Position numbers and translations under genes: made by a program. From Solirubrobacter phytolaccae (GTDB taxonomy: Bacteria; Actinomycetota; Thermoleophilia; Solirubrobacterales; Solirubrobacteraceae), in contig NZ_JAPDDP010000048.1 of assembly GCF_027587195.1 (NCBI RefSeq), positions 1 to 54,510 on the forward strand: DNA of 54,510 nucleotides. Reading direction: 5' to 3'. The notes below the pieces were generated by a model, which saw only the letters and a program-made list of their open reading frames with translations, did no database searches and was not told the origin of the DNA. Shown here in pieces: positions 1 through 54,510 of this stretch. Positions within the stretch are counted from its first letter, which is position 1. Each line of letters starts with the position of its first letter.

Positions 1-660
1 TGCCCGCGCGTTCGTCTCCGAGCTGCGGGAGGCGCTCGAGCGTCCGGTCCACCCGAAGCCGCCCGCCGCGCCACCACGCGCCGCGCCAACTCGCGGCGCC
101 GCCCCACCCACGAGCACGGCGCCCGCCCCCAGCAGCAGCGCGAGCACCAGCGCGATCCACTCCAGGCGCCGGACGTCCTGCGCCGTCTGCACCACGTCCA
201 GCGGCAGCCCCGAGGTCGTGTCCGTCAGCGTCACCCGCAGCGTGTCCGGGATGCGCGCGGCGAGGTCGGGGCGCAATCGGTCCAGCGCGTCCGCGAGCAG
301 CAGGCCGACGTCGGCGACGGTCAGCGTCACGGTCGTCGCGTTCGCGTCGAACGCGGAGCGGTGCACGTCGCGGACCGCGCCGCGCACGATCGCGCCGAAC
401 GCGCCCGACCGCACGACGCCCTCGGCCACGCTCAAGACCAGTGGCCGGATCGCCACCAGGTCCGGCTCGGCCCGTATGGCCGCGTCGGTCAGCCGCCGCG
501 CGACCTCCTCGCTGACCGCCGGCGTGCGCAGCGCCTGCTCGGTGCGGGCGGCGAACCCGTTGGCGTCGAAGACCTCGCGGCCGGCGTACGCGGCGACCAC
601 CGCGGCCATCAGCGCGACGGCCGCGAGCACGGCCAGCGTCCAGGAGATCGCGCCACGCAT
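1..660 (-). CDS. Membrane protein with two predicted helices, C-terminus cut by window edge
   Basis: An open minus-strand frame starts at ATG 660 and runs off the window without a stop, giving at least 220 residues. Residues about 5-25 form a strongly hydrophobic helix (WTLAVLAAVALMAAVVAAYA). A second helix lies around residues 168-188 (LEWIALVLALLLGAGAVLV). The roughly 140-residue segment between them is mostly helical and carries Arg/Asp-rich repeats of the kind seen in actinobacterial integral membrane proteins of unknown role. It is divergent from the baeRF-like gene, 35 bp away, so the two may share a promoter region. I do not recognise a specific family. The function is unknown, and the frame is supported by the membrane helices and the absence of stops. 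Confidence 0.7.
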   Translation of the reverse strand, partial: MRGAISWTLAVLAAVALMAAVVAAYAGREVFDANGFAARTEQALRTPAVSEEVARRLTDAAIRAEPDLVAIRPLVLSVAEGVVRSGAFGAIVRGAVRDVHRSAFDANATTVTLTVADVGLLLADALDRLRPDLAARIPDTLRVTLTDTTSGLPLDVVQTAQDVRRLEWIALVLALLLGAGAVLVGGAAPRVGAARGGAAGGFGWTGRSSASRSSETNARA

Positions 661-695
661 CGCCCGTAACGCTACGGCTTCACTCCACCTGGACG

Positions 696-1724
696 ATGTG
701 CGCTCACCCAAACCGCGCGCATGATCCGCTTGTGGCTCTGCACATCGACATCCCCACGCCCGCGCAGCTCGCGACGCTGCTCGACACGCGGGCCCCCGAC
801 TGCGTCTCGATCTACCTGCCGACCAGCCCGCTGCCGCAGGACGCGGACGCCGCCCGGATCGAGTTCAAGAACCTGGTCGCCGAGGCGGGCACGAGCAACG
901 AGCTGCTCACCGACCTGGCCGAGGACCCGATCGCGTGGCTCCTGCTCGCGCACAGCCTCGCGGTGTTCGCGACGCCCGGCTCGCTGCGCAGCTTCCGGCT
1001 GCCGAACCGGCTCACCAGCCTGGCGGTGGTGGCCGACCGCTTCCACATCAAGCCGCTCCTGCGCGCGGTCACGTTCCCGCAGGCCGCGCTCGTGCTCGCG
1101 CTCTCCCAGCACGACGTGCGCCTGATCGAGGTCGCGGGCGACGTGCCGCCGTCCGAGGTCGAGCTGCCGGAGCTGTTCCCGCTCGACACGGTCCACCTGC
1201 ACCGCTACGCGCGCCAGATCGACCGCGCCCTGCGCCCCACGCTCGCCGGCCTCGGCCTCCCGCTGATCCTCGCCGCGACCGAGCCGCTGGACTCCTTCTA
1301 CCGCTCGACCAACACGTACCCGGCCCTGCTCGACGAGGGCGTCCCCGGCAACCCCGAGCACATGACGCCGGCCGAGCTGGCCGCAGCCTCTCGCCCGATC
1401 CTCGACGCCCTCTACGCCGCCCAGCTCGACGCCGTGCGCGAGCGCTTCAAGGCCTGGCAGTCCCGCGGCCGCGCCGCCACCGACCTGTCCGACGTCGCCC
1501 GCGCGGCCACGTTCGGCGCGGTCGACACGCTGCTCGTCGACATCGACGACCTTGTCGAGGGCAGCATCGACGACAGCGGCACCATCAGCGACGGGGACGG
1601 TCAGGGCGTGGTGGACGAGATCGCCCGCCGCGTGATCGCCACCGGCGGCAAGGTCCTCGCCGTCCGCCGCGACGACATCCCGCACGGAAACACGGCGGCC
1701 GCACTGCTCCGGCATCCCGTCTAG
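696..1724 (+). CDS. baeRF family protein (bacterial archaeo-eukaryotic release factor-like, family 11 type)
   Basis: The 342-residue product has the look of the baeRF families, bacterial relatives of eRF1/Pelota proposed to act on the ribosome or in stress. Visible landmarks are the N-terminal VSIYLPTSP segment, the FRLPNRLTSLAVVADRFHIKPLL block, the LALSQHDVRLIEV strand and the C-terminal DTLLVDIDDLVEGSIDD/GGKVLAVRRDDIP region typical of this fold. It is soluble, with no signal peptide. The ATG at 696 is used here. A GTG at 732 would remove 12 unconserved-looking residues and is equally possible. The family call comes from memory of the pattern and the biochemical role is not established. 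Its stop overlaps the stop of the convergent SLC13 gene within the tetranucleotide CTAG. Confidence 0.72.
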   Translation: MCAHPNRAHDPLVALHIDIPTPAQLATLLDTRAPDCVSIYLPTSPLPQDADAARIEFKNLVAEAGTSNELLTDLAEDPIAWLLLAHSLAVFATPGSLRSFRLPNRLTSLAVVADRFHIKPLLRAVTFPQAALVLALSQHDVRLIEVAGDVPPSEVELPELFPLDTVHLHRYARQIDRALRPTLAGLGLPLILAATEPLDSFYRSTNTYPALLDEGVPGNPEHMTPAELAAASRPILDALYAAQLDAVRERFKAWQSRGRAATDLSDVARAATFGAVDTLLVDIDDLVEGSIDDSGTISDGDGQGVVDEIARRVIATGGKVLAVRRDDIPHGNTAAALLRHPV

Positions 1725-3262
1725 AAGCTCCAGAACACCGGCACCAGCAGCACCGCGACGACCCCGAACAGCACCAGCAGCGGGAGCCCGAGCTTCCAGT
1801 AGTCGCCGAACCGGTAGCCGCCCGGTTCCATCACCATCAGGTTCGCGGGCGTCGCGACCGGGGTGAGGAACGCGGCGGCCGCCGACACCGTGACGGCCAT
1901 CAGCACGGGCTCGGGCGCGATGCCCATCTCGGCCGCCGCCGACAGCGCGATCGGGATCACGATCAGCGCCGTCGCCATGTTCGAGATCAGCTGCCCGAGC
2001 AGCGCCGTCAGCAGGAAGAGGCCGAGCAGCAGCCAGCGCGGGCCGAGATCGCCGACGACCGACACGAGGCCGTCGGCGAGCTGCTCGGCCGCGCCGCTCG
2101 CGACCATCGCCGCCGACAGCGACATCATCCCGCCGACGAGCACGACCGTCGTCCACGAGATCCCGCGCTGCGCCTGCTCGACGCTCAGCACGCGCAACAC
2201 GATCATGGCGCTCGCCGCGAGCAGCCCCGCGACGGCGGGCGGCACCGCGCCCGTCGCCAGCAACAGCACCATCACGGCCAGCACGGCGAGCGCCCGCTTC
2301 GCTCCCTCGCCCAAAGGCACCGCCGCGCGCCGCACGTCCTCCACCGGGTCGACCACGAGCACCTCGTCGAGCCCGCGGTCGAGCGCCGCCCACGTGCCCT
2401 GCAGCAGCAGCGTGTCGCCCTCCTCCAGGTCGGTCGCGCCCAGGTCCTCCCCGCCGCGCCGCACGGCCAGCACCGCGAGGTCCCCGCTCGGCGTGATCAT
2501 GCCCGGGAAGACGCGGTCGCCGGCGAGGTCCGAGCGCGGCGGGATCACGACCTCGGCCACGCCCTTGCGCCGGTTCAGCAGCGCCTCCTCGGGGTGGTCG
2601 AGCTCGTACTGGGCGATCAGCGTCCGCGCGTGCCCGCTGAAGTCCGGGGCGATCGAGCGCGGCGTGCGCGAGGGCAGCAGCCGCTCCCCGAACAGCACGA
2701 CGATCGCCACCGTCCCGATCGTCAGCGGTAGCCCGACCAGCGCGAACGAGAAGTACCCGAAGCCGTCCGGTGCCGCGTCCGCCACGATCACGTTCACCGG
2801 CGTCCCGGTCAGCGCGAGCAGCGAGCCGGCGTGCGCCGCGAACGCGAGCGGCAGCATCAGCTGCGAGGGCGAACGACCCGTGCGCACGGCGAGCAGAACC
2901 CCGACCGGCACCAAAGCCGCGACCGCACCGTTGACGTTGATCAGCGCCGTCAGCACGGCCACCAGCCCGAGCGTGTAGACGAGCAGCCGCACCCGGCTCT
3001 CCCCCACCCGCGCGACGAGCAGCTGCCCCACCCAGGCCGTCACGCCCGCGGCCTCCAGCGCCTCGCTCACCACGAACAGCGAGGCGATGAACAGCACGGC
3101 GGGATCGCCGAACCCGGCCAGTGCGTCCTCCAAAGACAGCACGCCGCACGCCCACAACGCCAGCGGCACCAGGATCGCGACGATCGCCACCGGCAGCCGG
3201 TCCACGACGAACAGGACCACGGCCGCGCCGAGCACGACGAACGTGATCGCGCTGTCGTCCAT
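1721..3262 (-). CDS. SLC13/DASS-type anion permease with RCK_C (TrkA-C) domain
   Basis: This 513-residue permease has about ten hydrophobic helices. It carries the paired helical-hairpin signatures of the ArsB/citrate/SLC13 superfamily: SLLALTGTPVNVIV in the first half and FLTPVATPANLMV in the second. Between the halves, residues about 215-300 form one soluble regulatory TrkA-C/RCK_C domain (GVAEVVIPPRSDLAGDRVF, LEEGDTLLLQG). The likely substrates are dicarboxylates, sulfate or related anions, but specificity cannot be read from sequence. It is the last gene of a three-gene minus-strand run, 6 bp after the AbgT gene, so co-transcription is likely. Many family members carry two RCK_C domains; here I see one. 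Confidence 0.85.
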   Translation of the reverse strand: MDDSAITFVVLGAAVVLFVVDRLPVAIVAILVPLALWACGVLSLEDALAGFGDPAVLFIASLFVVSEALEAAGVTAWVGQLLVARVGESRVRLLVYTLGLVAVLTALINVNGAVAALVPVGVLLAVRTGRSPSQLMLPLAFAAHAGSLLALTGTPVNVIVADAAPDGFGYFSFALVGLPLTIGTVAIVVLFGERLLPSRTPRSIAPDFSGHARTLIAQYELDHPEEALLNRRKGVAEVVIPPRSDLAGDRVFPGMITPSGDLAVLAVRRGGEDLGATDLEEGDTLLLQGTWAALDRGLDEVLVVDPVEDVRRAAVPLGEGAKRALAVLAVMVLLLATGAVPPAVAGLLAASAMIVLRVLSVEQAQRGISWTTVVLVGGMMSLSAAMVASGAAEQLADGLVSVVGDLGPRWLLLGLFLLTALLGQLISNMATALIVIPIALSAAAEMGIAPEPVLMAVTVSAAAAFLTPVATPANLMVMEPGGYRFGDYWKLGLPLLVLFGVVAVLLVPVFWSF

Positions 3263-3268
3263 GACGGC

Positions 3269-4933
3269 CTACGGATGGACGGGCGAGCCCGGTCCCAACG
3301 GGACCCCGAGCAGATACCACACGACGAAGAACGCGGTCCACGCGATCGAGAGCACGACCACGAACGGCAGCATCAACGACACCACGGTGCCGATCCCCGC
3401 TTGCCGGTTGTAGCGCTGCACGAACACGACGATCAGCGGGAAGTACGCCATCAGCGGCGTCAGCACGTTCAGCGGCGAGTCGGCCACGCGGTAGGCGGCG
3501 AGCACGGTCTGCGGCGTCACGTCGAGCCGGATCAGCAGCGGGATGAAGATCGGCGCGAGGATCGCCCACTTCGCGATCGCCGCGGGCATGATCAGGTCCA
3601 CGACCATCGTCACGAGCATGAAGCCGAGCAGCAGCCAGACGGCGCCGATGTCCATCTGCTCGAGCACGTCGCCCAGCGACACCGCGGCGACCTCGGCCAT
3701 GTTCGAGTACGAGAAGTACGCGATGAACTGCGCGATCAGCAGGAACAGGAACAGCAGGCTCGCCATCCCCGCCCACGACTTCGTGATCGAGGCGAGGATC
3801 TCCGCGCTCGTCTTGATCGTGCCGGCGCCGCGCCCGTAGGCCAGGCCGGCGGCGAGGAAGATCACCGCGATGATCACGATCAGGCTGTCCATGAACGGCG
3901 AGTCGCCGATCACGCGGCCGGTCTCCGGGTCCTGCAGCGGTGCGCCCGGGATCGCGGTCAGCAGCGCGATCACGGCGACCACGGCCAGCGTCGCCCACAG
4001 CGCGTAGCGCAGCCCGCGCGCCTCGGCCACCTTGTCGACGACCGGCTCGTCCTCCGGCTGCTCCCCCGCCTGCGACGCGTCCCACGGCCCCATCCGCGAC
4101 TCGACCATGCGCGAGGACACGAACGTCAGCACGATCGTGACGAACAGCGCCGAGACGATCCCGAAGTACAGGTTCGCGGCGAGGTCGATGTTCGCGTCGG
4201 GGTCGACGAGCGCGGACGCGTCGTTCGTGATCTCGGTCAGCACGCCGTCCAGCGGCGTGATCAGGAAGTTCACGCCGAACCCGGCGGCGACGCCCGCGAA
4301 CGCGGCCGCGATGCCCGCCAGCGGGTTCCTCCCCACGCTCTTGAACGCGACCGCACCGAGGGGTATCAGCACGATGTACCCCGCGTCGGAGGCGACGCTG
4401 GAGATCATGCCCAGCAGCACGATGATGAACGTCAACGTGCTGCTCGAAGACACCGCGACGAGCTTGCGGATCAGCGCGCCGATGAGGCCCGCGGCCTCCG
4501 CGAGGCCGACGCCGATCATCACGACGAGGATGATCGCGACCGCCGCGAAGTTGCGGAAGTTGTCGACGAACGACGTGAACAGGAAGCGCACGCCGTCGCC
4601 GGTCAGCAGGCCCTCGACCTCGGTCGTCTTCTCACGCACCTGGTAGTCGTCGGCCGGCTCGTGCTCGGTCGGCCCGACGTACACGGAGTCGGTGGAGCCG
4701 CCGTAGTAGGTCTCCTCGGCGGTCGCGGGCGGCGGCTCGACGACCTGGTAGGTGGCGTCCACGTCCAGCCACGCGAGCAGCTGCGAGAGCACGATCACGC
4801 CCACGCACAGCCACAGGAACAGGATCGCCGGGTCGGGCATCTTGTTGCCCAGGCGCTCGATCCCGTCGAGCATGCGCTGCATGCGGGTGTGCGGCGGCGC
4901 CGACGGTGCCGGGCTCGCCAGGGTGTCAGCCAC
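3269..4933 (-). CDS. AbgT-family transporter
   Basis: The 554-residue membrane protein begins with the family-typical cytoplasmic stretch ERLGNKMPDPAILFLWLC and ends with the conserved DSPLNVLTPLMAYFPLIVVF and FFVVWYLLGVPLGPGSP blocks of AbgT transporters. Family members import p-aminobenzoyl-glutamate or export sulfonamides; which applies here is not visible. The start is GTG at 4933. It overlaps the end of the upstream M20 peptidase gene by 8 nt (GTGGCTGA), implying translational coupling. Pairing of an M20 peptidase with AbgT recalls the abgAB-abgT arrangement of Escherichia coli, where imported p-aminobenzoyl-glutamate is cleaved. Assigning that substrate here is inference. Confidence 0.9.
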   Translation of the reverse strand: MADTLASPAPSAPPHTRMQRMLDGIERLGNKMPDPAILFLWLCVGVIVLSQLLAWLDVDATYQVVEPPPATAEETYYGGSTDSVYVGPTEHEPADDYQVREKTTEVEGLLTGDGVRFLFTSFVDNFRNFAAVAIILVVMIGVGLAEAAGLIGALIRKLVAVSSSSTLTFIIVLLGMISSVASDAGYIVLIPLGAVAFKSVGRNPLAGIAAAFAGVAAGFGVNFLITPLDGVLTEITNDASALVDPDANIDLAANLYFGIVSALFVTIVLTFVSSRMVESRMGPWDASQAGEQPEDEPVVDKVAEARGLRYALWATLAVVAVIALLTAIPGAPLQDPETGRVIGDSPFMDSLIVIIAVIFLAAGLAYGRGAGTIKTSAEILASITKSWAGMASLLFLFLLIAQFIAYFSYSNMAEVAAVSLGDVLEQMDIGAVWLLLGFMLVTMVVDLIMPAAIAKWAILAPIFIPLLIRLDVTPQTVLAAYRVADSPLNVLTPLMAYFPLIVVFVQRYNRQAGIGTVVSLMLPFVVVLSIAWTAFFVVWYLLGVPLGPGSPVHP

Positions 4934-6251
4934 GCTGTGCGCTCCAGCGCTCGGCGAACTCGCCGAAGAACGCGGCTTCGAACGCCACCGCCCGCTCGAG
5001 CTCCTCGATCAGCACACGCTCGTCCGGCGCGTGGATGTTCGCGTAGCCGTCGGTCGCGCCGACGAGCAGGATCTCGGCCTCCGGGGACGCGGCGGAGAGG
5101 GCGTTGACGAGCGGGATGGAGCCGCCGCCCGCCGCCGTCACCGGCTCCTTGCCCCATGCCTTGACCATCGCCGCGCGGGCGGCCGCGTAGCCGGGCCCGG
5201 ACGTCGCCGCCGCGAACCCGTTGCCGGTCGCGCCCGCGGACACGGTGAGCGAGATCCCGAACGGCGCCTGCCGCTCCAGGTGCGCCACGAGCGCCGCCTG
5301 CGCCTCGGCCGCGTCCTGCTCGGGATGGACCCGCAGGTTGATCACCGCCCGCGCGCCCGGCGAGACGGCGTTGAGCGCGTTGTCCACCGACGGCACGTCG
5401 ATCCCGGTGACGGTGATCGCCGGCCCGGACCACACGCGCGAGCCGAGCCCGCCGCTGCCGATCAGCGGCACGCCCTCGCGGACCTCGGCGAGCTCGCGGA
5501 ACTCGTCGTCGCTGTAGGACTCGCCCGCCCACTCCTCACGCCGCAGTCCGTCCACGGCCACGTCCCCGTTCTCGTCATGGAGCGAGGTGAGCGCGCGCAG
5601 CAGCGTCAGCAGCGCGTCGGGCGCGGCGCCGCCGAACTGGCCGCTGTGCTTGGCGCCGGCGAGCGTGGAGACCTCGACGGTGACCATCGCCATCCCGCGC
5701 AGCGCGACCGTCAGCGTCGGCACGCCCGGCCGCACGCTGCCCATGTCGCCGATGATCATCGCGTCGGCGCTGAACGCCTCCGGCGCGGTCGGCGGGTAGG
5801 TCGTCAGCGCGCCGCCGCCGACCTCCTCCTGGCCCTCGATCACGAGCCTGATGCCGACCGGCGGCTTGCCGTCCCAGGCGCGCAACGCGCCGACGTGGGC
5901 GACGATGTTCGCCTTCGAGTCGGCGCTCCCGCGGCCGTAGATCGCGCCGTCGCGCTCGACGGCCTCGAACGGCGGCGTGCTCCACAGCGTCTCGTCCCCG
6001 GGCGGGACGACGTCGTAGTGGCTGTACAGCAGCACGGTCGGCGCTCCGGGCGGCGCCGCGATCTCCCCGATCAGGACCGGGGCGGTGCCGGGCAGCTCCA
6101 GCACGTCGACGGTCACGCCGACGTTGCGGAACAGCGTCGCGACGAGGTCGTAGGCGTCCAGCAGCGGTTGCCGCGGCTCGGGGAAGTCCGGCGCGGAGAT
6201 CGACGGGATGGCGACCAGAGCGGCGAGATCCCGCTTCAGACCCGAGAGCAT
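4926..6251 (-). CDS. M20 family metallopeptidase (dipeptidase/amidohydrolase)
   Basis: The 441-residue enzyme has the full M20 metal-binding set: SHYDVVPPG (first His and catalytic Asp), GRGSADSKANI (bridging Asp), EGQEEVGG (general-base Glu pair), and a lid/dimerisation domain around residues 185-330. It should be a cytoplasmic di-zinc hydrolase of peptides or acylated amino acids. It is the first gene of the operon peptidase-AbgT-SLC13 and overlaps the transporter start by 8 nt, so a scavenging role for substrates brought in by AbgT is reasonable inference. The ATG at 6251 fits the family N-terminus (LKRDLAALVAIPSIS). Confidence 0.9.
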   Translation of the reverse strand: MLSGLKRDLAALVAIPSISAPDFPEPRQPLLDAYDLVATLFRNVGVTVDVLELPGTAPVLIGEIAAPPGAPTVLLYSHYDVVPPGDETLWSTPPFEAVERDGAIYGRGSADSKANIVAHVGALRAWDGKPPVGIRLVIEGQEEVGGGALTTYPPTAPEAFSADAMIIGDMGSVRPGVPTLTVALRGMAMVTVEVSTLAGAKHSGQFGGAAPDALLTLLRALTSLHDENGDVAVDGLRREEWAGESYSDDEFRELAEVREGVPLIGSGGLGSRVWSGPAITVTGIDVPSVDNALNAVSPGARAVINLRVHPEQDAAEAQAALVAHLERQAPFGISLTVSAGATGNGFAAATSGPGYAAARAAMVKAWGKEPVTAAGGGSIPLVNALSAASPEAEILLVGATDGYANIHAPDERVLIEELERAVAFEAAFFGEFAERWSAQRG

Positions 6252-6300
6252 GGCGGCGAGCGTCCGTGCGCCAGGGGTGAGTCGGCATCACCCATGCGGG

Positions 6301-7041
6301 ATGATGCGCTTCAGCGTGTACGAGCTGTTGCGGCTGCAGAACCGGGACCGCGGGGAGACGACGGTCTACCTCGTCCGCCATCCGCTTCCCGCGACGCGCG
6401 TGTCGGTGCGGCATTTCGACCCGCCGACGCGGCTGGATCACTGGTGCGCGTCGACCGGCCATCCCGAGGCGATGGTCGGCGGGTTCTTCCTGCGCGATCC
6501 CTACCGGCCGCTCGGCGAGGTGTGGCGGGACGGCGTCGCGCTCGCGCACGAGCCGGTGGCGGAGCCGTGGGCGCGGCTCCGGGCGTGCGTGCACTTCAGC
6601 GGCGGTGTGCGTGTGGCCGCGCGCGAGGAGCTACCCGAGCAGCCGATCGGCGACCTCATCCAGGCCGGCCCGCTGCTCGTCCGCGACGGCGTGTCGGTGA
6701 TCGACGGCACCGACGCCGAGGGCTTCAGCGCCGGCGCGGGCCAGTTCGACTCCGACATCACGGAGGGCCGCTACCCGCGCGCCGCGCTGGGCGTCAACGA
6801 CGACGAGCTGCTGGCGGTGTGCTGCGACGGCCGGCGCTCGGGCGTGGACGCGGGGCTGGAGCTGGCCGAGCTGGCGCGGCTGCTGATCTCGTGCGGCGCG
6901 CGTGACGCGATCAACCTCGACGGCGGCGGCTCGGCGACGCTCGTGCACCGCGGCCATCTGCTCAACCGGCCGTACTCGAACACGGACCAGCCGGCGCCCG
7001 AGTCACGCCCGGTGGTCACCGCGCTCGTGTTCACGGCCTGA
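6301..7041 (+). CDS. Phosphodiester glycosidase (NAGPA-domain) family protein
   Basis: The C-terminal signature INLDGGGSATLV, together with GGFFLRD, AGPLLVRDG and YPRAALGVNDDELLAVCCDG, identifies the NAGPA/DUF2233 fold, relatives of the lysosomal uncovering enzyme. Members hydrolyse N-acetylglucosamine phosphodiesters or act on cell-wall phosphoglycans. The length of 246 residues fits a single domain. There is no signal peptide, which is unusual for a family often exported, so the compartment is uncertain. The frame extends upstream to 6208, but that would run into the divergent peptidase gene and adds Arg-rich sequence, so ATG 6301 (or 6304) is preferred. The 3' end overlaps the convergent regulator gene by 11 nt. 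Confidence 0.85.
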   Translation: MMRFSVYELLRLQNRDRGETTVYLVRHPLPATRVSVRHFDPPTRLDHWCASTGHPEAMVGGFFLRDPYRPLGEVWRDGVALAHEPVAEPWARLRACVHFSGGVRVAAREELPEQPIGDLIQAGPLLVRDGVSVIDGTDAEGFSAGAGQFDSDITEGRYPRAALGVNDDELLAVCCDGRRSGVDAGLELAELARLLISCGARDAINLDGGGSATLVHRGHLLNRPYSNTDQPAPESRPVVTALVFTA

Positions 7042-7525
7042 AGACCACGAGCGCCTCGGCGGGATGGCCGACCGCGCTGAGCGCGTGCGGCTCCCAGGTC
7101 GAGAACTCGGCCGAGTCGCCCTCGCGCAGCTCGCGCTCGCCCGCGCCGACGATCAGCCGGACGGTCCCGGAGAGCACGTGCAGCCACTGGTGGCCCTCGT
7201 GCTGGTGCCGCGCGGGCGCCTCGACCGGCACGACGATCCGATACACCCGCGGCCCGCTCGTCGACTCGTCGCCGACGGGCTGCCACACGCGCCCGTCACG
7301 CGCCGGCGACGGCTCCGCGTCGCTGGCCAGCAGCGCGTCGGTGGAGAGCTCCAACGCCGCCGCGAGCCGCTCCACCTGCGCGAGCGTCAGGCGGCGCGCG
7401 CCGGTCTCCAGTCGGCTGATGGTGGACGCCGTCAGCCCCGCGCGCTCGCCGAGCTCCGCCAGCGAGAGGCCGCGCTCGAAGCGCGCCTGCCGGAGCCGCG
7501 CGCGTACCTGTTCCTCGATTGCCAT
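7031..7525 (-). CDS. XRE-family transcriptional regulator with C-terminal cupin
   Basis: This is a 164-residue protein. Residues 1-65 form an XRE helix-turn-helix (LRQARFERGLSLAELGERAGLTASTISRLETGARRL read as consecutive short blocks). Residues about 95-164 form a cupin sensor domain with the metal/ligand motif HQHEGHQWLHVLSG. Such proteins repress or activate a neighbouring metabolic gene in response to a small ligand. The frame opens further upstream to 7603, but ATG 7525 begins the domain and avoids overlap with the divergent hydrolase at 7575. The two genes share a 49-bp intergenic stretch, the likely place of the operator. I see no perfect palindrome there. Confidence 0.88.
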   Translation of the reverse strand: MAIEEQVRARLRQARFERGLSLAELGERAGLTASTISRLETGARRLTLAQVERLAAALELSTDALLASDAEPSPARDGRVWQPVGDESTSGPRVYRIVVPVEAPARHQHEGHQWLHVLSGTVRLIVGAGERELREGDSAEFSTWEPHALSAVGHPAEALVVFRP

Positions 7526-7574
7526 TCCGGCAACGAGGTTGGCAGCGGGTGCCGAGTCCCTCAAGCTCGAGGGC

Positions 7575-8411
7575 ATGCTGATCGACGGACCCGCCGGACC
7601 CATCCACGCCGTCTCTGAAGGGGAAGGCCCGCTCGTGCTGCTCGTGCACGGCTTTCCCGAGGGCGCGTGGTCGTGGCGTCATCAGCTGCCGGTGCTGGCG
7701 CGAGCGGGCTACCGGGCGGTCGCGATCGACGTCCGCGGCTACGGGCAGTCGGTCGTGCCGGAGGGCGTCGAGGCGTACCGGATGGTCGCCCACGTCGCCG
7801 ACAACGTGGCCGTGCTCGACGCGCTCGAAGCCGAGACCGCGGTGGTGATCGGGCACGACTGGGGCTCCCCGATCGCGGCGGCAAGTGCGCAGCTGCGGCC
7901 GGACCGCTTCCGTGCGGTCGGCCTGCTGGGCGTCCCGTACGCGCCGCGCGCCGACGCTCCCCCGCAGTTCCCGCCGGACTTCTACGTCGGCCACTTCCAG
8001 GAGCACGGCGAGGCGGAGATCGAAGCCGACGTGCGCGGCTGGCTCCAGCGCTTCTACGCGGCCCTGACCGACGGCACGCCGGGCTGGTTCGGCGTCCCGA
8101 TGCAGCTCCCGGACGCGCCGCTCCCCGCCTGGGTGGACGGCTTCGACGCGATCGTCGCCGCCTTCGAGCGCAACGGCTTCGCGGGCCCGCTGAACCGCTA
8201 CCGGAACTTCACCCGCGACTGGGAGGACCTGGCCGCGTTCGCCGAGCTCCGCGCGCCGTCGATCTTCATCACGGGCGAACGCGACAGCACCCGCCTGTGG
8301 ATGCCCGACCCCGAGGGCGCCCACGTCATCCCCGGCGCGGGCCACTTCGCCCAGCTCCAGGCGCCGGACGCCGTCAACGCGCTCCTGCTCGACTTCCTAC
8401 GAGCGCTTTAG
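7575..8411 (+). CDS. Alpha/beta-hydrolase, epoxide hydrolase type
   Basis: The 278-residue enzyme shows the alpha/beta-hydrolase order: oxyanion motif HGFPEGAWSW, nucleophile elbow GHDWGSP with Asp as nucleophile (the epoxide-hydrolase/dehalogenase type rather than Ser), a helical cap about residues 130-205, and the terminal catalytic His in GAGHFAQLQ. It should be a soluble epoxide hydrolase or a haloalkane-dehalogenase relative. HGFPE and a WSWR-type segment favour epoxide hydrolase. The frame continues upstream over the XRE gene, but the domain begins at ATG 7575 after a GAGG-like element. It is probably controlled by the divergent XRE-cupin regulator. Confidence 0.88.
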   Translation: MLIDGPAGPIHAVSEGEGPLVLLVHGFPEGAWSWRHQLPVLARAGYRAVAIDVRGYGQSVVPEGVEAYRMVAHVADNVAVLDALEAETAVVIGHDWGSPIAAASAQLRPDRFRAVGLLGVPYAPRADAPPQFPPDFYVGHFQEHGEAEIEADVRGWLQRFYAALTDGTPGWFGVPMQLPDAPLPAWVDGFDAIVAAFERNGFAGPLNRYRNFTRDWEDLAAFAELRAPSIFITGERDSTRLWMPDPEGAHVIPGAGHFAQLQAPDAVNALLLDFLRAL

Positions 8412-9182
8412 CTGCGCGAGCCGCTCCGCCTCCTCCGGCGTGAGCTCCTCGGCGAGGATCCGGGTGATCGTCTTCAGCGGCGCGATCGCCTGGCGCCCGC
8501 GCGCGGTGACCTTCGACCCGTCGAGCAGCAGCACGCGGTGCTCGGACTGCTCGAGCATCGCCCGCTTGACCTCGGCCTCGAGCGCGTCGGCGTCCGTCAT
8601 CACGCCCGACGGCGCGATCCCGGTCACGCTCAGGAACGCGCTGTCGGCGAAGTGGTCGCGCACCGCGCGGACCGCCGACGGGCCGACGTAGGAGCTCGTC
8701 AGCCGCCGGAACGTCCCGCCGATCGCGATCACCTCGATGTCGGACGCCTCGCTGCCGGACAGCTCGTGCAGGACGGGCAGGCTGTTGGTGACCACGCGCA
8801 GCGCGAGCTGACGCAGCGTGATCAGCCGCGCGAGGTAGTACGTGGTCGAGGAGGCGTCGAGGAACACGGTCTGGCCGGGCTCGAGCAGCGCGTAGGCCGC
8901 TTCCGCCAGGCGCGACTTGGCCTCCGAGTGCTCGCGCAGCCGGTGCGCGAAGGAGTCCTCCCCCGCCGCGATCGACGGCCGCACCGCCCCGCCGTGCGTG
9001 CGCCGCGCGACGCCACGGTCGGCCAGGATCGTCAGGTCCCGCCGCGCCGTCATCGGCGAGACGCCGAAGCGCTCCTGCAGCTCCGCCACCGTCACCGCGC
9101 CGCTCGCCTGCAGCAGCTCCGCGATCTGCGTCCGCCGCGCCTCGCTCAACGCGGGCAGCTCCACCACCGTGTCGACCCCCAT
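8397..9182 (-). CDS. DeoR/GlpR-family transcriptional regulator
   Basis: The 261-residue protein has an N-terminal DeoR helix-turn-helix (RRTQIAELLQASGAVTVAEL, then ERFGVSPMTARRDLTIL and the wing GVARRTHGGAV). The C-terminal sugar-phosphate sensor domain follows the isomerase-like fold: FLDASSTTYYLARL, VVTNSLPVLHEL, IGGTFRRLTSSYVGPSA and VLLLDGSKV. Such proteins repress carbohydrate operons and are relieved by a phosphorylated sugar. No sugar kinase or transporter lies next to it, so the regulon is not visible. It overlaps the hydrolase stop by 15 nt at the convergent end. Confidence 0.9.
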   Translation of the reverse strand: MGVDTVVELPALSEARRTQIAELLQASGAVTVAELQERFGVSPMTARRDLTILADRGVARRTHGGAVRPSIAAGEDSFAHRLREHSEAKSRLAEAAYALLEPGQTVFLDASSTTYYLARLITLRQLALRVVTNSLPVLHELSGSEASDIEVIAIGGTFRRLTSSYVGPSAVRAVRDHFADSAFLSVTGIAPSGVMTDADALEAEVKRAMLEQSEHRVLLLDGSKVTARGRQAIAPLKTITRILAEELTPEEAERLAQLKRS

Positions 9183-9330
9183 TGGCGGGAGGTCTATCGG
9201 GCCGGGCGGTCGTTCGCGTCGGGGATTCCCCTACGGTTTGCGCGCTTCGCATAAGGGTCGCGGTCGTCTTCGCGTCCGCATTGCGTCCAATTTCTGCGTT
9301 TCACCCGGGTGGCTGCCGACGACATAGGGC

Positions 9331-10935
9331 ATGCGCCTGTTCGTCGCGTCAGTCGTGGGTCTCTTCGCCGTAGCGTTCGCTCCCGCGAGCGCCGGCGCGG
9401 CCCAGCGGTGGGCCTCCCCCACCAGCGCGCAGACGTCCGGCGCGTGCCTCGCGGTCGACCCGTGCACCCTCTTCACCGCCCTCGACGGAGCCACGACGGG
9501 CGACGAGGTGGTGCTCGAGTCGGGCCGTTACGTGATGGCGGCGCCGCTCACGGCCCGCGCGCGGGTCACGCTGCGCGGCGCGGGCCCGGCGCGCCCGGTG
9601 ATCGTCGGGTACGAGCTCTCCGAGGACGACGCGGTGCTGACCTTCCGGACCGGCGGGACGCTGCGCCACCTCGAGATTCAGGCCGCCCGCGGCCAGCAGG
9701 ACGCGCTCGAGCTGCAGGGCGGCGTCGCCGAGGACCTCGTGCTGACCGCGGCCGGCGGCAACGGCGCGCGGATCTTCACCTCCGGTGGCGGGACCGTCGT
9801 GCGGGACGTGCTCGCGCGCTCCGCGGTCCAGAACGACAGCGACCGCGCCGCGCTGCGCCTCAAGCAGTCCGGTGGGCCGGGCGAGATCACGTTGCACAAC
9901 GTCACGGCGCTCGCGCCCGGCGCGAACGGCATCCGCTGCGAGGTCAACAACGGCACCGTGACGATCGTCAACACGCTCGCGCGCGGCGCCAAGGACATCA
10001 AGGCGGCGGCCTCCAGCCACTGCACCGCGAGCTTCTCGAACTTCCGCACGGCGCTGTCCCCCAACCTCGTCGCGGGCACGGGCAACCAGCACGGTGACCC
10101 GCTCCTCGACGCCGACGGGCACCCGCTGGTCGGCTCGCCGACGATCGACGCCGGCACCACGGATTCCTCCCTCGGCACGACCGACCTCGCGGGCTGCCCG
10201 CGGACGCTCGGCGGCGCGCCGGACATCGGCGCCTACGAGTACACGCCCGGCGCGTGCGCCGAGCCCCCGGTCGAGGAGGCGCCGCCGGTCGGGGAGGCGC
10301 CGCCGGCCGCTCCCGTTCCCCCGGTGACCGCCATCACCACGACTTCGGCGCCCGCGCCCGACACCGTCGCCGAGCTCCCGCCCGGCGTGCCCGCGCCGAC
10401 CCAGGGTTCCTCGATGGTCGTCAGCCCTCAGGGGACGGTGCGCGTCCGCCAGCCCGGCACGAACCGCTTCGTCGAGCTCGAGGCCGGCGCGCAGATCCCG
10501 CTCGGCAGCGAGATCGACGCGACCAAGGGCCGCGTCACGCTCGTCACCGCCGTCGCCGGCGGGCTGCAGGACGGCACGTTCTGGGGCGGGCGCTTCGCCG
10601 TGCGCCAGGACGCCAAGGGTGAGGGCATGACGTCGCTCGTGCTCAAGGGCGGGAGCTTCAAGGGCTGTCCGAAGACCGAGCGGGCGAGCGCGGCGGCTTC
10701 ATCCAAGAAGAAGAAGCCGGTCCGCAAGCTCTGGTCCAAGGACAAGAACGGGCGCTTCCGCACCCACGGGCACAACAGCGTCGCCACCGCGCGCGGCACC
10801 AACTGGCTGACCGAGGACACGTGCGCGGGCACCCGCACGCGCGTGCTCGAGGGCGCCGTCGCCGTCCGCAACCTGAAGACCACGCGCACCACGCTCGTCA
10901 AGGCCGGCCAGTCCTTCCTCGTGCGCCGTCGATGA
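9331..10935 (+). CDS. Secreted beta-helix protein with C-terminal FecR-type domain
   Basis: The 534-residue protein has a signal peptide at residues 1-24 (hydrophobic, ending ASAGAA). Residues about 30-290 form a right-handed beta-helix-like region ending in the choice-of-anchor-Q signature (DLAGCPRTLGG, PDIGAYEY). A Pro/Ala-rich linker at 300-345 leads to a FecR-type domain at about 350-534 (VSPQGTVRVRQPG, ARGTNWLTEDTC, VLEGAVAVRN, VKAGQSFLVR). It is probably cell-surface or extracellular. Its stop overlaps the start of the CHASE2/HD-GYP gene in ATGA, so the two are translated together. This suggests a sensory pair in which the exported FecR domain meets the extracytoplasmic CHASE2 domain. 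The sensed signal is unknown. Confidence 0.85.
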   Translation: MRLFVASVVGLFAVAFAPASAGAAQRWASPTSAQTSGACLAVDPCTLFTALDGATTGDEVVLESGRYVMAAPLTARARVTLRGAGPARPVIVGYELSEDDAVLTFRTGGTLRHLEIQAARGQQDALELQGGVAEDLVLTAAGGNGARIFTSGGGTVVRDVLARSAVQNDSDRAALRLKQSGGPGEITLHNVTALAPGANGIRCEVNNGTVTIVNTLARGAKDIKAAASSHCTASFSNFRTALSPNLVAGTGNQHGDPLLDADGHPLVGSPTIDAGTTDSSLGTTDLAGCPRTLGGAPDIGAYEYTPGACAEPPVEEAPPVGEAPPAAPVPPVTAITTTSAPAPDTVAELPPGVPAPTQGSSMVVSPQGTVRVRQPGTNRFVELEAGAQIPLGSEIDATKGRVTLVTAVAGGLQDGTFWGGRFAVRQDAKGEGMTSLVLKGGSFKGCPKTERASAAASSKKKKPVRKLWSKDKNGRFRTHGHNSVATARGTNWLTEDTCAGTRTRVLEGAVAVRNLKTTRTTLVKAGQSFLVRRR

Positions 10936-12638
10936 GCACCGCCCGCATCCGCCTCGTCCTCGTCGCCGGGCTGCTCTCCGCCGTGCTCGCGGTCGCCGCG
11001 CTGCTCTCCGGCGTGTTCGGGGACCTCGAGCACACCACCGTCGATCAGCGCTTCCGCGTGCGTGGCGCCGAGCCGGAACGCCAGCTGGTCGTGGTCGCGG
11101 TCGACGACGTCACCTTCTCCGAGCTGGGCGAGGCGTGGCCACTCCCCCGTTCGCTGTACGGCAAGGCCGTGGACGAGCTGCACGACGCGGGCGCCCGCGA
11201 GATCGTCCTCGACGTCCAGTTCACCGAACCGACCGAGGAGCGCGAGGACATGGCGCTCTACGAGGCGATCGAGCGCGCCGGCGGCGCCGTCATGGCCACG
11301 ACCGAGAGCGACGGGCACGGCCACACGAACGTGCTCGGCGGGGACGAGAATCTTGCCGCGATCGGCGCGCAGGCCGGCGCCAGCAACCTGCCGGGCGAGC
11401 GTGAGGGCGTGCTCCGCCGGTTCGCCCACGACGTCGTCGGGCTCAAGACGCTCGCGGTCGTCGTCGCCGAGCGTCAGGGCCGACCGGTCGACGAGGGTCG
11501 GTTCCCCGCCGATGGCGCGTACATCGACTTCGCCGGGCCGCCCGGCACGGTCCCGACCTATTCGCTGTCGGCCCTGTTGGCGGGCGACGTCCCGGCTTCC
11601 GCCCTGCGCGGCAAGACGGTCGTGATCGGCGCCGGTGCTCCGACCCTGCAGGACCAGCAGGTCACGGCCGCTTCCGACGAGCCGATGTCCGGTCCGGAGA
11701 TCCAGGCGAACGCGATCTCCACCCAGCTGCGTGACCAGCCGCTGCGTGACGCGCCGATCTTGCTCGGCGTGTTGGCGACCGCGCTGATGGCGTTCATGCT
11801 GCCGCTGCTCGCGCTTCGTTTGAGGCCGCTGCTCGCCGCGCTCGCCGGCCCGGTCATCGGCATCGCCTACGTGGGCATCGCGCAGCTCGCGTTCAACGGG
11901 GGCATGGTCCTGCCGGTGGTCGCGCCCTTGTTCGGGCTCGCGTTCGCGACCGTGGCGACCGTCGCCGCCTCCCACCTGCTCGAGACGCTCGCCCGTCAGC
12001 GCATGGGCGTGCGCAACGTCGAGCTGCGCCAGGAAGTGGCCGACGCCGAGCTGGAGATCATCGAGCGCCTCGGCCGAGCGGTCGAGTCGCGCGACGAGGA
12101 GACCGGCGACCACATCGACCGCATCGGCGACCTCGCCCACTCGTTGGGGTTGGCCGCGGGTCTCGATGTGGAGACGGCCGAGCGCCTGCGACGGGCCAGC
12201 GCCATGCACGACGTCGGCAAGGTCGCGATCCCCGACAGCATCCTGCGCAAGCCCGGTCGTCTGACCGACGAGGAGCGCGCCGTCATGCAGACCCACACGA
12301 CGATCGGCGCCGGGCTTCTGGCCGGCTCCCGTTCCCCGCTGGTGCAGATGGCCGAGGTGATCGCCTTGACGCACCACGAGCGCTGGGACGGCAGCGGCTA
12401 CCCGAACGGGATAGCGGGCGAGGACATACCCTTCATGGGCCGGATCACCGCGATCTGCGACGTCTTCGACGCGTTGATTTCACCGCGCGTGTACAAGAAC
12501 GCCTGGACCGTCGAGGACGCGCTGGACGAGATCGAGCGCGAGAGCGGGCATCACTTCGACCCGGAGTTGGCGACGCTCTTCCTCGCGCTGCACCGGGGTG
12601 CTGCTACGGAATCAGGGCGCCTGCGGCAGCTTGTGTGA
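10932..12638 (+). CDS. CHASE2-domain transmembrane receptor with HD-GYP phosphodiesterase output
   Basis: The 568-residue protein has a first helix at residues about 5-27, an extracytoplasmic CHASE2 domain at 30-270 (LVVVAVDDVTFSELG, AREIVLDVQF, ALRGKTVVIGAG), then three closely spaced helices at about 275-350, a short coiled coil, and a C-terminal HD-GYP domain. The catalytic motifs are intact: AMHDVGKVAIPDSIL and HHERWDGSGYPNG. HD-GYP proteins hydrolyse cyclic di-GMP, so this is a membrane sensor that lowers the second messenger. The start ATG at 10932 lies in the ATGA overlap with the FecR gene. The final 27 nt overlap the convergent exonuclease gene. Confidence 0.9.
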   Translation: MSTARIRLVLVAGLLSAVLAVAALLSGVFGDLEHTTVDQRFRVRGAEPERQLVVVAVDDVTFSELGEAWPLPRSLYGKAVDELHDAGAREIVLDVQFTEPTEEREDMALYEAIERAGGAVMATTESDGHGHTNVLGGDENLAAIGAQAGASNLPGEREGVLRRFAHDVVGLKTLAVVVAERQGRPVDEGRFPADGAYIDFAGPPGTVPTYSLSALLAGDVPASALRGKTVVIGAGAPTLQDQQVTAASDEPMSGPEIQANAISTQLRDQPLRDAPILLGVLATALMAFMLPLLALRLRPLLAALAGPVIGIAYVGIAQLAFNGGMVLPVVAPLFGLAFATVATVAASHLLETLARQRMGVRNVELRQEVADAELEIIERLGRAVESRDEETGDHIDRIGDLAHSLGLAAGLDVETAERLRRASAMHDVGKVAIPDSILRKPGRLTDEERAVMQTHTTIGAGLLAGSRSPLVQMAEVIALTHHERWDGSGYPNGIAGEDIPFMGRITAICDVFDALISPRVYKNAWTVEDALDEIERESGHHFDPELATLFLALHRGAATESGRLRQLV

Positions 12639-13478
12639 CCCGCGCTTGGCGGGCTTCGCCGAAGGCGGCGGCACCATCGGGCCGATGTCGCCGTCGGGCG
12701 CCTCGTCCAGGTCGAGGATCACGGGTGCGTGGTCGCTCGGACCGGACCCCTTACGTGCGAGTCGATCCACCCAGGCGGCTTTGCGGCGCTCCGCCACTGG
12801 CTCGCTCGCGAGGATCAGGTCGATCCGCATGCCCAGGTCCTTGTGGAACATGCCGGCCCGATAGTCCCAGTACGTGAACACGCGTTCCTCGGGCCAGCGT
12901 TCCCTGACCACGTCGCGGAGCGCCTTGGCGTCTTGGAGTGCGGTCAGCGCGTTCCGCTCCGCGGGCGTCACGTGCGTCGAGCCGACGTACGCCTCGGGGT
13001 CGAACACGTCCTCGTCCGTCGGAGCGATGTTCACGTCTCCGAGCACGATGGCCGCGTCGGGTCCGCTCGCGACCATCTCTTTGAGCGCTTCGAGCCACTT
13101 GAGCTTGTACTCGTAGTGCTCCGAATCGGGCTGGCGCCCGTTCGGGACGTACACGCACGTGGTCCTGATGCCGCCGGTCGTGGCCGTGACGGCGCGCGCC
13201 TCCTGATGCGGGAATCCAGGGCCGTTTGGAATGCCCTTGACGACGTCGTCGAGGCCGACCTTGGAGAGGATCGCGACGCCGTTCCACGCCGCCTCCCCAT
13301 GAGCCGCAACCTCGTACCCACGCGCGCTGAGCTCGTCGCTGAGGAGGTCCGTGAAGGCCTCGTCGGTGAGCTTCGTCTCCTGCAGACACACCACGTCGGG
13401 CTTGCGCTCGTCCAACCACGGCAGCAGCCGAGGCACCCGCTGCTTGACCGAGTTCACGTTCCAGGTCGCGATTCGCAC
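12612..13478 (-). CDS. xthA: Exodeoxyribonuclease III / AP endonuclease
   Basis: The 288-residue protein is a complete exonuclease III. Visible catalytic blocks are MRIATWNVNSVKQR at the N-terminus, LQETKL with the metal-binding Glu, YVPNGR, LGDVNIAP with the Asp-Asn pair, LRDVVRERWPEE, and the C-terminal SDHAPVILDL with the catalytic Asp-His. It removes 3' blocks and cuts at abasic sites in base-excision repair. The family is usually about 260-270 residues; here a Pro/Lys-rich tail of about 25 residues is added after the last strand. It marks the last clearly housekeeping gene before the accessory region. Confidence 0.95.
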   Translation of the reverse strand: MRIATWNVNSVKQRVPRLLPWLDERKPDVVCLQETKLTDEAFTDLLSDELSARGYEVAAHGEAAWNGVAILSKVGLDDVVKGIPNGPGFPHQEARAVTATTGGIRTTCVYVPNGRQPDSEHYEYKLKWLEALKEMVASGPDAAIVLGDVNIAPTDEDVFDPEAYVGSTHVTPAERNALTALQDAKALRDVVRERWPEERVFTYWDYRAGMFHKDLGMRIDLILASEPVAERRKAAWVDRLARKGSGPSDHAPVILDLDEAPDGDIGPMVPPPSAKPAKRGSHKLPQAP

Positions 13479-14021
13479 GTCCTTCAGCCTACGGCGGACG
13501 TCTGACGAGTAGACCTTTGCCGTGCGAGTCGGCCCGCGTCGGCACCTCCCTGCGCTCGCCCCCGAACCCTTGTCGGCGGGCTGTCTGGTTTGCGGGGCTC
13601 TTAAGTGCGCTGGGAGGTACCGCCGCGTGCCGCCCAGAATCGTGGGCTGGCGAACGTGGCGCCTTCTCTTTGACGGGGCGTGCGGAGGGAGGCTCCGAAA
13701 GATGCCGTGGCCTTTCGCCTCCTTGGCTTCCCGGAGATCAAGTCAGCCCCCCGCTTGATCGCCACGGCGTCCCTCCGGAACCTGACCCTCGGGCGGGCAT
13801 TCCCTGACATCTCCGGTCCTTCGGAGCACTCGAGCGCGCCCCTGGTGGCATAGACCCAAGCTGGCAGGCACCGGCGCTACGACACGGGCCCGCCTCGCGC
13901 AGATGAGCGGTCGGGACGTTGCGCCAAGTCGAGTGCGACGACGCGGCGGCCACTGTCGCTATCACGCGAAAGGAGCAGTGCGACCGTACGCACGCCCGGC
14001 GTCGAAGCGTGAATCAGATCG
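13479..14021. other. Gene-poor junction between xthA and the accessory region
   Basis: I see no convincing coding frame, tRNA, or terminator hairpin with a T-run in these 543 bases. Short open frames on both strands lack family features and have compositions typical of random high-GC frames. The stretch sits at the left edge of the accessory island, where an insertion boundary would be expected, but no repeat matching the right side was found by eye. Confidence 0.4.
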
Positions 14022-16034
14022 CTAGGCGGCGTGACGCTTGACAAGCGGAATGATCTCCGCCAGCGCCGGTTCGCTGGATTTGACCTTAGGCCCTTCCCGG
14101 GTCCAGCCTTCAAAGTCGTGGACAATCGTCTTGTCGCCGGGCTCGCGCGGCGCCAACTTGCGTGCGAGGATGTCCGCGTATCGCCGATCGTGAGTTGTGA
14201 CGATCAGCTGTCGTCTCCCGCGGAGTCGGCGAAACAGGTCTCCGAAACCGAGCACCGCGACGGTGTCGAGGGACTGCAGCGGATCGTCGAGAATAAGGAA
14301 TGGCAGCATCGCGTCGTGAGCGTTGAGCGCCATCCCGAGGAAGTACGAGAGCGCGACGACGTTCACCTGTCCCTCGCTGAAAACAAGCAGTGGGTTGGCT
14401 TCGAGTTCACGAATTGGGTCGTACACGACGGGCTTGACCTGATTCGCCTTTCTGAAGACATCCTGTCGCGAGCGCAGCTCAGTGAACGCCGGATTTGGAT
14501 TCAAGCGGTCGAAGACTTCGGCGAAGCTTGGCTGTAGCTTCGCAAGCGCGCCGGCGATGATCCGTTCAGCGGCCGCGTGGGCACTGTCGTCGAGCGCCTT
14601 GGCGCTCTCGTAGCTGCGGTCGAGAGCCGAGAGCTCTGTAGTCATCGCGGCCAACTCGGTTTCGAGCGCGTTGGCCTCGGCGTCTAGCCGCTCTAGGTGA
14701 GCCGCGGCACTAGCCTGCCGCAGTTCGCGCCAAAGGATTCGCGACTCTCCAAGTGTTCGCTCGAAGCCGTCGACGGCGGATTGAAGCTCATCGGGATCGT
14801 CCGGAACCTCGGCGAGCCGCATCCCGCTCTCGGCGGCGACGGCTTCGCGAAGCGCGGCGCGCGCCGTCGCAGTCTCGTGAGCGATGCGCTGTGCCTCTTC
14901 GAGCCCCAGACGCGCGGCGGACAGCCGTGACGACGACGAGGCAAGTGCGTCATTCGCCTCCTGTACAGCCGACACCAACTCGCTTGACATGGCGACGGTC
15001 TCCCGAAGACGGTCGGCGAGCGTTGTTCGGTCGACGGACTGACCGCACACAGGACAGGTGTCGTCGGCAAGCAGCGAGAGCGCCGCTTCGGCGAGTCGTA
15101 TTGCAGCGGGACCGCGGCGGGTTGCCTCGTCGAGGCGTTCGCGGGCTTCCGTGACCTCGCGCTCGATCGACTCGATGCCGGCCGCGTCCACCGCTGGGGC
15201 ACGCGTGCCCTTGACCCGCAGGTCACGCAGCACCACGAGCGCCTCGCTGACGTTTCGGAGCGCGCGGCCGAACGCTGTGACGTCCGTTGCTGTAGGGACG
15301 TCGTAGACAAAACCTCGCGGAAGCTTCCGGCTCAGCCGATCAAGCGACGCGCGAACGGCATCATCGCCGGATGTCGCCGGAACCTCCGCTCGGGCAACCC
15401 GCGCACGCTCAACCGCTTCCTGACGGCGATGCTTGAGTGCTTCGAAGGCACGGTTGGAGGCTGTCCGCCGTGTGAGGAGATCACGCGCGGCCTGCTTCGT
15501 CGCGGATGAGAACGCAGTGACCCGCTCCAGGCCCACGATGGCGGCAATCCGGTCGTGCATCGCCGCCCCAGCGTCAAGCGTCGCACGCACGGCGTCTTGG
15601 CGGAGGATCCCCCACGTGTTCACGCTGACGGCGAGCGCTTCCGCGTCAGTGTGCCCGAACACCTCCGCCAGAATCCGTTCTGCCCCGGGCTGCTGCCGAC
15701 CATTGCGCACGGCGGTGAGCGTCGACGCGCGGTGTCTACCGGATCGAGTGAACACATACGGCTCGTCGTCGGCGGTTAACTCGATCACCACGCGGGCCTC
15801 ACCGCCGGCGTACCGACTCACAACCGGATCGTGGTCCTTCCGCATCCCTTTTACCCGCTGGTCGAGGTACTCGAGGTCGCCCGACAGGAGCCACAGGAAC
15901 CCGTCGACGAGGGATGTCTTGCCCGATCCGTTGTTCCCGCGCACGAGCACGACGTCGGCGTCGAGGTCGAGCGACTGCGCGCGGGTGAATCCTCGGAACC
16001 CTTCGAGTTGGATGGACGTGAACTGAACGGACAT
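14022..16034 (-). CDS. SMC/Rad50-like ABC ATPase, LmuB-like component of a Lamassu-type system
   Basis: This 670-residue protein has the Walker A motif GNNGSGKT at residues 33-40. A helical, coiled-coil-forming middle about 180-540 is interrupted by a zinc-hook motif CPVCGQ (Cys 327 and 330), and the C-terminal ATPase half carries a signature-like FSEGQVNV, Walker B FLILDDPLQSLD and the switch THDRR. This is the Rad50/SbcC/RecF plan with short arms, as in LmuB of Lamassu and the ABC ATPase of ABC three-component systems. It is the last gene of a coupled operon, its ATG overlapping the previous stop as TGATG. The likely role is to sense foreign DNA structure and release the SIR2 effector. The role is inferred from family and context. 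Confidence 0.85.
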   Translation of the reverse strand: MSVQFTSIQLEGFRGFTRAQSLDLDADVVLVRGNNGSGKTSLVDGFLWLLSGDLEYLDQRVKGMRKDHDPVVSRYAGGEARVVIELTADDEPYVFTRSGRHRASTLTAVRNGRQQPGAERILAEVFGHTDAEALAVSVNTWGILRQDAVRATLDAGAAMHDRIAAIVGLERVTAFSSATKQAARDLLTRRTASNRAFEALKHRRQEAVERARVARAEVPATSGDDAVRASLDRLSRKLPRGFVYDVPTATDVTAFGRALRNVSEALVVLRDLRVKGTRAPAVDAAGIESIEREVTEARERLDEATRRGPAAIRLAEAALSLLADDTCPVCGQSVDRTTLADRLRETVAMSSELVSAVQEANDALASSSSRLSAARLGLEEAQRIAHETATARAALREAVAAESGMRLAEVPDDPDELQSAVDGFERTLGESRILWRELRQASAAAHLERLDAEANALETELAAMTTELSALDRSYESAKALDDSAHAAAERIIAGALAKLQPSFAEVFDRLNPNPAFTELRSRQDVFRKANQVKPVVYDPIRELEANPLLVFSEGQVNVVALSYFLGMALNAHDAMLPFLILDDPLQSLDTVAVLGFGDLFRRLRGRRQLIVTTHDRRYADILARKLAPREPGDKTIVHDFEGWTREGPKVKSSEPALAEIIPLVKRHAA

Positions 16035-16570
16035 CAGGGGATTTTCACCTCGCCGGTTGCCTCGAACGAGCGCATCGCGGCCTTGACTAGAGCCTCGTCT
16101 TGCCCGTCTGCAAGCAGGGCCTGGCGCACCGCGTCGAGCGGGTTCTCGAGGCTGATGCTCTCCGTCGCGCGCAGGGGCAGCAATGGGAGCAACGCTCGCG
16201 TGACTGCCTCGTCTTCTTCGATCGCGGGTCCCGCAAGGATGAGTTTGCGCGCATACCGCGTGTCGTGCTCAAGCTGTTCCCGGATGAGATCGTTCGCAGC
16301 GTCAGCCGCCGTCCGGATCGCGACGATGACGTAGAGGTCCCAGCTTCGCGGAGATGGTTCGCGACCGGCGATCTCGGTGAGAGTCGCCTGCGCGTCTTCA
16401 ACCGTCTGAACGACGGTGTCCCACTCTGCCTCGGTGACGAGCACAAGCGCGTGTGGGGTTTCGGCCAGGAGCGTTGCGCCGAGCCTCTGCAGCGCACGCG
16501 TCTCGACAGCGAAGCCTCCTGTCTCAAGAACCCGACCGATTGATGCAAGTTCTTCCCGCAGCTTGTTCAT
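16034..16570 (-). CDS. Small helical protein, probable LmuC-like middle component
   Basis: The 178-residue soluble protein is rich in helices and acidic residues (REELASIGRVLETGGFAVET, WDTVVQTVEDAQATLTEIAG, DLYVIVAIRTAADAANDLI) and has no recognised enzymatic motif. Its identification rests on position: it lies between the SIR2 gene, which it overlaps by 4 nt (ATGA), and the SMC-like gene, which it overlaps by 1 nt (TGATG). In Lamassu and ABC three-component systems a small poorly conserved middle protein links effector and SMC ATPase, and this order and size match. The terminal motif LVKAAMRSFEATGEVKIP follows a possible small partner-binding helix. No function can be read from sequence alone. 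Confidence 0.7.
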   Translation of the reverse strand: MNKLREELASIGRVLETGGFAVETRALQRLGATLLAETPHALVLVTEAEWDTVVQTVEDAQATLTEIAGREPSPRSWDLYVIVAIRTAADAANDLIREQLEHDTRYARKLILAGPAIEEDEAVTRALLPLLPLRATESISLENPLDAVRQALLADGQDEALVKAAMRSFEATGEVKIP

Positions 16571-18093
16571 GCCGCTAGCGCCCCTGCCACAGCGTCTTCG
16601 GCACGCACCAGGCGAACGTCCCCGACAGTCTCGCTTCCAACGTCGCCGACGGCGACGTCTTCCGCCGCAATGTCGGGCGGAGCGCTGGGTGACGGAAAGC
16701 TGCCGCGACCGCCGTGAACCACCGCAGCAACGGATAGGCCTGGCCGAAGACGACCCACGTTTCGACCACGCCGTACGCGCTCGCGCACCTTCCGATCGAT
16801 ATCTGCGAATGTCAACTCAGGCATAGACGCGATCTCGAGATACCGGTACTCCGACCGCACCGTCAGATGCTCTTCGCCGCCGGTGACGTGAACCGTTCCT
16901 CCGTCGTGGGAGGCCATCAGCGACACCGCCATCAACGTTTCGCGGCCGCGCTCGTCCAGCACGAACGCACGGCCGTCTTGATCCGATGTCACCCCGTCAC
17001 GCCACCACCGGAGAATGCCGTTCGCGGGGGCCTGTTCGAACGCGGCACGCACGGTCTCAAAGCCAGCAAGCATGCGCTTCGTCCACTCCGCCTCGTCCAC
17101 CAACTCGCGAACAGCGGCTCCGGTCCTCGACAATGCGTCGGCCACCAGCGCGCGGAGGAGATCATCGAGAAATGCGTCGGCACCCATCACAATCTCGACG
17201 TCGGCCGCCGCTTCGCCCAATGTCTTCTTCCAAGCATCCGACACGCCGAACAGGTCGACCACTCGTACGGTGGCACCGTCGAGCGCCCACAACTCGACGA
17301 TGTCCTTGATGGGCTCGGTGACGTACATGCCGACTGTTCCGAGGCCGAGGAACACCACCATGCCGGCGGCGACGGCGCGCGCAACCTCAGCCTTCGCCCA
17401 GCCTTGCGGCGCGTCGACCTCGGCTTTCGTGACCGCGAGCGTTTGCGGTCGTTTCGCACATCCGTGGACCTTGTAGAGCCGCAGCGCCTGGCGAGGTTGA
17501 AGGCGTTCCTGTTGGCTGGCGACCGCTTCAATCTCGAGGTCGATTCGGCGCGCCGCATTCTCGATTCCGCGATCCCAATTGACCGACACGCCGGTAATGA
17601 CGCCTTCGCGCATGAGGAGTGCAACAGCCTGATGTCCATAGTTGGGCTCCATGGTTCGGAACTCCGCGGCTTCGGAGGCTCGAACCTTGAAATCCGCCAT
17701 GCGACCGGGCGCCTCACGCGCCACTCGGGCCGCAAGCGATTCGAGATCAGGCTCAGTGACGTCCGTTGTCCGCGCGTTGACAAGCTCCGCGACGAAAGGT
17801 CTGAGCTTGTCGGCAACTTGTGTGCCCTTCGGCCCGCAGGACGGATGCGCGATACTCAGCCCAGCGCCCATGTAGAACACCACCGGTTGGTCCTGCGCCG
17901 CCCGAAGGATCTCGTAGATCGAGACATCCGGTGGAACCGAGAGCGGTTCCGGAGAATGGCGGGATGACGGCGGTCGGCTCGGCGTGGCGGCGTTCTGCGG
18001 AGGGTTGTCCGGTGCAACCTTCCTGCTCAACGGGGAAGTGGGCGTACCCTTAGCGTTCTCCGCTCGTCCATCGCTCGACCGTACCGAATCCAT
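16567..18093 (-). CDS. SIR2-domain protein, predicted NAD-consuming effector (LmuA-like)
   Basis: This 508-residue protein is the first gene of the operon. Residues 1-55 are a Pro/Ser-rich disordered leader. A SIR2-like Rossmann domain spans about 58-325, with FYMGAGLS (GAG motif, residues 76-80), SVNWDRG (catalytic-type Asn 172), LYKVHG (catalytic-type His 210) and a nucleotide-binding-like VVFLGLGTVGMYV. These residues match the Asn/His pair used by defence SIR2 NADases such as ThsA, so activity looks intact. The remaining 180 or so residues match nothing I know and may dock the small protein or SMC. ATG 18093 has an AAAGGG element about 11 nt upstream. The predicted outcome is abortive infection by NAD depletion (inference). 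Confidence 0.82.
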   Translation of the reverse strand: MDSVRSSDGRAENAKGTPTSPLSRKVAPDNPPQNAATPSRPPSSRHSPEPLSVPPDVSIYEILRAAQDQPVVFYMGAGLSIAHPSCGPKGTQVADKLRPFVAELVNARTTDVTEPDLESLAARVAREAPGRMADFKVRASEAAEFRTMEPNYGHQAVALLMREGVITGVSVNWDRGIENAARRIDLEIEAVASQQERLQPRQALRLYKVHGCAKRPQTLAVTKAEVDAPQGWAKAEVARAVAAGMVVFLGLGTVGMYVTEPIKDIVELWALDGATVRVVDLFGVSDAWKKTLGEAAADVEIVMGADAFLDDLLRALVADALSRTGAAVRELVDEAEWTKRMLAGFETVRAAFEQAPANGILRWWRDGVTSDQDGRAFVLDERGRETLMAVSLMASHDGGTVHVTGGEEHLTVRSEYRYLEIASMPELTFADIDRKVRERVRRGRNVGRLRPGLSVAAVVHGGRGSFPSPSAPPDIAAEDVAVGDVGSETVGDVRLVRAEDAVAGALAA

Positions 18094-18420
18094 GGCCGCG
18101 CAACCCTTTCAGATCGGGCATGGGAACTGCAACCTCGTGCTCCGAACGGCGACGCATGCCGCGACGTTCCGAACGGACCGAGCCCACAACGCCCTGCACC
18201 TCCCGCGCGAACGGAGCTGTCTCAGACCTGTCGTGTGCGAGCCGCTGGATGTACGTCGTCTTGAGGCGCCCCCGCGTTATGCGACCTCACCTCCGACCAC
18301 GCGCAAGGACAGATGCTGCGCGAGCGGCCGCCCGAGCGATACCGTCGCTCTGGTGCACGCAACCGGATCATTTCGTTGGTCGCTGGAATCGCATTGACCG
18401 ATCACCCTTTGCGCGTCGCC
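18094..18420. promoter_or_regulatory. Divergent intergenic region between the SIR2 operon and the DUF6602 gene
   Basis: About 330 bases separate the two outward-facing genes and should hold both promoters. The nonamer TCCGAACGG occurs twice within about 40 bases (near 18137 and 18166), a possible regulator site. I cannot identify -35/-10 boxes with confidence. If the DUF6602 gene starts at its upstream ATG 18313, which has AAGGA just before it, this region shrinks to about 220 bases. Confidence 0.35.
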
Positions 18421-19260
18421 ATGCGGGAGATGACAGCCCAGCTTTCGAGCGCGCTCGCAGCCAGCGCCGCCATCGCCCACAACGCCAGCATCGGCGCCGC
18501 GCGCGAAACCGTGGTGCGGGAGTTGCTTGCACCCTATTTGCCGGCACGGTTTCAAACGGCAACCGGTACGGCCGTGAATAAGGTCGGGGAAAGGAGTGAT
18601 CAGCTCGATGTGATGATCGTCGATGGCACTGCCGGAAGGCCGTTCGTGAACGTGGGCGGCCAGAGTGTTGTGCCAGTCGAGCTCATCTACGCCTGCCTGC
18701 AGATCAAGACTTATCTGGCGCCGTCGACTGTCGCCGGGGCGGTCGAAAACCTTGCTTCGCTGCTGCGACTGTTTCCGCCCGGTGACGAAGCTGGTGGGGC
18801 CGAAGAGCGACCGTTCACCGCGATCGTCACCTACAAGGCGACCCGTGACGAGCGCGAGCTGTTCGAAGCCTTCGTCGAGGCCAACCTTCGGCTGCCTCCT
18901 GAAGAGCACGTGAACTGCCTACTCGTTCTCAACAAGTTCGTCACAGTGATGTCCGAGCGGGAGGAAGATCCGGCCAATCCGCACGGCAACTACCACCCGG
19001 TGCCGCGTTACGCGGCTGACCATTGGTCTACTGCTTCGTTTGGCGAAGATTCGACGCTCGCGTTTTACGTCCTGCTGAGCACTGAGCTAGCTGGGTACCG
19101 TCCGCCGGACTTCAGCCCGTGGACGTACGTGACGACCGCTGAACTATTGCCTTCCGGAACACTGGCCCGCTACTGGGGCCGCTACGACGACCCCGACGAA
19201 CTGGCCGAACGGCGCAGAAGTCGCCACCCCCGCAAGAGACGGAAGCGGCGCGCCGACTGA
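18421..19260 (+). CDS. DUF6602-domain protein, PD-(D/E)XK-nuclease-like
   Basis: The protein of about 280 residues resembles DUF6602 proteins. An N-terminal helix with H-x7-G-x2-RE (AHNASIGAARETVV) is followed by LLAPYLPARFQTATG, then QLDVMIVD and YACLQIKTYL, giving the Asp and Q-x-K strand pattern of a restriction-endonuclease fold. The Q-x-K variant occurs in Mrr-like nucleases, so catalysis is possible but unproven. The tail is very basic (RRSRHPRKRRKRR). The frame is open from ATG 18313. I prefer ATG 18421, or 18430, because the preceding 36 residues look unlike the family. It is divergent from the SIR2 operon and could be an added defence component or an independent nuclease. Confidence 0.65.
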   Translation: MREMTAQLSSALAASAAIAHNASIGAARETVVRELLAPYLPARFQTATGTAVNKVGERSDQLDVMIVDGTAGRPFVNVGGQSVVPVELIYACLQIKTYLAPSTVAGAVENLASLLRLFPPGDEAGGAEERPFTAIVTYKATRDERELFEAFVEANLRLPPEEHVNCLLVLNKFVTVMSEREEDPANPHGNYHPVPRYAADHWSTASFGEDSTLAFYVLLSTELAGYRPPDFSPWTYVTTAELLPSGTLARYWGRYDDPDELAERRRSRHPRKRRKRRAD

Positions 19261-19453
19261 CCAGATGAGGTCGACGGTGCAGACACCGCTCAGTCGCGAC
19301 GTCAAGCGGCTCGTAGCCACTCTCATTCCTTCTTGCGGCGATTCGTCGCCTGCGTTTCCTTCGACGTTCGCGGGCGTACAGTGACGTTCGGGGCGTCTCT
19401 GCTCGCAACTCGGCTCGTGTATTTCTCTTTGCGCCCCGGCTACGGTTCCGCTT

Positions 19454-19684
19454 ATGGCAAAGGACGAGCAACTCAAGGCACTGCGAGAGGCGACCGTGGC
19501 AGAGAGCGAGATGATGTCGCCGCCGTACAGCCTCGAAGAAGCGAGGCGGGCGGATGGCTCACGAAAACCTCCTAACACGACAGGCGCACGCGGCGGCGCG
19601 TCACTGACGGAGCTCGTCGAGGGCGACACATCGCGTCTCGTCTCTGACCGGATCGACGCGACGATCAACAAACACGGGCTCTGA
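19454..19684 (+). CDS. Small hypothetical protein
   Basis: The 76-residue hydrophilic frame begins MAKDEQLKALREATVAESEM and ends DRIDATINKHGL. Its composition is ordinary and helical, without the Arg/Pro/Ser excess of random frames here, which is the main reason to keep it. It lies downstream of the DUF6602 gene on the same strand after a 193-base gap. There is no clear Shine-Dalgarno sequence and no recognised family. Confidence 0.4.
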   Translation: MAKDEQLKALREATVAESEMMSPPYSLEEARRADGSRKPPNTTGARGGASLTELVEGDTSRLVSDRIDATINKHGL

Positions 19685-19999
19685 AGCTCGCTCACCGCTT
19701 CGCCGATGGAGGAGTCCTCCCGAACACACCTGATCCGTCAGCGGAGCGCGCGGCTGATGCGAGACGCATAGTTTCATTGCCGCCTTGCGCGGCGTGCGGT
19801 GGTCTCTGCCAAGCTGATGGCGACAACAGCTCAGCGGGTGGTGAGAGCGGTAGATTCGAGAGCGGGAGGCTCGAGCCAAGGCAGCACTGGTAACTGGCGA
19901 AACGGAATAGCCCCCTCGGCAGTCTTGAGGGCAATCTCTGAACTCGCTTTTCACGAGGCGCTTTGCGCGGACGGTGTCCCGCAGACGCCGGCCTGCCGT
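19685..19999. other. No supported gene between the small protein and the membrane-protein pair
   Basis: Frames on both strands in this 315-base stretch are short and have random-like composition. I see no tRNA fold or repeat. It may be decayed coding sequence in the accessory island, but nothing identifiable remains. Confidence 0.35.
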
Positions 20000-20362
20000 T
20001 CAGCTGTCCGTCGTGCGCAGCTTAACTACCCGGGCCTGTACGACTCCTCGTATGCCGTCTCGAATGGTGATGAGGCCGACTAGAGCCGCGGCGAGCGCAC
20101 CGCCTAGAAGTACGGTTGTCTCGTCGGACGTGAGTGTCTCGAACGCTCCTTCTGGGCCCTCGAGACCTATCTGTCCCTGCGCCAACATGACGAACAGTCG
20201 GATCGCGGCCGTGAGGGCGTTGCAGCCGAACCACACGAGCAGACTCGGGCCGATCTCCGGTATCTGCCAGCGGTTCGGCGTACTCCATTCGTGTGGGCCG
20301 ATCGCGCACGCGAAGAGGATGACAATAGCCAGGATGGTGCCGGCGGCGACCCACGGATCCAT
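20000..20362 (-). CDS. Small membrane protein of unknown function
   Basis: The 120-residue product has three hydrophobic segments: residues about 5-22 (VAAGTILAIVILFACAIG), 42-62 (SLLVWFGCNALTAAIRLFVML) and 84-102 (TVLLGGALAAALVGLITI). A basic, polar tail lies on the cytoplasmic side. Its start ATG at 20362 lies 3 bases after the stop of another small membrane protein gene, so the two form an operon. No family is recognised. Small paired membrane proteins inside a defence-rich island could be effectors or a toxin/immunity pair, but that is speculation. Confidence 0.6.
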   Translation of the reverse strand: MDPWVAAGTILAIVILFACAIGPHEWSTPNRWQIPEIGPSLLVWFGCNALTAAIRLFVMLAQGQIGLEGPEGAFETLTSDETTVLLGGALAAALVGLITIRDGIRGVVQARVVKLRTTDS

Positions 20363-20365
20363 ATG

Positions 20366-20611
20366 TCAGGCCGCCGGTTTACGCCAACGTCGAAGGCGAG
20401 GTATCGCAAAGCCGGCGATTACACCGACGAGTGCGCCCGCGATCGCGGTCTCCGGCCCGGCAATGCCGGCTGCAATGCTGGCGAGCCCAATAGCGGAGCC
20501 GAGAACCGTGCCACCGGTATTGATGAGGCTTCCCTCAATATCATCGACCTTGGCCGCCAGCCGAAGGTCCGCTTCCAGCGCAGGATCGGGATCGGGCGTC
20601 GACTCGGGCAC
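20366..20611 (-). CDS. Small membrane protein, first of a two-gene pair
   Basis: The 81-residue product has an acidic Pro-rich N-terminus (PESTPDPDPALEADL) followed by a Gly/Ala-rich hydrophobic half, VLGSAIGLASIAAGIAG and AIAGALVGVIAGFAIP, which could form two tight helices, and a basic end RLRRWRK. The start is GTG 20611, with AGAAGG directly before it. It lies immediately upstream of the 120-residue membrane protein with a 3-base gap. The Gly-zipper-like segment recalls membrane-active peptides, but no homologue is recognised. Confidence 0.55.
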   Translation of the reverse strand: MPESTPDPDPALEADLRLAAKVDDIEGSLINTGGTVLGSAIGLASIAAGIAGPETAIAGALVGVIAGFAIPRLRRWRKPAA

Positions 20612-21016
20612 CTTCTGACAGATTATCCGCCGAAGCTGACGCGATCAACACGATCAGGCACCAACGTGGCCCGCCTCCAGGAGGGAAGACGTTGCACGTG
20701 ACGGGAGCGATACCGAAGGGCGACTCGGCTACGGGGTTTCCATTGAGGGTCGCCGAAGTGCTCGCAAGGCAACGATGCCTTGACCACCACGGCCTAACTG
20801 CCGGGGCCAAGAAGACTCGGGCGAGTGCCGTGTGACCGCCGCTGCTTTGCGCGAAGCGCGAGGACGAAGCTCGGCCAAACCTGGCCGCCTATCACGGGTG
20901 AAGTGCTCACCTATCCGAACAGCGCGGCGCTCGTCGCTAAGTGCTCTCGCGTGCGGAGATACAAGTGTCCGGGCCCACCGGACCGTGCCGCCTCCCTGAC
21001 CGGTAGATCTTGGGTG
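20612..21016. other. Intergenic region with a hairpin, between small membrane pair and HEPN-like gene
   Basis: This 405-base divergent gap should carry promoters for both sides. An open plus-strand frame ending at 20835 (containing FPLRVAEVLARQRC) and an overlapping minus-strand frame both lack supporting features, so neither is called. The only clear structure is the 7-bp hairpin listed separately. No RNA gene was recognised. Confidence 0.35.
20765..20782. repeat. Perfect hairpin CAAGGCA/TGCCTTG
   Basis: Two 7-bp complementary arms, CAAGGCA and TGCCTTG, flank the 4-base loop ACGA. There is no downstream T-run, so a classic intrinsic terminator is not supported. It could be an operator or an RNA hairpin. 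The position is about 235 bases upstream of the HEPN-like start. Confidence 0.4.
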
Positions 21017-22627
21017 ATGACAACGTCGCCACTCGATCCCGCCACTGCGGAACGCACTACGAGACTTCGAGGGATGCTCAGGGATGCTCAAGCGCGGGCC
21101 GGCGATCGGTCAGTGCTTGGCCAGCATCTCGCCGTGGTCGCGCTGGATGGAGTCGCCGAACTCGCGATGCACCTTTGCGCTTACGAACTATCGCTGCAGC
21201 CGGCACGCGAGTGGCTGAAGCTGCTCAAACAGTTGCGCGATGAGCTTGGGTCAAAATGGGACGGCGCTGGAGCTCAGGGAGCGGATGAGCTTCATCGATC
21301 ACGAAACCTCGTCCAACACGCAGGAGTGCTTCCCCACCCGGACCAGTTGGCTCGATGGGCGGCCGATGTTGAGCGGTTCGTCCGAGGCCTAACTTCCGCT
21401 GCGCTCGGAATCGATCTCGCCCACGCTACGTCCGGGCTTGCGATCAAGGATACGGAGCTGAGACGCCTAATTGATGAGGCAGAAGGGCTCCTCCTCGCTG
21501 GCGACGCACCCGGCGCATTTGCGTTGACGTGCAACGCTCTGGACGCAGCTCGACGGGCGTGGTCGTCTCGTGGCGGGAGCGCTGACGACCCCTTCGGTGG
21601 ACCTTTTGGTCGGTCCCCCCAATTCGACGAGTTCCGACAGGCGAACGCGGCGTTCCAGGAGGTCTACGACCGTCTCGATGTGGCGACCTTCACCTCTGAT
21701 CTCGGTGAGTGGATCTGGCTGCGGCAACAACTCGAGGAAAGCCGCAAGCGGTCGCCGCCGACCGCCGAAGACGCGCAGCGCGCTCTCGCCTTCGTCGTCG
21801 GCTGGATCCTCCGATACGAGAGCTATGTCACCCGGTATCCCGAAGAACGGTGGCGTGCTTGGCGGGATTCCCAGCGAGCTCCAACGACGGGCGTGCCCGG
21901 AGGGCCTCACATCACCGTGCTCGACGTTCAGCCATGGCGCGCGACGCAGGCTTCAGGAGTCGAGTGGACGTTCGCGTTGTCTGACCTTCCCGCGCCGGAC
22001 GACATCTTCTCATGGGCGGTGTCCGTGGCGTCAGGCGATCTGCGATCAGCCGGAGAAGCGGGCAGCGCATACCTCGGGCTGCGAGGGGAACTCAAGGTTC
22101 GAGTTCCTCCCGACACCACTGAAACGAGAGTCCTCGCGATCGTGCGCAACCTTCTCGCTGACGCCGGGATCGCTCTTCGGCGTCGCGACGAAAGGCTTCG
22201 CCAGGAGGAGGAAGACATTGCAGCGCTCGCAGCTCCCTTTGCGTCCGCCCTCAAAGGCTCGGCGCTCCCCGTCAACGCGATCAGCGCACGCGTCGCGGAC
22301 CCGAAGCATCCACAGCGGTCTCCAGCGGCCGTGAGCGTCGAGTTGGAGCTCGACGACGCACTCAACCGCGAACTACCGGAAGCTCTATCCATCGTCGCAA
22401 ACGAAATCGGCCTTGCCATGACATCGCCTCCGATGGCGTGGGGCGGAACAGTGTGGTTCGCACCAGAATTGTCTCCCGAGTCTGTAGTGCGCTGGCTTAG
22501 TCTCGGTCTCGAGCGCGCCCGCGCGGCGGGCGAGGAACGCGAACGAGTCGCGGCAGAAGGCGAACAGCGGCGGATCGCGACACTGGCGTCGATGCGTCGC
22601 CTTCTCGAGATTCAGGAACCACAGTGA
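21017..22627 (+). CDS. Uncharacterised protein with N-terminal HEPN-like domain
   Basis: The 536-residue soluble protein starts at ATG 21017. Residues 30-125 form an all-helical block (LAVVALDGVAELAMHLCAYEL, WLKLLKQLRDELG) leading to HRSRNLVQHAG, a perfect R-x4-H motif (Arg 96, His 101) preceded and followed as in HEPN ribonucleases, then DQLARWAADVERFVRGL. A second helical stretch about 130-300 resembles a tetratricopeptide-like or second HEPN-like bundle. The C-terminal third alternates strands and helices, with a charged coiled-coil end (LERARAAGEERERVAAEGEQ). No overall family is recognised. The island context suggests an RNA-cleaving immunity protein, which is inference. Confidence 0.6.
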   Translation: MTTSPLDPATAERTTRLRGMLRDAQARAGDRSVLGQHLAVVALDGVAELAMHLCAYELSLQPAREWLKLLKQLRDELGSKWDGAGAQGADELHRSRNLVQHAGVLPHPDQLARWAADVERFVRGLTSAALGIDLAHATSGLAIKDTELRRLIDEAEGLLLAGDAPGAFALTCNALDAARRAWSSRGGSADDPFGGPFGRSPQFDEFRQANAAFQEVYDRLDVATFTSDLGEWIWLRQQLEESRKRSPPTAEDAQRALAFVVGWILRYESYVTRYPEERWRAWRDSQRAPTTGVPGGPHITVLDVQPWRATQASGVEWTFALSDLPAPDDIFSWAVSVASGDLRSAGEAGSAYLGLRGELKVRVPPDTTETRVLAIVRNLLADAGIALRRRDERLRQEEEDIAALAAPFASALKGSALPVNAISARVADPKHPQRSPAAVSVELELDDALNRELPEALSIVANEIGLAMTSPPMAWGGTVWFAPELSPESVVRWLSLGLERARAAGEERERVAAEGEQRRIATLASMRRLLEIQEPQ

Positions 22628-22727
22628 CCCGCCGCCCGAGCCGTCCACGGCAATCTCTCGCGAACGTGCGGGCTGGTGGAACTCCGCGCAGGGACCTGTC
22701 GAGGGACTGATCTCCCGGCCAGACCGA

Positions 22728-22743
22728 CTATCGCTTTGCGCGA
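22728..22743 (+). repeat. Left copy of 16-bp direct repeat, candidate attachment site
   Basis: The sequence CTATCGCTTTGCGCGA is found here and again, identical and in the same orientation, at 25195-25210. This copy lies 24 bases from the stop end of the broken integrase, where attachment sites of tyrosine-recombinase elements normally sit. Confidence 0.5.
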
Positions 22744-22767
22744 CGTCCAGCCGCGAATCGGAAGGCG

Positions 22768-23455
22768 TCAGCGTGTGGTGCGTACGGGGATCATGGGTGC
22801 GCGTCGGGCGTGGACGGTGTCGATGATCTCGGCGTTGTCGATTCCTTGGAGGTAGATCGAGGTGATGCCGAGGTTGCTGTGGCCGAGCTGTCGTTGAATC
22901 ACGATCAGCGGGACGCCTTCGTGAGCCATCTCGACTGCGTGGGCGTGGCGAAGCTGGTGCGGTGCGAAGCGCCTGCGGACTCTCGCCGCGGCTGCGGCGT
23001 GCCGTAACTCGTTGCGCGCGGCTGCGGTTGTCCAGCGTGGTCCGCGGGTCGGGCCGGTGATGATGCAGAACAGCGGTCCGACTGGGAGCTCGAGCCGGCT
23101 GACGAGCCACGGTTGGAGTTCTTGCCAGGCCCAGTCGTCCCATGCCGACCTCGCGACGGCGACCGCCTTTGCCGCGGCGAACCAGGACCGCCCCGCGGCG
23201 CGTCCAGGTCGGACTCAGCGAGCGCGAGGGCTTCGCTGATCCGAAGCCCCGCGCGCCAGAGCACGGCGATCAGCCCGCGCAGCCGCTGACCGTGCAGCGA
23301 TCACCGGCGGCGCGCATGACCGAGACGATCTCCTCCACTGTGGGCGGATCGGCCGGGTAGCGCAGGCCCTTGTTCCGTGGCGGGCGGCCGGCATGAAAGC
23401 CGGGCATCGTGGCCGGCGAACGGCGGCGACCGGCGACATCGAGCATCTGCGACAT
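22768..23455 (-). pseudogene. Tyrosine recombinase/integrase, inactivated by three frameshifts
   Basis: Reading across frames from ATG 23455, which has a strong GGGAGG site 6 bases upstream, gives a nearly full integrase of about 229 residues. It runs N-terminal segment (MSQMLDVAG, FHAGRPPRNKGLRYPADPP), then after a shift near 23300 the catalytic-Arg block LWRAGLRISEALALAESDLD, after a second shift near 23200 RRGAVLVRRGKGGRRREVGM, and after a third near 23140 the C-terminal half with PHQLRHAHAVEMAHEG, QRQLGHSNLGITSIYLQG and the stop at 22768. The catalytic Arg, His-x-x-Arg-His, His and Tyr are all still visible, so decay is recent or partly sequencing error. Similar integrases are, from memory, common in Solirubrobacter-type genomes. 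Confidence 0.8.
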
Positions 23456-23706
23456 CGTGTCCTCCCTTGGACCGTTGCGATCCGCCGAGGATGCCGATGG
23501 GGCTGGCGGTCCGTCACGGAAGCAACAGTCCGGCGAGGGTGGAACACGCCGGGATCGCACCGACCCTGAGCATGGGAAGCGATAGTCGGATCGCGCGGGC
23601 GCCGCGGGCCTTGCGATCACCCGCGTCACATGCAGGTATACAGCGGGCTGTTACGCGACGGCCGGCCCCCTCGTGTTGGGGCACGACGTGACGCGTCCGG
23701 CGGACT

Positions 23707-24900
23707 CTACGCGCCACCAACCTTCAGACGCCCGACGACATCGTAGTTCTCGGCGATGAAAGACGCGAAGAAAGGATCAAGGAGTTCCTTAGCCGCGGGG
23801 CCTGGAGAGGTGGCTAGATCCCAGCTGCGAAAAAGACCGGTAGCGGCGTACTCCGTGTCGGCGACCTTGGGCATGTTGTCGTGTGCGGTGCGCCCTCGAG
23901 ATGCGTGAAACGACACCGAACCGTCGAGGCCTTCGATGCGAACACCGCATCGCAGAATGCCAGCGGTCGCAGTTTTGGAGAAGAAGTGGCCCGCGAACGC
24001 GAGTTGCCCCATCAGCTCGGAAGCCCACTGGTGCTCGAACGCACAAAAGCCTATGCCGGATTCCGTGAGCAACGGGCGAGTCGTTACAAACGAGAATCCG
24101 GAGGAATACCGAAGTGCAGCAGCCACAAACACGTTGTCCTTGAGCCGCTCGACGTCCTCGGCGACGTATCCCGCTTTCCAGCCGGTCGAGCCGAGAGGCG
24201 TCCAGTTGACGAGCCAGTCGAAGGTATTGGGTTGAAGATGCACGTCTATCTGCACAGGTACGAGTTCGCCCGCTGCGGCCCGCACCGATTCCGCGAGGGG
24301 GCGGCTGAGCCACGGCGCCGCCGGGTGTCGTGCTTCGTTAAGGGGCAGGATCTGAAGTCGCATACGCCCGATGCCCCGATAGCTGCTATTGCCGGCGTCT
24401 GGTGGCCACGTGAACTCGTCCATCGGGTCGCGCTCATCCGCAAGGTGCAGCATCGAGCGCCGTCGGTCATACAGCCGTTCCAGCTCTGGCTCTTCGAGGT
24501 ATCGCGTCGTCGTCTCGGCTCTCGCGGGGAAGCGGTTCTCGACCATGTGCGGCGCCCACGGTGAGGGCGGCACTTCGAGGACCAGGAGACCATTCGAATC
24601 GCCTCTCGTCTTGGTCAGTGCCTCAAGTTCGAAATGCAAAGGCGGCCGCACGCGGCTCGAGATGATCTGCGAGAGCCTCTCGGCGGCGCCTTTCAGTGGG
24701 ATGGGCGTTGCTTGCGTGGCGAGGCCGTTGACTTCGTCCATACCGATCAAGATCACTCCGCCGTCGATGCTCATCGCGGCAGCGTCCTTTGCGAGATCCT
24801 TGGGGTTCGCGGCAAGGTCGCGCTTGAAATCCAGGTCTGAAGCCTCTTCAAGTGCTCCGATCGCGGCGAGCGCCTCACCATATGTCCGTGGTCTCCACAC
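23707..24900 (-). CDS. Schlafen AlbA_2-domain protein
   Basis: This is a 397-residue protein. Residues about 10-150 match the AlbA_2 (Schlafen core-like) domain: E-x3-LDFKRDLA, DLAKDAAAMSIDGGVILIGMDE, then a long strand-rich segment through RPPLHFELEALTK and GLLVLEVPPSPWAPHM. The motif ATTTRYLEEPELERLYDRR fits the end of the domain. Residues 170-397 are unassigned. AlbA_2 proteins bind nucleic acid and are frequent in mobile and defence regions, some as tRNA/RNA nucleases or regulators. The start is GTG 24900, with GAGAGG 9 bases upstream. It lies inside the direct-repeat-bounded segment beside the dead integrase. Confidence 0.75.
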   Translation of the reverse strand: MWRPRTYGEALAAIGALEEASDLDFKRDLAANPKDLAKDAAAMSIDGGVILIGMDEVNGLATQATPIPLKGAAERLSQIISSRVRPPLHFELEALTKTRGDSNGLLVLEVPPSPWAPHMVENRFPARAETTTRYLEEPELERLYDRRRSMLHLADERDPMDEFTWPPDAGNSSYRGIGRMRLQILPLNEARHPAAPWLSRPLAESVRAAAGELVPVQIDVHLQPNTFDWLVNWTPLGSTGWKAGYVAEDVERLKDNVFVAAALRYSSGFSFVTTRPLLTESGIGFCAFEHQWASELMGQLAFAGHFFSKTATAGILRCGVRIEGLDGSVSFHASRGRTAHDNMPKVADTEYAATGLFRSWDLATSPGPAAKELLDPFFASFIAENYDVVGRLKVGGA

Positions 24901-25394
24901 ATCAGGAAGCCTCTCAAACCACGAGCGTCACTGCTCCAGCTTCGGTCGTCACGCGGCGGCGGGCATGCGTCGTTCCGGCGTCGCACGGGCGAGAGGGCGA
25001 AAGCGCTTCTCACCGACGAAACGGCTGGCGCGGCGGATCACTTTCCCAAGGAGTGCTCGGCTCTCTCATACGCCGGCCCTAGTCCGCCGACGACACGTGA
25101 GCAATGCCAACACGGGCGACCTCGGCCCTGTTTGGCGGGGTGGCTGGCTGCTCCTACCGACGATGGGGAGCGGTCCGCGCCGGCGCGGACGTCGCTATCG
25201 CTTTGCGCGAGAACCGCCAGCGTTGAAGTGCCCGTCGGCGTTTCATAACCGGAGCGGAGCATCGATGCGCCTGCACGCGCTCGCGGAGACATACGAGGCG
25301 ACTGGTGGCGGGCTTCGACGTCGCTCGCCCTCCGCGCATCGCGTGCGCGGAGGAGCGCGGCGCAAAAGCTAACGCTGTCCGAGTGCTACGGCGC
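24901..25394. other. Right end of accessory region, no supported gene
   Basis: This stretch of almost 500 bases holds the second 16-bp repeat at 25195-25210 but no convincing gene. A small plus frame at 25264-25371 (MRLHALAETYEATGG) lacks a recognised family and a ribosome site. Typical chromosomal composition resumes with the VOC gene. Confidence 0.4.
25195..25210 (+). repeat. Right copy of 16-bp direct repeat, candidate attachment site
   Basis: Identical to 22728-22743 (CTATCGCTTTGCGCGA) and in the same orientation. It lies in the noncoding stretch upstream of the AlbA_2 gene, near the place where chromosomal-style sequence resumes. Confidence 0.5.
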
Positions 25395-25844
25395 TTACGG
25401 AGTTGAGGCGACGCCCAGGACCCAGGTCACTCCGAAACGGTCGGTGAGCATCCCGAATCCTGCGCTCCACGCCGATGCGGCGAGGGGCTCGACGATCGCC
25501 GATCCGGCGGAGAGCTTGTCCCAGTAGCCCTGCACCTCGGTGAGGGATTCGCCTTCGACGGAGACGAAGAACGGCTGGTCGGTGATGGTGACGCCGTTCT
25601 CGCGGCGGGTGGCGCCCGCGTTGGCCGGCGAGCCGTCGGTCTTTCCGGGGATGTCGTAGGCGAAGCCGGCGTCGCTCTCGACCTTGCCGAAGACGACGCG
25701 ATCGGCGCCGGGCGCGTCCTTGGGCATGCCGAAGTCGCCGTAGGTGGCGATTACGGGCAGTCCGCCGAAGACGGACGCGTAGAACTCCAGCGCCGCGCGG
25801 GCGTCGCCGTGGAAGTTCAGGTGGGGAGTCGCGTTGATCCTCAT
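25395..25844 (-). CDS. VOC-superfamily (PhnB-like) protein
   Basis: The 149-residue protein has the PhnB/3-demethylubiquinone-methyltransferase-like VOC pattern: NATPHLNFHGDARAALEFYASVFGG at the N-terminus (read in short blocks), a central PFFVSVEGESLTEVQGYWDKLSAGS and the C-terminal FGMLTDRFGVTWVLGV. Such single-domain VOC proteins are small dimeric enzymes or binding proteins whose substrate is usually unknown. It is divergent from a WYL regulator, with only 61 bases between starts and a perfect palindrome in that gap, so it is very probably that regulator's target. Confidence 0.88.
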   Translation of the reverse strand: MRINATPHLNFHGDARAALEFYASVFGGLPVIATYGDFGMPKDAPGADRVVFGKVESDAGFAYDIPGKTDGSPANAGATRRENGVTITDQPFFVSVEGESLTEVQGYWDKLSAGSAIVEPLAASAWSAGFGMLTDRFGVTWVLGVASTP

Positions 25845-25865
25845 GCCTCCACTGTCACATCCATG

Positions 25866-25884
25866 TAGGACCGTTTTGGTCCTA
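25866..25884. promoter_or_regulatory. Palindromic operator TAGGACC-N5-GGTCCTA between VOC and WYL genes
   Basis: Two perfect 7-bp inverted arms, TAGGACC and GGTCCTA, are separated by GTTTT. The site sits in the 61-bp divergent gap, 22 bases upstream of the regulator ATG and 21 bases upstream of the VOC ATG. A further half-site-like GGACTA follows near 25890. The position and symmetry fit an operator bound by the WYL/HTH_11 regulator, controlling both genes. A terminator is excluded because both genes point away. Confidence 0.65.
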
Positions 25885-25905
25885 GACTTGGACTAGATTT
25901 GGGTG

Positions 25906-26883
25906 ATGTCGTCGACGACCTCGCGCCTGCTCAGCCTGCTGTCGCTGCTGCAGGCCCGGCGTGACTGGTCTGGCGCTGTGCTCGCCGAGCGGCTGGGCAT
26001 CAGCCATCGCACGGTCCGCCGCGACATCGACCGGTTGCGCGAGATGGGCTACAGCATCCGGGCCACGATGGGCCCGGACGGCGGATACCGCCTCGACGCG
26101 GGCAGCGAGTTGCCACCGCTGCTGTTCGACGATGATCAGGTGATCGCGCTCGCCGTCGCGCTGCAGTCGGCGACCGCCAGCGGCGCGGAGATCGGCGAAG
26201 CGGCGGTACGGGCCCTGGCCACCGTGCGTCAGGTGATGCCCTCCCGGGTGCGCCACCGGCTCGATGCGTTGTCGTTCACGACGGTGCCCGCTCGACCAGG
26301 GACCGGAGTGGCTGATCCAGAGGTGCTTGTCGCGTTGTCGACCGCGGCGCGCGCCCGCGAAGTGCTGCGCTTCGACTACGCGAGCCGTGAACCGGGCGGC
26401 GAGGAGACCTCGAGCCTGCCGCGCAAGGTTGAACCGCACCACCTCGTCACGTCCCACGGTCGGTGGTACCTCGTGGCGTGGGACCTCACGCTCGACGACT
26501 GGCGCATCTTCCGCGCTGATCGCATCACCCCGCGTGCCTTCACCGGTCCGCGATTCGTGCCTCGCGAGATCCCGGGCGGTGACGTGGCCGAGTACGTGTC
26601 CGCCCGTTTCAAGGGCTCTGATCGGATCAACCGGTGGCCGTGCACAGGACGGGCCATCCTCGGCCGACCGGCCCGCGACGTCCTCCCGTTCGCCGGTGAT
26701 GGCGTTGTCGAGGATCTCGGCGACGATCGGTGCATCCTCGAGCTTGGTGCATGGTCCTGGATCGGCGTCGCCGCTTCGCTCAACCGCTTCGACACCGATG
26801 TCGAAGTGATCGGCCCGCCCGAACTCAGAGTGGCGTTCGAGAAGCTCGCCACGCGGAACGCTGCGACGGCCAAAGGTTCGTGA
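25906..26883 (+). CDS. YafY-type HTH/WYL-domain transcriptional regulator
   Basis: The protein of about 325 residues has an N-terminal HTH_11 domain (RLLSLLSLLQARRDWSGAVL, AERLGISHRTVRRDIDRLREMGY) with wing GPDGGYRLDAG, a middle helical region, and a WYL domain at about 145-220 with the signature HGRWYLVAWDL and RIFRADRI. The C-terminal WCX-like extension includes AWSWIGVAASLNRF. WYL regulators sense nucleotides or other small ligands and often govern a VOC or DinB-like gene beside them. GTG 25903 precedes ATG 25906. Autoregulation through the palindrome at 25866-25884 is expected. Confidence 0.9.
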   Translation: MSSTTSRLLSLLSLLQARRDWSGAVLAERLGISHRTVRRDIDRLREMGYSIRATMGPDGGYRLDAGSELPPLLFDDDQVIALAVALQSATASGAEIGEAAVRALATVRQVMPSRVRHRLDALSFTTVPARPGTGVADPEVLVALSTAARAREVLRFDYASREPGGEETSSLPRKVEPHHLVTSHGRWYLVAWDLTLDDWRIFRADRITPRAFTGPRFVPREIPGGDVAEYVSARFKGSDRINRWPCTGRAILGRPARDVLPFAGDGVVEDLGDDRCILELGAWSWIGVAASLNRFDTDVEVIGPPELRVAFEKLATRNAATAKGS

Positions 26884-26914
26884 TCCTCTGGGGCTTAGCG
26901 CGTGGCGAGCAGGA

Positions 26915-27178
26915 TCACATGCAGCTCTGACACAGGGCCGCACTCTCGCCGGTCGCCTGCTCGGCGAAGTCCGTCAGAGCCTTGCGTTTACGCGCGCAGC
27001 GCCGCGGGTTGGTCGTCAGGGTGAATTGACCCGGCGTCAGGTCCAGATGTCCGCAGCGAGATTGGTGGAGCATGAAACTTCCACTCCGCTCAACCAGGAC
27101 GTATCCAATGTTGCGCCGGACCCATTCCTCGTAGGCAGCGTCGTCGCCTTTGCTGAACATCTGAATCTCCGCTGACAT
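26915..27178 (-). CDS. Small Cys-rich hypothetical protein
   Basis: The 87-residue protein begins MSAEIQMFSKGDDAAYEEWV and contains a CGHLDLTP segment, CARKRKALTDFAEQ and CQSCM at the very end. The four Cys plus His could bind zinc. ATG 27178 is supported by AGGAGG at the ideal distance, one of the best ribosome sites in the window. It lies directly downstream of the Phd-like antitoxin gene, where a toxin would be expected, but it has no PIN, RelE or Fic features. No family is recognised. Confidence 0.65.
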   Translation of the reverse strand: MSAEIQMFSKGDDAAYEEWVRRNIGYVLVERSGSFMLHQSRCGHLDLTPGQFTLTTNPRRCARKRKALTDFAEQATGESAALCQSCM

Positions 27179-27221
27179 GACGCTCCTCCTGGGCTTCCAG
27201 CTGTCGGACATCTGGGTCGAT

Positions 27222-27446
27222 CTAGTCGTCGAGATCCTTGCGGAGGCGGGCGTGATCGACCGGGGGCGCACCGGCAAAGACGGCAAGCACGGCGTCGCGA
27301 TCGACGACTTGACGCGAGCGAGTAGGGCTCAGCTCCCCGACCGGGACGCCGTTGCAGGTCACCGTGAAGCTCTCCCCCCGGTTGAGCGCGCGCATGATCT
27401 CGCCACTCTGGTTCCGGAGCTCGCGCTGCGTGATCGCTCGTCCCAC
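27222..27446 (-). CDS. Phd/YefM-family antitoxin, apparently orphan
   Basis: The 74-residue frame from GTG 27446 reads VGRAITQRELRNQSGEIMR, then ALNRGESFTVTCNGVPVGEL. This is the N-terminal DNA-binding and dimer domain of Phd/YefM antitoxins, followed by a short toxin-binding tail ending ARLRKDLDD. GTG 27461 is an alternative start. A VapC-type toxin normally starts within a few bases of the antitoxin stop; here only the small Cys-rich protein follows, so the toxin seems lost, replaced or unrecognised. Confidence 0.72.
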   Translation of the reverse strand: MGRAITQRELRNQSGEIMRALNRGESFTVTCNGVPVGELSPTRSRQVVDRDAVLAVFAGAPPVDHARLRKDLDD

Positions 27447-27491
27447 GGACCCAACGTACACAGCGTGCGTGATTCCGTGTACCTTCGGCCG

Positions 27492-27638
27492 ATGTCGTCG
27501 CGTATGGAGCAGGCTGAGCCGGACGCCGAGCAGATCGTCGCGCTGTTGGACGCCATCCCGGAAGCACACGCGCGGACACAAGAAGGCATCGCGCAAGCGC
27601 GCCGCGGCGAGGGCATTCCGCTCGATCGACTGGCCTGA
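27492..27638 (+). CDS. Short antitoxin-like protein
   Basis: The 48-residue frame from ATG 27492 (MSSRMEQAEPDAEQIVALLD) ends with EGIAQARRGEGIPLDRLA, a tail common in small type II antitoxins. The gene is divergent from the Phd-like antitoxin. No toxin follows; the next gene is the hybrid kinase. The frame is open much further upstream but that part lies antisense to the antitoxin. It could be a remnant. Confidence 0.45.
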   Translation: MSSRMEQAEPDAEQIVALLDAIPEAHARTQEGIAQARRGEGIPLDRLA

Positions 27639-27715
27639 CGGCCACGAGGACTCCGCGCCCCAGAGGGCGCTTTGCGGACCTCAACTCTCCCCACCCGGCG
27701 GTCGATCACTAGAGC

Positions 27716-30589
<2,874 letters not shown>

Positions 30590-30601
30590 CCGAATTGTCG
30601 A

Positions 30602-30793
30602 TCAGCGCGAGCGCCGGCGCTCGGCGAGTTCGTTGCGAATTGCGCCCAAGGTCACGACGTCACCGCGATTGAGCTCGGCGAGTCCTGCTTCGATCGCGTC
30701 GAGCGCGTCTGGGTCGGACAGGATCTCGTCGCTGTCCTCGCGCGCCTGGTACTGGTCGATCGGGACATGCCGAGCCACCTCGCGAATGTACAC
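30602..30793 (-). CDS. Antitoxin-like protein (Phd/YefM or RelB type), orphan
   Basis: The 63-residue protein from GTG 30793 contains ILSDPDALDAIEAGLAEL and GDVVTLGAIRNELAERRRSR, the characteristic C-terminal half of type II antitoxins. The N-terminal DNA-binding part is very short. It begins 3 bases after the stop of the DUF3592 gene, so they are probably co-transcribed. No toxin gene follows; the hybrid kinase gene ends 12 bases beyond on the other strand. Confidence 0.6.
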   Translation of the reverse strand: MYIREVARHVPIDQYQAREDSDEILSDPDALDAIEAGLAELNRGDVVTLGAIRNELAERRRSR

Positions 30794-30796
30794 GGT

Positions 30797-31201
30797 TCAC
30801 CACGCACCGCTCAGCAGCCACGTACCGACGGCGGCGAACACCAATCCGAACAACATCAAGAAGATGATTCGCCCGATGCCGAACGCCGCCCGATCGATCC
30901 GCGCGTGCTCGGGATTCTTGGGGTCATAGAGCACGCGGACAGCGGCGCCGTCGCGGTACATGGGCGGAGACGATCCAAGCTGACCCTCGACCTCAAGGAC
31001 TCGCCCGTCGGGCGTCTGGAACTGGATGACCGGATACGCCCTACTTCCGCTCCAGCGCAAGCGGGTCACGACCCCGTCGGTCCGCTCCCCGACCGCTCGC
31101 AGGTGTCGTTCCTTACGCCACTCGAGAAGCGCGGCCACGATCGCAAATGCCCCGATCGCGAGGGACATGGCCACAGCGATCACGACGTCGTGGTCGGCCA
31201 T
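30797..31201 (-). CDS. DUF3592 membrane protein
   Basis: The 134-residue protein has one helix at residues 5-27 and another at about 108-130 (RIIFLMLFGLVFAAVGTWLL). They enclose an extracytoplasmic DUF3592 domain (GVVTRLRWSGSRAYPVIQF, TPDGRVLEVEGQ, VRVLYDPKNPEHARID). The YDPxNP motif and two flanking helices are the hallmark of the family, whose function is unknown. It is followed by the antitoxin-like gene after 3 bases. Confidence 0.85.
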   Translation of the reverse strand: MADHDVVIAVAMSLAIGAFAIVAALLEWRKERHLRAVGERTDGVVTRLRWSGSRAYPVIQFQTPDGRVLEVEGQLGSSPPMYRDGAAVRVLYDPKNPEHARIDRAAFGIGRIIFLMLFGLVFAAVGTWLLSGAW

Positions 31202-31284
31202 CAGGTAGCCCCGTAGGGGAAGCGCGTGGAGTTCATGGCCCTACTAGGCGGCCACGGCTAGAACTCGCCCCCCGACGCGCGACT

Positions 31285-31536
31285 TCAGCGGTCCGAGAGT
31301 TCTCGGTCCTGCTTGAGCCAGTCGATGCCCGCCGGAGTGAGCGCCCAGGTCCCGTCGGGAAGCGGTGCGGCGCGGCCGTCCTCGTTCAGCGACTGCAGGT
31401 TGAGCGGCGTGCGCATGTCCCTGCGGCCACGGCCGATCGCGATGTCGAGGTCGCTGACACTCATCCCGACGTTCGGGCGTCCGCCGGACGCCGTCCAGAG
31501 GGCATCGAGGATGTGGACCAGGTCGCGTCGACTCAC
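31285..31536 (-). CDS. Small winged-helix-like hypothetical protein
   Basis: The 83-residue protein from GTG 31536 has helices RRDLVHILDALWTA and VSDLDIAIGRGRRDMRTPLNL, then DGTWALTPAGIDWLKQD, whose WALTPAG-x-WL ending is typical of winged-helix DNA-binding proteins. It lies 18 bases downstream of the DHFR-like gene stop on the same strand, so it may be its co-transcribed partner. No named family. Confidence 0.6.
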   Translation of the reverse strand: MSRRDLVHILDALWTASGGRPNVGMSVSDLDIAIGRGRRDMRTPLNLQSLNEDGRAAPLPDGTWALTPAGIDWLKQDRELSDR

Positions 31537-31554
31537 GGACGGATCGTTACAGGC

Positions 31555-32133
31555 TCAACCGTGCAGGGTCGGGCGGTAGATGAGCTCCTGGATGTGACCG
31601 TCGAACGTGCGGGTCTCGAGCAGCTCGAGGTCGAAGTCCGCCGCGCCTTGGAAGATGGGGAACGCGCCGGTCTGGCCGGTGAGCACTGGGAAGATCGTCA
31701 GCTGGACGAAGTCGACGAGGCCGGCGGCCATCAGCGCGCGGTTCATCGAGAGGCTGCCGTGTGAGCGCAGCGGCACGTCGGACTGCTGCTTGAGCCGGGT
31801 GACGACGTCGACGGCGTCGCCGCTCTCGAGGGTCGGGTCCGGCCAGTCGAGCGGGCCTTCCAGCGTCGTCGAGATCACCGTCGTCGGCATCGTCTTCATC
31901 CGGCGGTTCACGGGGTCGAGCTCGGAGTCGTCGATCCCGCCGAGCAGCCCGACCCACTGCCGGAAGGTGTTGGCCCCGAGGACCATCCGCTGATCCGGCT
32001 CGAGCAGGGTGCGCCGGCGCTCGAGGAACTCAGGGCCCTGCTTGCTCCAGTACCCGCCCCAGTCTCCGTCTTCGTTGTACGAACCGAAACCGTCGAGGGT
32101 GGAGAAGACGTCAAAGGTGTACGTGGCAGCCAT
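31555..32133 (-). CDS. Dihydrofolate-reductase-family (RibD C-terminal) protein
   Basis: The 192-residue protein starts ATYTFDVFSTLDGFGSYNE and continues MVLGANTFRQWVGLL, TVISTTLEGPLDW, SHGSLSMNRALMAAGLVDFVQLT (in short blocks) and ends LLETRTFDGHIQELIYRP. It is the RibD_C / YwjB-type reductase fold that binds NADPH. It lacks features of true folate reductases, so the substrate is unknown. A paralogue of similar length lies at 39702-40310. Confidence 0.88.
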   Translation of the reverse strand: MAATYTFDVFSTLDGFGSYNEDGDWGGYWSKQGPEFLERRRTLLEPDQRMVLGANTFRQWVGLLGGIDDSELDPVNRRMKTMPTTVISTTLEGPLDWPDPTLESGDAVDVVTRLKQQSDVPLRSHGSLSMNRALMAAGLVDFVQLTIFPVLTGQTGAFPIFQGAADFDLELLETRTFDGHIQELIYRPTLHG

Positions 32134-32178
32134 AGTGGAGGCACAGACGAAGTGCCGCCGTGAAACTCATCGCGACGC

Positions 32179-33405
32179 TCAGGAGTCAGCGCCTGAGCTG
32201 GTCGTCCGCTGGTGCGGCGGGCCGCCGTGCCAGTCGAAGCACAGTGCGGTCGCGTCGTCTCTGAGCTGACCGTTGGTGGCCTCGATGATCACGTGCGAGA
32301 GGTGCTGGACCGCTTCGCGCGGGTGCAGGTCGCGGTCGGCCGCGATGATCGACGGGATGTCGACGCGCTCGGCGTTTCGCTCCAACATGCCGTCGGTGAG
32401 GAACACGATGCGGTCGCCCGGCTCGAGCGGGAGGGTCTGGACGCGGTAGTCGTAGTCGCCGAGGATCCCGAACGGCGGATCGGCCTCGAGTTCGAGGGGT
32501 TCGACGCGACCGTCGCGGAGGCGCAGCGGCGGCGGATGGCCGGCGTTGACGATCGTCGCCGTCTGTGCGCGAAGGTCCACTCGACCCAGCTGACCGGTGA
32601 CGAAGCCGCCTCGGTCCGCGAAGCTCGCGAGCCCGGTGTTGGCGCGGCTCGCCTGCTCCGCCAGATCGGCGCCGGCGCGGCGGGCGTTGCGAAGGGCTCC
32701 GACCAGCACGGTCGCGAGGACGGCCGCCTCGACCTCGTGCCCCATGGCGTCGGTCATGGACAGGTGCAACGTGTCGCGCTCCAACGCGAAGTCGAACGTG
32801 TCACCACCCACGTTGCCGGCCGGCTCCAACCATGCCGCGAGCGTGAACTGGCCCGCCTCACACGTGTAAGAGCCCGGCAGCAGACGGTGTTGGATCTCCG
32901 CCGCGAGCGACAGTGGAACCGAGCGCTGGCCCCACGAGAAGAGGTCAGTGAAGCGACGGTTGGCGATCACCACGTACGCGAGGGTGTGCGCGGCCAAGGC
33001 GATGTCGGCCACCGTCCCCTCGTCCGGGGTCTCGAGCAGGTTCACCTCGAGCACGCCGATCGCCTCACCGCGATTGGTCACGGGCGCGAACACGCGGGTC
33101 TCGCTCGCACCACGTTCGACCTCGACCGTCTGCGTGGCGATCACGCGACCGTGCGGGCTCCCCGCCAGCGGCACGCGCTCGGCGGTCTCTCGCCCTTGCG
33201 TTCGCGCCGTTGTCCCATCCGTGGCGTGCCCGAGCCGTACCAACGCTTGCCCGCTGAAGTCCGCGATGAGGAAGGACGCCTCGCGCGCGCCCACCGCCTC
33301 TGCCAGTCGGGCACCGAGCACCTCGACCGCAGACACCGGTGGGGCGTCCTCGACCGCAGCGATCAATCGCCCGAAATCCAGCCCTGCCGAGCGTCGCATC
33401 GCCAT
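32179..33405 (-). CDS. GAF plus SpoIIE/PP2C-type serine phosphatase (RsbU-like)
   Basis: This is a 408-residue protein. Residues about 25-165 form a GAF-like sensor (VLGARLAEAVGAREASFLI, FAPVTNRGEAIGVLEVNL). Residues about 185-395 form the PP2C/SpoIIE domain with QHRLLPGSY, GGDTFDF, LSMTDAMGHEVEAA, NAGHPPPLRLRDG and FLTDGMLE. The metal-binding Asp residues in GGD, TDAMGH and TDGMLE are present. Such enzymes dephosphorylate anti-anti-sigma factors in partner-switching stress pathways. No cognate kinase or antagonist is adjacent. An internal ATG at 33399 is an alternative start. Confidence 0.9.
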   Translation of the reverse strand: MAMRRSAGLDFGRLIAAVEDAPPVSAVEVLGARLAEAVGAREASFLIADFSGQALVRLGHATDGTTARTQGRETAERVPLAGSPHGRVIATQTVEVERGASETRVFAPVTNRGEAIGVLEVNLLETPDEGTVADIALAAHTLAYVVIANRRFTDLFSWGQRSVPLSLAAEIQHRLLPGSYTCEAGQFTLAAWLEPAGNVGGDTFDFALERDTLHLSMTDAMGHEVEAAVLATVLVGALRNARRAGADLAEQASRANTGLASFADRGGFVTGQLGRVDLRAQTATIVNAGHPPPLRLRDGRVEPLELEADPPFGILGDYDYRVQTLPLEPGDRIVFLTDGMLERNAERVDIPSIIAADRDLHPREAVQHLSHVIIEATNGQLRDDATALCFDWHGGPPHQRTTSSGADS

Positions 33406-33498
33406 CGCTAAAGACTACGGGTCCGGGACCGTGCTCACCGAAATGGACGCACTCAACGGTCAGGCCTGTCAGGAGCTCACCCGATTGTGCAACGTCAC

Positions 33499-33526
33499 GT
33501 TGATGCGCTGATGCGGTAGCATCAAC
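33499..33526. promoter_or_regulatory. VapBC operator, perfect inverted repeat GTTGATGC/GCATCAAC
   Basis: Perfect 8-bp arms GTTGATGC (33499-33506) and GCATCAAC (33519-33526) flank an inner extra copy TGATGC, which itself pairs as TGATGC-GGTA-GCATCA. The site ends 2 bases before the antitoxin GTG, so bound VapB/VapC would block transcription or translation start. This is standard conditional autoregulation of a VapBC operon. Confidence 0.7.
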
Positions 33527-33528
33527 CC

Positions 33529-33750
33529 GTGCGAACGACGCTCGATATCGATGACGACGTGGTGGCCGCCGCGAAGGAGCTCGCGGCAATCGAGCGTCGC
33601 TCCCTTGGCTCAGTCGTATCCGAGCTCGCGCGACGCGGGTTGACGCCGGCGAAGGTCGACGTCGCGGGAGAGCTGCCGGTCATACGCGTGCCGGCGAACA
33701 CACCGCCGATCACGCCCGAGATGGTCCGGCGCGCGCTCGACGAGGACTGA
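33529..33750 (+). CDS. VapB-type ribbon-helix-helix antitoxin
   Basis: The 73-residue protein has an N-terminal ribbon-helix-helix domain (RTTLDIDDDVVAAAKELAAI, RRSLGSVVSELARRGL) and a flexible C-terminal toxin-binding tail with PVIRVPANTPPITPEMVRRAL. It begins with GTG directly after the palindromic operator and ends 4 bases before the PIN toxin. It neutralises the toxin and represses its own promoter. Confidence 0.9.
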   Translation: MRTTLDIDDDVVAAAKELAAIERRSLGSVVSELARRGLTPAKVDVAGELPVIRVPANTPPITPEMVRRALDED

Positions 33751-33754
33751 CCCT

Positions 33755-34168
33755 GTGGCGCTGCTGGACGTCAATGCGCTGGTCGCTTTGGTGTGGGACT
33801 CCCACGTCCACCATTCCCGCATGCGCTCATGGTTTGCGACCAACGGTCAAGCCGGATGGGCGACGTGTCCGATCAGCGAGAGTGGCTTCGTCCGTGTGTC
33901 TTCGAACCCGAAGGTGCTTCCGAGCCCGATCGGGGTCACGGCGGCGCGCGCTGTGTTGGCCTCGTTGCGGAGCGCCGGATCGCATGAGTTCCTCGCGGAT
34001 GACGTGTCGTTGACCGACGACGATGTCCCAGCCATCGCGGGGCACCGGCAGGTGACGGACGCGCACCTGCTCACGCTGGCGCGACGCCGCGCGGTGCGGT
34101 TGGTCACGTTCGATGCTGGCCTTGCGAGTCTCGGCGGAGCGGGTGACGTCGAGTTGCTGACCGCCTGA
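33755..34168 (+). CDS. vapC: VapC-type PIN-domain toxin
   Basis: The 137-residue PIN ribonuclease carries the acidic active site: Asp in MALLDVNALVAL, Glu in CPISESGFVRV, Asp in QVTDAHLLTLAR and Asp in LVTFDAGL. TypicaI VapC toxins cleave tRNA or rRNA and stop growth. The GTG start is 4 bases after the antitoxin stop, so the pair is an operon. The toxin looks intact. Confidence 0.92.
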   Translation: MALLDVNALVALVWDSHVHHSRMRSWFATNGQAGWATCPISESGFVRVSSNPKVLPSPIGVTAARAVLASLRSAGSHEFLADDVSLTDDDVPAIAGHRQVTDAHLLTLARRRAVRLVTFDAGLASLGGAGDVELLTA

Positions 34169-34175
34169 TCGCCCG

Positions 34176-34643
34176 CTATCGCGTGGCGAGGTCGAGCGTC
34201 ACACCCAGTTGCGAAGCGAGCGACGCGCTGTCCCAGAACGTGCGTTGGGACGCGATGGCGCCGCGGTGGAACTCGACGATCACGATCGCCGTCACCGATG
34301 CGCGGCGACCGGTCGGCGGGATGCCCGGGATCAGCCAGGGCAGCTCGGAGTCGTGGAGGAACGAGACCGTGAGCTCGTCGACGAGGCGGAAGCGGTCGAC
34401 GGTGCGCGAGCGGCGCGTCCACTGCAGCTCGCTCGGCAGGTGCGGAAGGAACGTGTCGCGGTAGAAGGCGGCGAGCGCTTCACGGCCTTCGGCTCCGGTC
34501 GACGTCGGGAAGTGGCGGACCGACGGCGCGGCCGTCATGGACGACATCGCGGCCTCGACGTCGCCGCGCGTGATCAGCGCTTCCAGGTGCTCGTCCCAGA
34601 GGTGCTCGAGCTTGCGCATGAACTGGGCGATCTCGGTCGTCAT
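34176..34643 (-). CDS. SnoaL-like / NTF2-fold ester-cyclase-type protein
   Basis: The 155-residue protein fits the SnoaL/NTF2-like fold: an N-terminal helix (FMRKLEHLWDEHLEALITRG) with GDVEAAMSSM, HFPTSTGAEGREALAAFYRD, FLPHLPSEL and the strands VDELTVSFLHDSELPWLIPG and VTAIVIVEFHRGAI. These are small alpha+beta barrel proteins that act as isomerases, hydratases or have no enzymatic role; substrate unknown. The frame is open far upstream over the divergent acetyltransferase, but ATG 34643 begins the fold. Confidence 0.82.
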   Translation of the reverse strand: MTTEIAQFMRKLEHLWDEHLEALITRGDVEAAMSSMTAAPSVRHFPTSTGAEGREALAAFYRDTFLPHLPSELQWTRRSRTVDRFRLVDELTVSFLHDSELPWLIPGIPPTGRRASVTAIVIVEFHRGAIASQRTFWDSASLASQLGVTLDLATR

Positions 34644-34704
34644 GCCGGGCACCAGTCTCTCAAGTGGGAATAGGACGCCCGGGTCCAGGCGTCCGGGCAA
34701 GCAC

Positions 34705-35310
34705 ATGCTCGTCTCCCCCACCGCCGCCGTGCGCCCGATGCGGGCCGGCGAAGAAGCCGTCGTCGCCCGAATGCTGGCCGCCGCGCTCGCCGACGATCCG
34801 TTCATCCGCTGGATCGCCGGCACAGACCCCGACCGCGCGACGGCGTGGATGCTCGCCGGCCTCAAGATGGCCGAGCGGCACGGACTCGTGCTGGTCGACG
34901 AGACACTCGACGGCGCGGCCGTGCTGATGCGGCCCGGCTCGATGCCGTTGCCCGTGCGCGAGAACCTGAAGCTGCTCCCCTCACTCGTGCGAGCTGTCGG
35001 CGTGCGCCGCGTGCCCGGCGTCCTGCGCGCGCTCACGGCTCTCGAGCACGCACACCCCGATGAACCTCACTGGACGGGCCTCGTGCTCGGTGTGCACCCG
35101 GCAGCGCAAGGGACGGGCGTCGGCCGGCGCGTGATCGCGGCCGCACTCGACGTCGTGAACGACGAGCCCGCCTATCTCGAGGTCTGCGAAGGCGGCCCGA
35201 TCACGCTCTATGCGCGCTTCGGCTTCGCCACACACGCGCGCGTCACACCCGGGCACGGTGCGCCGCGGATGACGACGATGTGGCGGGACGCGATCACCCG
35301 ACGCGGGTGA
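34705..35310 (+). CDS. GNAT-family N-acetyltransferase
   Basis: This is a 201-residue GNAT protein. AVRPMRAGEEAVVARMLAAA opens the fold; DPFIRWIAG and GLVLVDETLDGAAVLMRPG are the central strands; LGVHPAAQGTGVGRRVIAAAL is the acetyl-CoA binding motif A; and YLEVCEGGPITLYARFGF is motif B. The substrate is not evident. It is divergent from the SnoaL-like gene with 61 bases between starts. Confidence 0.9.
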   Translation: MLVSPTAAVRPMRAGEEAVVARMLAAALADDPFIRWIAGTDPDRATAWMLAGLKMAERHGLVLVDETLDGAAVLMRPGSMPLPVRENLKLLPSLVRAVGVRRVPGVLRALTALEHAHPDEPHWTGLVLGVHPAAQGTGVGRRVIAAALDVVNDEPAYLEVCEGGPITLYARFGFATHARVTPGHGAPRMTTMWRDAITRRG

Positions 35311-35346
35311 GGATCGGTCACGCCGCCGGTTGAAACGCTGGCAAGC

Positions 35347-36768
35347 ATGACGGCACGGGTCGAGGATCCGCAGACACGGCTTGACGAGCTGACGGCGCTG
35401 GCGGCGGAGGCGTTCATCTACGGGTTCCCGCTCGTCTTCGACCTGCAGGAGGTCGACCGCTTCGCGCGGGCGGGGATGGGCTCGCTGGCGGCGTCGCCGC
35501 TGAACGTGTTCTCGCACGCGACGGGGCTCGCCGGGCCGAAGGACACGTTCGTGTCGGTCAACAACGACTCGATCTACTCGATCGCGAACGTCGATACCAG
35601 CGGCGGGCCGGTGCGACTCGAGGTTCCGGACACGGATGGCCGCTACTACGTGCTGCAGTTCGTCGACGCGTGGACGAACAACTTCGCGTACGTCGGCCGG
35701 CGCGCGACCGGGACGACCGCGGGCGTGTTCCTGCTCGTCCCGCCCGGGTGGGACGGCGCCGACCCCGATGACGCGACGGTGATCCGCTTCCCGACCGCGA
35801 TCGCGAGCATCGTCGGACGGTGGGCCGTCGACGGCGAGCATGACCTCCCAGCCGTTCAGGCCCTCCAGCGGCAACTCACGCTGGTCGCGAGCGGCGCGGG
35901 TGCCGGGCTTCCGGAGCCGACGCCCGAGCTGCCCGAGGCGCTCGCGTTCTTCGAGCGCATGCGCCTGTGGATGCAGGCCTTCCCTCCGGCGGCGCGTGAC
36001 CTCGACCACCAGCAGCGCTTCGAGCCGCTCTGGGCGGACCGGAGCGAAGCGCTCACCACCGCGCTGCGCAACGGCTACGCGGCCGGCCGCGAGCGCCTGG
36101 AACAAGCGCTCAAGAGCGGCGGGAGCCCGCAGCAGAATGGGTGGAGCCTCACCTACCACGCCTTCGACTACAACCTCGACTTCTTCGAGGTCGGCGCGCT
36201 CGACGAGGAGCGGTGGAAGCTGCCCGACGACGCCACGCGGTACCTGTTGCGCGCCATGTCCGCCCGGGCGGGGCTGTGGGGCAATCACGCCTACGAAGCC
36301 GCGTACGCGATGGTCTACGACGACGGCGCCGGCGAGCCGCTCGACGGCGCCCACCGCTACGAGCTGCGGTTCGCCAAGACGCCGCCCGTCGGGGCGTTCT
36401 GGTCGGTGACGATGTACGACACGCCCGACTTCTTCCTGGTCGACAACCCCGCCTCCCGCTACTCGATCGGCGACCGCACCCCCGGGCTGCGCTACGCCGA
36501 CGACGGCTCGCTGACGCTCGTGCTTCAGCACGACGAGCCCGCCGAGCCCGAACGCGCCGCGAACTGGCTGCCCACCCCGGCGGGACCGTTCCGCCCGATC
36601 CTGCGCATGTACGAGCCGGCGGACGCCGTGTTCGACGGGACCTACGTGCTGCCGCCGATCGAGCGTCAGCCGGTCACGCAGCCGTCGAGCGCCACTGGGG
36701 GCGCATCCGCCAAGGGTCCCGCGAACACGCACGACCCGGTGGCGAACGCGAGCGTCGCGCCGTCGTAG
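35347..36768 (+). CDS. DUF1254/DUF1214-domain protein
   Basis: The 473-residue protein has the DUF1254 N-terminal domain (AAEAFIYGFPLVFDLQEVDR, VSVNNDSIYSIANVD, GRYYVLQFVDAWTNNFAYVG) and the DUF1214 C-terminal domain (YELRFAKTPPVGAFWSVTMYD, FFLVDNPASRYSIGDRTPGL, NWLPTPAGPFRPILRMYEP). No signal peptide is seen, although many relatives are exported. The function of the family is unknown. The last 103 nt overlap the 3' end of the convergent secreted-protein gene, an unusually long shared coding stretch. Confidence 0.9.
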   Translation: MTARVEDPQTRLDELTALAAEAFIYGFPLVFDLQEVDRFARAGMGSLAASPLNVFSHATGLAGPKDTFVSVNNDSIYSIANVDTSGGPVRLEVPDTDGRYYVLQFVDAWTNNFAYVGRRATGTTAGVFLLVPPGWDGADPDDATVIRFPTAIASIVGRWAVDGEHDLPAVQALQRQLTLVASGAGAGLPEPTPELPEALAFFERMRLWMQAFPPAARDLDHQQRFEPLWADRSEALTTALRNGYAAGRERLEQALKSGGSPQQNGWSLTYHAFDYNLDFFEVGALDEERWKLPDDATRYLLRAMSARAGLWGNHAYEAAYAMVYDDGAGEPLDGAHRYELRFAKTPPVGAFWSVTMYDTPDFFLVDNPASRYSIGDRTPGLRYADDGSLTLVLQHDEPAEPERAANWLPTPAGPFRPILRMYEPADAVFDGTYVLPPIERQPVTQPSSATGGASAKGPANTHDPVANASVAPS

Positions 36769-37634
36769 GCGAGCGCGCCGACCCCGCCGGGAAGGCTCGG
36801 CGTGAGCGCGCGGACGCTGCCGTCCTGCTTGACGAGAGCCGCTTGCGCGCCGTCCGTCCCGACCCGCGAGACGACGATGCCGCCCGGGCCGACGGCGAAC
36901 TCGTACGGCTGGGCTCGCATGCGGGCCACCATGCGTGGGCGCGGACGAGTCCGTGACGCGGTCATCACGCCACGGTCGTGGCTGACGAACCACAGGCGAC
37001 CGTTGGAAGCGACCCCGTACCCGGTGCTGCGCGACGGCGTGCGCACGCGGTAGTGCTCGCGCCCCGTGGCGAGGTTGACCACCACCGTCGTCTCGCGGCC
37101 GGTCGCGAAGTTGGTCGCGTAGGCGGCGTACCGGCCGGCGGCGGTGACGATCGCGACGCGGGTGCCGCGGACGTTGATCCGGCGCACCTTGCCGGTGCGG
37201 ACGTCGCGGAGCTCCAGGCGACCACGGTCCTCGGGCCGGCGGTGCAGCGACACGACGGTGTCGCCGGTCACGTCGACATCGACCCAGGTGCGCGGCAGGC
37301 GCCGGAGCGGGCCGCCGACCGGCCCGTAGTACCCGGCCGACCCGCCGGTCGACGTCTGCGTGAGCAGCGCGAGTGCCGACGTCGATGCCTGGAGCTCCTC
37401 GACGAACCGTGCCGGCTGCGGGATGGAGACCGGGCGGATGCTGCCGTCCAAGCCGTGCAGCGCAAGCGCCGACCGCCCGCCCTTGGGCGTCGAGCCGACC
37501 GCCACGGCAGCGCCCGTCAGCGCGATGTCGTCGTCCGGCGCGACGGTCGCGACACGGGCGTAGTCGGCAACGGCCGGCTGCGCTCCGGTCAGCAGACCGC
37601 ACAGGACGACCGCGCCGACACCGAGGAATCTCAT
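36666..37634 (-). CDS. Secreted beta-propeller-like protein
   Basis: The 322-residue protein has a signal peptide (MRFLGVGAVVLCGLLTGAQP, ending AVA at about residue 23). Repeating short blades follow: DIALTGAAVAVGST, GYYGPVGGPLRRLP, AAGRYAAYATNFATGRET, GYGVASNGRLWFVSHDRG and VGALAYDGATLAFATG. Four Cys near the end could form disulfides. It looks like an exported propeller of unknown role. Its start overlaps the stop of the upstream acetyltransferase gene in ATGA. The 3' end overlaps the DUF1254 gene by 103 nt. Confidence 0.72.
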   Translation of the reverse strand: MRFLGVGAVVLCGLLTGAQPAVADYARVATVAPDDDIALTGAAVAVGSTPKGGRSALALHGLDGSIRPVSIPQPARFVEELQASTSALALLTQTSTGGSAGYYGPVGGPLRRLPRTWVDVDVTGDTVVSLHRRPEDRGRLELRDVRTGKVRRINVRGTRVAIVTAAGRYAAYATNFATGRETTVVVNLATGREHYRVRTPSRSTGYGVASNGRLWFVSHDRGVMTASRTRPRPRMVARMRAQPYEFAVGPGGIVVSRVGTDGAQAALVKQDGSVRALTPSLPGGVGALAYDGATLAFATGSCVFAGPLADAPPVALDGCVTG

Positions 37635-38299
37635 CGCGCGATCGACGCGCGCAGCGTCGCGACCGTGCGGAAGCCCAGCCGTTCGTAGACGCCGTATCCG
37701 TCCGGGCTCGCCTGGAGCGTGGCCGTGACGATCCCATCGGCGCGGGCCTCGGCCAGCGCGCCGGTGAGCAGTCGCGCCGCCAGGCCTCGACGGCGGAACC
37801 GCGCGTCGGTCGCGACGTACTGCACGCTGACGTCGTCGTCCACCCGCAACGTCACCGCCACGCACGCCCACTCGCCGTCGACGCGCAGCCCGTGCGTGCG
37901 CACGCGGGAGTCGTCGATCGCGGCGATCAGCGGGCCGAGCCGCTCCTCCTGGCCGTACGCGCGATCGTTCAATGCGCCGACGACGTCCAGCGGCGGCGAC
38001 TCGACCGCGGGCGCCGCACCGTCCTCGAGCACGAGCCCCATGCACGGCATCGCGATCTCGGTGAGCTCAGTCCGACCGTCGGGAACACCGACGCTCCACA
38101 CGCAGTGCGGAACGTCCACGAGCGACGCACCGTCTTCGGCCACGACCGCGTCCACCCAGTGGTTGTCCGCCGCCCACGGCACGCGCGCGCCGACCACGCC
38201 GGGTGTTCGCACCTCCGCCGCGCCGCCCACGCCCGTCCGCCCCAGGCACGCGAGGGTCTCCGCGAAGCCGGTGATCGAGCGCTGTGCCAGGTCCTGCAC
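37631..38299 (-). CDS. GNAT-family N-acetyltransferase
   Basis: The 222-residue protein shows a divergent N-terminal half and a clear C-terminal GNAT core: WACVAVTLRVDDDVSVQYVA, TDARFRRRGLAARLLTGALA (acetyl-CoA loop R-x-x-G-L-A), then ATLQASPDGYGVYERLGFRTV. N-terminal residues about 1-130 may form a second degenerate GNAT fold. The substrate is unknown. It is the first gene of a pair, overlapping the secreted propeller gene by 4 nt. Confidence 0.87.
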   Translation of the reverse strand: MQDLAQRSITGFAETLACLGRTGVGGAAEVRTPGVVGARVPWAADNHWVDAVVAEDGASLVDVPHCVWSVGVPDGRTELTEIAMPCMGLVLEDGAAPAVESPPLDVVGALNDRAYGQEERLGPLIAAIDDSRVRTHGLRVDGEWACVAVTLRVDDDVSVQYVATDARFRRRGLAARLLTGALAEARADGIVTATLQASPDGYGVYERLGFRTVATLRASIAR

Positions 38300-38356
38300 A
38301 CGGTCAGCCTACGGATGCGTGGTCACATTCTGCGGAGCTGCGCAAGATGCAGGTAG

Positions 38357-38899
38357 ATGAGCGACGACGAACTGCTGGCCGCGGCGGCGCGGGGTGACGG
38401 GGACGCGTTCGCGGCGTTCTACCGTCGCCACGCGGCGCTGGTGCTCGGGTACCTGCGCCGGCGGGTGGCGGAGCCCGAGACGGCCTTCGACCTCGCGGCC
38501 GAGACGTTCGCCGCCGCGCTGCTGAGCGCCGGGCGGTACGAGGCGAACGGGCCGGCCGTGGCGTGGCTGCTCGGGATCGCGCAGAACAAGCTGCTCGAGA
38601 GCCTGCGGCGCGGACGCGTCGAAGCGGCCGCCCGGCGCAAGCTGCGGCTGGAGCCGATCGTGGTCGAGGACACGGACCTGATCGCGGTCGAGGAGCGCGC
38701 CGCGGCAGGCTCCGCACAGCTCGCGGCACTGCTGGCGGAGCTGCCCGAGGAGCAGCGGCGAGCGGTGCTCGCGCGGGTGGTCGACGAGCGTGACTACGAC
38801 GAGATCGCCGCCGAGCTCAGCTGCTCGGAGCAGGTGGTGCGCAAGCGCGTGTCGCGCGGGCTGCGCGCACTGCGAACGCGACTGGAGGAACGGACATGA
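38357..38899 (+). CDS. ECF-type RNA polymerase sigma factor
   Basis: The 180-residue protein has a sigma-2 region (GDAFAAFYRRHAALVLGYL, AFDLAAETFAAALL, and AWLLGIAQNKLLESLRRG) and a sigma-4 region (LAALLAELPEEQRRAVLARVV, YDEIAAELSCSEQVVRKRVS). It starts at ATG 38357 and overlaps the following membrane-protein gene by 4 nt (ATGA), the usual sigma/anti-sigma arrangement. The bases before it contain a GGTCACATT element that might be an autoregulated -35, but that is weak. Confidence 0.93.
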   Translation: MSDDELLAAAARGDGDAFAAFYRRHAALVLGYLRRRVAEPETAFDLAAETFAAALLSAGRYEANGPAVAWLLGIAQNKLLESLRRGRVEAAARRKLRLEPIVVEDTDLIAVEERAAAGSAQLAALLAELPEEQRRAVLARVVDERDYDEIAAELSCSEQVVRKRVSRGLRALRTRLEERT

Positions 38900-39705
38900 A
38901 CGCCTTCGACGTGCTCGAGCGACAGCTGCACGACGCGACCACCCGGCGCCGGCGACGCCGACGCGCGGCCCGGCCGGTGCTGGCGATCGCGTTCGCCACC
39001 GCCGTCGCGATCCTGGCGCTCGTCCTGCTCGACGGCGGGAGCGGCACGCAGACGCCGCCGGCGGACGAGCACGAGGTCACCGCGCCCACCCCCGCGCCGC
39101 AGCCCGTCGACGACGAGGTCGCGTTCTTCTCCCCCGACCCGGACAAGATCGTCTACGTCCGCGCGACCTCGGTCGACCAGGACGGGCTGCCCCTCGTGAC
39201 CGAGGACTGGCACCGCGGGAAGGAGACGCACCGGCTCGTGCGCTGGACCGACAAGGGCGGCAAGGAGTGGGCGCTCGACCACGTGATCAGCGCCGACGGC
39301 GTCATGCGGCAGATCAACGAGGAAGGCGGGTACCGCGTCATCCGCCGCTCCGACATGGAGGACGCCCGGAACGCCATCAACCAGGAGCAGGCGGGCTTCC
39401 TCGCCGACTTCCAGCGGCGCTTCGAGGAGGGCTCGCTGGACCCCGTGCAGCGGGAGTTCGCCGGCCGGCCCGCGCTCCGCTACCACGTCCCGCACGACCC
39501 GAAGCGCGTCGGCCCGGTCGGCCCCGACCAGTCCTACTACGTGGATAGTGAGACGGGCAAGCCGCTGGGGTTCACGAGCGCGATGCGGATCAACCCGGAC
39601 CAGACCATGGAGACCACCCAGACCGTCGACGCGATCGAAGTGCTCGAGCCCACGCCCGAGAACCTGGACAAGCTGCGCACGCTCACCCTCCAGCGCAGGC
39701 GATGA
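38896..39705 (+). CDS. Single-pass membrane protein coupled to sigma factor, putative anti-sigma
   Basis: The 269-residue protein has a short cytoplasmic N-terminus with a run of Arg (residues 17-26), a helix about 27-46 (VLAIAFATAVAILALVLLDG) and a large outside domain to the end. Position, ATGA coupling and topology fit an anti-sigma factor, but the N-terminus is too short for a standard zinc anti-sigma domain and lacks its H-x3-C-x2-C motif. The outside domain resembles CU044_5270-type proteins found beside ECF sigma genes. Anti-sigma role is therefore inferred from location only. Confidence 0.7.
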   Translation: MNAFDVLERQLHDATTRRRRRRRAARPVLAIAFATAVAILALVLLDGGSGTQTPPADEHEVTAPTPAPQPVDDEVAFFSPDPDKIVYVRATSVDQDGLPLVTEDWHRGKETHRLVRWTDKGGKEWALDHVISADGVMRQINEEGGYRVIRRSDMEDARNAINQEQAGFLADFQRRFEEGSLDPVQREFAGRPALRYHVPHDPKRVGPVGPDQSYYVDSETGKPLGFTSAMRINPDQTMETTQTVDAIEVLEPTPENLDKLRTLTLQRRR

Positions 39706-40310
39706 GTTTCGGGCGCCCGGCGCGTCCTGGCTCCATGTCCACAACGCTGATGGTCGACTTCATCATCTCGCTCGACGGGTACGGCGGCGCGGAGGGCTGG
39801 CCCGGCTTCTGGGGCATGGAGGGTCCCGAGTACCTCGCGTGGATCGGCGAGGGCTCGGAGACCGAGCACACGACGCTGATGGGCGCGAAGACGTACCGGC
39901 TGATGTCCGGATTCGCCGCCGAGCTGCCCGACGATCCCGGCATGGCCGCGATGGCCGACCTGCCCAAGGTGGTGTTCTCCTCCACCCTGAAGGAGCCGCT
40001 CTCGTGGGCGAACACGACCCTCGTCTCCGGCGACGCGGTCGAGGCGGTGCGCGAGATGAAGGAGCAGGGCGACCGCCCGCTGCGCACGCTCGGCAGCGTC
40101 AGCCTGTGCCGCTCGCTGCTCAAGGCGGGCCTGGTGGACCGCTACCGCGTGGTCGTGTTCCCCGTCATCACCGGCGCGACCGGCAACGACCGCATCTTCG
40201 ACGGCTACCCCGACGTCGCGCTCGAGCTGGTCGAGCACCGCCTGTTCGACGGCAAGCTGCAGCTCCTGGAGTACATCCCCACCGTGTTGGACGGCCCGCC
40301 ACGACCGTAA
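39702..40310 (+). CDS. Dihydrofolate-reductase-family (RibD C-terminal) protein
   Basis: The 202-residue protein has the RibD_C fold: TTLMVDFIISLDGYGGAEGW, TTLMGAKTYRLMSGF, KVVFSSTLKEPLSWANT, TLGSVSLCRSLLKAGLVD and VVFPVITGATGNDRIFDG. ATG 39702 overlaps the preceding stop as ATGA. An internal ATG 39735 begins the conserved domain and may be the real start. It is a paralogue of the protein at 31555-32133. It probably uses NADPH; substrate unknown. Co-transcription with the sigma factor suggests it is part of that regulon. Confidence 0.87.
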   Translation: MSFGRPARPGSMSTTLMVDFIISLDGYGGAEGWPGFWGMEGPEYLAWIGEGSETEHTTLMGAKTYRLMSGFAAELPDDPGMAAMADLPKVVFSSTLKEPLSWANTTLVSGDAVEAVREMKEQGDRPLRTLGSVSLCRSLLKAGLVDRYRVVVFPVITGATGNDRIFDGYPDVALELVEHRLFDGKLQLLEYIPTVLDGPPRP

Positions 40311-40341
40311 TTGATCGATTACGTCATTTCTCATCACCGAC

Positions 40342-40366
40342 TTGACACAAAACGATCAAAATGATC
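40342..40366 (+). promoter_or_regulatory. Probable promoter -35 and palindrome upstream of rhamnosidase
   Basis: A perfect TTGACA lies at 40342-40347, in a short AT-rich island that contrasts with the GC-rich surroundings. Just downstream is the 13-base palindrome GATCA-AAA-TGATC at 40354-40366, well placed to overlap the promoter spacer and act as operator. No convincing -10 box is seen at 17 bases. A related half-site TTGATC occurs at 40311. Repression relieved by plant-derived sugar is a natural guess. Confidence 0.45.
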
Positions 40367-40397
40367 CACTCCTCACGAGGTCAACGAGAGGAGAGAC

Positions 40398-43300
40398 GTG
40401 TTGCACCGATGGACGCGAGCGGCCCTGGCCGCTTCGCTGGTCATCGCCCTTTCGCCTGCGGCGGCCCACGCCGCGACGCTGTCAGTCAGCGGGTTGCGGA
40501 TGGACGACCGGGCCGACCAGCCACTGGGCGTGGACGACACGACGCCGACCTTCAGCTGGACGCTGAACGGGACGGGCGCCGCCGCCCGGCAGACCGCGTA
40601 CCAGGTGCGCGTGACCGACGCGTCCGGCGCGTCGCTGTGGGACTCCGGGAAGGTCGCCGGCACCGCCGGCCGCGCCGCCTACCAGGGCGCGCCGCTCGCC
40701 TCGCGCACGAAGGTCGAGTGGCAGGTCCGGGCGTGGGACGGCAACGGCGACGCCACCGACTGGAGCGCCACCTCGTCCTTCGAGATGGGCCTCGTGCAGC
40801 CGTCCGACTGGGGCACGGCGAAGTGGATCCACCTCCCGCCGCCACCGCTGAACCGCGGCGTCACGTACGACGTCGGGAACGCCGAGGGTCGCTACGTGCG
40901 CCTCGACGTGACCAAGCTCGGCCTGGGCGTCTACGAGTCTTCCTACAGCGCGGTCGTGAACCGCATCCAGCTCGTCGAGATGCAGGTGCTCGCGCCCGAC
41001 GGCACCAACCTCGCGCTCAACAAGAGCGTGTCCGCGTTCGACCAGTTCAGCTCGCAGGGCTGGGGCACGAAGCTCCTCACCGACGGCAAGATCATCAGCC
41101 CCGGCTACATGAGCCGCCACCTGTTCTCCCAGGACGCGAGCGCGCAGTCCAAGTGGGTGCAGATCGACCTCGGGTCGGTGCAGAAGTTCAGCAAGATCGT
41201 GCTGTTCCCGCGCAGCGACTCGCGCACGCCGGACGGCCAGATCCCGAACTACCCGGTCGACTTCACGCTGCGCACCGGCACGACCTCGACGCCGTCCACG
41301 GTGATGAAGACGGTCACGAGCGAGCCGAACCCGCAGGGCCCTGATCTCAGCAACCCGCTGCCGATCTTCGCCAAGCCGTTCACCGCCGCCAAGCCGGTGG
41401 CCAAGGCGCGCCTGTACCTGGCCGGCCTCGGCTACGCGGACGCCACGATCAACGGCCAGCGCGTCACGGACACCGTCCTGCCCGGCGTCAGCAACCCGCT
41501 CAAGTCGGTCGAGTACGGCGCCTACGACGTCACGAGCCTCCTCAAGAACGGCGACAACACGCTCGGCGTCGCGCTCGGCAACGGGCAGACGAACGTGAAC
41601 CCGCAGGCCAACGCGGACGCGGGCCGCACCGACGTCTACACGAAGTTCAACTCGATCCCCGTCCCCCAGGGCACGCTGCTCAGCCCCGTGGCCGCCGGCG
41701 CGACCACGCTCACGCTCGACAGCGTCACCGGCTACGCGGTGGGTGACAGCGTCAACGTGGACACGCTCGACGGCGGCTCCCGCCTGGAGTCGCGCAAGGT
41801 CACCGCGATCGGCACGAACACGCTGACGATCGACGCCCCGCTCACCCACGATCACCCCGCCGGGATCGAGGTCCTGGGCAGCGGCGCGCGCACGGCGATG
41901 GCGGTCACGCCACGCCTGATCGGCCGCCTCGAGCTCACCTACGCCGACGGCACGACGGACACGATCGTCACCGACCCGAGCTTCAAGACCAAGCATGGTC
42001 CGACGATCACCGAGAACTACTACGCGGGTGTCGATTACGACGCGCGCAAGGCTCAGCCGGGCTGGGACGAGCCGAACCCGGACCTGTCCGGCTGGGAGGC
42101 GGCCAGCATCACCTCGCCCCCGTCGCTCGACACCAAGCTCGTGTGGCGCGAGGCGCCGCCGGTCCGCATCCAGCGCACGTTCAAGGCGACGCAGATCAAG
42201 AAGGTCGCGACTGGCTCGTACTCCTTCAACCTCGGTCAGAACTTCGCGGGCATCCCCAAGCTGACGCTCAAGAACGTCCCCGCCGGCACGGTGATCAAGA
42301 TCGTCCCGGGTGAGTCGTGGGCCGGGAACGGCGCGGTGAGCACCGCCTCCTCCGGCTCCCCCACCGGCATCTTCAACACCTACACCACGAGCGGCGCGCC
42401 CACCGAGACCTTCGCGCCGACCTCGATGTACCACGGCTTCCAGTACGTGCAGATCAGCGGCCTGCCCGCCGACTACGTGCCCGACGAGACCACCCTCGTC
42501 GGCGAGGCCACCAACGCCGATGTGCCGGATGGCGGCTCGGTCACCACCGACAGCGACCTGATCAACACCGTGCACCGCATGGCGGAGTGGTCGATCCGCT
42601 CGAACATGCAGTCGACGTTCACGGACTGCCCGCACCGCGAGAAGCTCGCGTGGCTCGCGGACATGATCCAGTCGATGGGCTCTATCAGCGCCCAGTTCGA
42701 CGTGGCGGGCTACCTGCGGGGGATGCAGCGCCACATGCTCGAGGCGCAGCTGCCGGACGGGCTGGTGCCGGGCACGGCACCCGAGTTCCCGATCTTCGGT
42801 GGCGGCTACCGCGACGACGTCAACTGGGGCGGCGCGTTCATCATCACGCCGTACACGCTGTGGCAGACCTACGGCGACACGCGCACGATGCGCGAGTACT
42901 ACGCGCCGATGCAGGCCTACCTCGCCTACGTGCGCAAGCAGGTCGGCGCGAACGGACTGCTGATCAGCGGTCTGAAGGACTGGATCGCCGGCGACACGAC
43001 GACCACCGCCGAGGCGACCGGCACGTACGGGCTGTACGTGATCGCCGACCAGATGGCGCAGATGGCGGGCGAGCTCGGCAAGAGCGCCGACGCGGCCGAC
43101 TACCGCGCGCTCGCCACCAGCCTCGCGACCGCGTTCAACACCGCGTTCTACGACCCGGCGACGAAGACCTATCCGGGCTCGCAGGCGATGGCGGCGCTCC
43201 CGCTCGCGATGGGGATCGTGCCCGCGGGTGCGGAGGCGACCGTCCTGCAGTCGCTCGTCGACCGCATCTACGCCTACCACCCGGGCGGGTCCGGTCCGCA

Positions 43301-44207
43301 CATGAGCGGCGGGACGGTCTCGCTGCAGGCGACGTATCGCGTGCTGATGGACCACGACCGCGGCGACGTGCTGTGGGACGTGCTGCAGGAGCCGAGCGCG
43401 CCGAGCTACGCGAACTTCTTCAACCAGGGACGCACGACGATCCCCGAGTCGTGGGACTTCGCGGGCTCGCAGAACCACATGATCCTGCTGCAGATCGACG
43501 AGTGGTTCAGCAAGGGCCTGACCGGCATCCGCCAGGCCCCGGGCTCGGTCGGCTACGAGCGCGTGATCGTCAAGCCGCAGGCGGTCGGGAACCTCGGCCA
43601 CGTGTCCGGCTCCTACAACACGCCGCGCGGCACCATCACGAGCGAGTGGACCAAGGGCGCGTACGGCGTGACCTCGATGAAGGTCACGGTGCCCGCGGGC
43701 ACGGCGGCGACGGTCTACGTGCCCGCCGCGGCGACGCAGTCGTTCGTCGCCACCACCGGAAAGGCCACCCCGAAGGGCCGCGTCGACGGCTACCAGGTGT
43801 TCGAGATCGAGCCCGGCGCGGTGGAGTTCCGCCAGGGCACTTCGAGCGAAGGCACGGTCGGCGGTTCCGTCCCGGCGACGCTCTCCCTCAGCCTCGGCGC
43901 GCCCGCCACGTTCGGCACGTTCACGCCCGGCCTCGCGAAGGAGTACACGGCGACCACCAAGGCCACCGTGATCTCCACCGCCGGGGACGCGGCGCTGAGC
44001 GTGAGCGAGCCCGGCCACCTGACCAACGGCGCGTTCAGCCTGCCCGAGCCGCTGCGGGTGTCGCTCAGCAAGTCGGCGTGGACCGCGCCAGTGTCCAACG
44101 ACACGGTGGACGTCGACTTCAAGCAGACGATCAAGGCCGACGACGCGCTGCGCACCGGCAGCTACGCGAAGACCTTGACCTTCACGCTGTCGACGACGAC
44201 GCCCTAA
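40398..44207 (+). CDS. Secreted multidomain alpha-L-rhamnosidase (GH78)
   Basis: This 1269-residue protein is the largest in the window. It has a signal peptide 1-26, an Ig/FN3-like N-domain about 30-135 (TPTFSWTLNGTG, VEWQVRAWDGNG), a discoidin-like insert about 150-310 (WVQIDLGSVQKFSKIVLFPR), the rhamnosidase N domain about 335-640 with another insertion, and the six-hairpin catalytic domain about 690-1040 carrying STFTDCPHREKLAWLADM and TTIPESWDFAG. C-terminal beta domains and a further extension follow to 1269. It should release rhamnose from plant or bacterial glycans outside the cell. GTG 40398 has a GAGAGGAGAG site. The discoidin module may bind the substrate. Confidence 0.92.
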   Translation: MLHRWTRAALAASLVIALSPAAAHAATLSVSGLRMDDRADQPLGVDDTTPTFSWTLNGTGAAARQTAYQVRVTDASGASLWDSGKVAGTAGRAAYQGAPLASRTKVEWQVRAWDGNGDATDWSATSSFEMGLVQPSDWGTAKWIHLPPPPLNRGVTYDVGNAEGRYVRLDVTKLGLGVYESSYSAVVNRIQLVEMQVLAPDGTNLALNKSVSAFDQFSSQGWGTKLLTDGKIISPGYMSRHLFSQDASAQSKWVQIDLGSVQKFSKIVLFPRSDSRTPDGQIPNYPVDFTLRTGTTSTPSTVMKTVTSEPNPQGPDLSNPLPIFAKPFTAAKPVAKARLYLAGLGYADATINGQRVTDTVLPGVSNPLKSVEYGAYDVTSLLKNGDNTLGVALGNGQTNVNPQANADAGRTDVYTKFNSIPVPQGTLLSPVAAGATTLTLDSVTGYAVGDSVNVDTLDGGSRLESRKVTAIGTNTLTIDAPLTHDHPAGIEVLGSGARTAMAVTPRLIGRLELTYADGTTDTIVTDPSFKTKHGPTITENYYAGVDYDARKAQPGWDEPNPDLSGWEAASITSPPSLDTKLVWREAPPVRIQRTFKATQIKKVATGSYSFNLGQNFAGIPKLTLKNVPAGTVIKIVPGESWAGNGAVSTASSGSPTGIFNTYTTSGAPTETFAPTSMYHGFQYVQISGLPADYVPDETTLVGEATNADVPDGGSVTTDSDLINTVHRMAEWSIRSNMQSTFTDCPHREKLAWLADMIQSMGSISAQFDVAGYLRGMQRHMLEAQLPDGLVPGTAPEFPIFGGGYRDDVNWGGAFIITPYTLWQTYGDTRTMREYYAPMQAYLAYVRKQVGANGLLISGLKDWIAGDTTTTAEATGTYGLYVIADQMAQMAGELGKSADAADYRALATSLATAFNTAFYDPATKTYPGSQAMAALPLAMGIVPAGAEATVLQSLVDRIYAYHPGGSGPHMSGGTVSLQATYRVLMDHDRGDVLWDVLQEPSAPSYANFFNQGRTTIPESWDFAGSQNHMILLQIDEWFSKGLTGIRQAPGSVGYERVIVKPQAVGNLGHVSGSYNTPRGTITSEWTKGAYGVTSMKVTVPAGTAATVYVPAAATQSFVATTGKATPKGRVDGYQVFEIEPGAVEFRQGTSSEGTVGGSVPATLSLSLGAPATFGTFTPGLAKEYTATTKATVISTAGDAALSVSEPGHLTNGAFSLPEPLRVSLSKSAWTAPVSNDTVDVDFKQTIKADDALRTGSYAKTLTFTLSTTTP

Positions 44208-45949
44208 GCGAGCGCCGCGTGCGAGATCGGCTCGGCGGTGGCGCCGAGCCGGTCGAGCACGCGGCACAGCGCGTCGACGACGTGCGCGTCGAACTGCGTG
44301 CCGGCGCCGCGCCGGAGCTCCTCGACGGCGAACGCCTGGCCGGGCGCGGTGCGGTACGGGCGGTCGGAGGTCATGGCCTCGTAGGCGTCGGCGACGAGGA
44401 TGATCCGCGACTCGAGCGGGATCGCGTCACCGACGAGCCCGTCCGGGTAGCCGCGGCCGTCGACGCGCTCGTGGTGGTGGCGGACCCACTGCGCCTCCTG
44501 CGGGAGGCCGGCGGCCTGCACGATCTCGTAGCCGAGGACGGCGTGCTCCTGCATGACCTCGTACTCGTCGTCGGTCAGGCCGGCGGGCTTGTTGAGGATG
44601 CTGTCCGGGACGCCGATCTTCCCGACGTCGTGCAGCAGGCCGGCGAGCCGCATGCGAGCGAGCCGGTCCCCCGCGAAGCCGAGCTCGGTGGCGATCAGCG
44701 CGGCGAGCTGCGAGACGGTCTGGCAGTGGCTGCGGGTGTAGGAGTCCTTCGCGTCCACCGCGCGGGCGAGCGCGGAGGCGAGCGTCTGAGTGTGCCGCTC
44801 GTCGACGCGCGGCGCGTCGCCGCGCGGTTCCATCTCGCGCGTGTAGATCGCGGCGTGCTGGCGCAGCGCCTTGGCGCGCAGCAGGGCCATGTCGGCTTCG
44901 CGGATGAGCTCGTCGCGCGGCCGCAGCGCCTCGGCCTCGGCGATCCCCGCCGTGGCGGTGAAGCCGGGCAGCTCGGCGCGCAACCGCTGCGCGAACTCGA
45001 GCGCGCCCCAGGCGCGCGTGTCCGGCAGGATCACGGCGAACTCGTCCCCGCCGATGCGGTACGCCTGGTCCGCGCCGCGCATCGTCGCGCGCAGCGTGTC
45101 GGCCAGCGCGCGGATGCGCTCGTCGCCCGCCTGGTGCCCCTGCGTGTCGTTGAGCGTCTTGAGGTCGTCGAGGTCGACCAGCGCCAGGGCCAGCGGCAGG
45201 CCGGTGCGCGCGGCGTGCTGCAGCTCGCGAGCGAGGTCCTCGTGGAACACGCGGTGGTTGCGCAGGCCCGTGAGCGGGTCCGTGCTGGCCATCTTCGCGA
45301 GGCGCTCGAGCTCCTCGGCACGGGCGGCGTTCAGTCGGCGCCGCTGCGTGCGCAGCAGCAGGCCGAGCAGGGTGAAGATGCCCGCCGCGGCCACGATCAC
45401 GATCATCGCGCCGCGGATGACCCGGTCCAGCTTCGCGCTGGCCTGCTCGCCGAGGCCACGCGCGCCGTCGGTGGCGTCGTCGGCCTCACGGGCGATCGTG
45501 TTGCCGATGTACGCGGACAGGGCGCGCGCGACATCCGCGCTCGCGGTGTCCGCGAACACCTGGCCGGCGAAGCGGCGATACGTCATGTGCTCGGCGCGCA
45601 GGCTCTTCGCGTCGGGGCCGACCTCGGCCAGCGCCGCGTCCACGTCGGCCACGGCACGCACGTGCGCGGTCGCGTCGCGGGTGAGCAGTGCGCTCTGCTC
45701 GCGGCCGTGGGCGACGTACGCCTCGCGGTACGCGTCGCTGATCCGGTCGCTCGCCGACGCGTGGCGGGACGCCTCAGCGGCGTCGCGGGCGCCGATCACG
45801 AGCCCGCAGGCCATCACCAGGACGGCGAGTACGCCGCCCCAGACGGCGATCGTAAAGAGAGCGGTTGGCCGGTGCACCGTGCACAGGACATCGTCCGGCG
45901 TCAACGGAACTTGAGCGGTGAGCACGATGACGGACGGTCGTCCTGTCAT
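44204..45949 (-). CDS. Membrane protein with GGDEF and HD-GYP domains
   Basis: This is a protein of about 581 residues. A helix near residues 30-50 and another at about 180-200 enclose an outside four-helix sensor. A GGDEF domain follows (MASTDPLTGLRNHRVFHEDL, RIGGDEFAVIL intact), then an HD-GYP domain at about 395-560 (LLHDVGKIGVPDSIL, HHERVDGRGYPDG). Both cyclic di-GMP synthesis and hydrolysis are thus encoded, and either may dominate. ATG 45949 has GGAG six bases upstream. Other starts (GTG 45927, 45877) are possible because the divergent SDR gene begins 10 bases away. It overlaps the rhamnosidase stop by 4 nt. Confidence 0.9.
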   Translation of the reverse strand: MTGRPSVIVLTAQVPLTPDDVLCTVHRPTALFTIAVWGGVLAVLVMACGLVIGARDAAEASRHASASDRISDAYREAYVAHGREQSALLTRDATAHVRAVADVDAALAEVGPDAKSLRAEHMTYRRFAGQVFADTASADVARALSAYIGNTIAREADDATDGARGLGEQASAKLDRVIRGAMIVIVAAAGIFTLLGLLLRTQRRRLNAARAEELERLAKMASTDPLTGLRNHRVFHEDLARELQHAARTGLPLALALVDLDDLKTLNDTQGHQAGDERIRALADTLRATMRGADQAYRIGGDEFAVILPDTRAWGALEFAQRLRAELPGFTATAGIAEAEALRPRDELIREADMALLRAKALRQHAAIYTREMEPRGDAPRVDERHTQTLASALARAVDAKDSYTRSHCQTVSQLAALIATELGFAGDRLARMRLAGLLHDVGKIGVPDSILNKPAGLTDDEYEVMQEHAVLGYEIVQAAGLPQEAQWVRHHHERVDGRGYPDGLVGDAIPLESRIILVADAYEAMTSDRPYRTAPGQAFAVEELRRGAGTQFDAHVVDALCRVLDRLGATAEPISHAALA

Positions 45950-45959
45950 CGTTGGCTCC

Positions 45960-46784
45960 GTGGCGAGGATCGTGATCACGGGAGCGAGCGACGGGATCGG
46001 CGCCGCGGGCGCGCGCCGCCTCGCCGCCGACGGCCACGAGGTGGTCGTGGTCGGGCGCTCGCGGGCCAAGACCGAGGCGGTCGCGGCCGAGCTCGGCGCG
46101 CCGCTGCATCTCGCCGACTTCTCCCGGCTCGACGACGTCCGCCGGCTGGCCGCGGAGCTCGAGCGCTACGAGCGCATCGACGTGCTCGTCAACAACGCCG
46201 GCGGCGTCATGGGCCGGCGCGAGGTCACCGAGGACGGCTTCGAGAAGACCTTCCAGGTCAACCACCTCGCGCCGTTCCTGCTGACGACGCTCCTGCTCCC
46301 CCGGCTGGTCGCCGCCCGGGCGAAGGTCATCCAGACGGCGAGCGCGGCCGCCAACCACTTCGGCGGCGACTTCGACCTCGACGACCTCAACCATGAGCGC
46401 CGGTACGCGCCGATGAAGGCCTACGGCGACGCCAAGCTCGCCAACGTCCTCTTCACGCGGGAGCTGGACCGCCGGCACCGCGCCGACGGCATCGCGGCCG
46501 TCGCGTTCCACCCGGGCGTGGTGCGCTCGAACTTCGCGAGCGAGACCGGTCTCGCGATGCGCGTCCTCTACCACTCGCCGCTGAAGTACCTGTTCATGAT
46601 CAGCGCGGAGACGAGCGCGAAGCGGCTCAGCTGGCTCGTCGACGGCGAGGACTGGGAGCCCGGCGGCTTCTACGGCGACCGGACGCCGATCGCCCTCAAG
46701 CTGCAAGACGACGGCGCGATCGCGCGTGAGCTGTGGGACCGCAGCGAGCGGATGCTCGCCGCGGTCGACACGCAGCTCAGCTAG
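45960..46784 (+). CDS. Short-chain dehydrogenase/reductase
   Basis: The protein of about 274 residues has the SDR cofactor motif ITGASDGIGAAGARRL, the NNAGG motif in DVLVNNAGGVMG, the catalytic-type Ser region QTASAAANHF and the Tyr-x3-Lys pair in AYGDAKLANVLF. AFHPGVVRSNF follows as in retinol-dehydrogenase-like SDRs. It probably oxidises or reduces a lipid or alcohol with NADP(H). GTG 45960 starts the fold; GTG 45918 or ATG 45927 would add residues that overlap the divergent gene. The stop shares CTAG with the convergent gene. Confidence 0.9.
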   Translation: MARIVITGASDGIGAAGARRLAADGHEVVVVGRSRAKTEAVAAELGAPLHLADFSRLDDVRRLAAELERYERIDVLVNNAGGVMGRREVTEDGFEKTFQVNHLAPFLLTTLLLPRLVAARAKVIQTASAAANHFGGDFDLDDLNHERRYAPMKAYGDAKLANVLFTRELDRRHRADGIAAVAFHPGVVRSNFASETGLAMRVLYHSPLKYLFMISAETSAKRLSWLVDGEDWEPGGFYGDRTPIALKLQDDGAIARELWDRSERMLAAVDTQLS

Positions 46785-47770
46785 TGGCCGTGCCCACGGT
46801 CCTTGCCGTGGCCCTTGCCCTTGTCCTTGCCGTGGCCCTTGCCCTTGTCGCTGCCCTTGCCCGAGAACTTGACCTTCTGGAGGTACTTGAAGCCGACCTC
46901 GGCCGCCTCGAACGGGTTGAACGTGGCGTCGCCGAAGCGCGGGTCGTGCTCGACGACGTAGTACGCGATCTGGCCCTTGGCAGCGGCGAAGATCTTCGCG
47001 AAGTCGATCTGGCCGCGGCCGACGATCTCGATCCGGCCGTCGCTCGGACGGCGGTCCTTGACGTGGAGGAGCTGGATCCGCTTGCCGTACTTCTTCAGCA
47101 GCGCGATCGGGTCCTGGCCGGCCTGGACCACCCAGTAGAGGTCGAGCTGGAAGGCGACGTTCTTCTTGGACGTGTTGGCCTGGAGGAGGTCATAGGCCGT
47201 GCGGCCGTTGTAGACCTTCTTGAACTCCCAGTCGTGGTTGTGGACCATCAGCTGCTGGCCGGCCTGACGCGCCTTCGCGCCGACGCCGTCCAGGTACTTG
47301 GCGTACGCGACCCAGTCCGCCTCGGTGACGAGCTTGTCGTTGGGCGTGGCGCCCGAGGAGAAGTACTTGATGCCGAGGACCTTGTTCTCGGCGATGATCT
47401 GGTCGACGTTCGCGGGCGCCGTCGGGTCACCGACGTCGACGTGGCGTGACGGCGACTTCAGGCCGTACTTGCGCAGGAGGTCGCGGTAGGCCTCCGGAGT
47501 CAGACCGCTGAGCGTGAACGGCTCGACGTTCTTGTAGCCGTAGGCCTTGAGCTTGGCGAACACCTCTTCGGTGCGCGTGATGGTGGCGGCGTCGGTGCCG
47601 AAGCCGATGTACTCGGCGAACGTGAACAGCTGGACAGAGACCTGCTGGACCGGGACGCCGCGGCCTCCATGGCCCTTCTTACCTGTGGCCATGGCGGAGT
47701 CGGCGACGCCGGCGCTCATGCCGATGGCGAGCGCGGCGGCGACGAGGCCGCGGGTGAATGACTGCTTCAT
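46781..47770 (-). CDS. Secreted sugar-phosphate isomerase/epimerase-like TIM barrel with His/Lys/Gly tail
   Basis: The 329-residue protein has a signal peptide (FTRGLVAAALAIGMSAGVAD, cleavage near ASA/AMA around residue 28). It is followed by an AP-endonuclease-2/xylose-isomerase-like TIM barrel: VSVQLFTFAEYIGFG, AYGYKNVEPF, MVHNHDWEFK, FQLDLYWVVQAG, LLHVKDR and YYVVEHDPRF, carrying the expected metal-binding His/Asp/Glu. The last 25 residues are a repeat of GKGHGKD units, rich in Gly, Lys and His. Such exported barrels are predicted sugar or inositol isomerases. The tail may bind metal or cell-wall polymers (inference). Confidence 0.88.
   Translation of the reverse strand: MKQSFTRGLVAAALAIGMSAGVADSAMATGKKGHGGRGVPVQQVSVQLFTFAEYIGFGTDAATITRTEEVFAKLKAYGYKNVEPFTLSGLTPEAYRDLLRKYGLKSPSRHVDVGDPTAPANVDQIIAENKVLGIKYFSSGATPNDKLVTEADWVAYAKYLDGVGAKARQAGQQLMVHNHDWEFKKVYNGRTAYDLLQANTSKKNVAFQLDLYWVVQAGQDPIALLKKYGKRIQLLHVKDRRPSDGRIEIVGRGQIDFAKIFAAAKGQIAYYVVEHDPRFGDATFNPFEAAEVGFKYLQKVKFSGKGSDKGKGHGKDKGKGHGKDRGHGH
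46801..46848. repeat. Two perfect tandem 24-bp units encoding the His/Lys/Gly tail
   Basis: 46801-46824 and 46825-46848 are identical 24-base units within the 3' end of the TIM-barrel gene, with imperfect copies on both sides (to about 46865). Each encodes eight residues of the Lys-Gly-His repeat. Identity at the DNA level, including third positions, points to recent unit duplication by slippage. Confidence 0.8.
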
Positions 47771-47844
47771 GGAGTGTTCTCTGCCCTCGCGCTCTCATGA
47801 GAAAACCCTGCTCGTCCCGCGGGCTTGACGCTAACGTCCGGGCG

Positions 47845-49338
47845 ATGGGTCGCTGGTGGACGTTGCTCGCGGTGTGCCTCGGCACGTTCATGCTCCTCGT
47901 CGACGTGACGATCGTCAACGTCGCGTTGCCGGCGATCGAGAGCGACCTGCACTCGGCGTTCGACGACCTGCAGTGGGTCATCGACGCGTACGCGCTGACG
48001 CTCGCCGCCGCGCTGCTCGCGGGCGGGTCGCTGGCCGACCGGATCGGGCGCCGCAAGATCTACGTGATCGGCGTCGGGATCTTCACGGGCGCCTCGCTGC
48101 TGTGCGGGCTCGCGGGGTCGCCGCTGATGCTCAACCTGGCGCGCGGCGTGCAGGGTGTGGGCGCCGGCCTGATGTTCGCCTGCTCGCTCGCGCTGCTCGC
48201 CAGCACGTACCGCGGCAAGGATCGCGGGACGGCGTTCGGCGTCTGGGGCGCGACGACCGGCGCGGCCGTCGCGGTCGGCCCGCTGGCCGGCGGCGTCCTC
48301 ACCGAGCTCATCGGCTGGGAGGCGATCTTCTTCGTCAACCTGCCGATCGGCGCGCTCGTGATCTTCCTCACGCTGCGCTACGTCGCCGAGACGCGCAACG
48401 AGCACGCGGGGCCGCTGGACGTCCCCGGGCTCGTGCTGTTCTCGGCCGCGCTCGCCGCGTTGGTGCTCGGGCTGATCCGCGGCAACGACGAGGGCTTCAC
48501 CTCGCCGCTGATCCTCACGCTCCTGATCGGCGCGGGCGTGCTGCTGGTGGCGTTCGTGCTCGTGCAGCGGTCGGTCGCCTCGCCGACGTTCGACCTGACG
48601 TTATTCCGCGTGCCGACGTTCGTCGGCGGGCTGGTCGCGGCGTTCGTGCTCAGCGCGGCGATGTTCGCGTCGTTCCTGTACCTGACGCTCTACATGCAGA
48701 ACCAGCTCGGCTACTCCGCGCTGGAGGCCGGCCTGCGCTTCCTGCCGATCTCGCTGCTGTCGTTCGTCGTCGCGCCGATCTCCGGCAAGCTCGCCGAGCG
48801 CGTCGGCGTGCGCTGGTTCATCGGCGCCGGCCTCGTCTGCGTCGGCTTCGCCTTGATCCTGCTCGGCGGCGTGGACGTCGGCGACGACTGGACCGCGCTG
48901 CTGCCCGGCATGATCCTCGGCGGGATCGGCATCGGCATGGTCAACGCGCCGCTCGCCACGACCGCGGTCGGCGTCGTCGAGCCCCAGCGCGCCGGCATGG
49001 CGTCCGGGATCAACTCGACCGCCCGCCAGGTCGGCATCGCCACCGGCACCGCGCTCTACGGCGCAATCGTCGCGGGCGTGATCGACGGGCGCGCGCAGGC
49101 CTTCCGGGAGGCTGTCGGCGGCCAGGTTCCGGGCGACGCGCAGGGCTCGTTCTCGGACTTCATCGTCTTCGGCGCCTACAAGCAGCTGGGCGAGCGGGCG
49201 GTGGAGCCGGGCCGCGCCGCGTTCCTCGAAGGCCTCAACGAGATCCTGCTGATCGGCGGGATCGTCGCGCTGGTCGGCGCGGTGGTGTGCTTCGTGCTGA
49301 TCCGCCCGCGGGACTTCGTCGAGCACGCCCACGCCTGA
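47845..49338 (+). CDS. DHA2-family MFS multidrug exporter (EmrB/QacA type)
   Basis: The 497-residue protein has 14 predicted helices and the DHA2 signatures: motif D1 LVDVTIVNVALPAIESDL, the motif A loop GGSLADRIGRRKIYV, motif B LNLARGVQGVGAGL and motif C VAVGPLAGGVLTELIGW. It should export drugs or metabolites in exchange for protons. ATG 47845 begins the protein; the frame is open 29 codons upstream but that part overlaps the divergent gene's start. No TetR or MarR regulator is adjacent. Confidence 0.92.
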   Translation: MGRWWTLLAVCLGTFMLLVDVTIVNVALPAIESDLHSAFDDLQWVIDAYALTLAAALLAGGSLADRIGRRKIYVIGVGIFTGASLLCGLAGSPLMLNLARGVQGVGAGLMFACSLALLASTYRGKDRGTAFGVWGATTGAAVAVGPLAGGVLTELIGWEAIFFVNLPIGALVIFLTLRYVAETRNEHAGPLDVPGLVLFSAALAALVLGLIRGNDEGFTSPLILTLLIGAGVLLVAFVLVQRSVASPTFDLTLFRVPTFVGGLVAAFVLSAAMFASFLYLTLYMQNQLGYSALEAGLRFLPISLLSFVVAPISGKLAERVGVRWFIGAGLVCVGFALILLGGVDVGDDWTALLPGMILGGIGIGMVNAPLATTAVGVVEPQRAGMASGINSTARQVGIATGTALYGAIVAGVIDGRAQAFREAVGGQVPGDAQGSFSDFIVFGAYKQLGERAVEPGRAAFLEGLNEILLIGGIVALVGAVVCFVLIRPRDFVEHAHA

Positions 49339-49401
49339 GGTGTAGCCGCGCGTCCACCCTTGGGGGTTGGGACCCGGCGCGCCGCGGGCGACGGTGGTGC
49401 C

Positions 49402-50538
49402 ATGCGCTGGATCGGAATCATCATCGCCGCCGTCGCGCTCGTCGCGTGTGGCGGGAAGGCCGCGCCGGTCAAGGCGACCGTGACGCCGACACCGACCGAG
49501 ATCGTCGCGACGCCGACGCCAAGCGGCCCGTGGACGGTGGCACCGAGCGACACCCGGACACCGCTCCGCTGCCCCGCGTCGAGCGCACGCGCCGGCTGGC
49601 CGAGTCGCGTGCTCGCGCTCGGCGATGACACGTACGTGAAGCTCTGGGGCCGCCGTCCACGGCTCGCCACCGTCGACGCACGCGGACACCTGCTCAGCCA
49701 GAAGGAGCTCGGCGCGAAGGCTCCCGCGGATGAGCGCGCGCTCGCGTGCGGCCGCGGCGGAGCGACCGCGGCGGCCTGGACCGAGTACGTCAAGCCCAGC
49801 ACGGAAGGGCTCGACGGCGATTTCCGGGTGGTCGTCGACGGCCGCACGGTCGACACCGCGAAGACGCCGTTCAGCCCGCCGAACCTGGCCGTCGCGTTCG
49901 CGCCCGACGGTGCCGTGCTCGTCGCCTACTCGGTCCCGAAGGCCGTCCGCGCCGTCCTCATCCCCCGAGACGGGAAGCCGGGCAAGCCGATCGAGCTCGG
50001 CCCCGCGTCCGACGTGAGCGCCGTGGCCGCGGACATCGGCTCAGGCGGCCGCGCGATCGTCGCCTGGAGCACGACCGACGGCGGCGAGGAGCGCAACGAG
50101 CACCGTCGCGTCTACGCGGTCTCCGGTCGCGCCGGTCGCTTCGGCCACGCTCAGCGCGTCGACCGCGCCGCGCACCGCAACAGCATGGAGTTCTCGACCA
50201 CCCAGATCCGCCTCGCCGTGGCCCCGAATGGCCGCGCGCTGCTGATGTGGTCCACCATCGCGAACGAGGACGACCAGGACCGCGACACCGTCCGCGTCGC
50301 CCAGGCCGGGACGAGCGGCCGCTTCGGCAAGCCACGCCAGCTCACCGACGACGGCACGGTCGGTGACGTCGCGATCCGCTCCAACGGCGACACCCTCACC
50401 GTCTGGAGGACGCCGGCCGGCCTGTTCGCCGCCCCCGGTGAGCAGATCACCGACAAGGCCACCGAGCCCCGCGCGTCCTTCCGCGACGGCAAGCCGTACG
50501 TCGAGTGGCGCGGAGGCTCAGCCACCCGCAGCGGCTAG
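49402..50538 (+). CDS. Lipoprotein of unknown function
   Basis: The 378-residue protein begins with a lipoprotein signal (MRWIGIIIAAVALVACGGKA), the Cys at residue 16 being the lipidation site. A Thr/Pro linker (residues 24-42) leads to a domain built of repeated strands (VVVDGRTVDT, LAVAFAPDGAVLVAYS, GRAIVAWSTTD, IRLAVAPNGRALLMWST, VAIRSNGDTLTVWR) that suggest a beta-propeller. No catalytic motif is seen. It is likely anchored to the outside of the cytoplasmic membrane. Confidence 0.8.
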   Translation: MRWIGIIIAAVALVACGGKAAPVKATVTPTPTEIVATPTPSGPWTVAPSDTRTPLRCPASSARAGWPSRVLALGDDTYVKLWGRRPRLATVDARGHLLSQKELGAKAPADERALACGRGGATAAAWTEYVKPSTEGLDGDFRVVVDGRTVDTAKTPFSPPNLAVAFAPDGAVLVAYSVPKAVRAVLIPRDGKPGKPIELGPASDVSAVAADIGSGGRAIVAWSTTDGGEERNEHRRVYAVSGRAGRFGHAQRVDRAAHRNSMEFSTTQIRLAVAPNGRALLMWSTIANEDDQDRDTVRVAQAGTSGRFGKPRQLTDDGTVGDVAIRSNGDTLTVWRTPAGLFAAPGEQITDKATEPRASFRDGKPYVEWRGGSATRSG

Positions 50539-50546
50539 ACACCCCT

Positions 50547-50563
50547 ATGTAGATCAGCTACAT
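50547..50563. promoter_or_regulatory. Palindromic operator ATGTAG-N5-CTACAT upstream of PadR gene
   Basis: Perfect 6-bp arms ATGTAG and CTACAT flank ATCAG, ending 8 bases before the PadR start. PadR-family operators are typically built on ATGT/ACAT half-sites 8 or so bases apart, and here the same half-sites are 9 apart. The site overlaps where the promoter must be, because the previous gene stops only 9 bases before it. Autorepression is the natural reading. Confidence 0.7.
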
Positions 50564-50571
50564 TGCCACGC

Positions 50572-50877
50572 ATGCGGCTCTCGCTGCAGACGCTCAAGCT
50601 GCTCAACGCGTTCCTCGAAGCGCCGTCCGAGCCGCGCTACGGGCTCGAGCTCATGGGCCACACGGGCCTCAAGAGCGGCACGATCTACCCCGCTCTGCAC
50701 CGGCTCGAGTCCGAGGGCTGGCTGCGCAGTTGGAGTGAAGAGCTGGACGCGTCGGAGGCGGGCCGCCCGCCGCGCCGCCTGTACGAGCTCACGCCGAACG
50801 GCACGGCGGCGGCGCTCGCGGCGGTCGAGCCGTTCCGCGCTCCCCCGCCCGTCGTCCTGAAGCCGAGGCCCGCATGA
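50572..50877 (+). CDS. PadR-family transcriptional regulator
   Basis: The 101-residue protein is a minimal PadR: LSLQTLKLLNAFLEAPSEPR, then YGLELMGHTGLKSGTIYPAL, HRLESEGWLRSW and the wing GRPPRRLYELTPNGTAA. A winged helix of this type usually represses its own operon and is induced by a small molecule or a membrane signal. The stop overlaps the next gene's start as ATGA. The ATG at 50572 lies 8 bases after the palindrome. Confidence 0.92.
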   Translation: MRLSLQTLKLLNAFLEAPSEPRYGLELMGHTGLKSGTIYPALHRLESEGWLRSWSEELDASEAGRPPRRLYELTPNGTAAALAAVEPFRAPPPVVLKPRPA

Positions 50878-51491
50878 CCTTGCTGATCGCGGTGGTCACC
50901 GAGACGCTCCTGCGCCGCGCGCTCGCCGCCCTCCCGCCGACGTTGCGCGCCCGGTACGAAGAGGAGTGGCGCGCCGACCTCGCCGCGCTGACGGGTCGAC
51001 GCCTCGCCGTGCTGTCGTGGGCGCTCGGCCTGCGCCGAGCCTCGCGCCAGCTGAGCCGGCAGGCCGGAGCTCCGCGCCGCCTCTCGCGCGCCGCCCTCCC
51101 CTCTCTCGCGTTCGACACGCTCACGCTCGGCGGCGCCTACTACGCGGCGTTCACGCTGCGTTTCGGCGGCAACGTGCCGGTCGCCTACTGGTCGCTGTTC
51201 GAGCGCACCCTTCCGGCCGTGATCGTCGCCGGCGTCGTCTCGCTCGCGATCGTCGGCGCCTACACCGCGGGCCGCGGCGGCTTGCTGAGCGTCGGCAAGG
51301 GCGTCGGCCTTGCGACGCTGCTGGTCGTGGCCTACGTGACGGTCGTCCAACCGATCCTCATCACCAGCCAGCAGGGCCTCGTGCCGCTCAACGTGCCGGC
51401 GGGCGTCTGCTTGCTGTTCGCGGCGGGCGCCTTCTCGCTCATGGCCTGCACGCGCGCCGGTGTCGCGGTCGTGCGGGTGGCGCGCTCATGA
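50874..51491 (+). CDS. PadR-associated membrane protein
   Basis: The 205-residue protein has a soluble N-terminal helix-rich domain, residues about 1-60 (LLRRALAALPPTLRARYEEE, WRADLAALTGRR), then four hydrophobic segments from residue 80 on, ending LFAAGAFSLMACTRAG. The N-terminal part resembles the small domain that often accompanies PadR regulators. It is coupled by ATGA to the PadR gene, so it is likely the regulated or sensing partner. The function is not known. Confidence 0.75.
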   Translation: MTLLIAVVTETLLRRALAALPPTLRARYEEEWRADLAALTGRRLAVLSWALGLRRASRQLSRQAGAPRRLSRAALPSLAFDTLTLGGAYYAAFTLRFGGNVPVAYWSLFERTLPAVIVAGVVSLAIVGAYTAGRGGLLSVGKGVGLATLLVVAYVTVVQPILITSQQGLVPLNVPAGVCLLFAAGAFSLMACTRAGVAVVRVARS

Positions 51492-51971
51492 GCGCGTGAA
51501 CAAGTAGCACTCGCCGGCGGTCGCGATCACGATCGCCTTCCCGCTGAGCGAGAAACCCACCGCGCGCACCTCGAAGAAGTCGTCGTTGTGGATCAGCCGC
51601 GAGCTTCCGTCCGGAGCCGTCAGCTCCACGCGCCCTTCGTCCTCGTGCGCGACCGACCAGTCGTCGCCCGTCGTCAGCGGGAACCCACCGCCCGAGAGCC
51701 CCACGATCGGCACGCGCACGCCTTCCAGCGGCCCGATGCCTTGCGCCGTGAGCGCGCGAGCGTCGTGCCATGTGTCATCCAACCCGGTGTCGTCGCGGGC
51801 GACTCGATTCCCGTCGAAGTCGAACACGCCCCGCCCGTTGTGACTCACGACGAGCAGGAACTCCTGGCCATCGCTCTCAGCGAACCCGACGTCGGTCAGC
51901 CCACCGACGTGGAACGACGGCAGCGCGCGCCACGGCGCGGGAACCGGCACCACCTTCTCCTTGTCGACCAT
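51486..51971 (-). CDS. Hypothetical protein, strand-rich
   Basis: The 161-residue protein starts MVDKEKVVPVPAPWRALPSF and contains strands FLLVVSHNGRGVFDFDGNR, VRVPIVGLSGGGFPLT, VELTAPDGSSRLIHNDDFFE and IVIATAGECYLFTRS. No signal peptide or helix. It resembles small beta-rich proteins annotated only as hypothetical in actinobacteria. The last 6 bases overlap the convergent membrane-protein gene. Confidence 0.65.
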   Translation of the reverse strand: MVDKEKVVPVPAPWRALPSFHVGGLTDVGFAESDGQEFLLVVSHNGRGVFDFDGNRVARDDTGLDDTWHDARALTAQGIGPLEGVRVPIVGLSGGGFPLTTGDDWSVAHEDEGRVELTAPDGSSRLIHNDDFFEVRAVGFSLSGKAIVIATAGECYLFTRS

Positions 51972-52051
51972 CGCGGGCTGCGTACCCCGTGGGCGAGGTT
52001 CAGTAATCGGCTACGGAGGATGCGGCCCGCGGCGGCCGTGATCTTGAGGAC

Positions 52052-52468
52052 ATGCTCCCCCTCAAACGCATCCTCATCGGCTTCTGGGCCATGTACTTCT
52101 CGATCGTCGCGCTGTCGAACGCGATCGACCTGCTCGACTCGATTGGCGCCCTGCACTGGACGTTCCTGGACTCGACCAACTACGACTTCATGCGCGGCAT
52201 CGTGAAGATCTACGACGTCGGTCCGACTTTGACGAAGCTGCTGCTGCTCGGCGCGTTCGCCGTCGAGACGGTCGGCGCCGTGCTGTTCTGGCAGGCGCTG
52301 CTCGGCGGCCGCCGCGTCCGCGAGGCCCTCGCCTGGAGCGCGCTCGTCTGGACGGCGTTCGTCTTCATGACCGAGTTCTTCATCGCGTACACGTCTGAGT
52401 CGACGTTCCGCGAACTCCTCATGCTGACGATCGGCACGGCACTGGCGGTCGAGCTACTGCCCGACTGA
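52052..52468 (+). CDS. DUF2165-like small integral membrane protein
   Basis: The 138-residue protein has four predicted helices (IGFWAMYFSIVALSNAIDLL, LTKLLLLGAFAVETVGAVLF, ALAWSALVWTAFVFMTEFFI, and LLMLTIGTALAVELLPD) and short loops. The NAIDLLDSIGAL and TNYDF segments resemble DUF2165 proteins. ATG 52052 follows TTGAGGAC. Function unknown. Confidence 0.75.
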   Translation: MLPLKRILIGFWAMYFSIVALSNAIDLLDSIGALHWTFLDSTNYDFMRGIVKIYDVGPTLTKLLLLGAFAVETVGAVLFWQALLGGRRVREALAWSALVWTAFVFMTEFFIAYTSESTFRELLMLTIGTALAVELLPD

Positions 52469-52617
52469 TCCGCCCGAGCCACATCCGTTCCGGGCTCACC
52501 CCACCCAACCTAGTCGCAACCCATTGGTCCGCGTTGGACGAGAGCGAAGTGATTCTGCTCGACGAAAGGACGTCCTGCCGCGCGCTGACGATGAACTCGC
52601 GACGTCTTGGCAGGGCG

Positions 52618-52962
52618 TCAGTCGAAGACCTGATGGCGCAGCATCTGCAGACCAGAGATGTCGCCCAGAGCGTGCTGCAGTTCCCGAGACCGGTCGGTTC
52701 CGCTGACGTACAGAAGCGTCCGAAACTGCGCGAAGTCCGGTTCCACAAGCTCGCCGTCGGCATCGACACTCGAGCGGATCTGGAAGTGCTCGTTGCCGGG
52801 AAGTCCGGAACCGGCGTAGTCCCCGATGTAGTCGCTCGTTCGGTCTGCGAATCGCACCGGTAGCGCGCGCTCAACAAAGCGCTGAAGCTCAGCCATCTCG
52901 TGCACTTCAGATCCGTAGAGATCGTACGCCGGCATTGGGACCAGTATGGGGGTTGCGCTCAT
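52618..52962 (-). CDS. Hypothetical protein
   Basis: The 114-residue frame from ATG 52962 (or ATG 52935, MPAYDLYGSEVHEMAELQRF) contains VERALPVRFADRTSDYIGDY and FRTLLYVSGTDRSRELQHAL. Residues follow normal protein composition and the strand/helix pattern looks real, but no family is recognised. Confidence 0.55.
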   Translation of the reverse strand: MSATPILVPMPAYDLYGSEVHEMAELQRFVERALPVRFADRTSDYIGDYAGSGLPGNEHFQIRSSVDADGELVEPDFAQFRTLLYVSGTDRSRELQHALGDISGLQMLRHQVFD

Positions 52963-53359
52963 CGCCGCCCGCGGCGGCGGAAGACCGGGCGCTCCGCGCG
53001 TTACTCGGGGCGCTCGAGCCCGATGGTGATCGGGACGAGGCGGTCGATTCAGCATATTGGGCGGAGGATTTTCTCACCGACCCAAAGCTCGAGATGCGCG
53101 TTGCGGAGGCACAGGAGTTCGACGCCGCGGCGAGTGGCGCGCCAATCCCGATCGGTCGTGATGCTGGTGATCGCGCCCAGCAGGGCTGGTTCGGGTTCCA
53201 ACGAGACCAATCACGCCGACGCGGTCACTGGTGGAGGCGTCGCGACCGGTCGGGGCCGCGTCCGAAATAGCCCCTTTCGACGATCCGCCACTCCGTGCGA
53301 CGATCCCGTCCGCCCCAGCCTTGCCGAGAGTCCCGACGGCTTCCACGGAACGCGCCCAC
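52963..53359. other. Gap upstream of propeller gene, possible gene fragment
   Basis: No gene is called in these 397 bases. A minus-strand frame at about 53060-53210 reads EPALLGAITSITTDRDW and VELLCLRNAHLELWVGEKIL, which looks protein-like but has only a TTG right after a stop as start, so it may be a decayed remnant. A plus frame from 52935 over the same bases is less convincing. Confidence 0.3.
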
Positions 53360-54340
53360 ATGACATCAAGCACCGACTTCAAACTTCGCTCGTCCTCGAC
53401 CGTGCGGTTCTCCGACGACGGCGCCTACCTGATCACCCTCGGCGAGCGGATCATTCTCTGGGATGTCTCCGAAAGACGCCGAACCGCCTCAGCACGGTTC
53501 TCGCATGCCTCAAGTGCGGACTTCAGCCCCGACGGAACCTTGCTCGCGGTCAAGAACACCTCCGGCGACGTTCTCGTGCTGAGCGTCCCGGACCTTGAAG
53601 AGGTCACACGCCTCTCCGGTGCCCGGCTCGGAGAAGGCACCCCGGTTCGCTTCGCCGCAGACGGCACGCACATCGTCGACGCCACCTGGGGCGGCGCTCT
53701 CATGATCCGCAGCGCGCTCGACGGAACCCTCGCCTGGTCTGAGATGGGCGACCGCATCTTCCGACTCGAACGCTCCAGAGACCGAGCCGTGTGGACCTAC
53801 GACCGCCCCATGCCGCACGTACGCAGATGGCCGTTCGACGCGCACAAGCCAGAACCCATCGGCTTCTACGGCGGGCCGTTCTCGGTGGCGCTCTCCGACG
53901 ACGGCACCCGCATCGCCGGCATCAGCGCCGGACTCGAGGTCTCCGAGCGACAGGCCGACGGCACCTGGAGCTCGCCTGAGCAAGTGTTCCCAGCACCCTG
54001 GGACGGCTCCGCGCACGGACTCTGCTGGGGCCCCAACGACGAGCTGATCCACGCGCACCATTCCACCGTTCGCGTCTTCGACGACCTCCACAGCGCACCT
54101 CGCCTCATGCGCCTGCCCTTCCTCGCTCGCGATGTCGCAATCTCCCCAACCGCCAAGGCCACGGCCTTCGGCGGGCCAGACCAAGGACTCGTCCTCGACT
54201 GGCCGCTCGTGCTCACCAGCGAGATCCCCGACGCACCACCAAACGAGCACGAGGACCGCATCACAGAGATCGTCAACCAGGCACGGCAGCGCATCGAGCA
54301 GGCACGGCAGCGCAAGGACGATCCGCCAGCCCCGAATTAG
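53360..54340 (+). CDS. WD40-like beta-propeller protein
   Basis: The 326-residue cytoplasmic protein has repeated blades: TVRFSDDGAYLITLGERIIL, ADFSPDGTLLAVKNTSGDVL, PVRFAADGTHIVDATWGGAL, FSVALSDDGTRIAGISAGLE and LCWGPNDELIHAHHSTVRVF. About six or seven blades fit one propeller. A charged C-terminal coiled coil carries a direct repeat of QARQRIEQARQRKDD. There is no signal peptide. Such proteins scaffold partners or enzymes; no partner gene is visible before the window ends. ATG 53360 chosen over an upstream open frame because the propeller starts there. Confidence 0.72.
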   Translation: MTSSTDFKLRSSSTVRFSDDGAYLITLGERIILWDVSERRRTASARFSHASSADFSPDGTLLAVKNTSGDVLVLSVPDLEEVTRLSGARLGEGTPVRFAADGTHIVDATWGGALMIRSALDGTLAWSEMGDRIFRLERSRDRAVWTYDRPMPHVRRWPFDAHKPEPIGFYGGPFSVALSDDGTRIAGISAGLEVSERQADGTWSSPEQVFPAPWDGSAHGLCWGPNDELIHAHHSTVRVFDDLHSAPRLMRLPFLARDVAISPTAKATAFGGPDQGLVLDWPLVLTSEIPDAPPNEHEDRITEIVNQARQRIEQARQRKDDPPAPN

Positions 54341-54510
54341 CGCTTCTCGACGGAAGCATGCTCCGCGAGACGCTCGCGGAAGAGCGCAGCCGCTCGTCTT
54401 TGGACGAGACGCAGAAGTAGCCCTTCGCGGCGTTTCAGCGACTTCGCGCGCGGCACCAGCGCTCCTTCACCGCATCACGGCGAGAGTCGAGTCAAGTCAC
54501 AGCACGCACG
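54341..54510. other. Window end, no supported gene
   Basis: The last 170 bases show no complete frame with family features. An inverted-repeat-like GACGAGCGGCT/AGCCGCTCGTC relation near 54389 is partly self-complementary, but nothing further can be said. Confidence 0.25.

What the first reader, a model, noticed from the sequence alone, without database searches (positions are those of the whole stretch)
22728..25210. 16-bp direct repeats bracketing integrase and AlbA_2 gene
CTATCGCTTTGCGCGA occurs twice, perfectly and in the same orientation, 2.45 kb apart. One copy is 24 bases from the integrase 3' end. This is the geometry of an integrated element carrying a single cargo gene, a Schlafen AlbA_2 protein.
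Basis: partly seen in the sequence, partly recalled or inferred. Interest (0 to 1): 0.6.

Follow-up and report, generated by a model that had tools for sequence, protein, structure and literature searches.

The report
Recombination sites in defence gene array
The two identical 16-base repeats look like two of several recombination sites in a soil bacterium's island of virus-defence genes, tied to a small DNA-shuffling enzyme; they may belong to an integron-like gene-capture system in a bacterial group where integrons are rarely found.

Summary
In detail: the 16-mer occurs twice, in the same orientation, nowhere else in the 7.74-Mb draft genome, 24 bases from the integrase stop. The simple reading (one island between attL and attR, with one cargo gene) is only partly supported. 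The integrase is a frameshifted pseudogene inside its own inverted repeat (22724-22736/23577-23589), where its alignment with an intact own-genome copy also ends. The 16-mer is the spacer plus right arm of a ~26-bp dyad motif that is enriched near relatives of the integrase (36 hits in 514 kb against 1 in 335 kb of other regions), often in same-orientation series. In this genome all five matches within 2 mismatches of the consensus lie at the three close integrase-family loci. The window holds a probable third site (C, ~20839) and a tentative fourth (D, 13951-13980), in an island with Lamassu-like and NucC-like genes that starts at a multi-copy 358-bp noncoding repeat. Best reading: a multi-site, integron-like or dif-module-like cassette platform; AlbA_2 is one module and the integrase unit sits in its downstream site. 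No empty site, excision product or cassette polymorphism was found, so mobility is inferred. The integrase does not pass the IntI model.

The parts
25195..25220 (-). Site A: right arm AAGCGATAG, spacer, left arm CTGGCGGTT; contains copy 2 of the 16-mer (25195-25210)
   Evidence: score 28.9; 6 of 9 dyad positions
22728..22753 (-). Site B just downstream of the integrase 3' end; contains copy 1 of the 16-mer (22728-22743); its left arm does not match (2 of 9)
   Evidence: score 25.3
20839..20864 (-). Site C, probable third site in the same orientation (15 of 16 bases of the motif TCGCGCAAAGCRRYAG; 3 of 9 dyad positions)
   Evidence: (score 19.0); the 335 kb of other regions had 1 hit above 18
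13951..13980 (+). Site D, tentative: dyad CACTGTCGCT-ATCACGCG-AAAGGAGCAGTG about 75 bp after the leader repeat, opposite orientation to A-C, variant spacer
   Evidence: sequence; scored 12.1 by the first matrix but is not the best hit after the leader by the second
22724..22736 (+). Arm of the 13-nt inverted repeat CCGACTATCGCTT that brackets the integrase unit; overlaps the right arm of site B
   Evidence: I7
23577..23589 (-). Other arm of that inverted repeat, upstream of the integrase start
   Evidence: I7; the alignment with the second own-genome copy ends within it, at 23580
22768..23455 (-). Integrase pseudogene (tyrosine recombinase, apparently catalytic-domain-only family), broken by three indels relative to the intact copy on contig C114
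23707..24900 (-). AlbA_2 (Schlafen-type) gene, module between A and the integrase unit
   Evidence: PF04326, E 6.2e-8; no PADLOC match
20825..22627 (+). 600-aa ORF of unknown family between C and B (true start probably downstream of C, near 21015)
   Evidence: no family match
18313..19260 (+). DUF6602 / NucC-like nuclease gene
   Evidence: PF20247; Effector NucC model, E 8e-20
16567..18093 (-). SIR2-like gene, candidate effector of the Lamassu/ABC-3C-like operon
   Evidence: PF13289, 22.9 bits, below the 24.5 cutoff
16034..16570 (-). MComp1 (ABC-3C middle component)
   Evidence: PF20289; no PADLOC match
14022..16034 (-). SMC-like ATPase, LmuB-like
   Evidence: LmuB E 5e-39
13519..13876 (+). 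Leader: 358-bp conserved noncoding repeat at the island's left end, next to xth (12612-13478)

Best explanation
The 16-mers are two core sites of a multi-site, integron-like cassette platform in Solirubrobacter. Each site is an about 26-bp imperfect dyad (9-bp arms around an asymmetric TCGCGC spacer) acted on by a family of about 230-aa, apparently catalytic-domain-only tyrosine recombinases. Sites lie in the same orientation between accessory genes, so recombination between neighbours would excise or insert the module between them. In the window, A-AlbA_2-B is one module. The integrase unit inserted at the B site, between its left arm and its spacer/right arm, and so is bracketed by that site's split dyad. 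The gene between B and C, and probably the Lamassu-like and NucC-like genes up to D and the leader, are further modules. The local integrase is now broken, so any present activity would need the intact C114 copy. Shown: the repeat, its uniqueness in the genome, the motif's enrichment and orientation, locus-specific inverted repeats around the integrase, and homology ends at the sites. Inferred: recombination at the sites, cassette mobility, and the target-splitting step.
For: Motif (matrix from 17 sites in the window and L208-L213): 36 hits in 514 kb at 79 named integrase loci, against 1 in 335 kb of 17 arbitrarily chosen regions and 4 in the same loci reversed. Own genome: all 5 matches to TCTCGCGCAAAGCRRYAGTC with up to 2 mismatches lie at the three close integrase-family loci C112, C114 and C158. 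Neighbouring sites within 3 kb have the same orientation in 22 of 24 pairs (threshold 14) and 15 of 15 (threshold 16). Left arms mirror right arms: 16 of 45 sites against 4.7% of control positions with at least 6 of 9 matches, p 5e-9. Integrase units are bracketed by locus-specific inverted repeats: score at least 12 in 10 of 54 loci against 46 of 2862 cross-locus pairs, 0 of 20,000 permutations as extreme. The alignment of the window unit with its 87% identical copy on C114 (3.4 kb compared with window 22001-26000) covers only 22733-23580, i.e. from site B to the other arm; the C158 remnant aligns from 22724. C114 has the same layout: site, small gene, intact integrase, site.
Against: No empty site or excision product was found: flank searches gave either non-syntenic flanks or a homology break without a clear site. 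The pair G001/G006 is 100% identical over 13.2 kb and shows no cassette difference. Only 23 of the 79 integrase loci have a motif hit at threshold 14. At the low threshold 11 of the first matrix, counts per locus were often no higher than in reversed sequence, also at key loci (L212 3 against 7, L213 5 against 6, L208 6 against 6, L223 0 against 3); the signal lies in the high scores. Arms of a site do not match their own partner better than those of other sites (p 0.096 and 0.32). The bracketing inverted repeat is clear in only 10 of 54 loci, and flank limits and threshold were set after a first look (9 of 50 against 4 of 150 at 13 or more). Half of the same-orientation pairs are in training loci that I picked because they looked like arrays; in the other loci the count is 11 of 12 (threshold 14) and 5 of 5 (threshold 16). 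The intact C114 integrase carries Q where the 22 relatives all have K, so it too may be weak.
Confidence: 0.58

Rival explanations
1. One reading: a 2.45-kb integrated element made of integrase plus AlbA_2, with the 16-mers as attL and attR.
For: Two perfect same-orientation copies, unique in the genome, one 24 bp from the integrase stop; the second integrase copy on C114 also lies between two same-orientation sites 1.9 kb apart.
Against: A third same-orientation site, C; three sites at C158; the two C114 sites are not identical to each other; the integrase alone is bracketed by an inverted repeat and aligns alone with its copy.
Confidence: 0.17
2. The integrase unit is an IS-like element with its own terminal inverted repeats; the copy at 25195 is the solo end of a second, decayed copy.
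For: Inverted repeats at the unit's ends; many decayed copies in the family.
Against: The arms differ from locus to locus instead of being a fixed end sequence; the family search found no second integrase piece next to site A; the motif recurs between other genes without an integrase at each site.
Confidence: 0.12
3. The sites are dif-like sites used by the housekeeping XerC/XerD, and the small integrase is a passenger that inserts at them, as IS1202-family elements do at pdif.
For: The geometry of arms and spacer resembles dif (recalled); dif modules and dif-targeting IS elements are described in Acinetobacter (PMC6449649 and PMC10132070, search listings and abstract openings only).
Against: In this genome the close matches lie only at the integrase loci; the sequence does not look like dif, whose consensus I recall and did not test.
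Confidence: 0.1

Closest known systems
Integrons (IntI / attI / attC)
   Same: Tyrosine recombinase, serial same-orientation sites separating accessory genes, a conserved non-coding region next to a site at one end of some arrays, defence-like cargo
   Different: Integrase far below the IntI model cutoff (TIGR02249, 58-66 bits against 265); the integrase unit sits inside the series, sites are short dyads, and the host is an actinobacterium; [quoted passage not shown]
dif / pdif modules of Acinetobacter
   Same: Gene modules between short dyad core sites
   Different: Those use host XerC/XerD and, as I recall, inverted neighbouring sites; here neighbours are in the same orientation and a dedicated integrase family is present
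FimB/FimE-type DNA invertases
   Same: About 200-aa tyrosine recombinases that align over most of their length (PRK09871 positions 8-172 of 198, 52-60 bits against a cutoff of 222)
   Different: Invertases act on inverted sites (recalled); here same-orientation series predict excision or insertion
Simple Xer-like tyrosine recombinases (XerA/XerD)
   Same: Catalytic fold (XerA best in the fold search, TM 0.64 by query length)
   Different: No core-binding domain is detected: Xer proteins align only from about residue 105-130 on

Membership tests
Integron | IntI integrase (NCBIfam TIGR02249 above its cutoff) | tested here: not met
   58-66 bits against a cutoff of 265, for three relatives
Integron | attC sites recombined as folded single strands | not tested
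   no attC model was run; the sites here are short dyads
Integron | Series of same-orientation sites separating genes | tested here: met
   22 of 24 and 15 of 15 neighbouring pairs, many of them in hand-picked loci; 11 of 12 and 5 of 5 elsewhere. That sites lie between genes was checked by eye in the window only
Integron | Cassette excision and insertion | not testable with these tools
   no empty site or polymorphism found
   probable third site C; three sites at C158
   flanks are not syntenic in the genus
Tyrosine recombinase (PF00589) | Pfam model and catalytic R..K..HxxR..H..Y (motif recalled) | tested here: met
   PF00589 E 2.6e-14 on the C-terminal piece; R73, K98, H168, R171 and Y203 invariant, H194 nearly so, in 22 relatives; the window copy itself is frameshifted
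FimB/FimE invertase | NCBIfam invertase model above its cutoff | tested here: not met
   52-60 bits against 222
dif module | XerC/XerD dependence and host dif match | not tested
   host dif not identified
IS element | Fixed terminal inverted repeat shared by copies | tested here: not met
   in the 10 bracketed loci the arms are locus-specific

The most novel reading that the evidence does not exclude
An independently evolved integron analogue in Solirubrobacterales (Actinobacteria). A catalytic-domain-only tyrosine recombinase and about 26-bp dyad sites, in Solirubrobacter next to a structured 358-bp leader, collect and shuffle anti-phage genes (Lamassu-like, HamB-like helicase, NucC-like, SEFIR, perhaps AlbA_2). 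The recombinase gene itself moves by inserting into such sites.
Probability: 0.35. Interest if true: 0.85.

Novelty: new variant of a known kind. Interest (0 to 1): 0.6.

Why it matters
Complete integrons were not found in Actinobacteria in a large survey (PMC9024848, passages). A cassette platform with a different recombinase and a different site would show that gene-capture arrays arose more than once. It would offer a way to find new defence genes by reading between sites, and a very small recombinase with a defined short site.

Tried and rejected
A strict 14-mer GCGNAAGCRRYAGC in 146 family genomes was not enriched over its reversed form and was dropped. The 15-mer CGCGCNAAGCRRYAG was not clearly enriched either, but some of its few hits clustered next to integrases and led to the loci fetched. 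A plain count of AAGCRRYAG near integrases equalled its control (82 against 83), though a few sub-words were above theirs. Unrestricted repeat searches around integrases gave mostly chance matches (output partly cut: 234 direct and 137 inverted, 173 in the reversed control). The test that the two arms of each site match each other better than those of other sites failed. Empty-site searches: the right flank (glyoxalase and WYL regulator) is conserved in G001, G006 and G002 but not next to the left flank (xth); for G120 a homology break was found in G133 without a clear site. G001 and G006 are identical over 13.2 kb, so not informative. Cassettes shared between loci: 163 non-integrase, non-leader blocks, the 40 with an end nearest a motif hit listed (best L040/L088, 17 bp); no null was computed and I do not lean on it. 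Phage origin: no relative in viral contigs. Rfam: no match in 12.0-28.5 kb. tRNA target: none in the window. PADLOC control: 7 of the 10 longest ORFs (one each from 10 of the 17 random regions), 0 hits at 1e-10; 3 of 10 were left out to stay within the length limit. By contrast 5 of 10 island proteins had a hit at 1e-10, but most of those were chosen because they looked defence-related; AlbA_2, the 600-aa protein, MComp1 and the gene next to the HamB-like helicase had none, and the SIR2-like protein only weak ones.

Full report
Observation. The 16-mer is present exactly as described, at 22728-22743 and 25195-25210 on the + strand, and nowhere else in the window with up to 2 mismatches or exactly in the whole draft genome. 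Copy 1 is 24 bases from the integrase stop codon (sequence). The genome belongs to a genus of seven held genomes.

The integrase. The C-terminal piece matches PF00589, but the frame is broken. A second copy in the same genome (contig C114, locus L004, 87% DNA identity) has an intact frame, and the window copy differs from it by three frame-disrupting indels. The family is short (about 230 aa). Xer proteins align only from about residue 105-130 on, and the predicted fold of a relative (L039) is a tyrosine-recombinase catalytic domain with a low-confidence N-terminal tail (pLDDT 77, pTM 0.77; XerA best, TM 0.64). The integron integrase model scores 58-66 bits against a cutoff of 265. The genome collection gave 79 named loci (the best 80 of 91 were kept), mostly Solirubrobacterales, with scattered metagenome contigs filed under other phyla that may be misbinned. 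In the family, 79 of 146 genomes match the unit's DNA at E 0.001, 53 of them at 1e-10 or better; the weaker ones may be chance. None of 78 pattern-matching stretches in viral contigs encodes a relative.

Ends of the integrase unit. A perfect 13-nt inverted repeat brackets the integrase alone (22724-22736 and 23577-23589). The alignment of the window with the C114 copy covers 22733-23580, and that with the C158 remnant starts at 22724, so the unit ends at or within these arms. I compared upstream and downstream flanks of 54 loci (those of 81 with a long enough match and enough flank): an inverted repeat of score at least 12 is present in 10 of 54 within loci, but in 46 of 2862 cross-locus pairings, and no permutation of 20,000 reached it. 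Flank limits and threshold were chosen after a first, wider look (9 of 50 against 4 of 150 at 13 or more). The C114 copy is not among the 10 (score 11). The arms differ between loci. That is what one expects if the unit inserts between the two arms of an existing dyad site; fixed IS ends would be alike. This step is inference.

The motif. Sites near integrases share T[CT]TCGCGCAAAGCRRYAG. With the first matrix and a low threshold (11), counts per locus were often no higher than in reversed sequence (L212 3 against 7, L213 5 against 6); what stands out is the high scores. A second matrix, built from 17 sites (window and L208-L213), was applied to 79 other integrase loci: 36 hits in 514 kb at threshold 14, against 4 in the same loci reversed, and 1 in 335 kb of 17 arbitrarily chosen regions of the same and related genomes (3 when these are reversed). 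Hits fall in 23 of the 79 loci; 56 have none. The test is nearly but not fully independent, because the first matrix, which helped to find the 17 sites, included sites from L072, L105 and L113. Left arms mirror right arms above control positions (16 of 45 against 4.7% with at least 6 of 9 matches, best of three shifts, p 5e-9), but not specifically within a site (p 0.096 and 0.32). In the own genome the consensus with up to 3 mismatches has 11 matches (reversed control 3). All five with up to 2 mismatches, and one with 3, lie at the three close integrase-family loci C112, C114 and C158; the other five, with 3 mismatches, are scattered. Four further recombinases of the genome are only 33-41% identical.

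Series of sites. Neighbouring hits within 3 kb have the same orientation in 22 of 24 pairs (threshold 14) and 15 of 15 (threshold 16); overlapping double hits were merged and duplicate loci dropped. Without the hand-picked training loci this is 11 of 12 and 5 of 5. Of three pairs further apart in that output, L211 agrees while L062 and L331 are opposed. In the window A, B and C are one such series (spacings 2467 and 1889). C158 has three sites (1240 and 1516 apart). C114 has two, flanking a small helix-turn-helix gene and the intact integrase. L105 and L209 have three each.

The island. To the left of C lie a NucC-like gene and a Lamassu/ABC-3C-like operon with a weak SIR2 match, and then a 358-bp noncoding repeat next to xth. 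This repeat has at least 20 full or partial copies in five of the seven genus genomes (those in G006 duplicate those in G001), and only marginal matches in 4 others of the 146. Two copies in G002 are 98% identical over 371 bp in inverted orientation 11 kb apart. After the repeat's conserved 3' box a forward motif hit (score at least 8) follows within 170 nt in 4 of 13 copies, one of them a training site, against 0.4% of random windows; in the window this hit is not site D. By eye further copies have a variant with TCACGCG. The repeat folds well (z -2.5 on both strands) and 5 of 84 predicted pairs show double changes. The C114 island carries a HamB-like helicase and a PDDEXK nuclease between the integrase-side site and the leader; the gene beside the helicase had no match, so a complete Hachiman is not shown. 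The G002 array carries a SEFIR-like gene. The defence link rests on chosen proteins (5 of 10 with a PADLOC hit at 1e-10; AlbA_2 and the 600-aa protein have none), with a small control of 7 proteins (0 hits).

Mechanism. Most likely the integrase family recombines neighbouring same-orientation core sites, so that a module between two sites can leave or enter. A-AlbA_2-B is one such module. The integrase unit later entered site B between its left arm and its spacer/right arm. The window copy is dead, and the C114 copy is intact in frame but has Q at a position that is K in all 22 relatives aligned. No direct evidence of recombination exists: no empty site, circle or strain polymorphism.

Comparison with print. 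The tyrosine recombinase survey (PMC8138268, passages) describes simple recombinases with a core-binding plus a catalytic domain, and an integron-like subgroup with a specific insertion. [quoted passage not shown] Searches for Solirubrobacter or Solirubrobacterales recombinases and for non-IntI cassette arrays showed nothing that describes this system in the rows listed, which are in most cases only part of the matches, in an open-access library. Defence genes in chromosomal integrons are known from Vibrio; I recall this in general, and one search gave only listings.

Verdict. The 16-mers are better read as two of several recombination sites in a defence island.

Noticed in passing
window 13519-13876; L208, L212, L263-L267, L327: A 358-bp, strongly conserved, well-folding noncoding repeat with several copies per genome in five of seven Solirubrobacter genomes and no Rfam match; possibly an unknown structured RNA or an array leader.
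   Followed up: partly
L208 10047-10416 and L327 9173-9542 (G002:C2): Two leader copies 98% identical and in inverted orientation bracket an 11-kb stretch with a SEFIR-like gene, suggesting recent copying of the leader itself.
   Followed up: partly
window 27211-27448 and L271 8902-9139: A stretch that appears to code for a Phd-like antitoxin (read from the sequence, no family search), 85% identical in G002, where it follows a leader remnant; in the window it lies 2 kb beyond site A.
   Followed up: no
L072 (1803, 3303, 4328, 4648): Contig with several motif variants of the form CAGGCGNAAGC-like between small ORFs next to a family integrase: perhaps a sister system with a different spacer.
   Followed up: no
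L117, integrase match at 4001-4581: A 37-nt imperfect inverted repeat around a decayed integrase copy (arms at -155 and +683 relative to the match start).
   Followed up: no
L210 3544-4179 and L217 9106-9742: A 637-bp block 91% identical between genomes of two different genera, near integrase-family loci: a likely recent transfer.
   Followed up: partly
L324/L325 (G001:C65, G006:C424): Two genomes held as separate species are 100% identical over 13.2 kb; probably duplicates of one strain.
   Followed up: no
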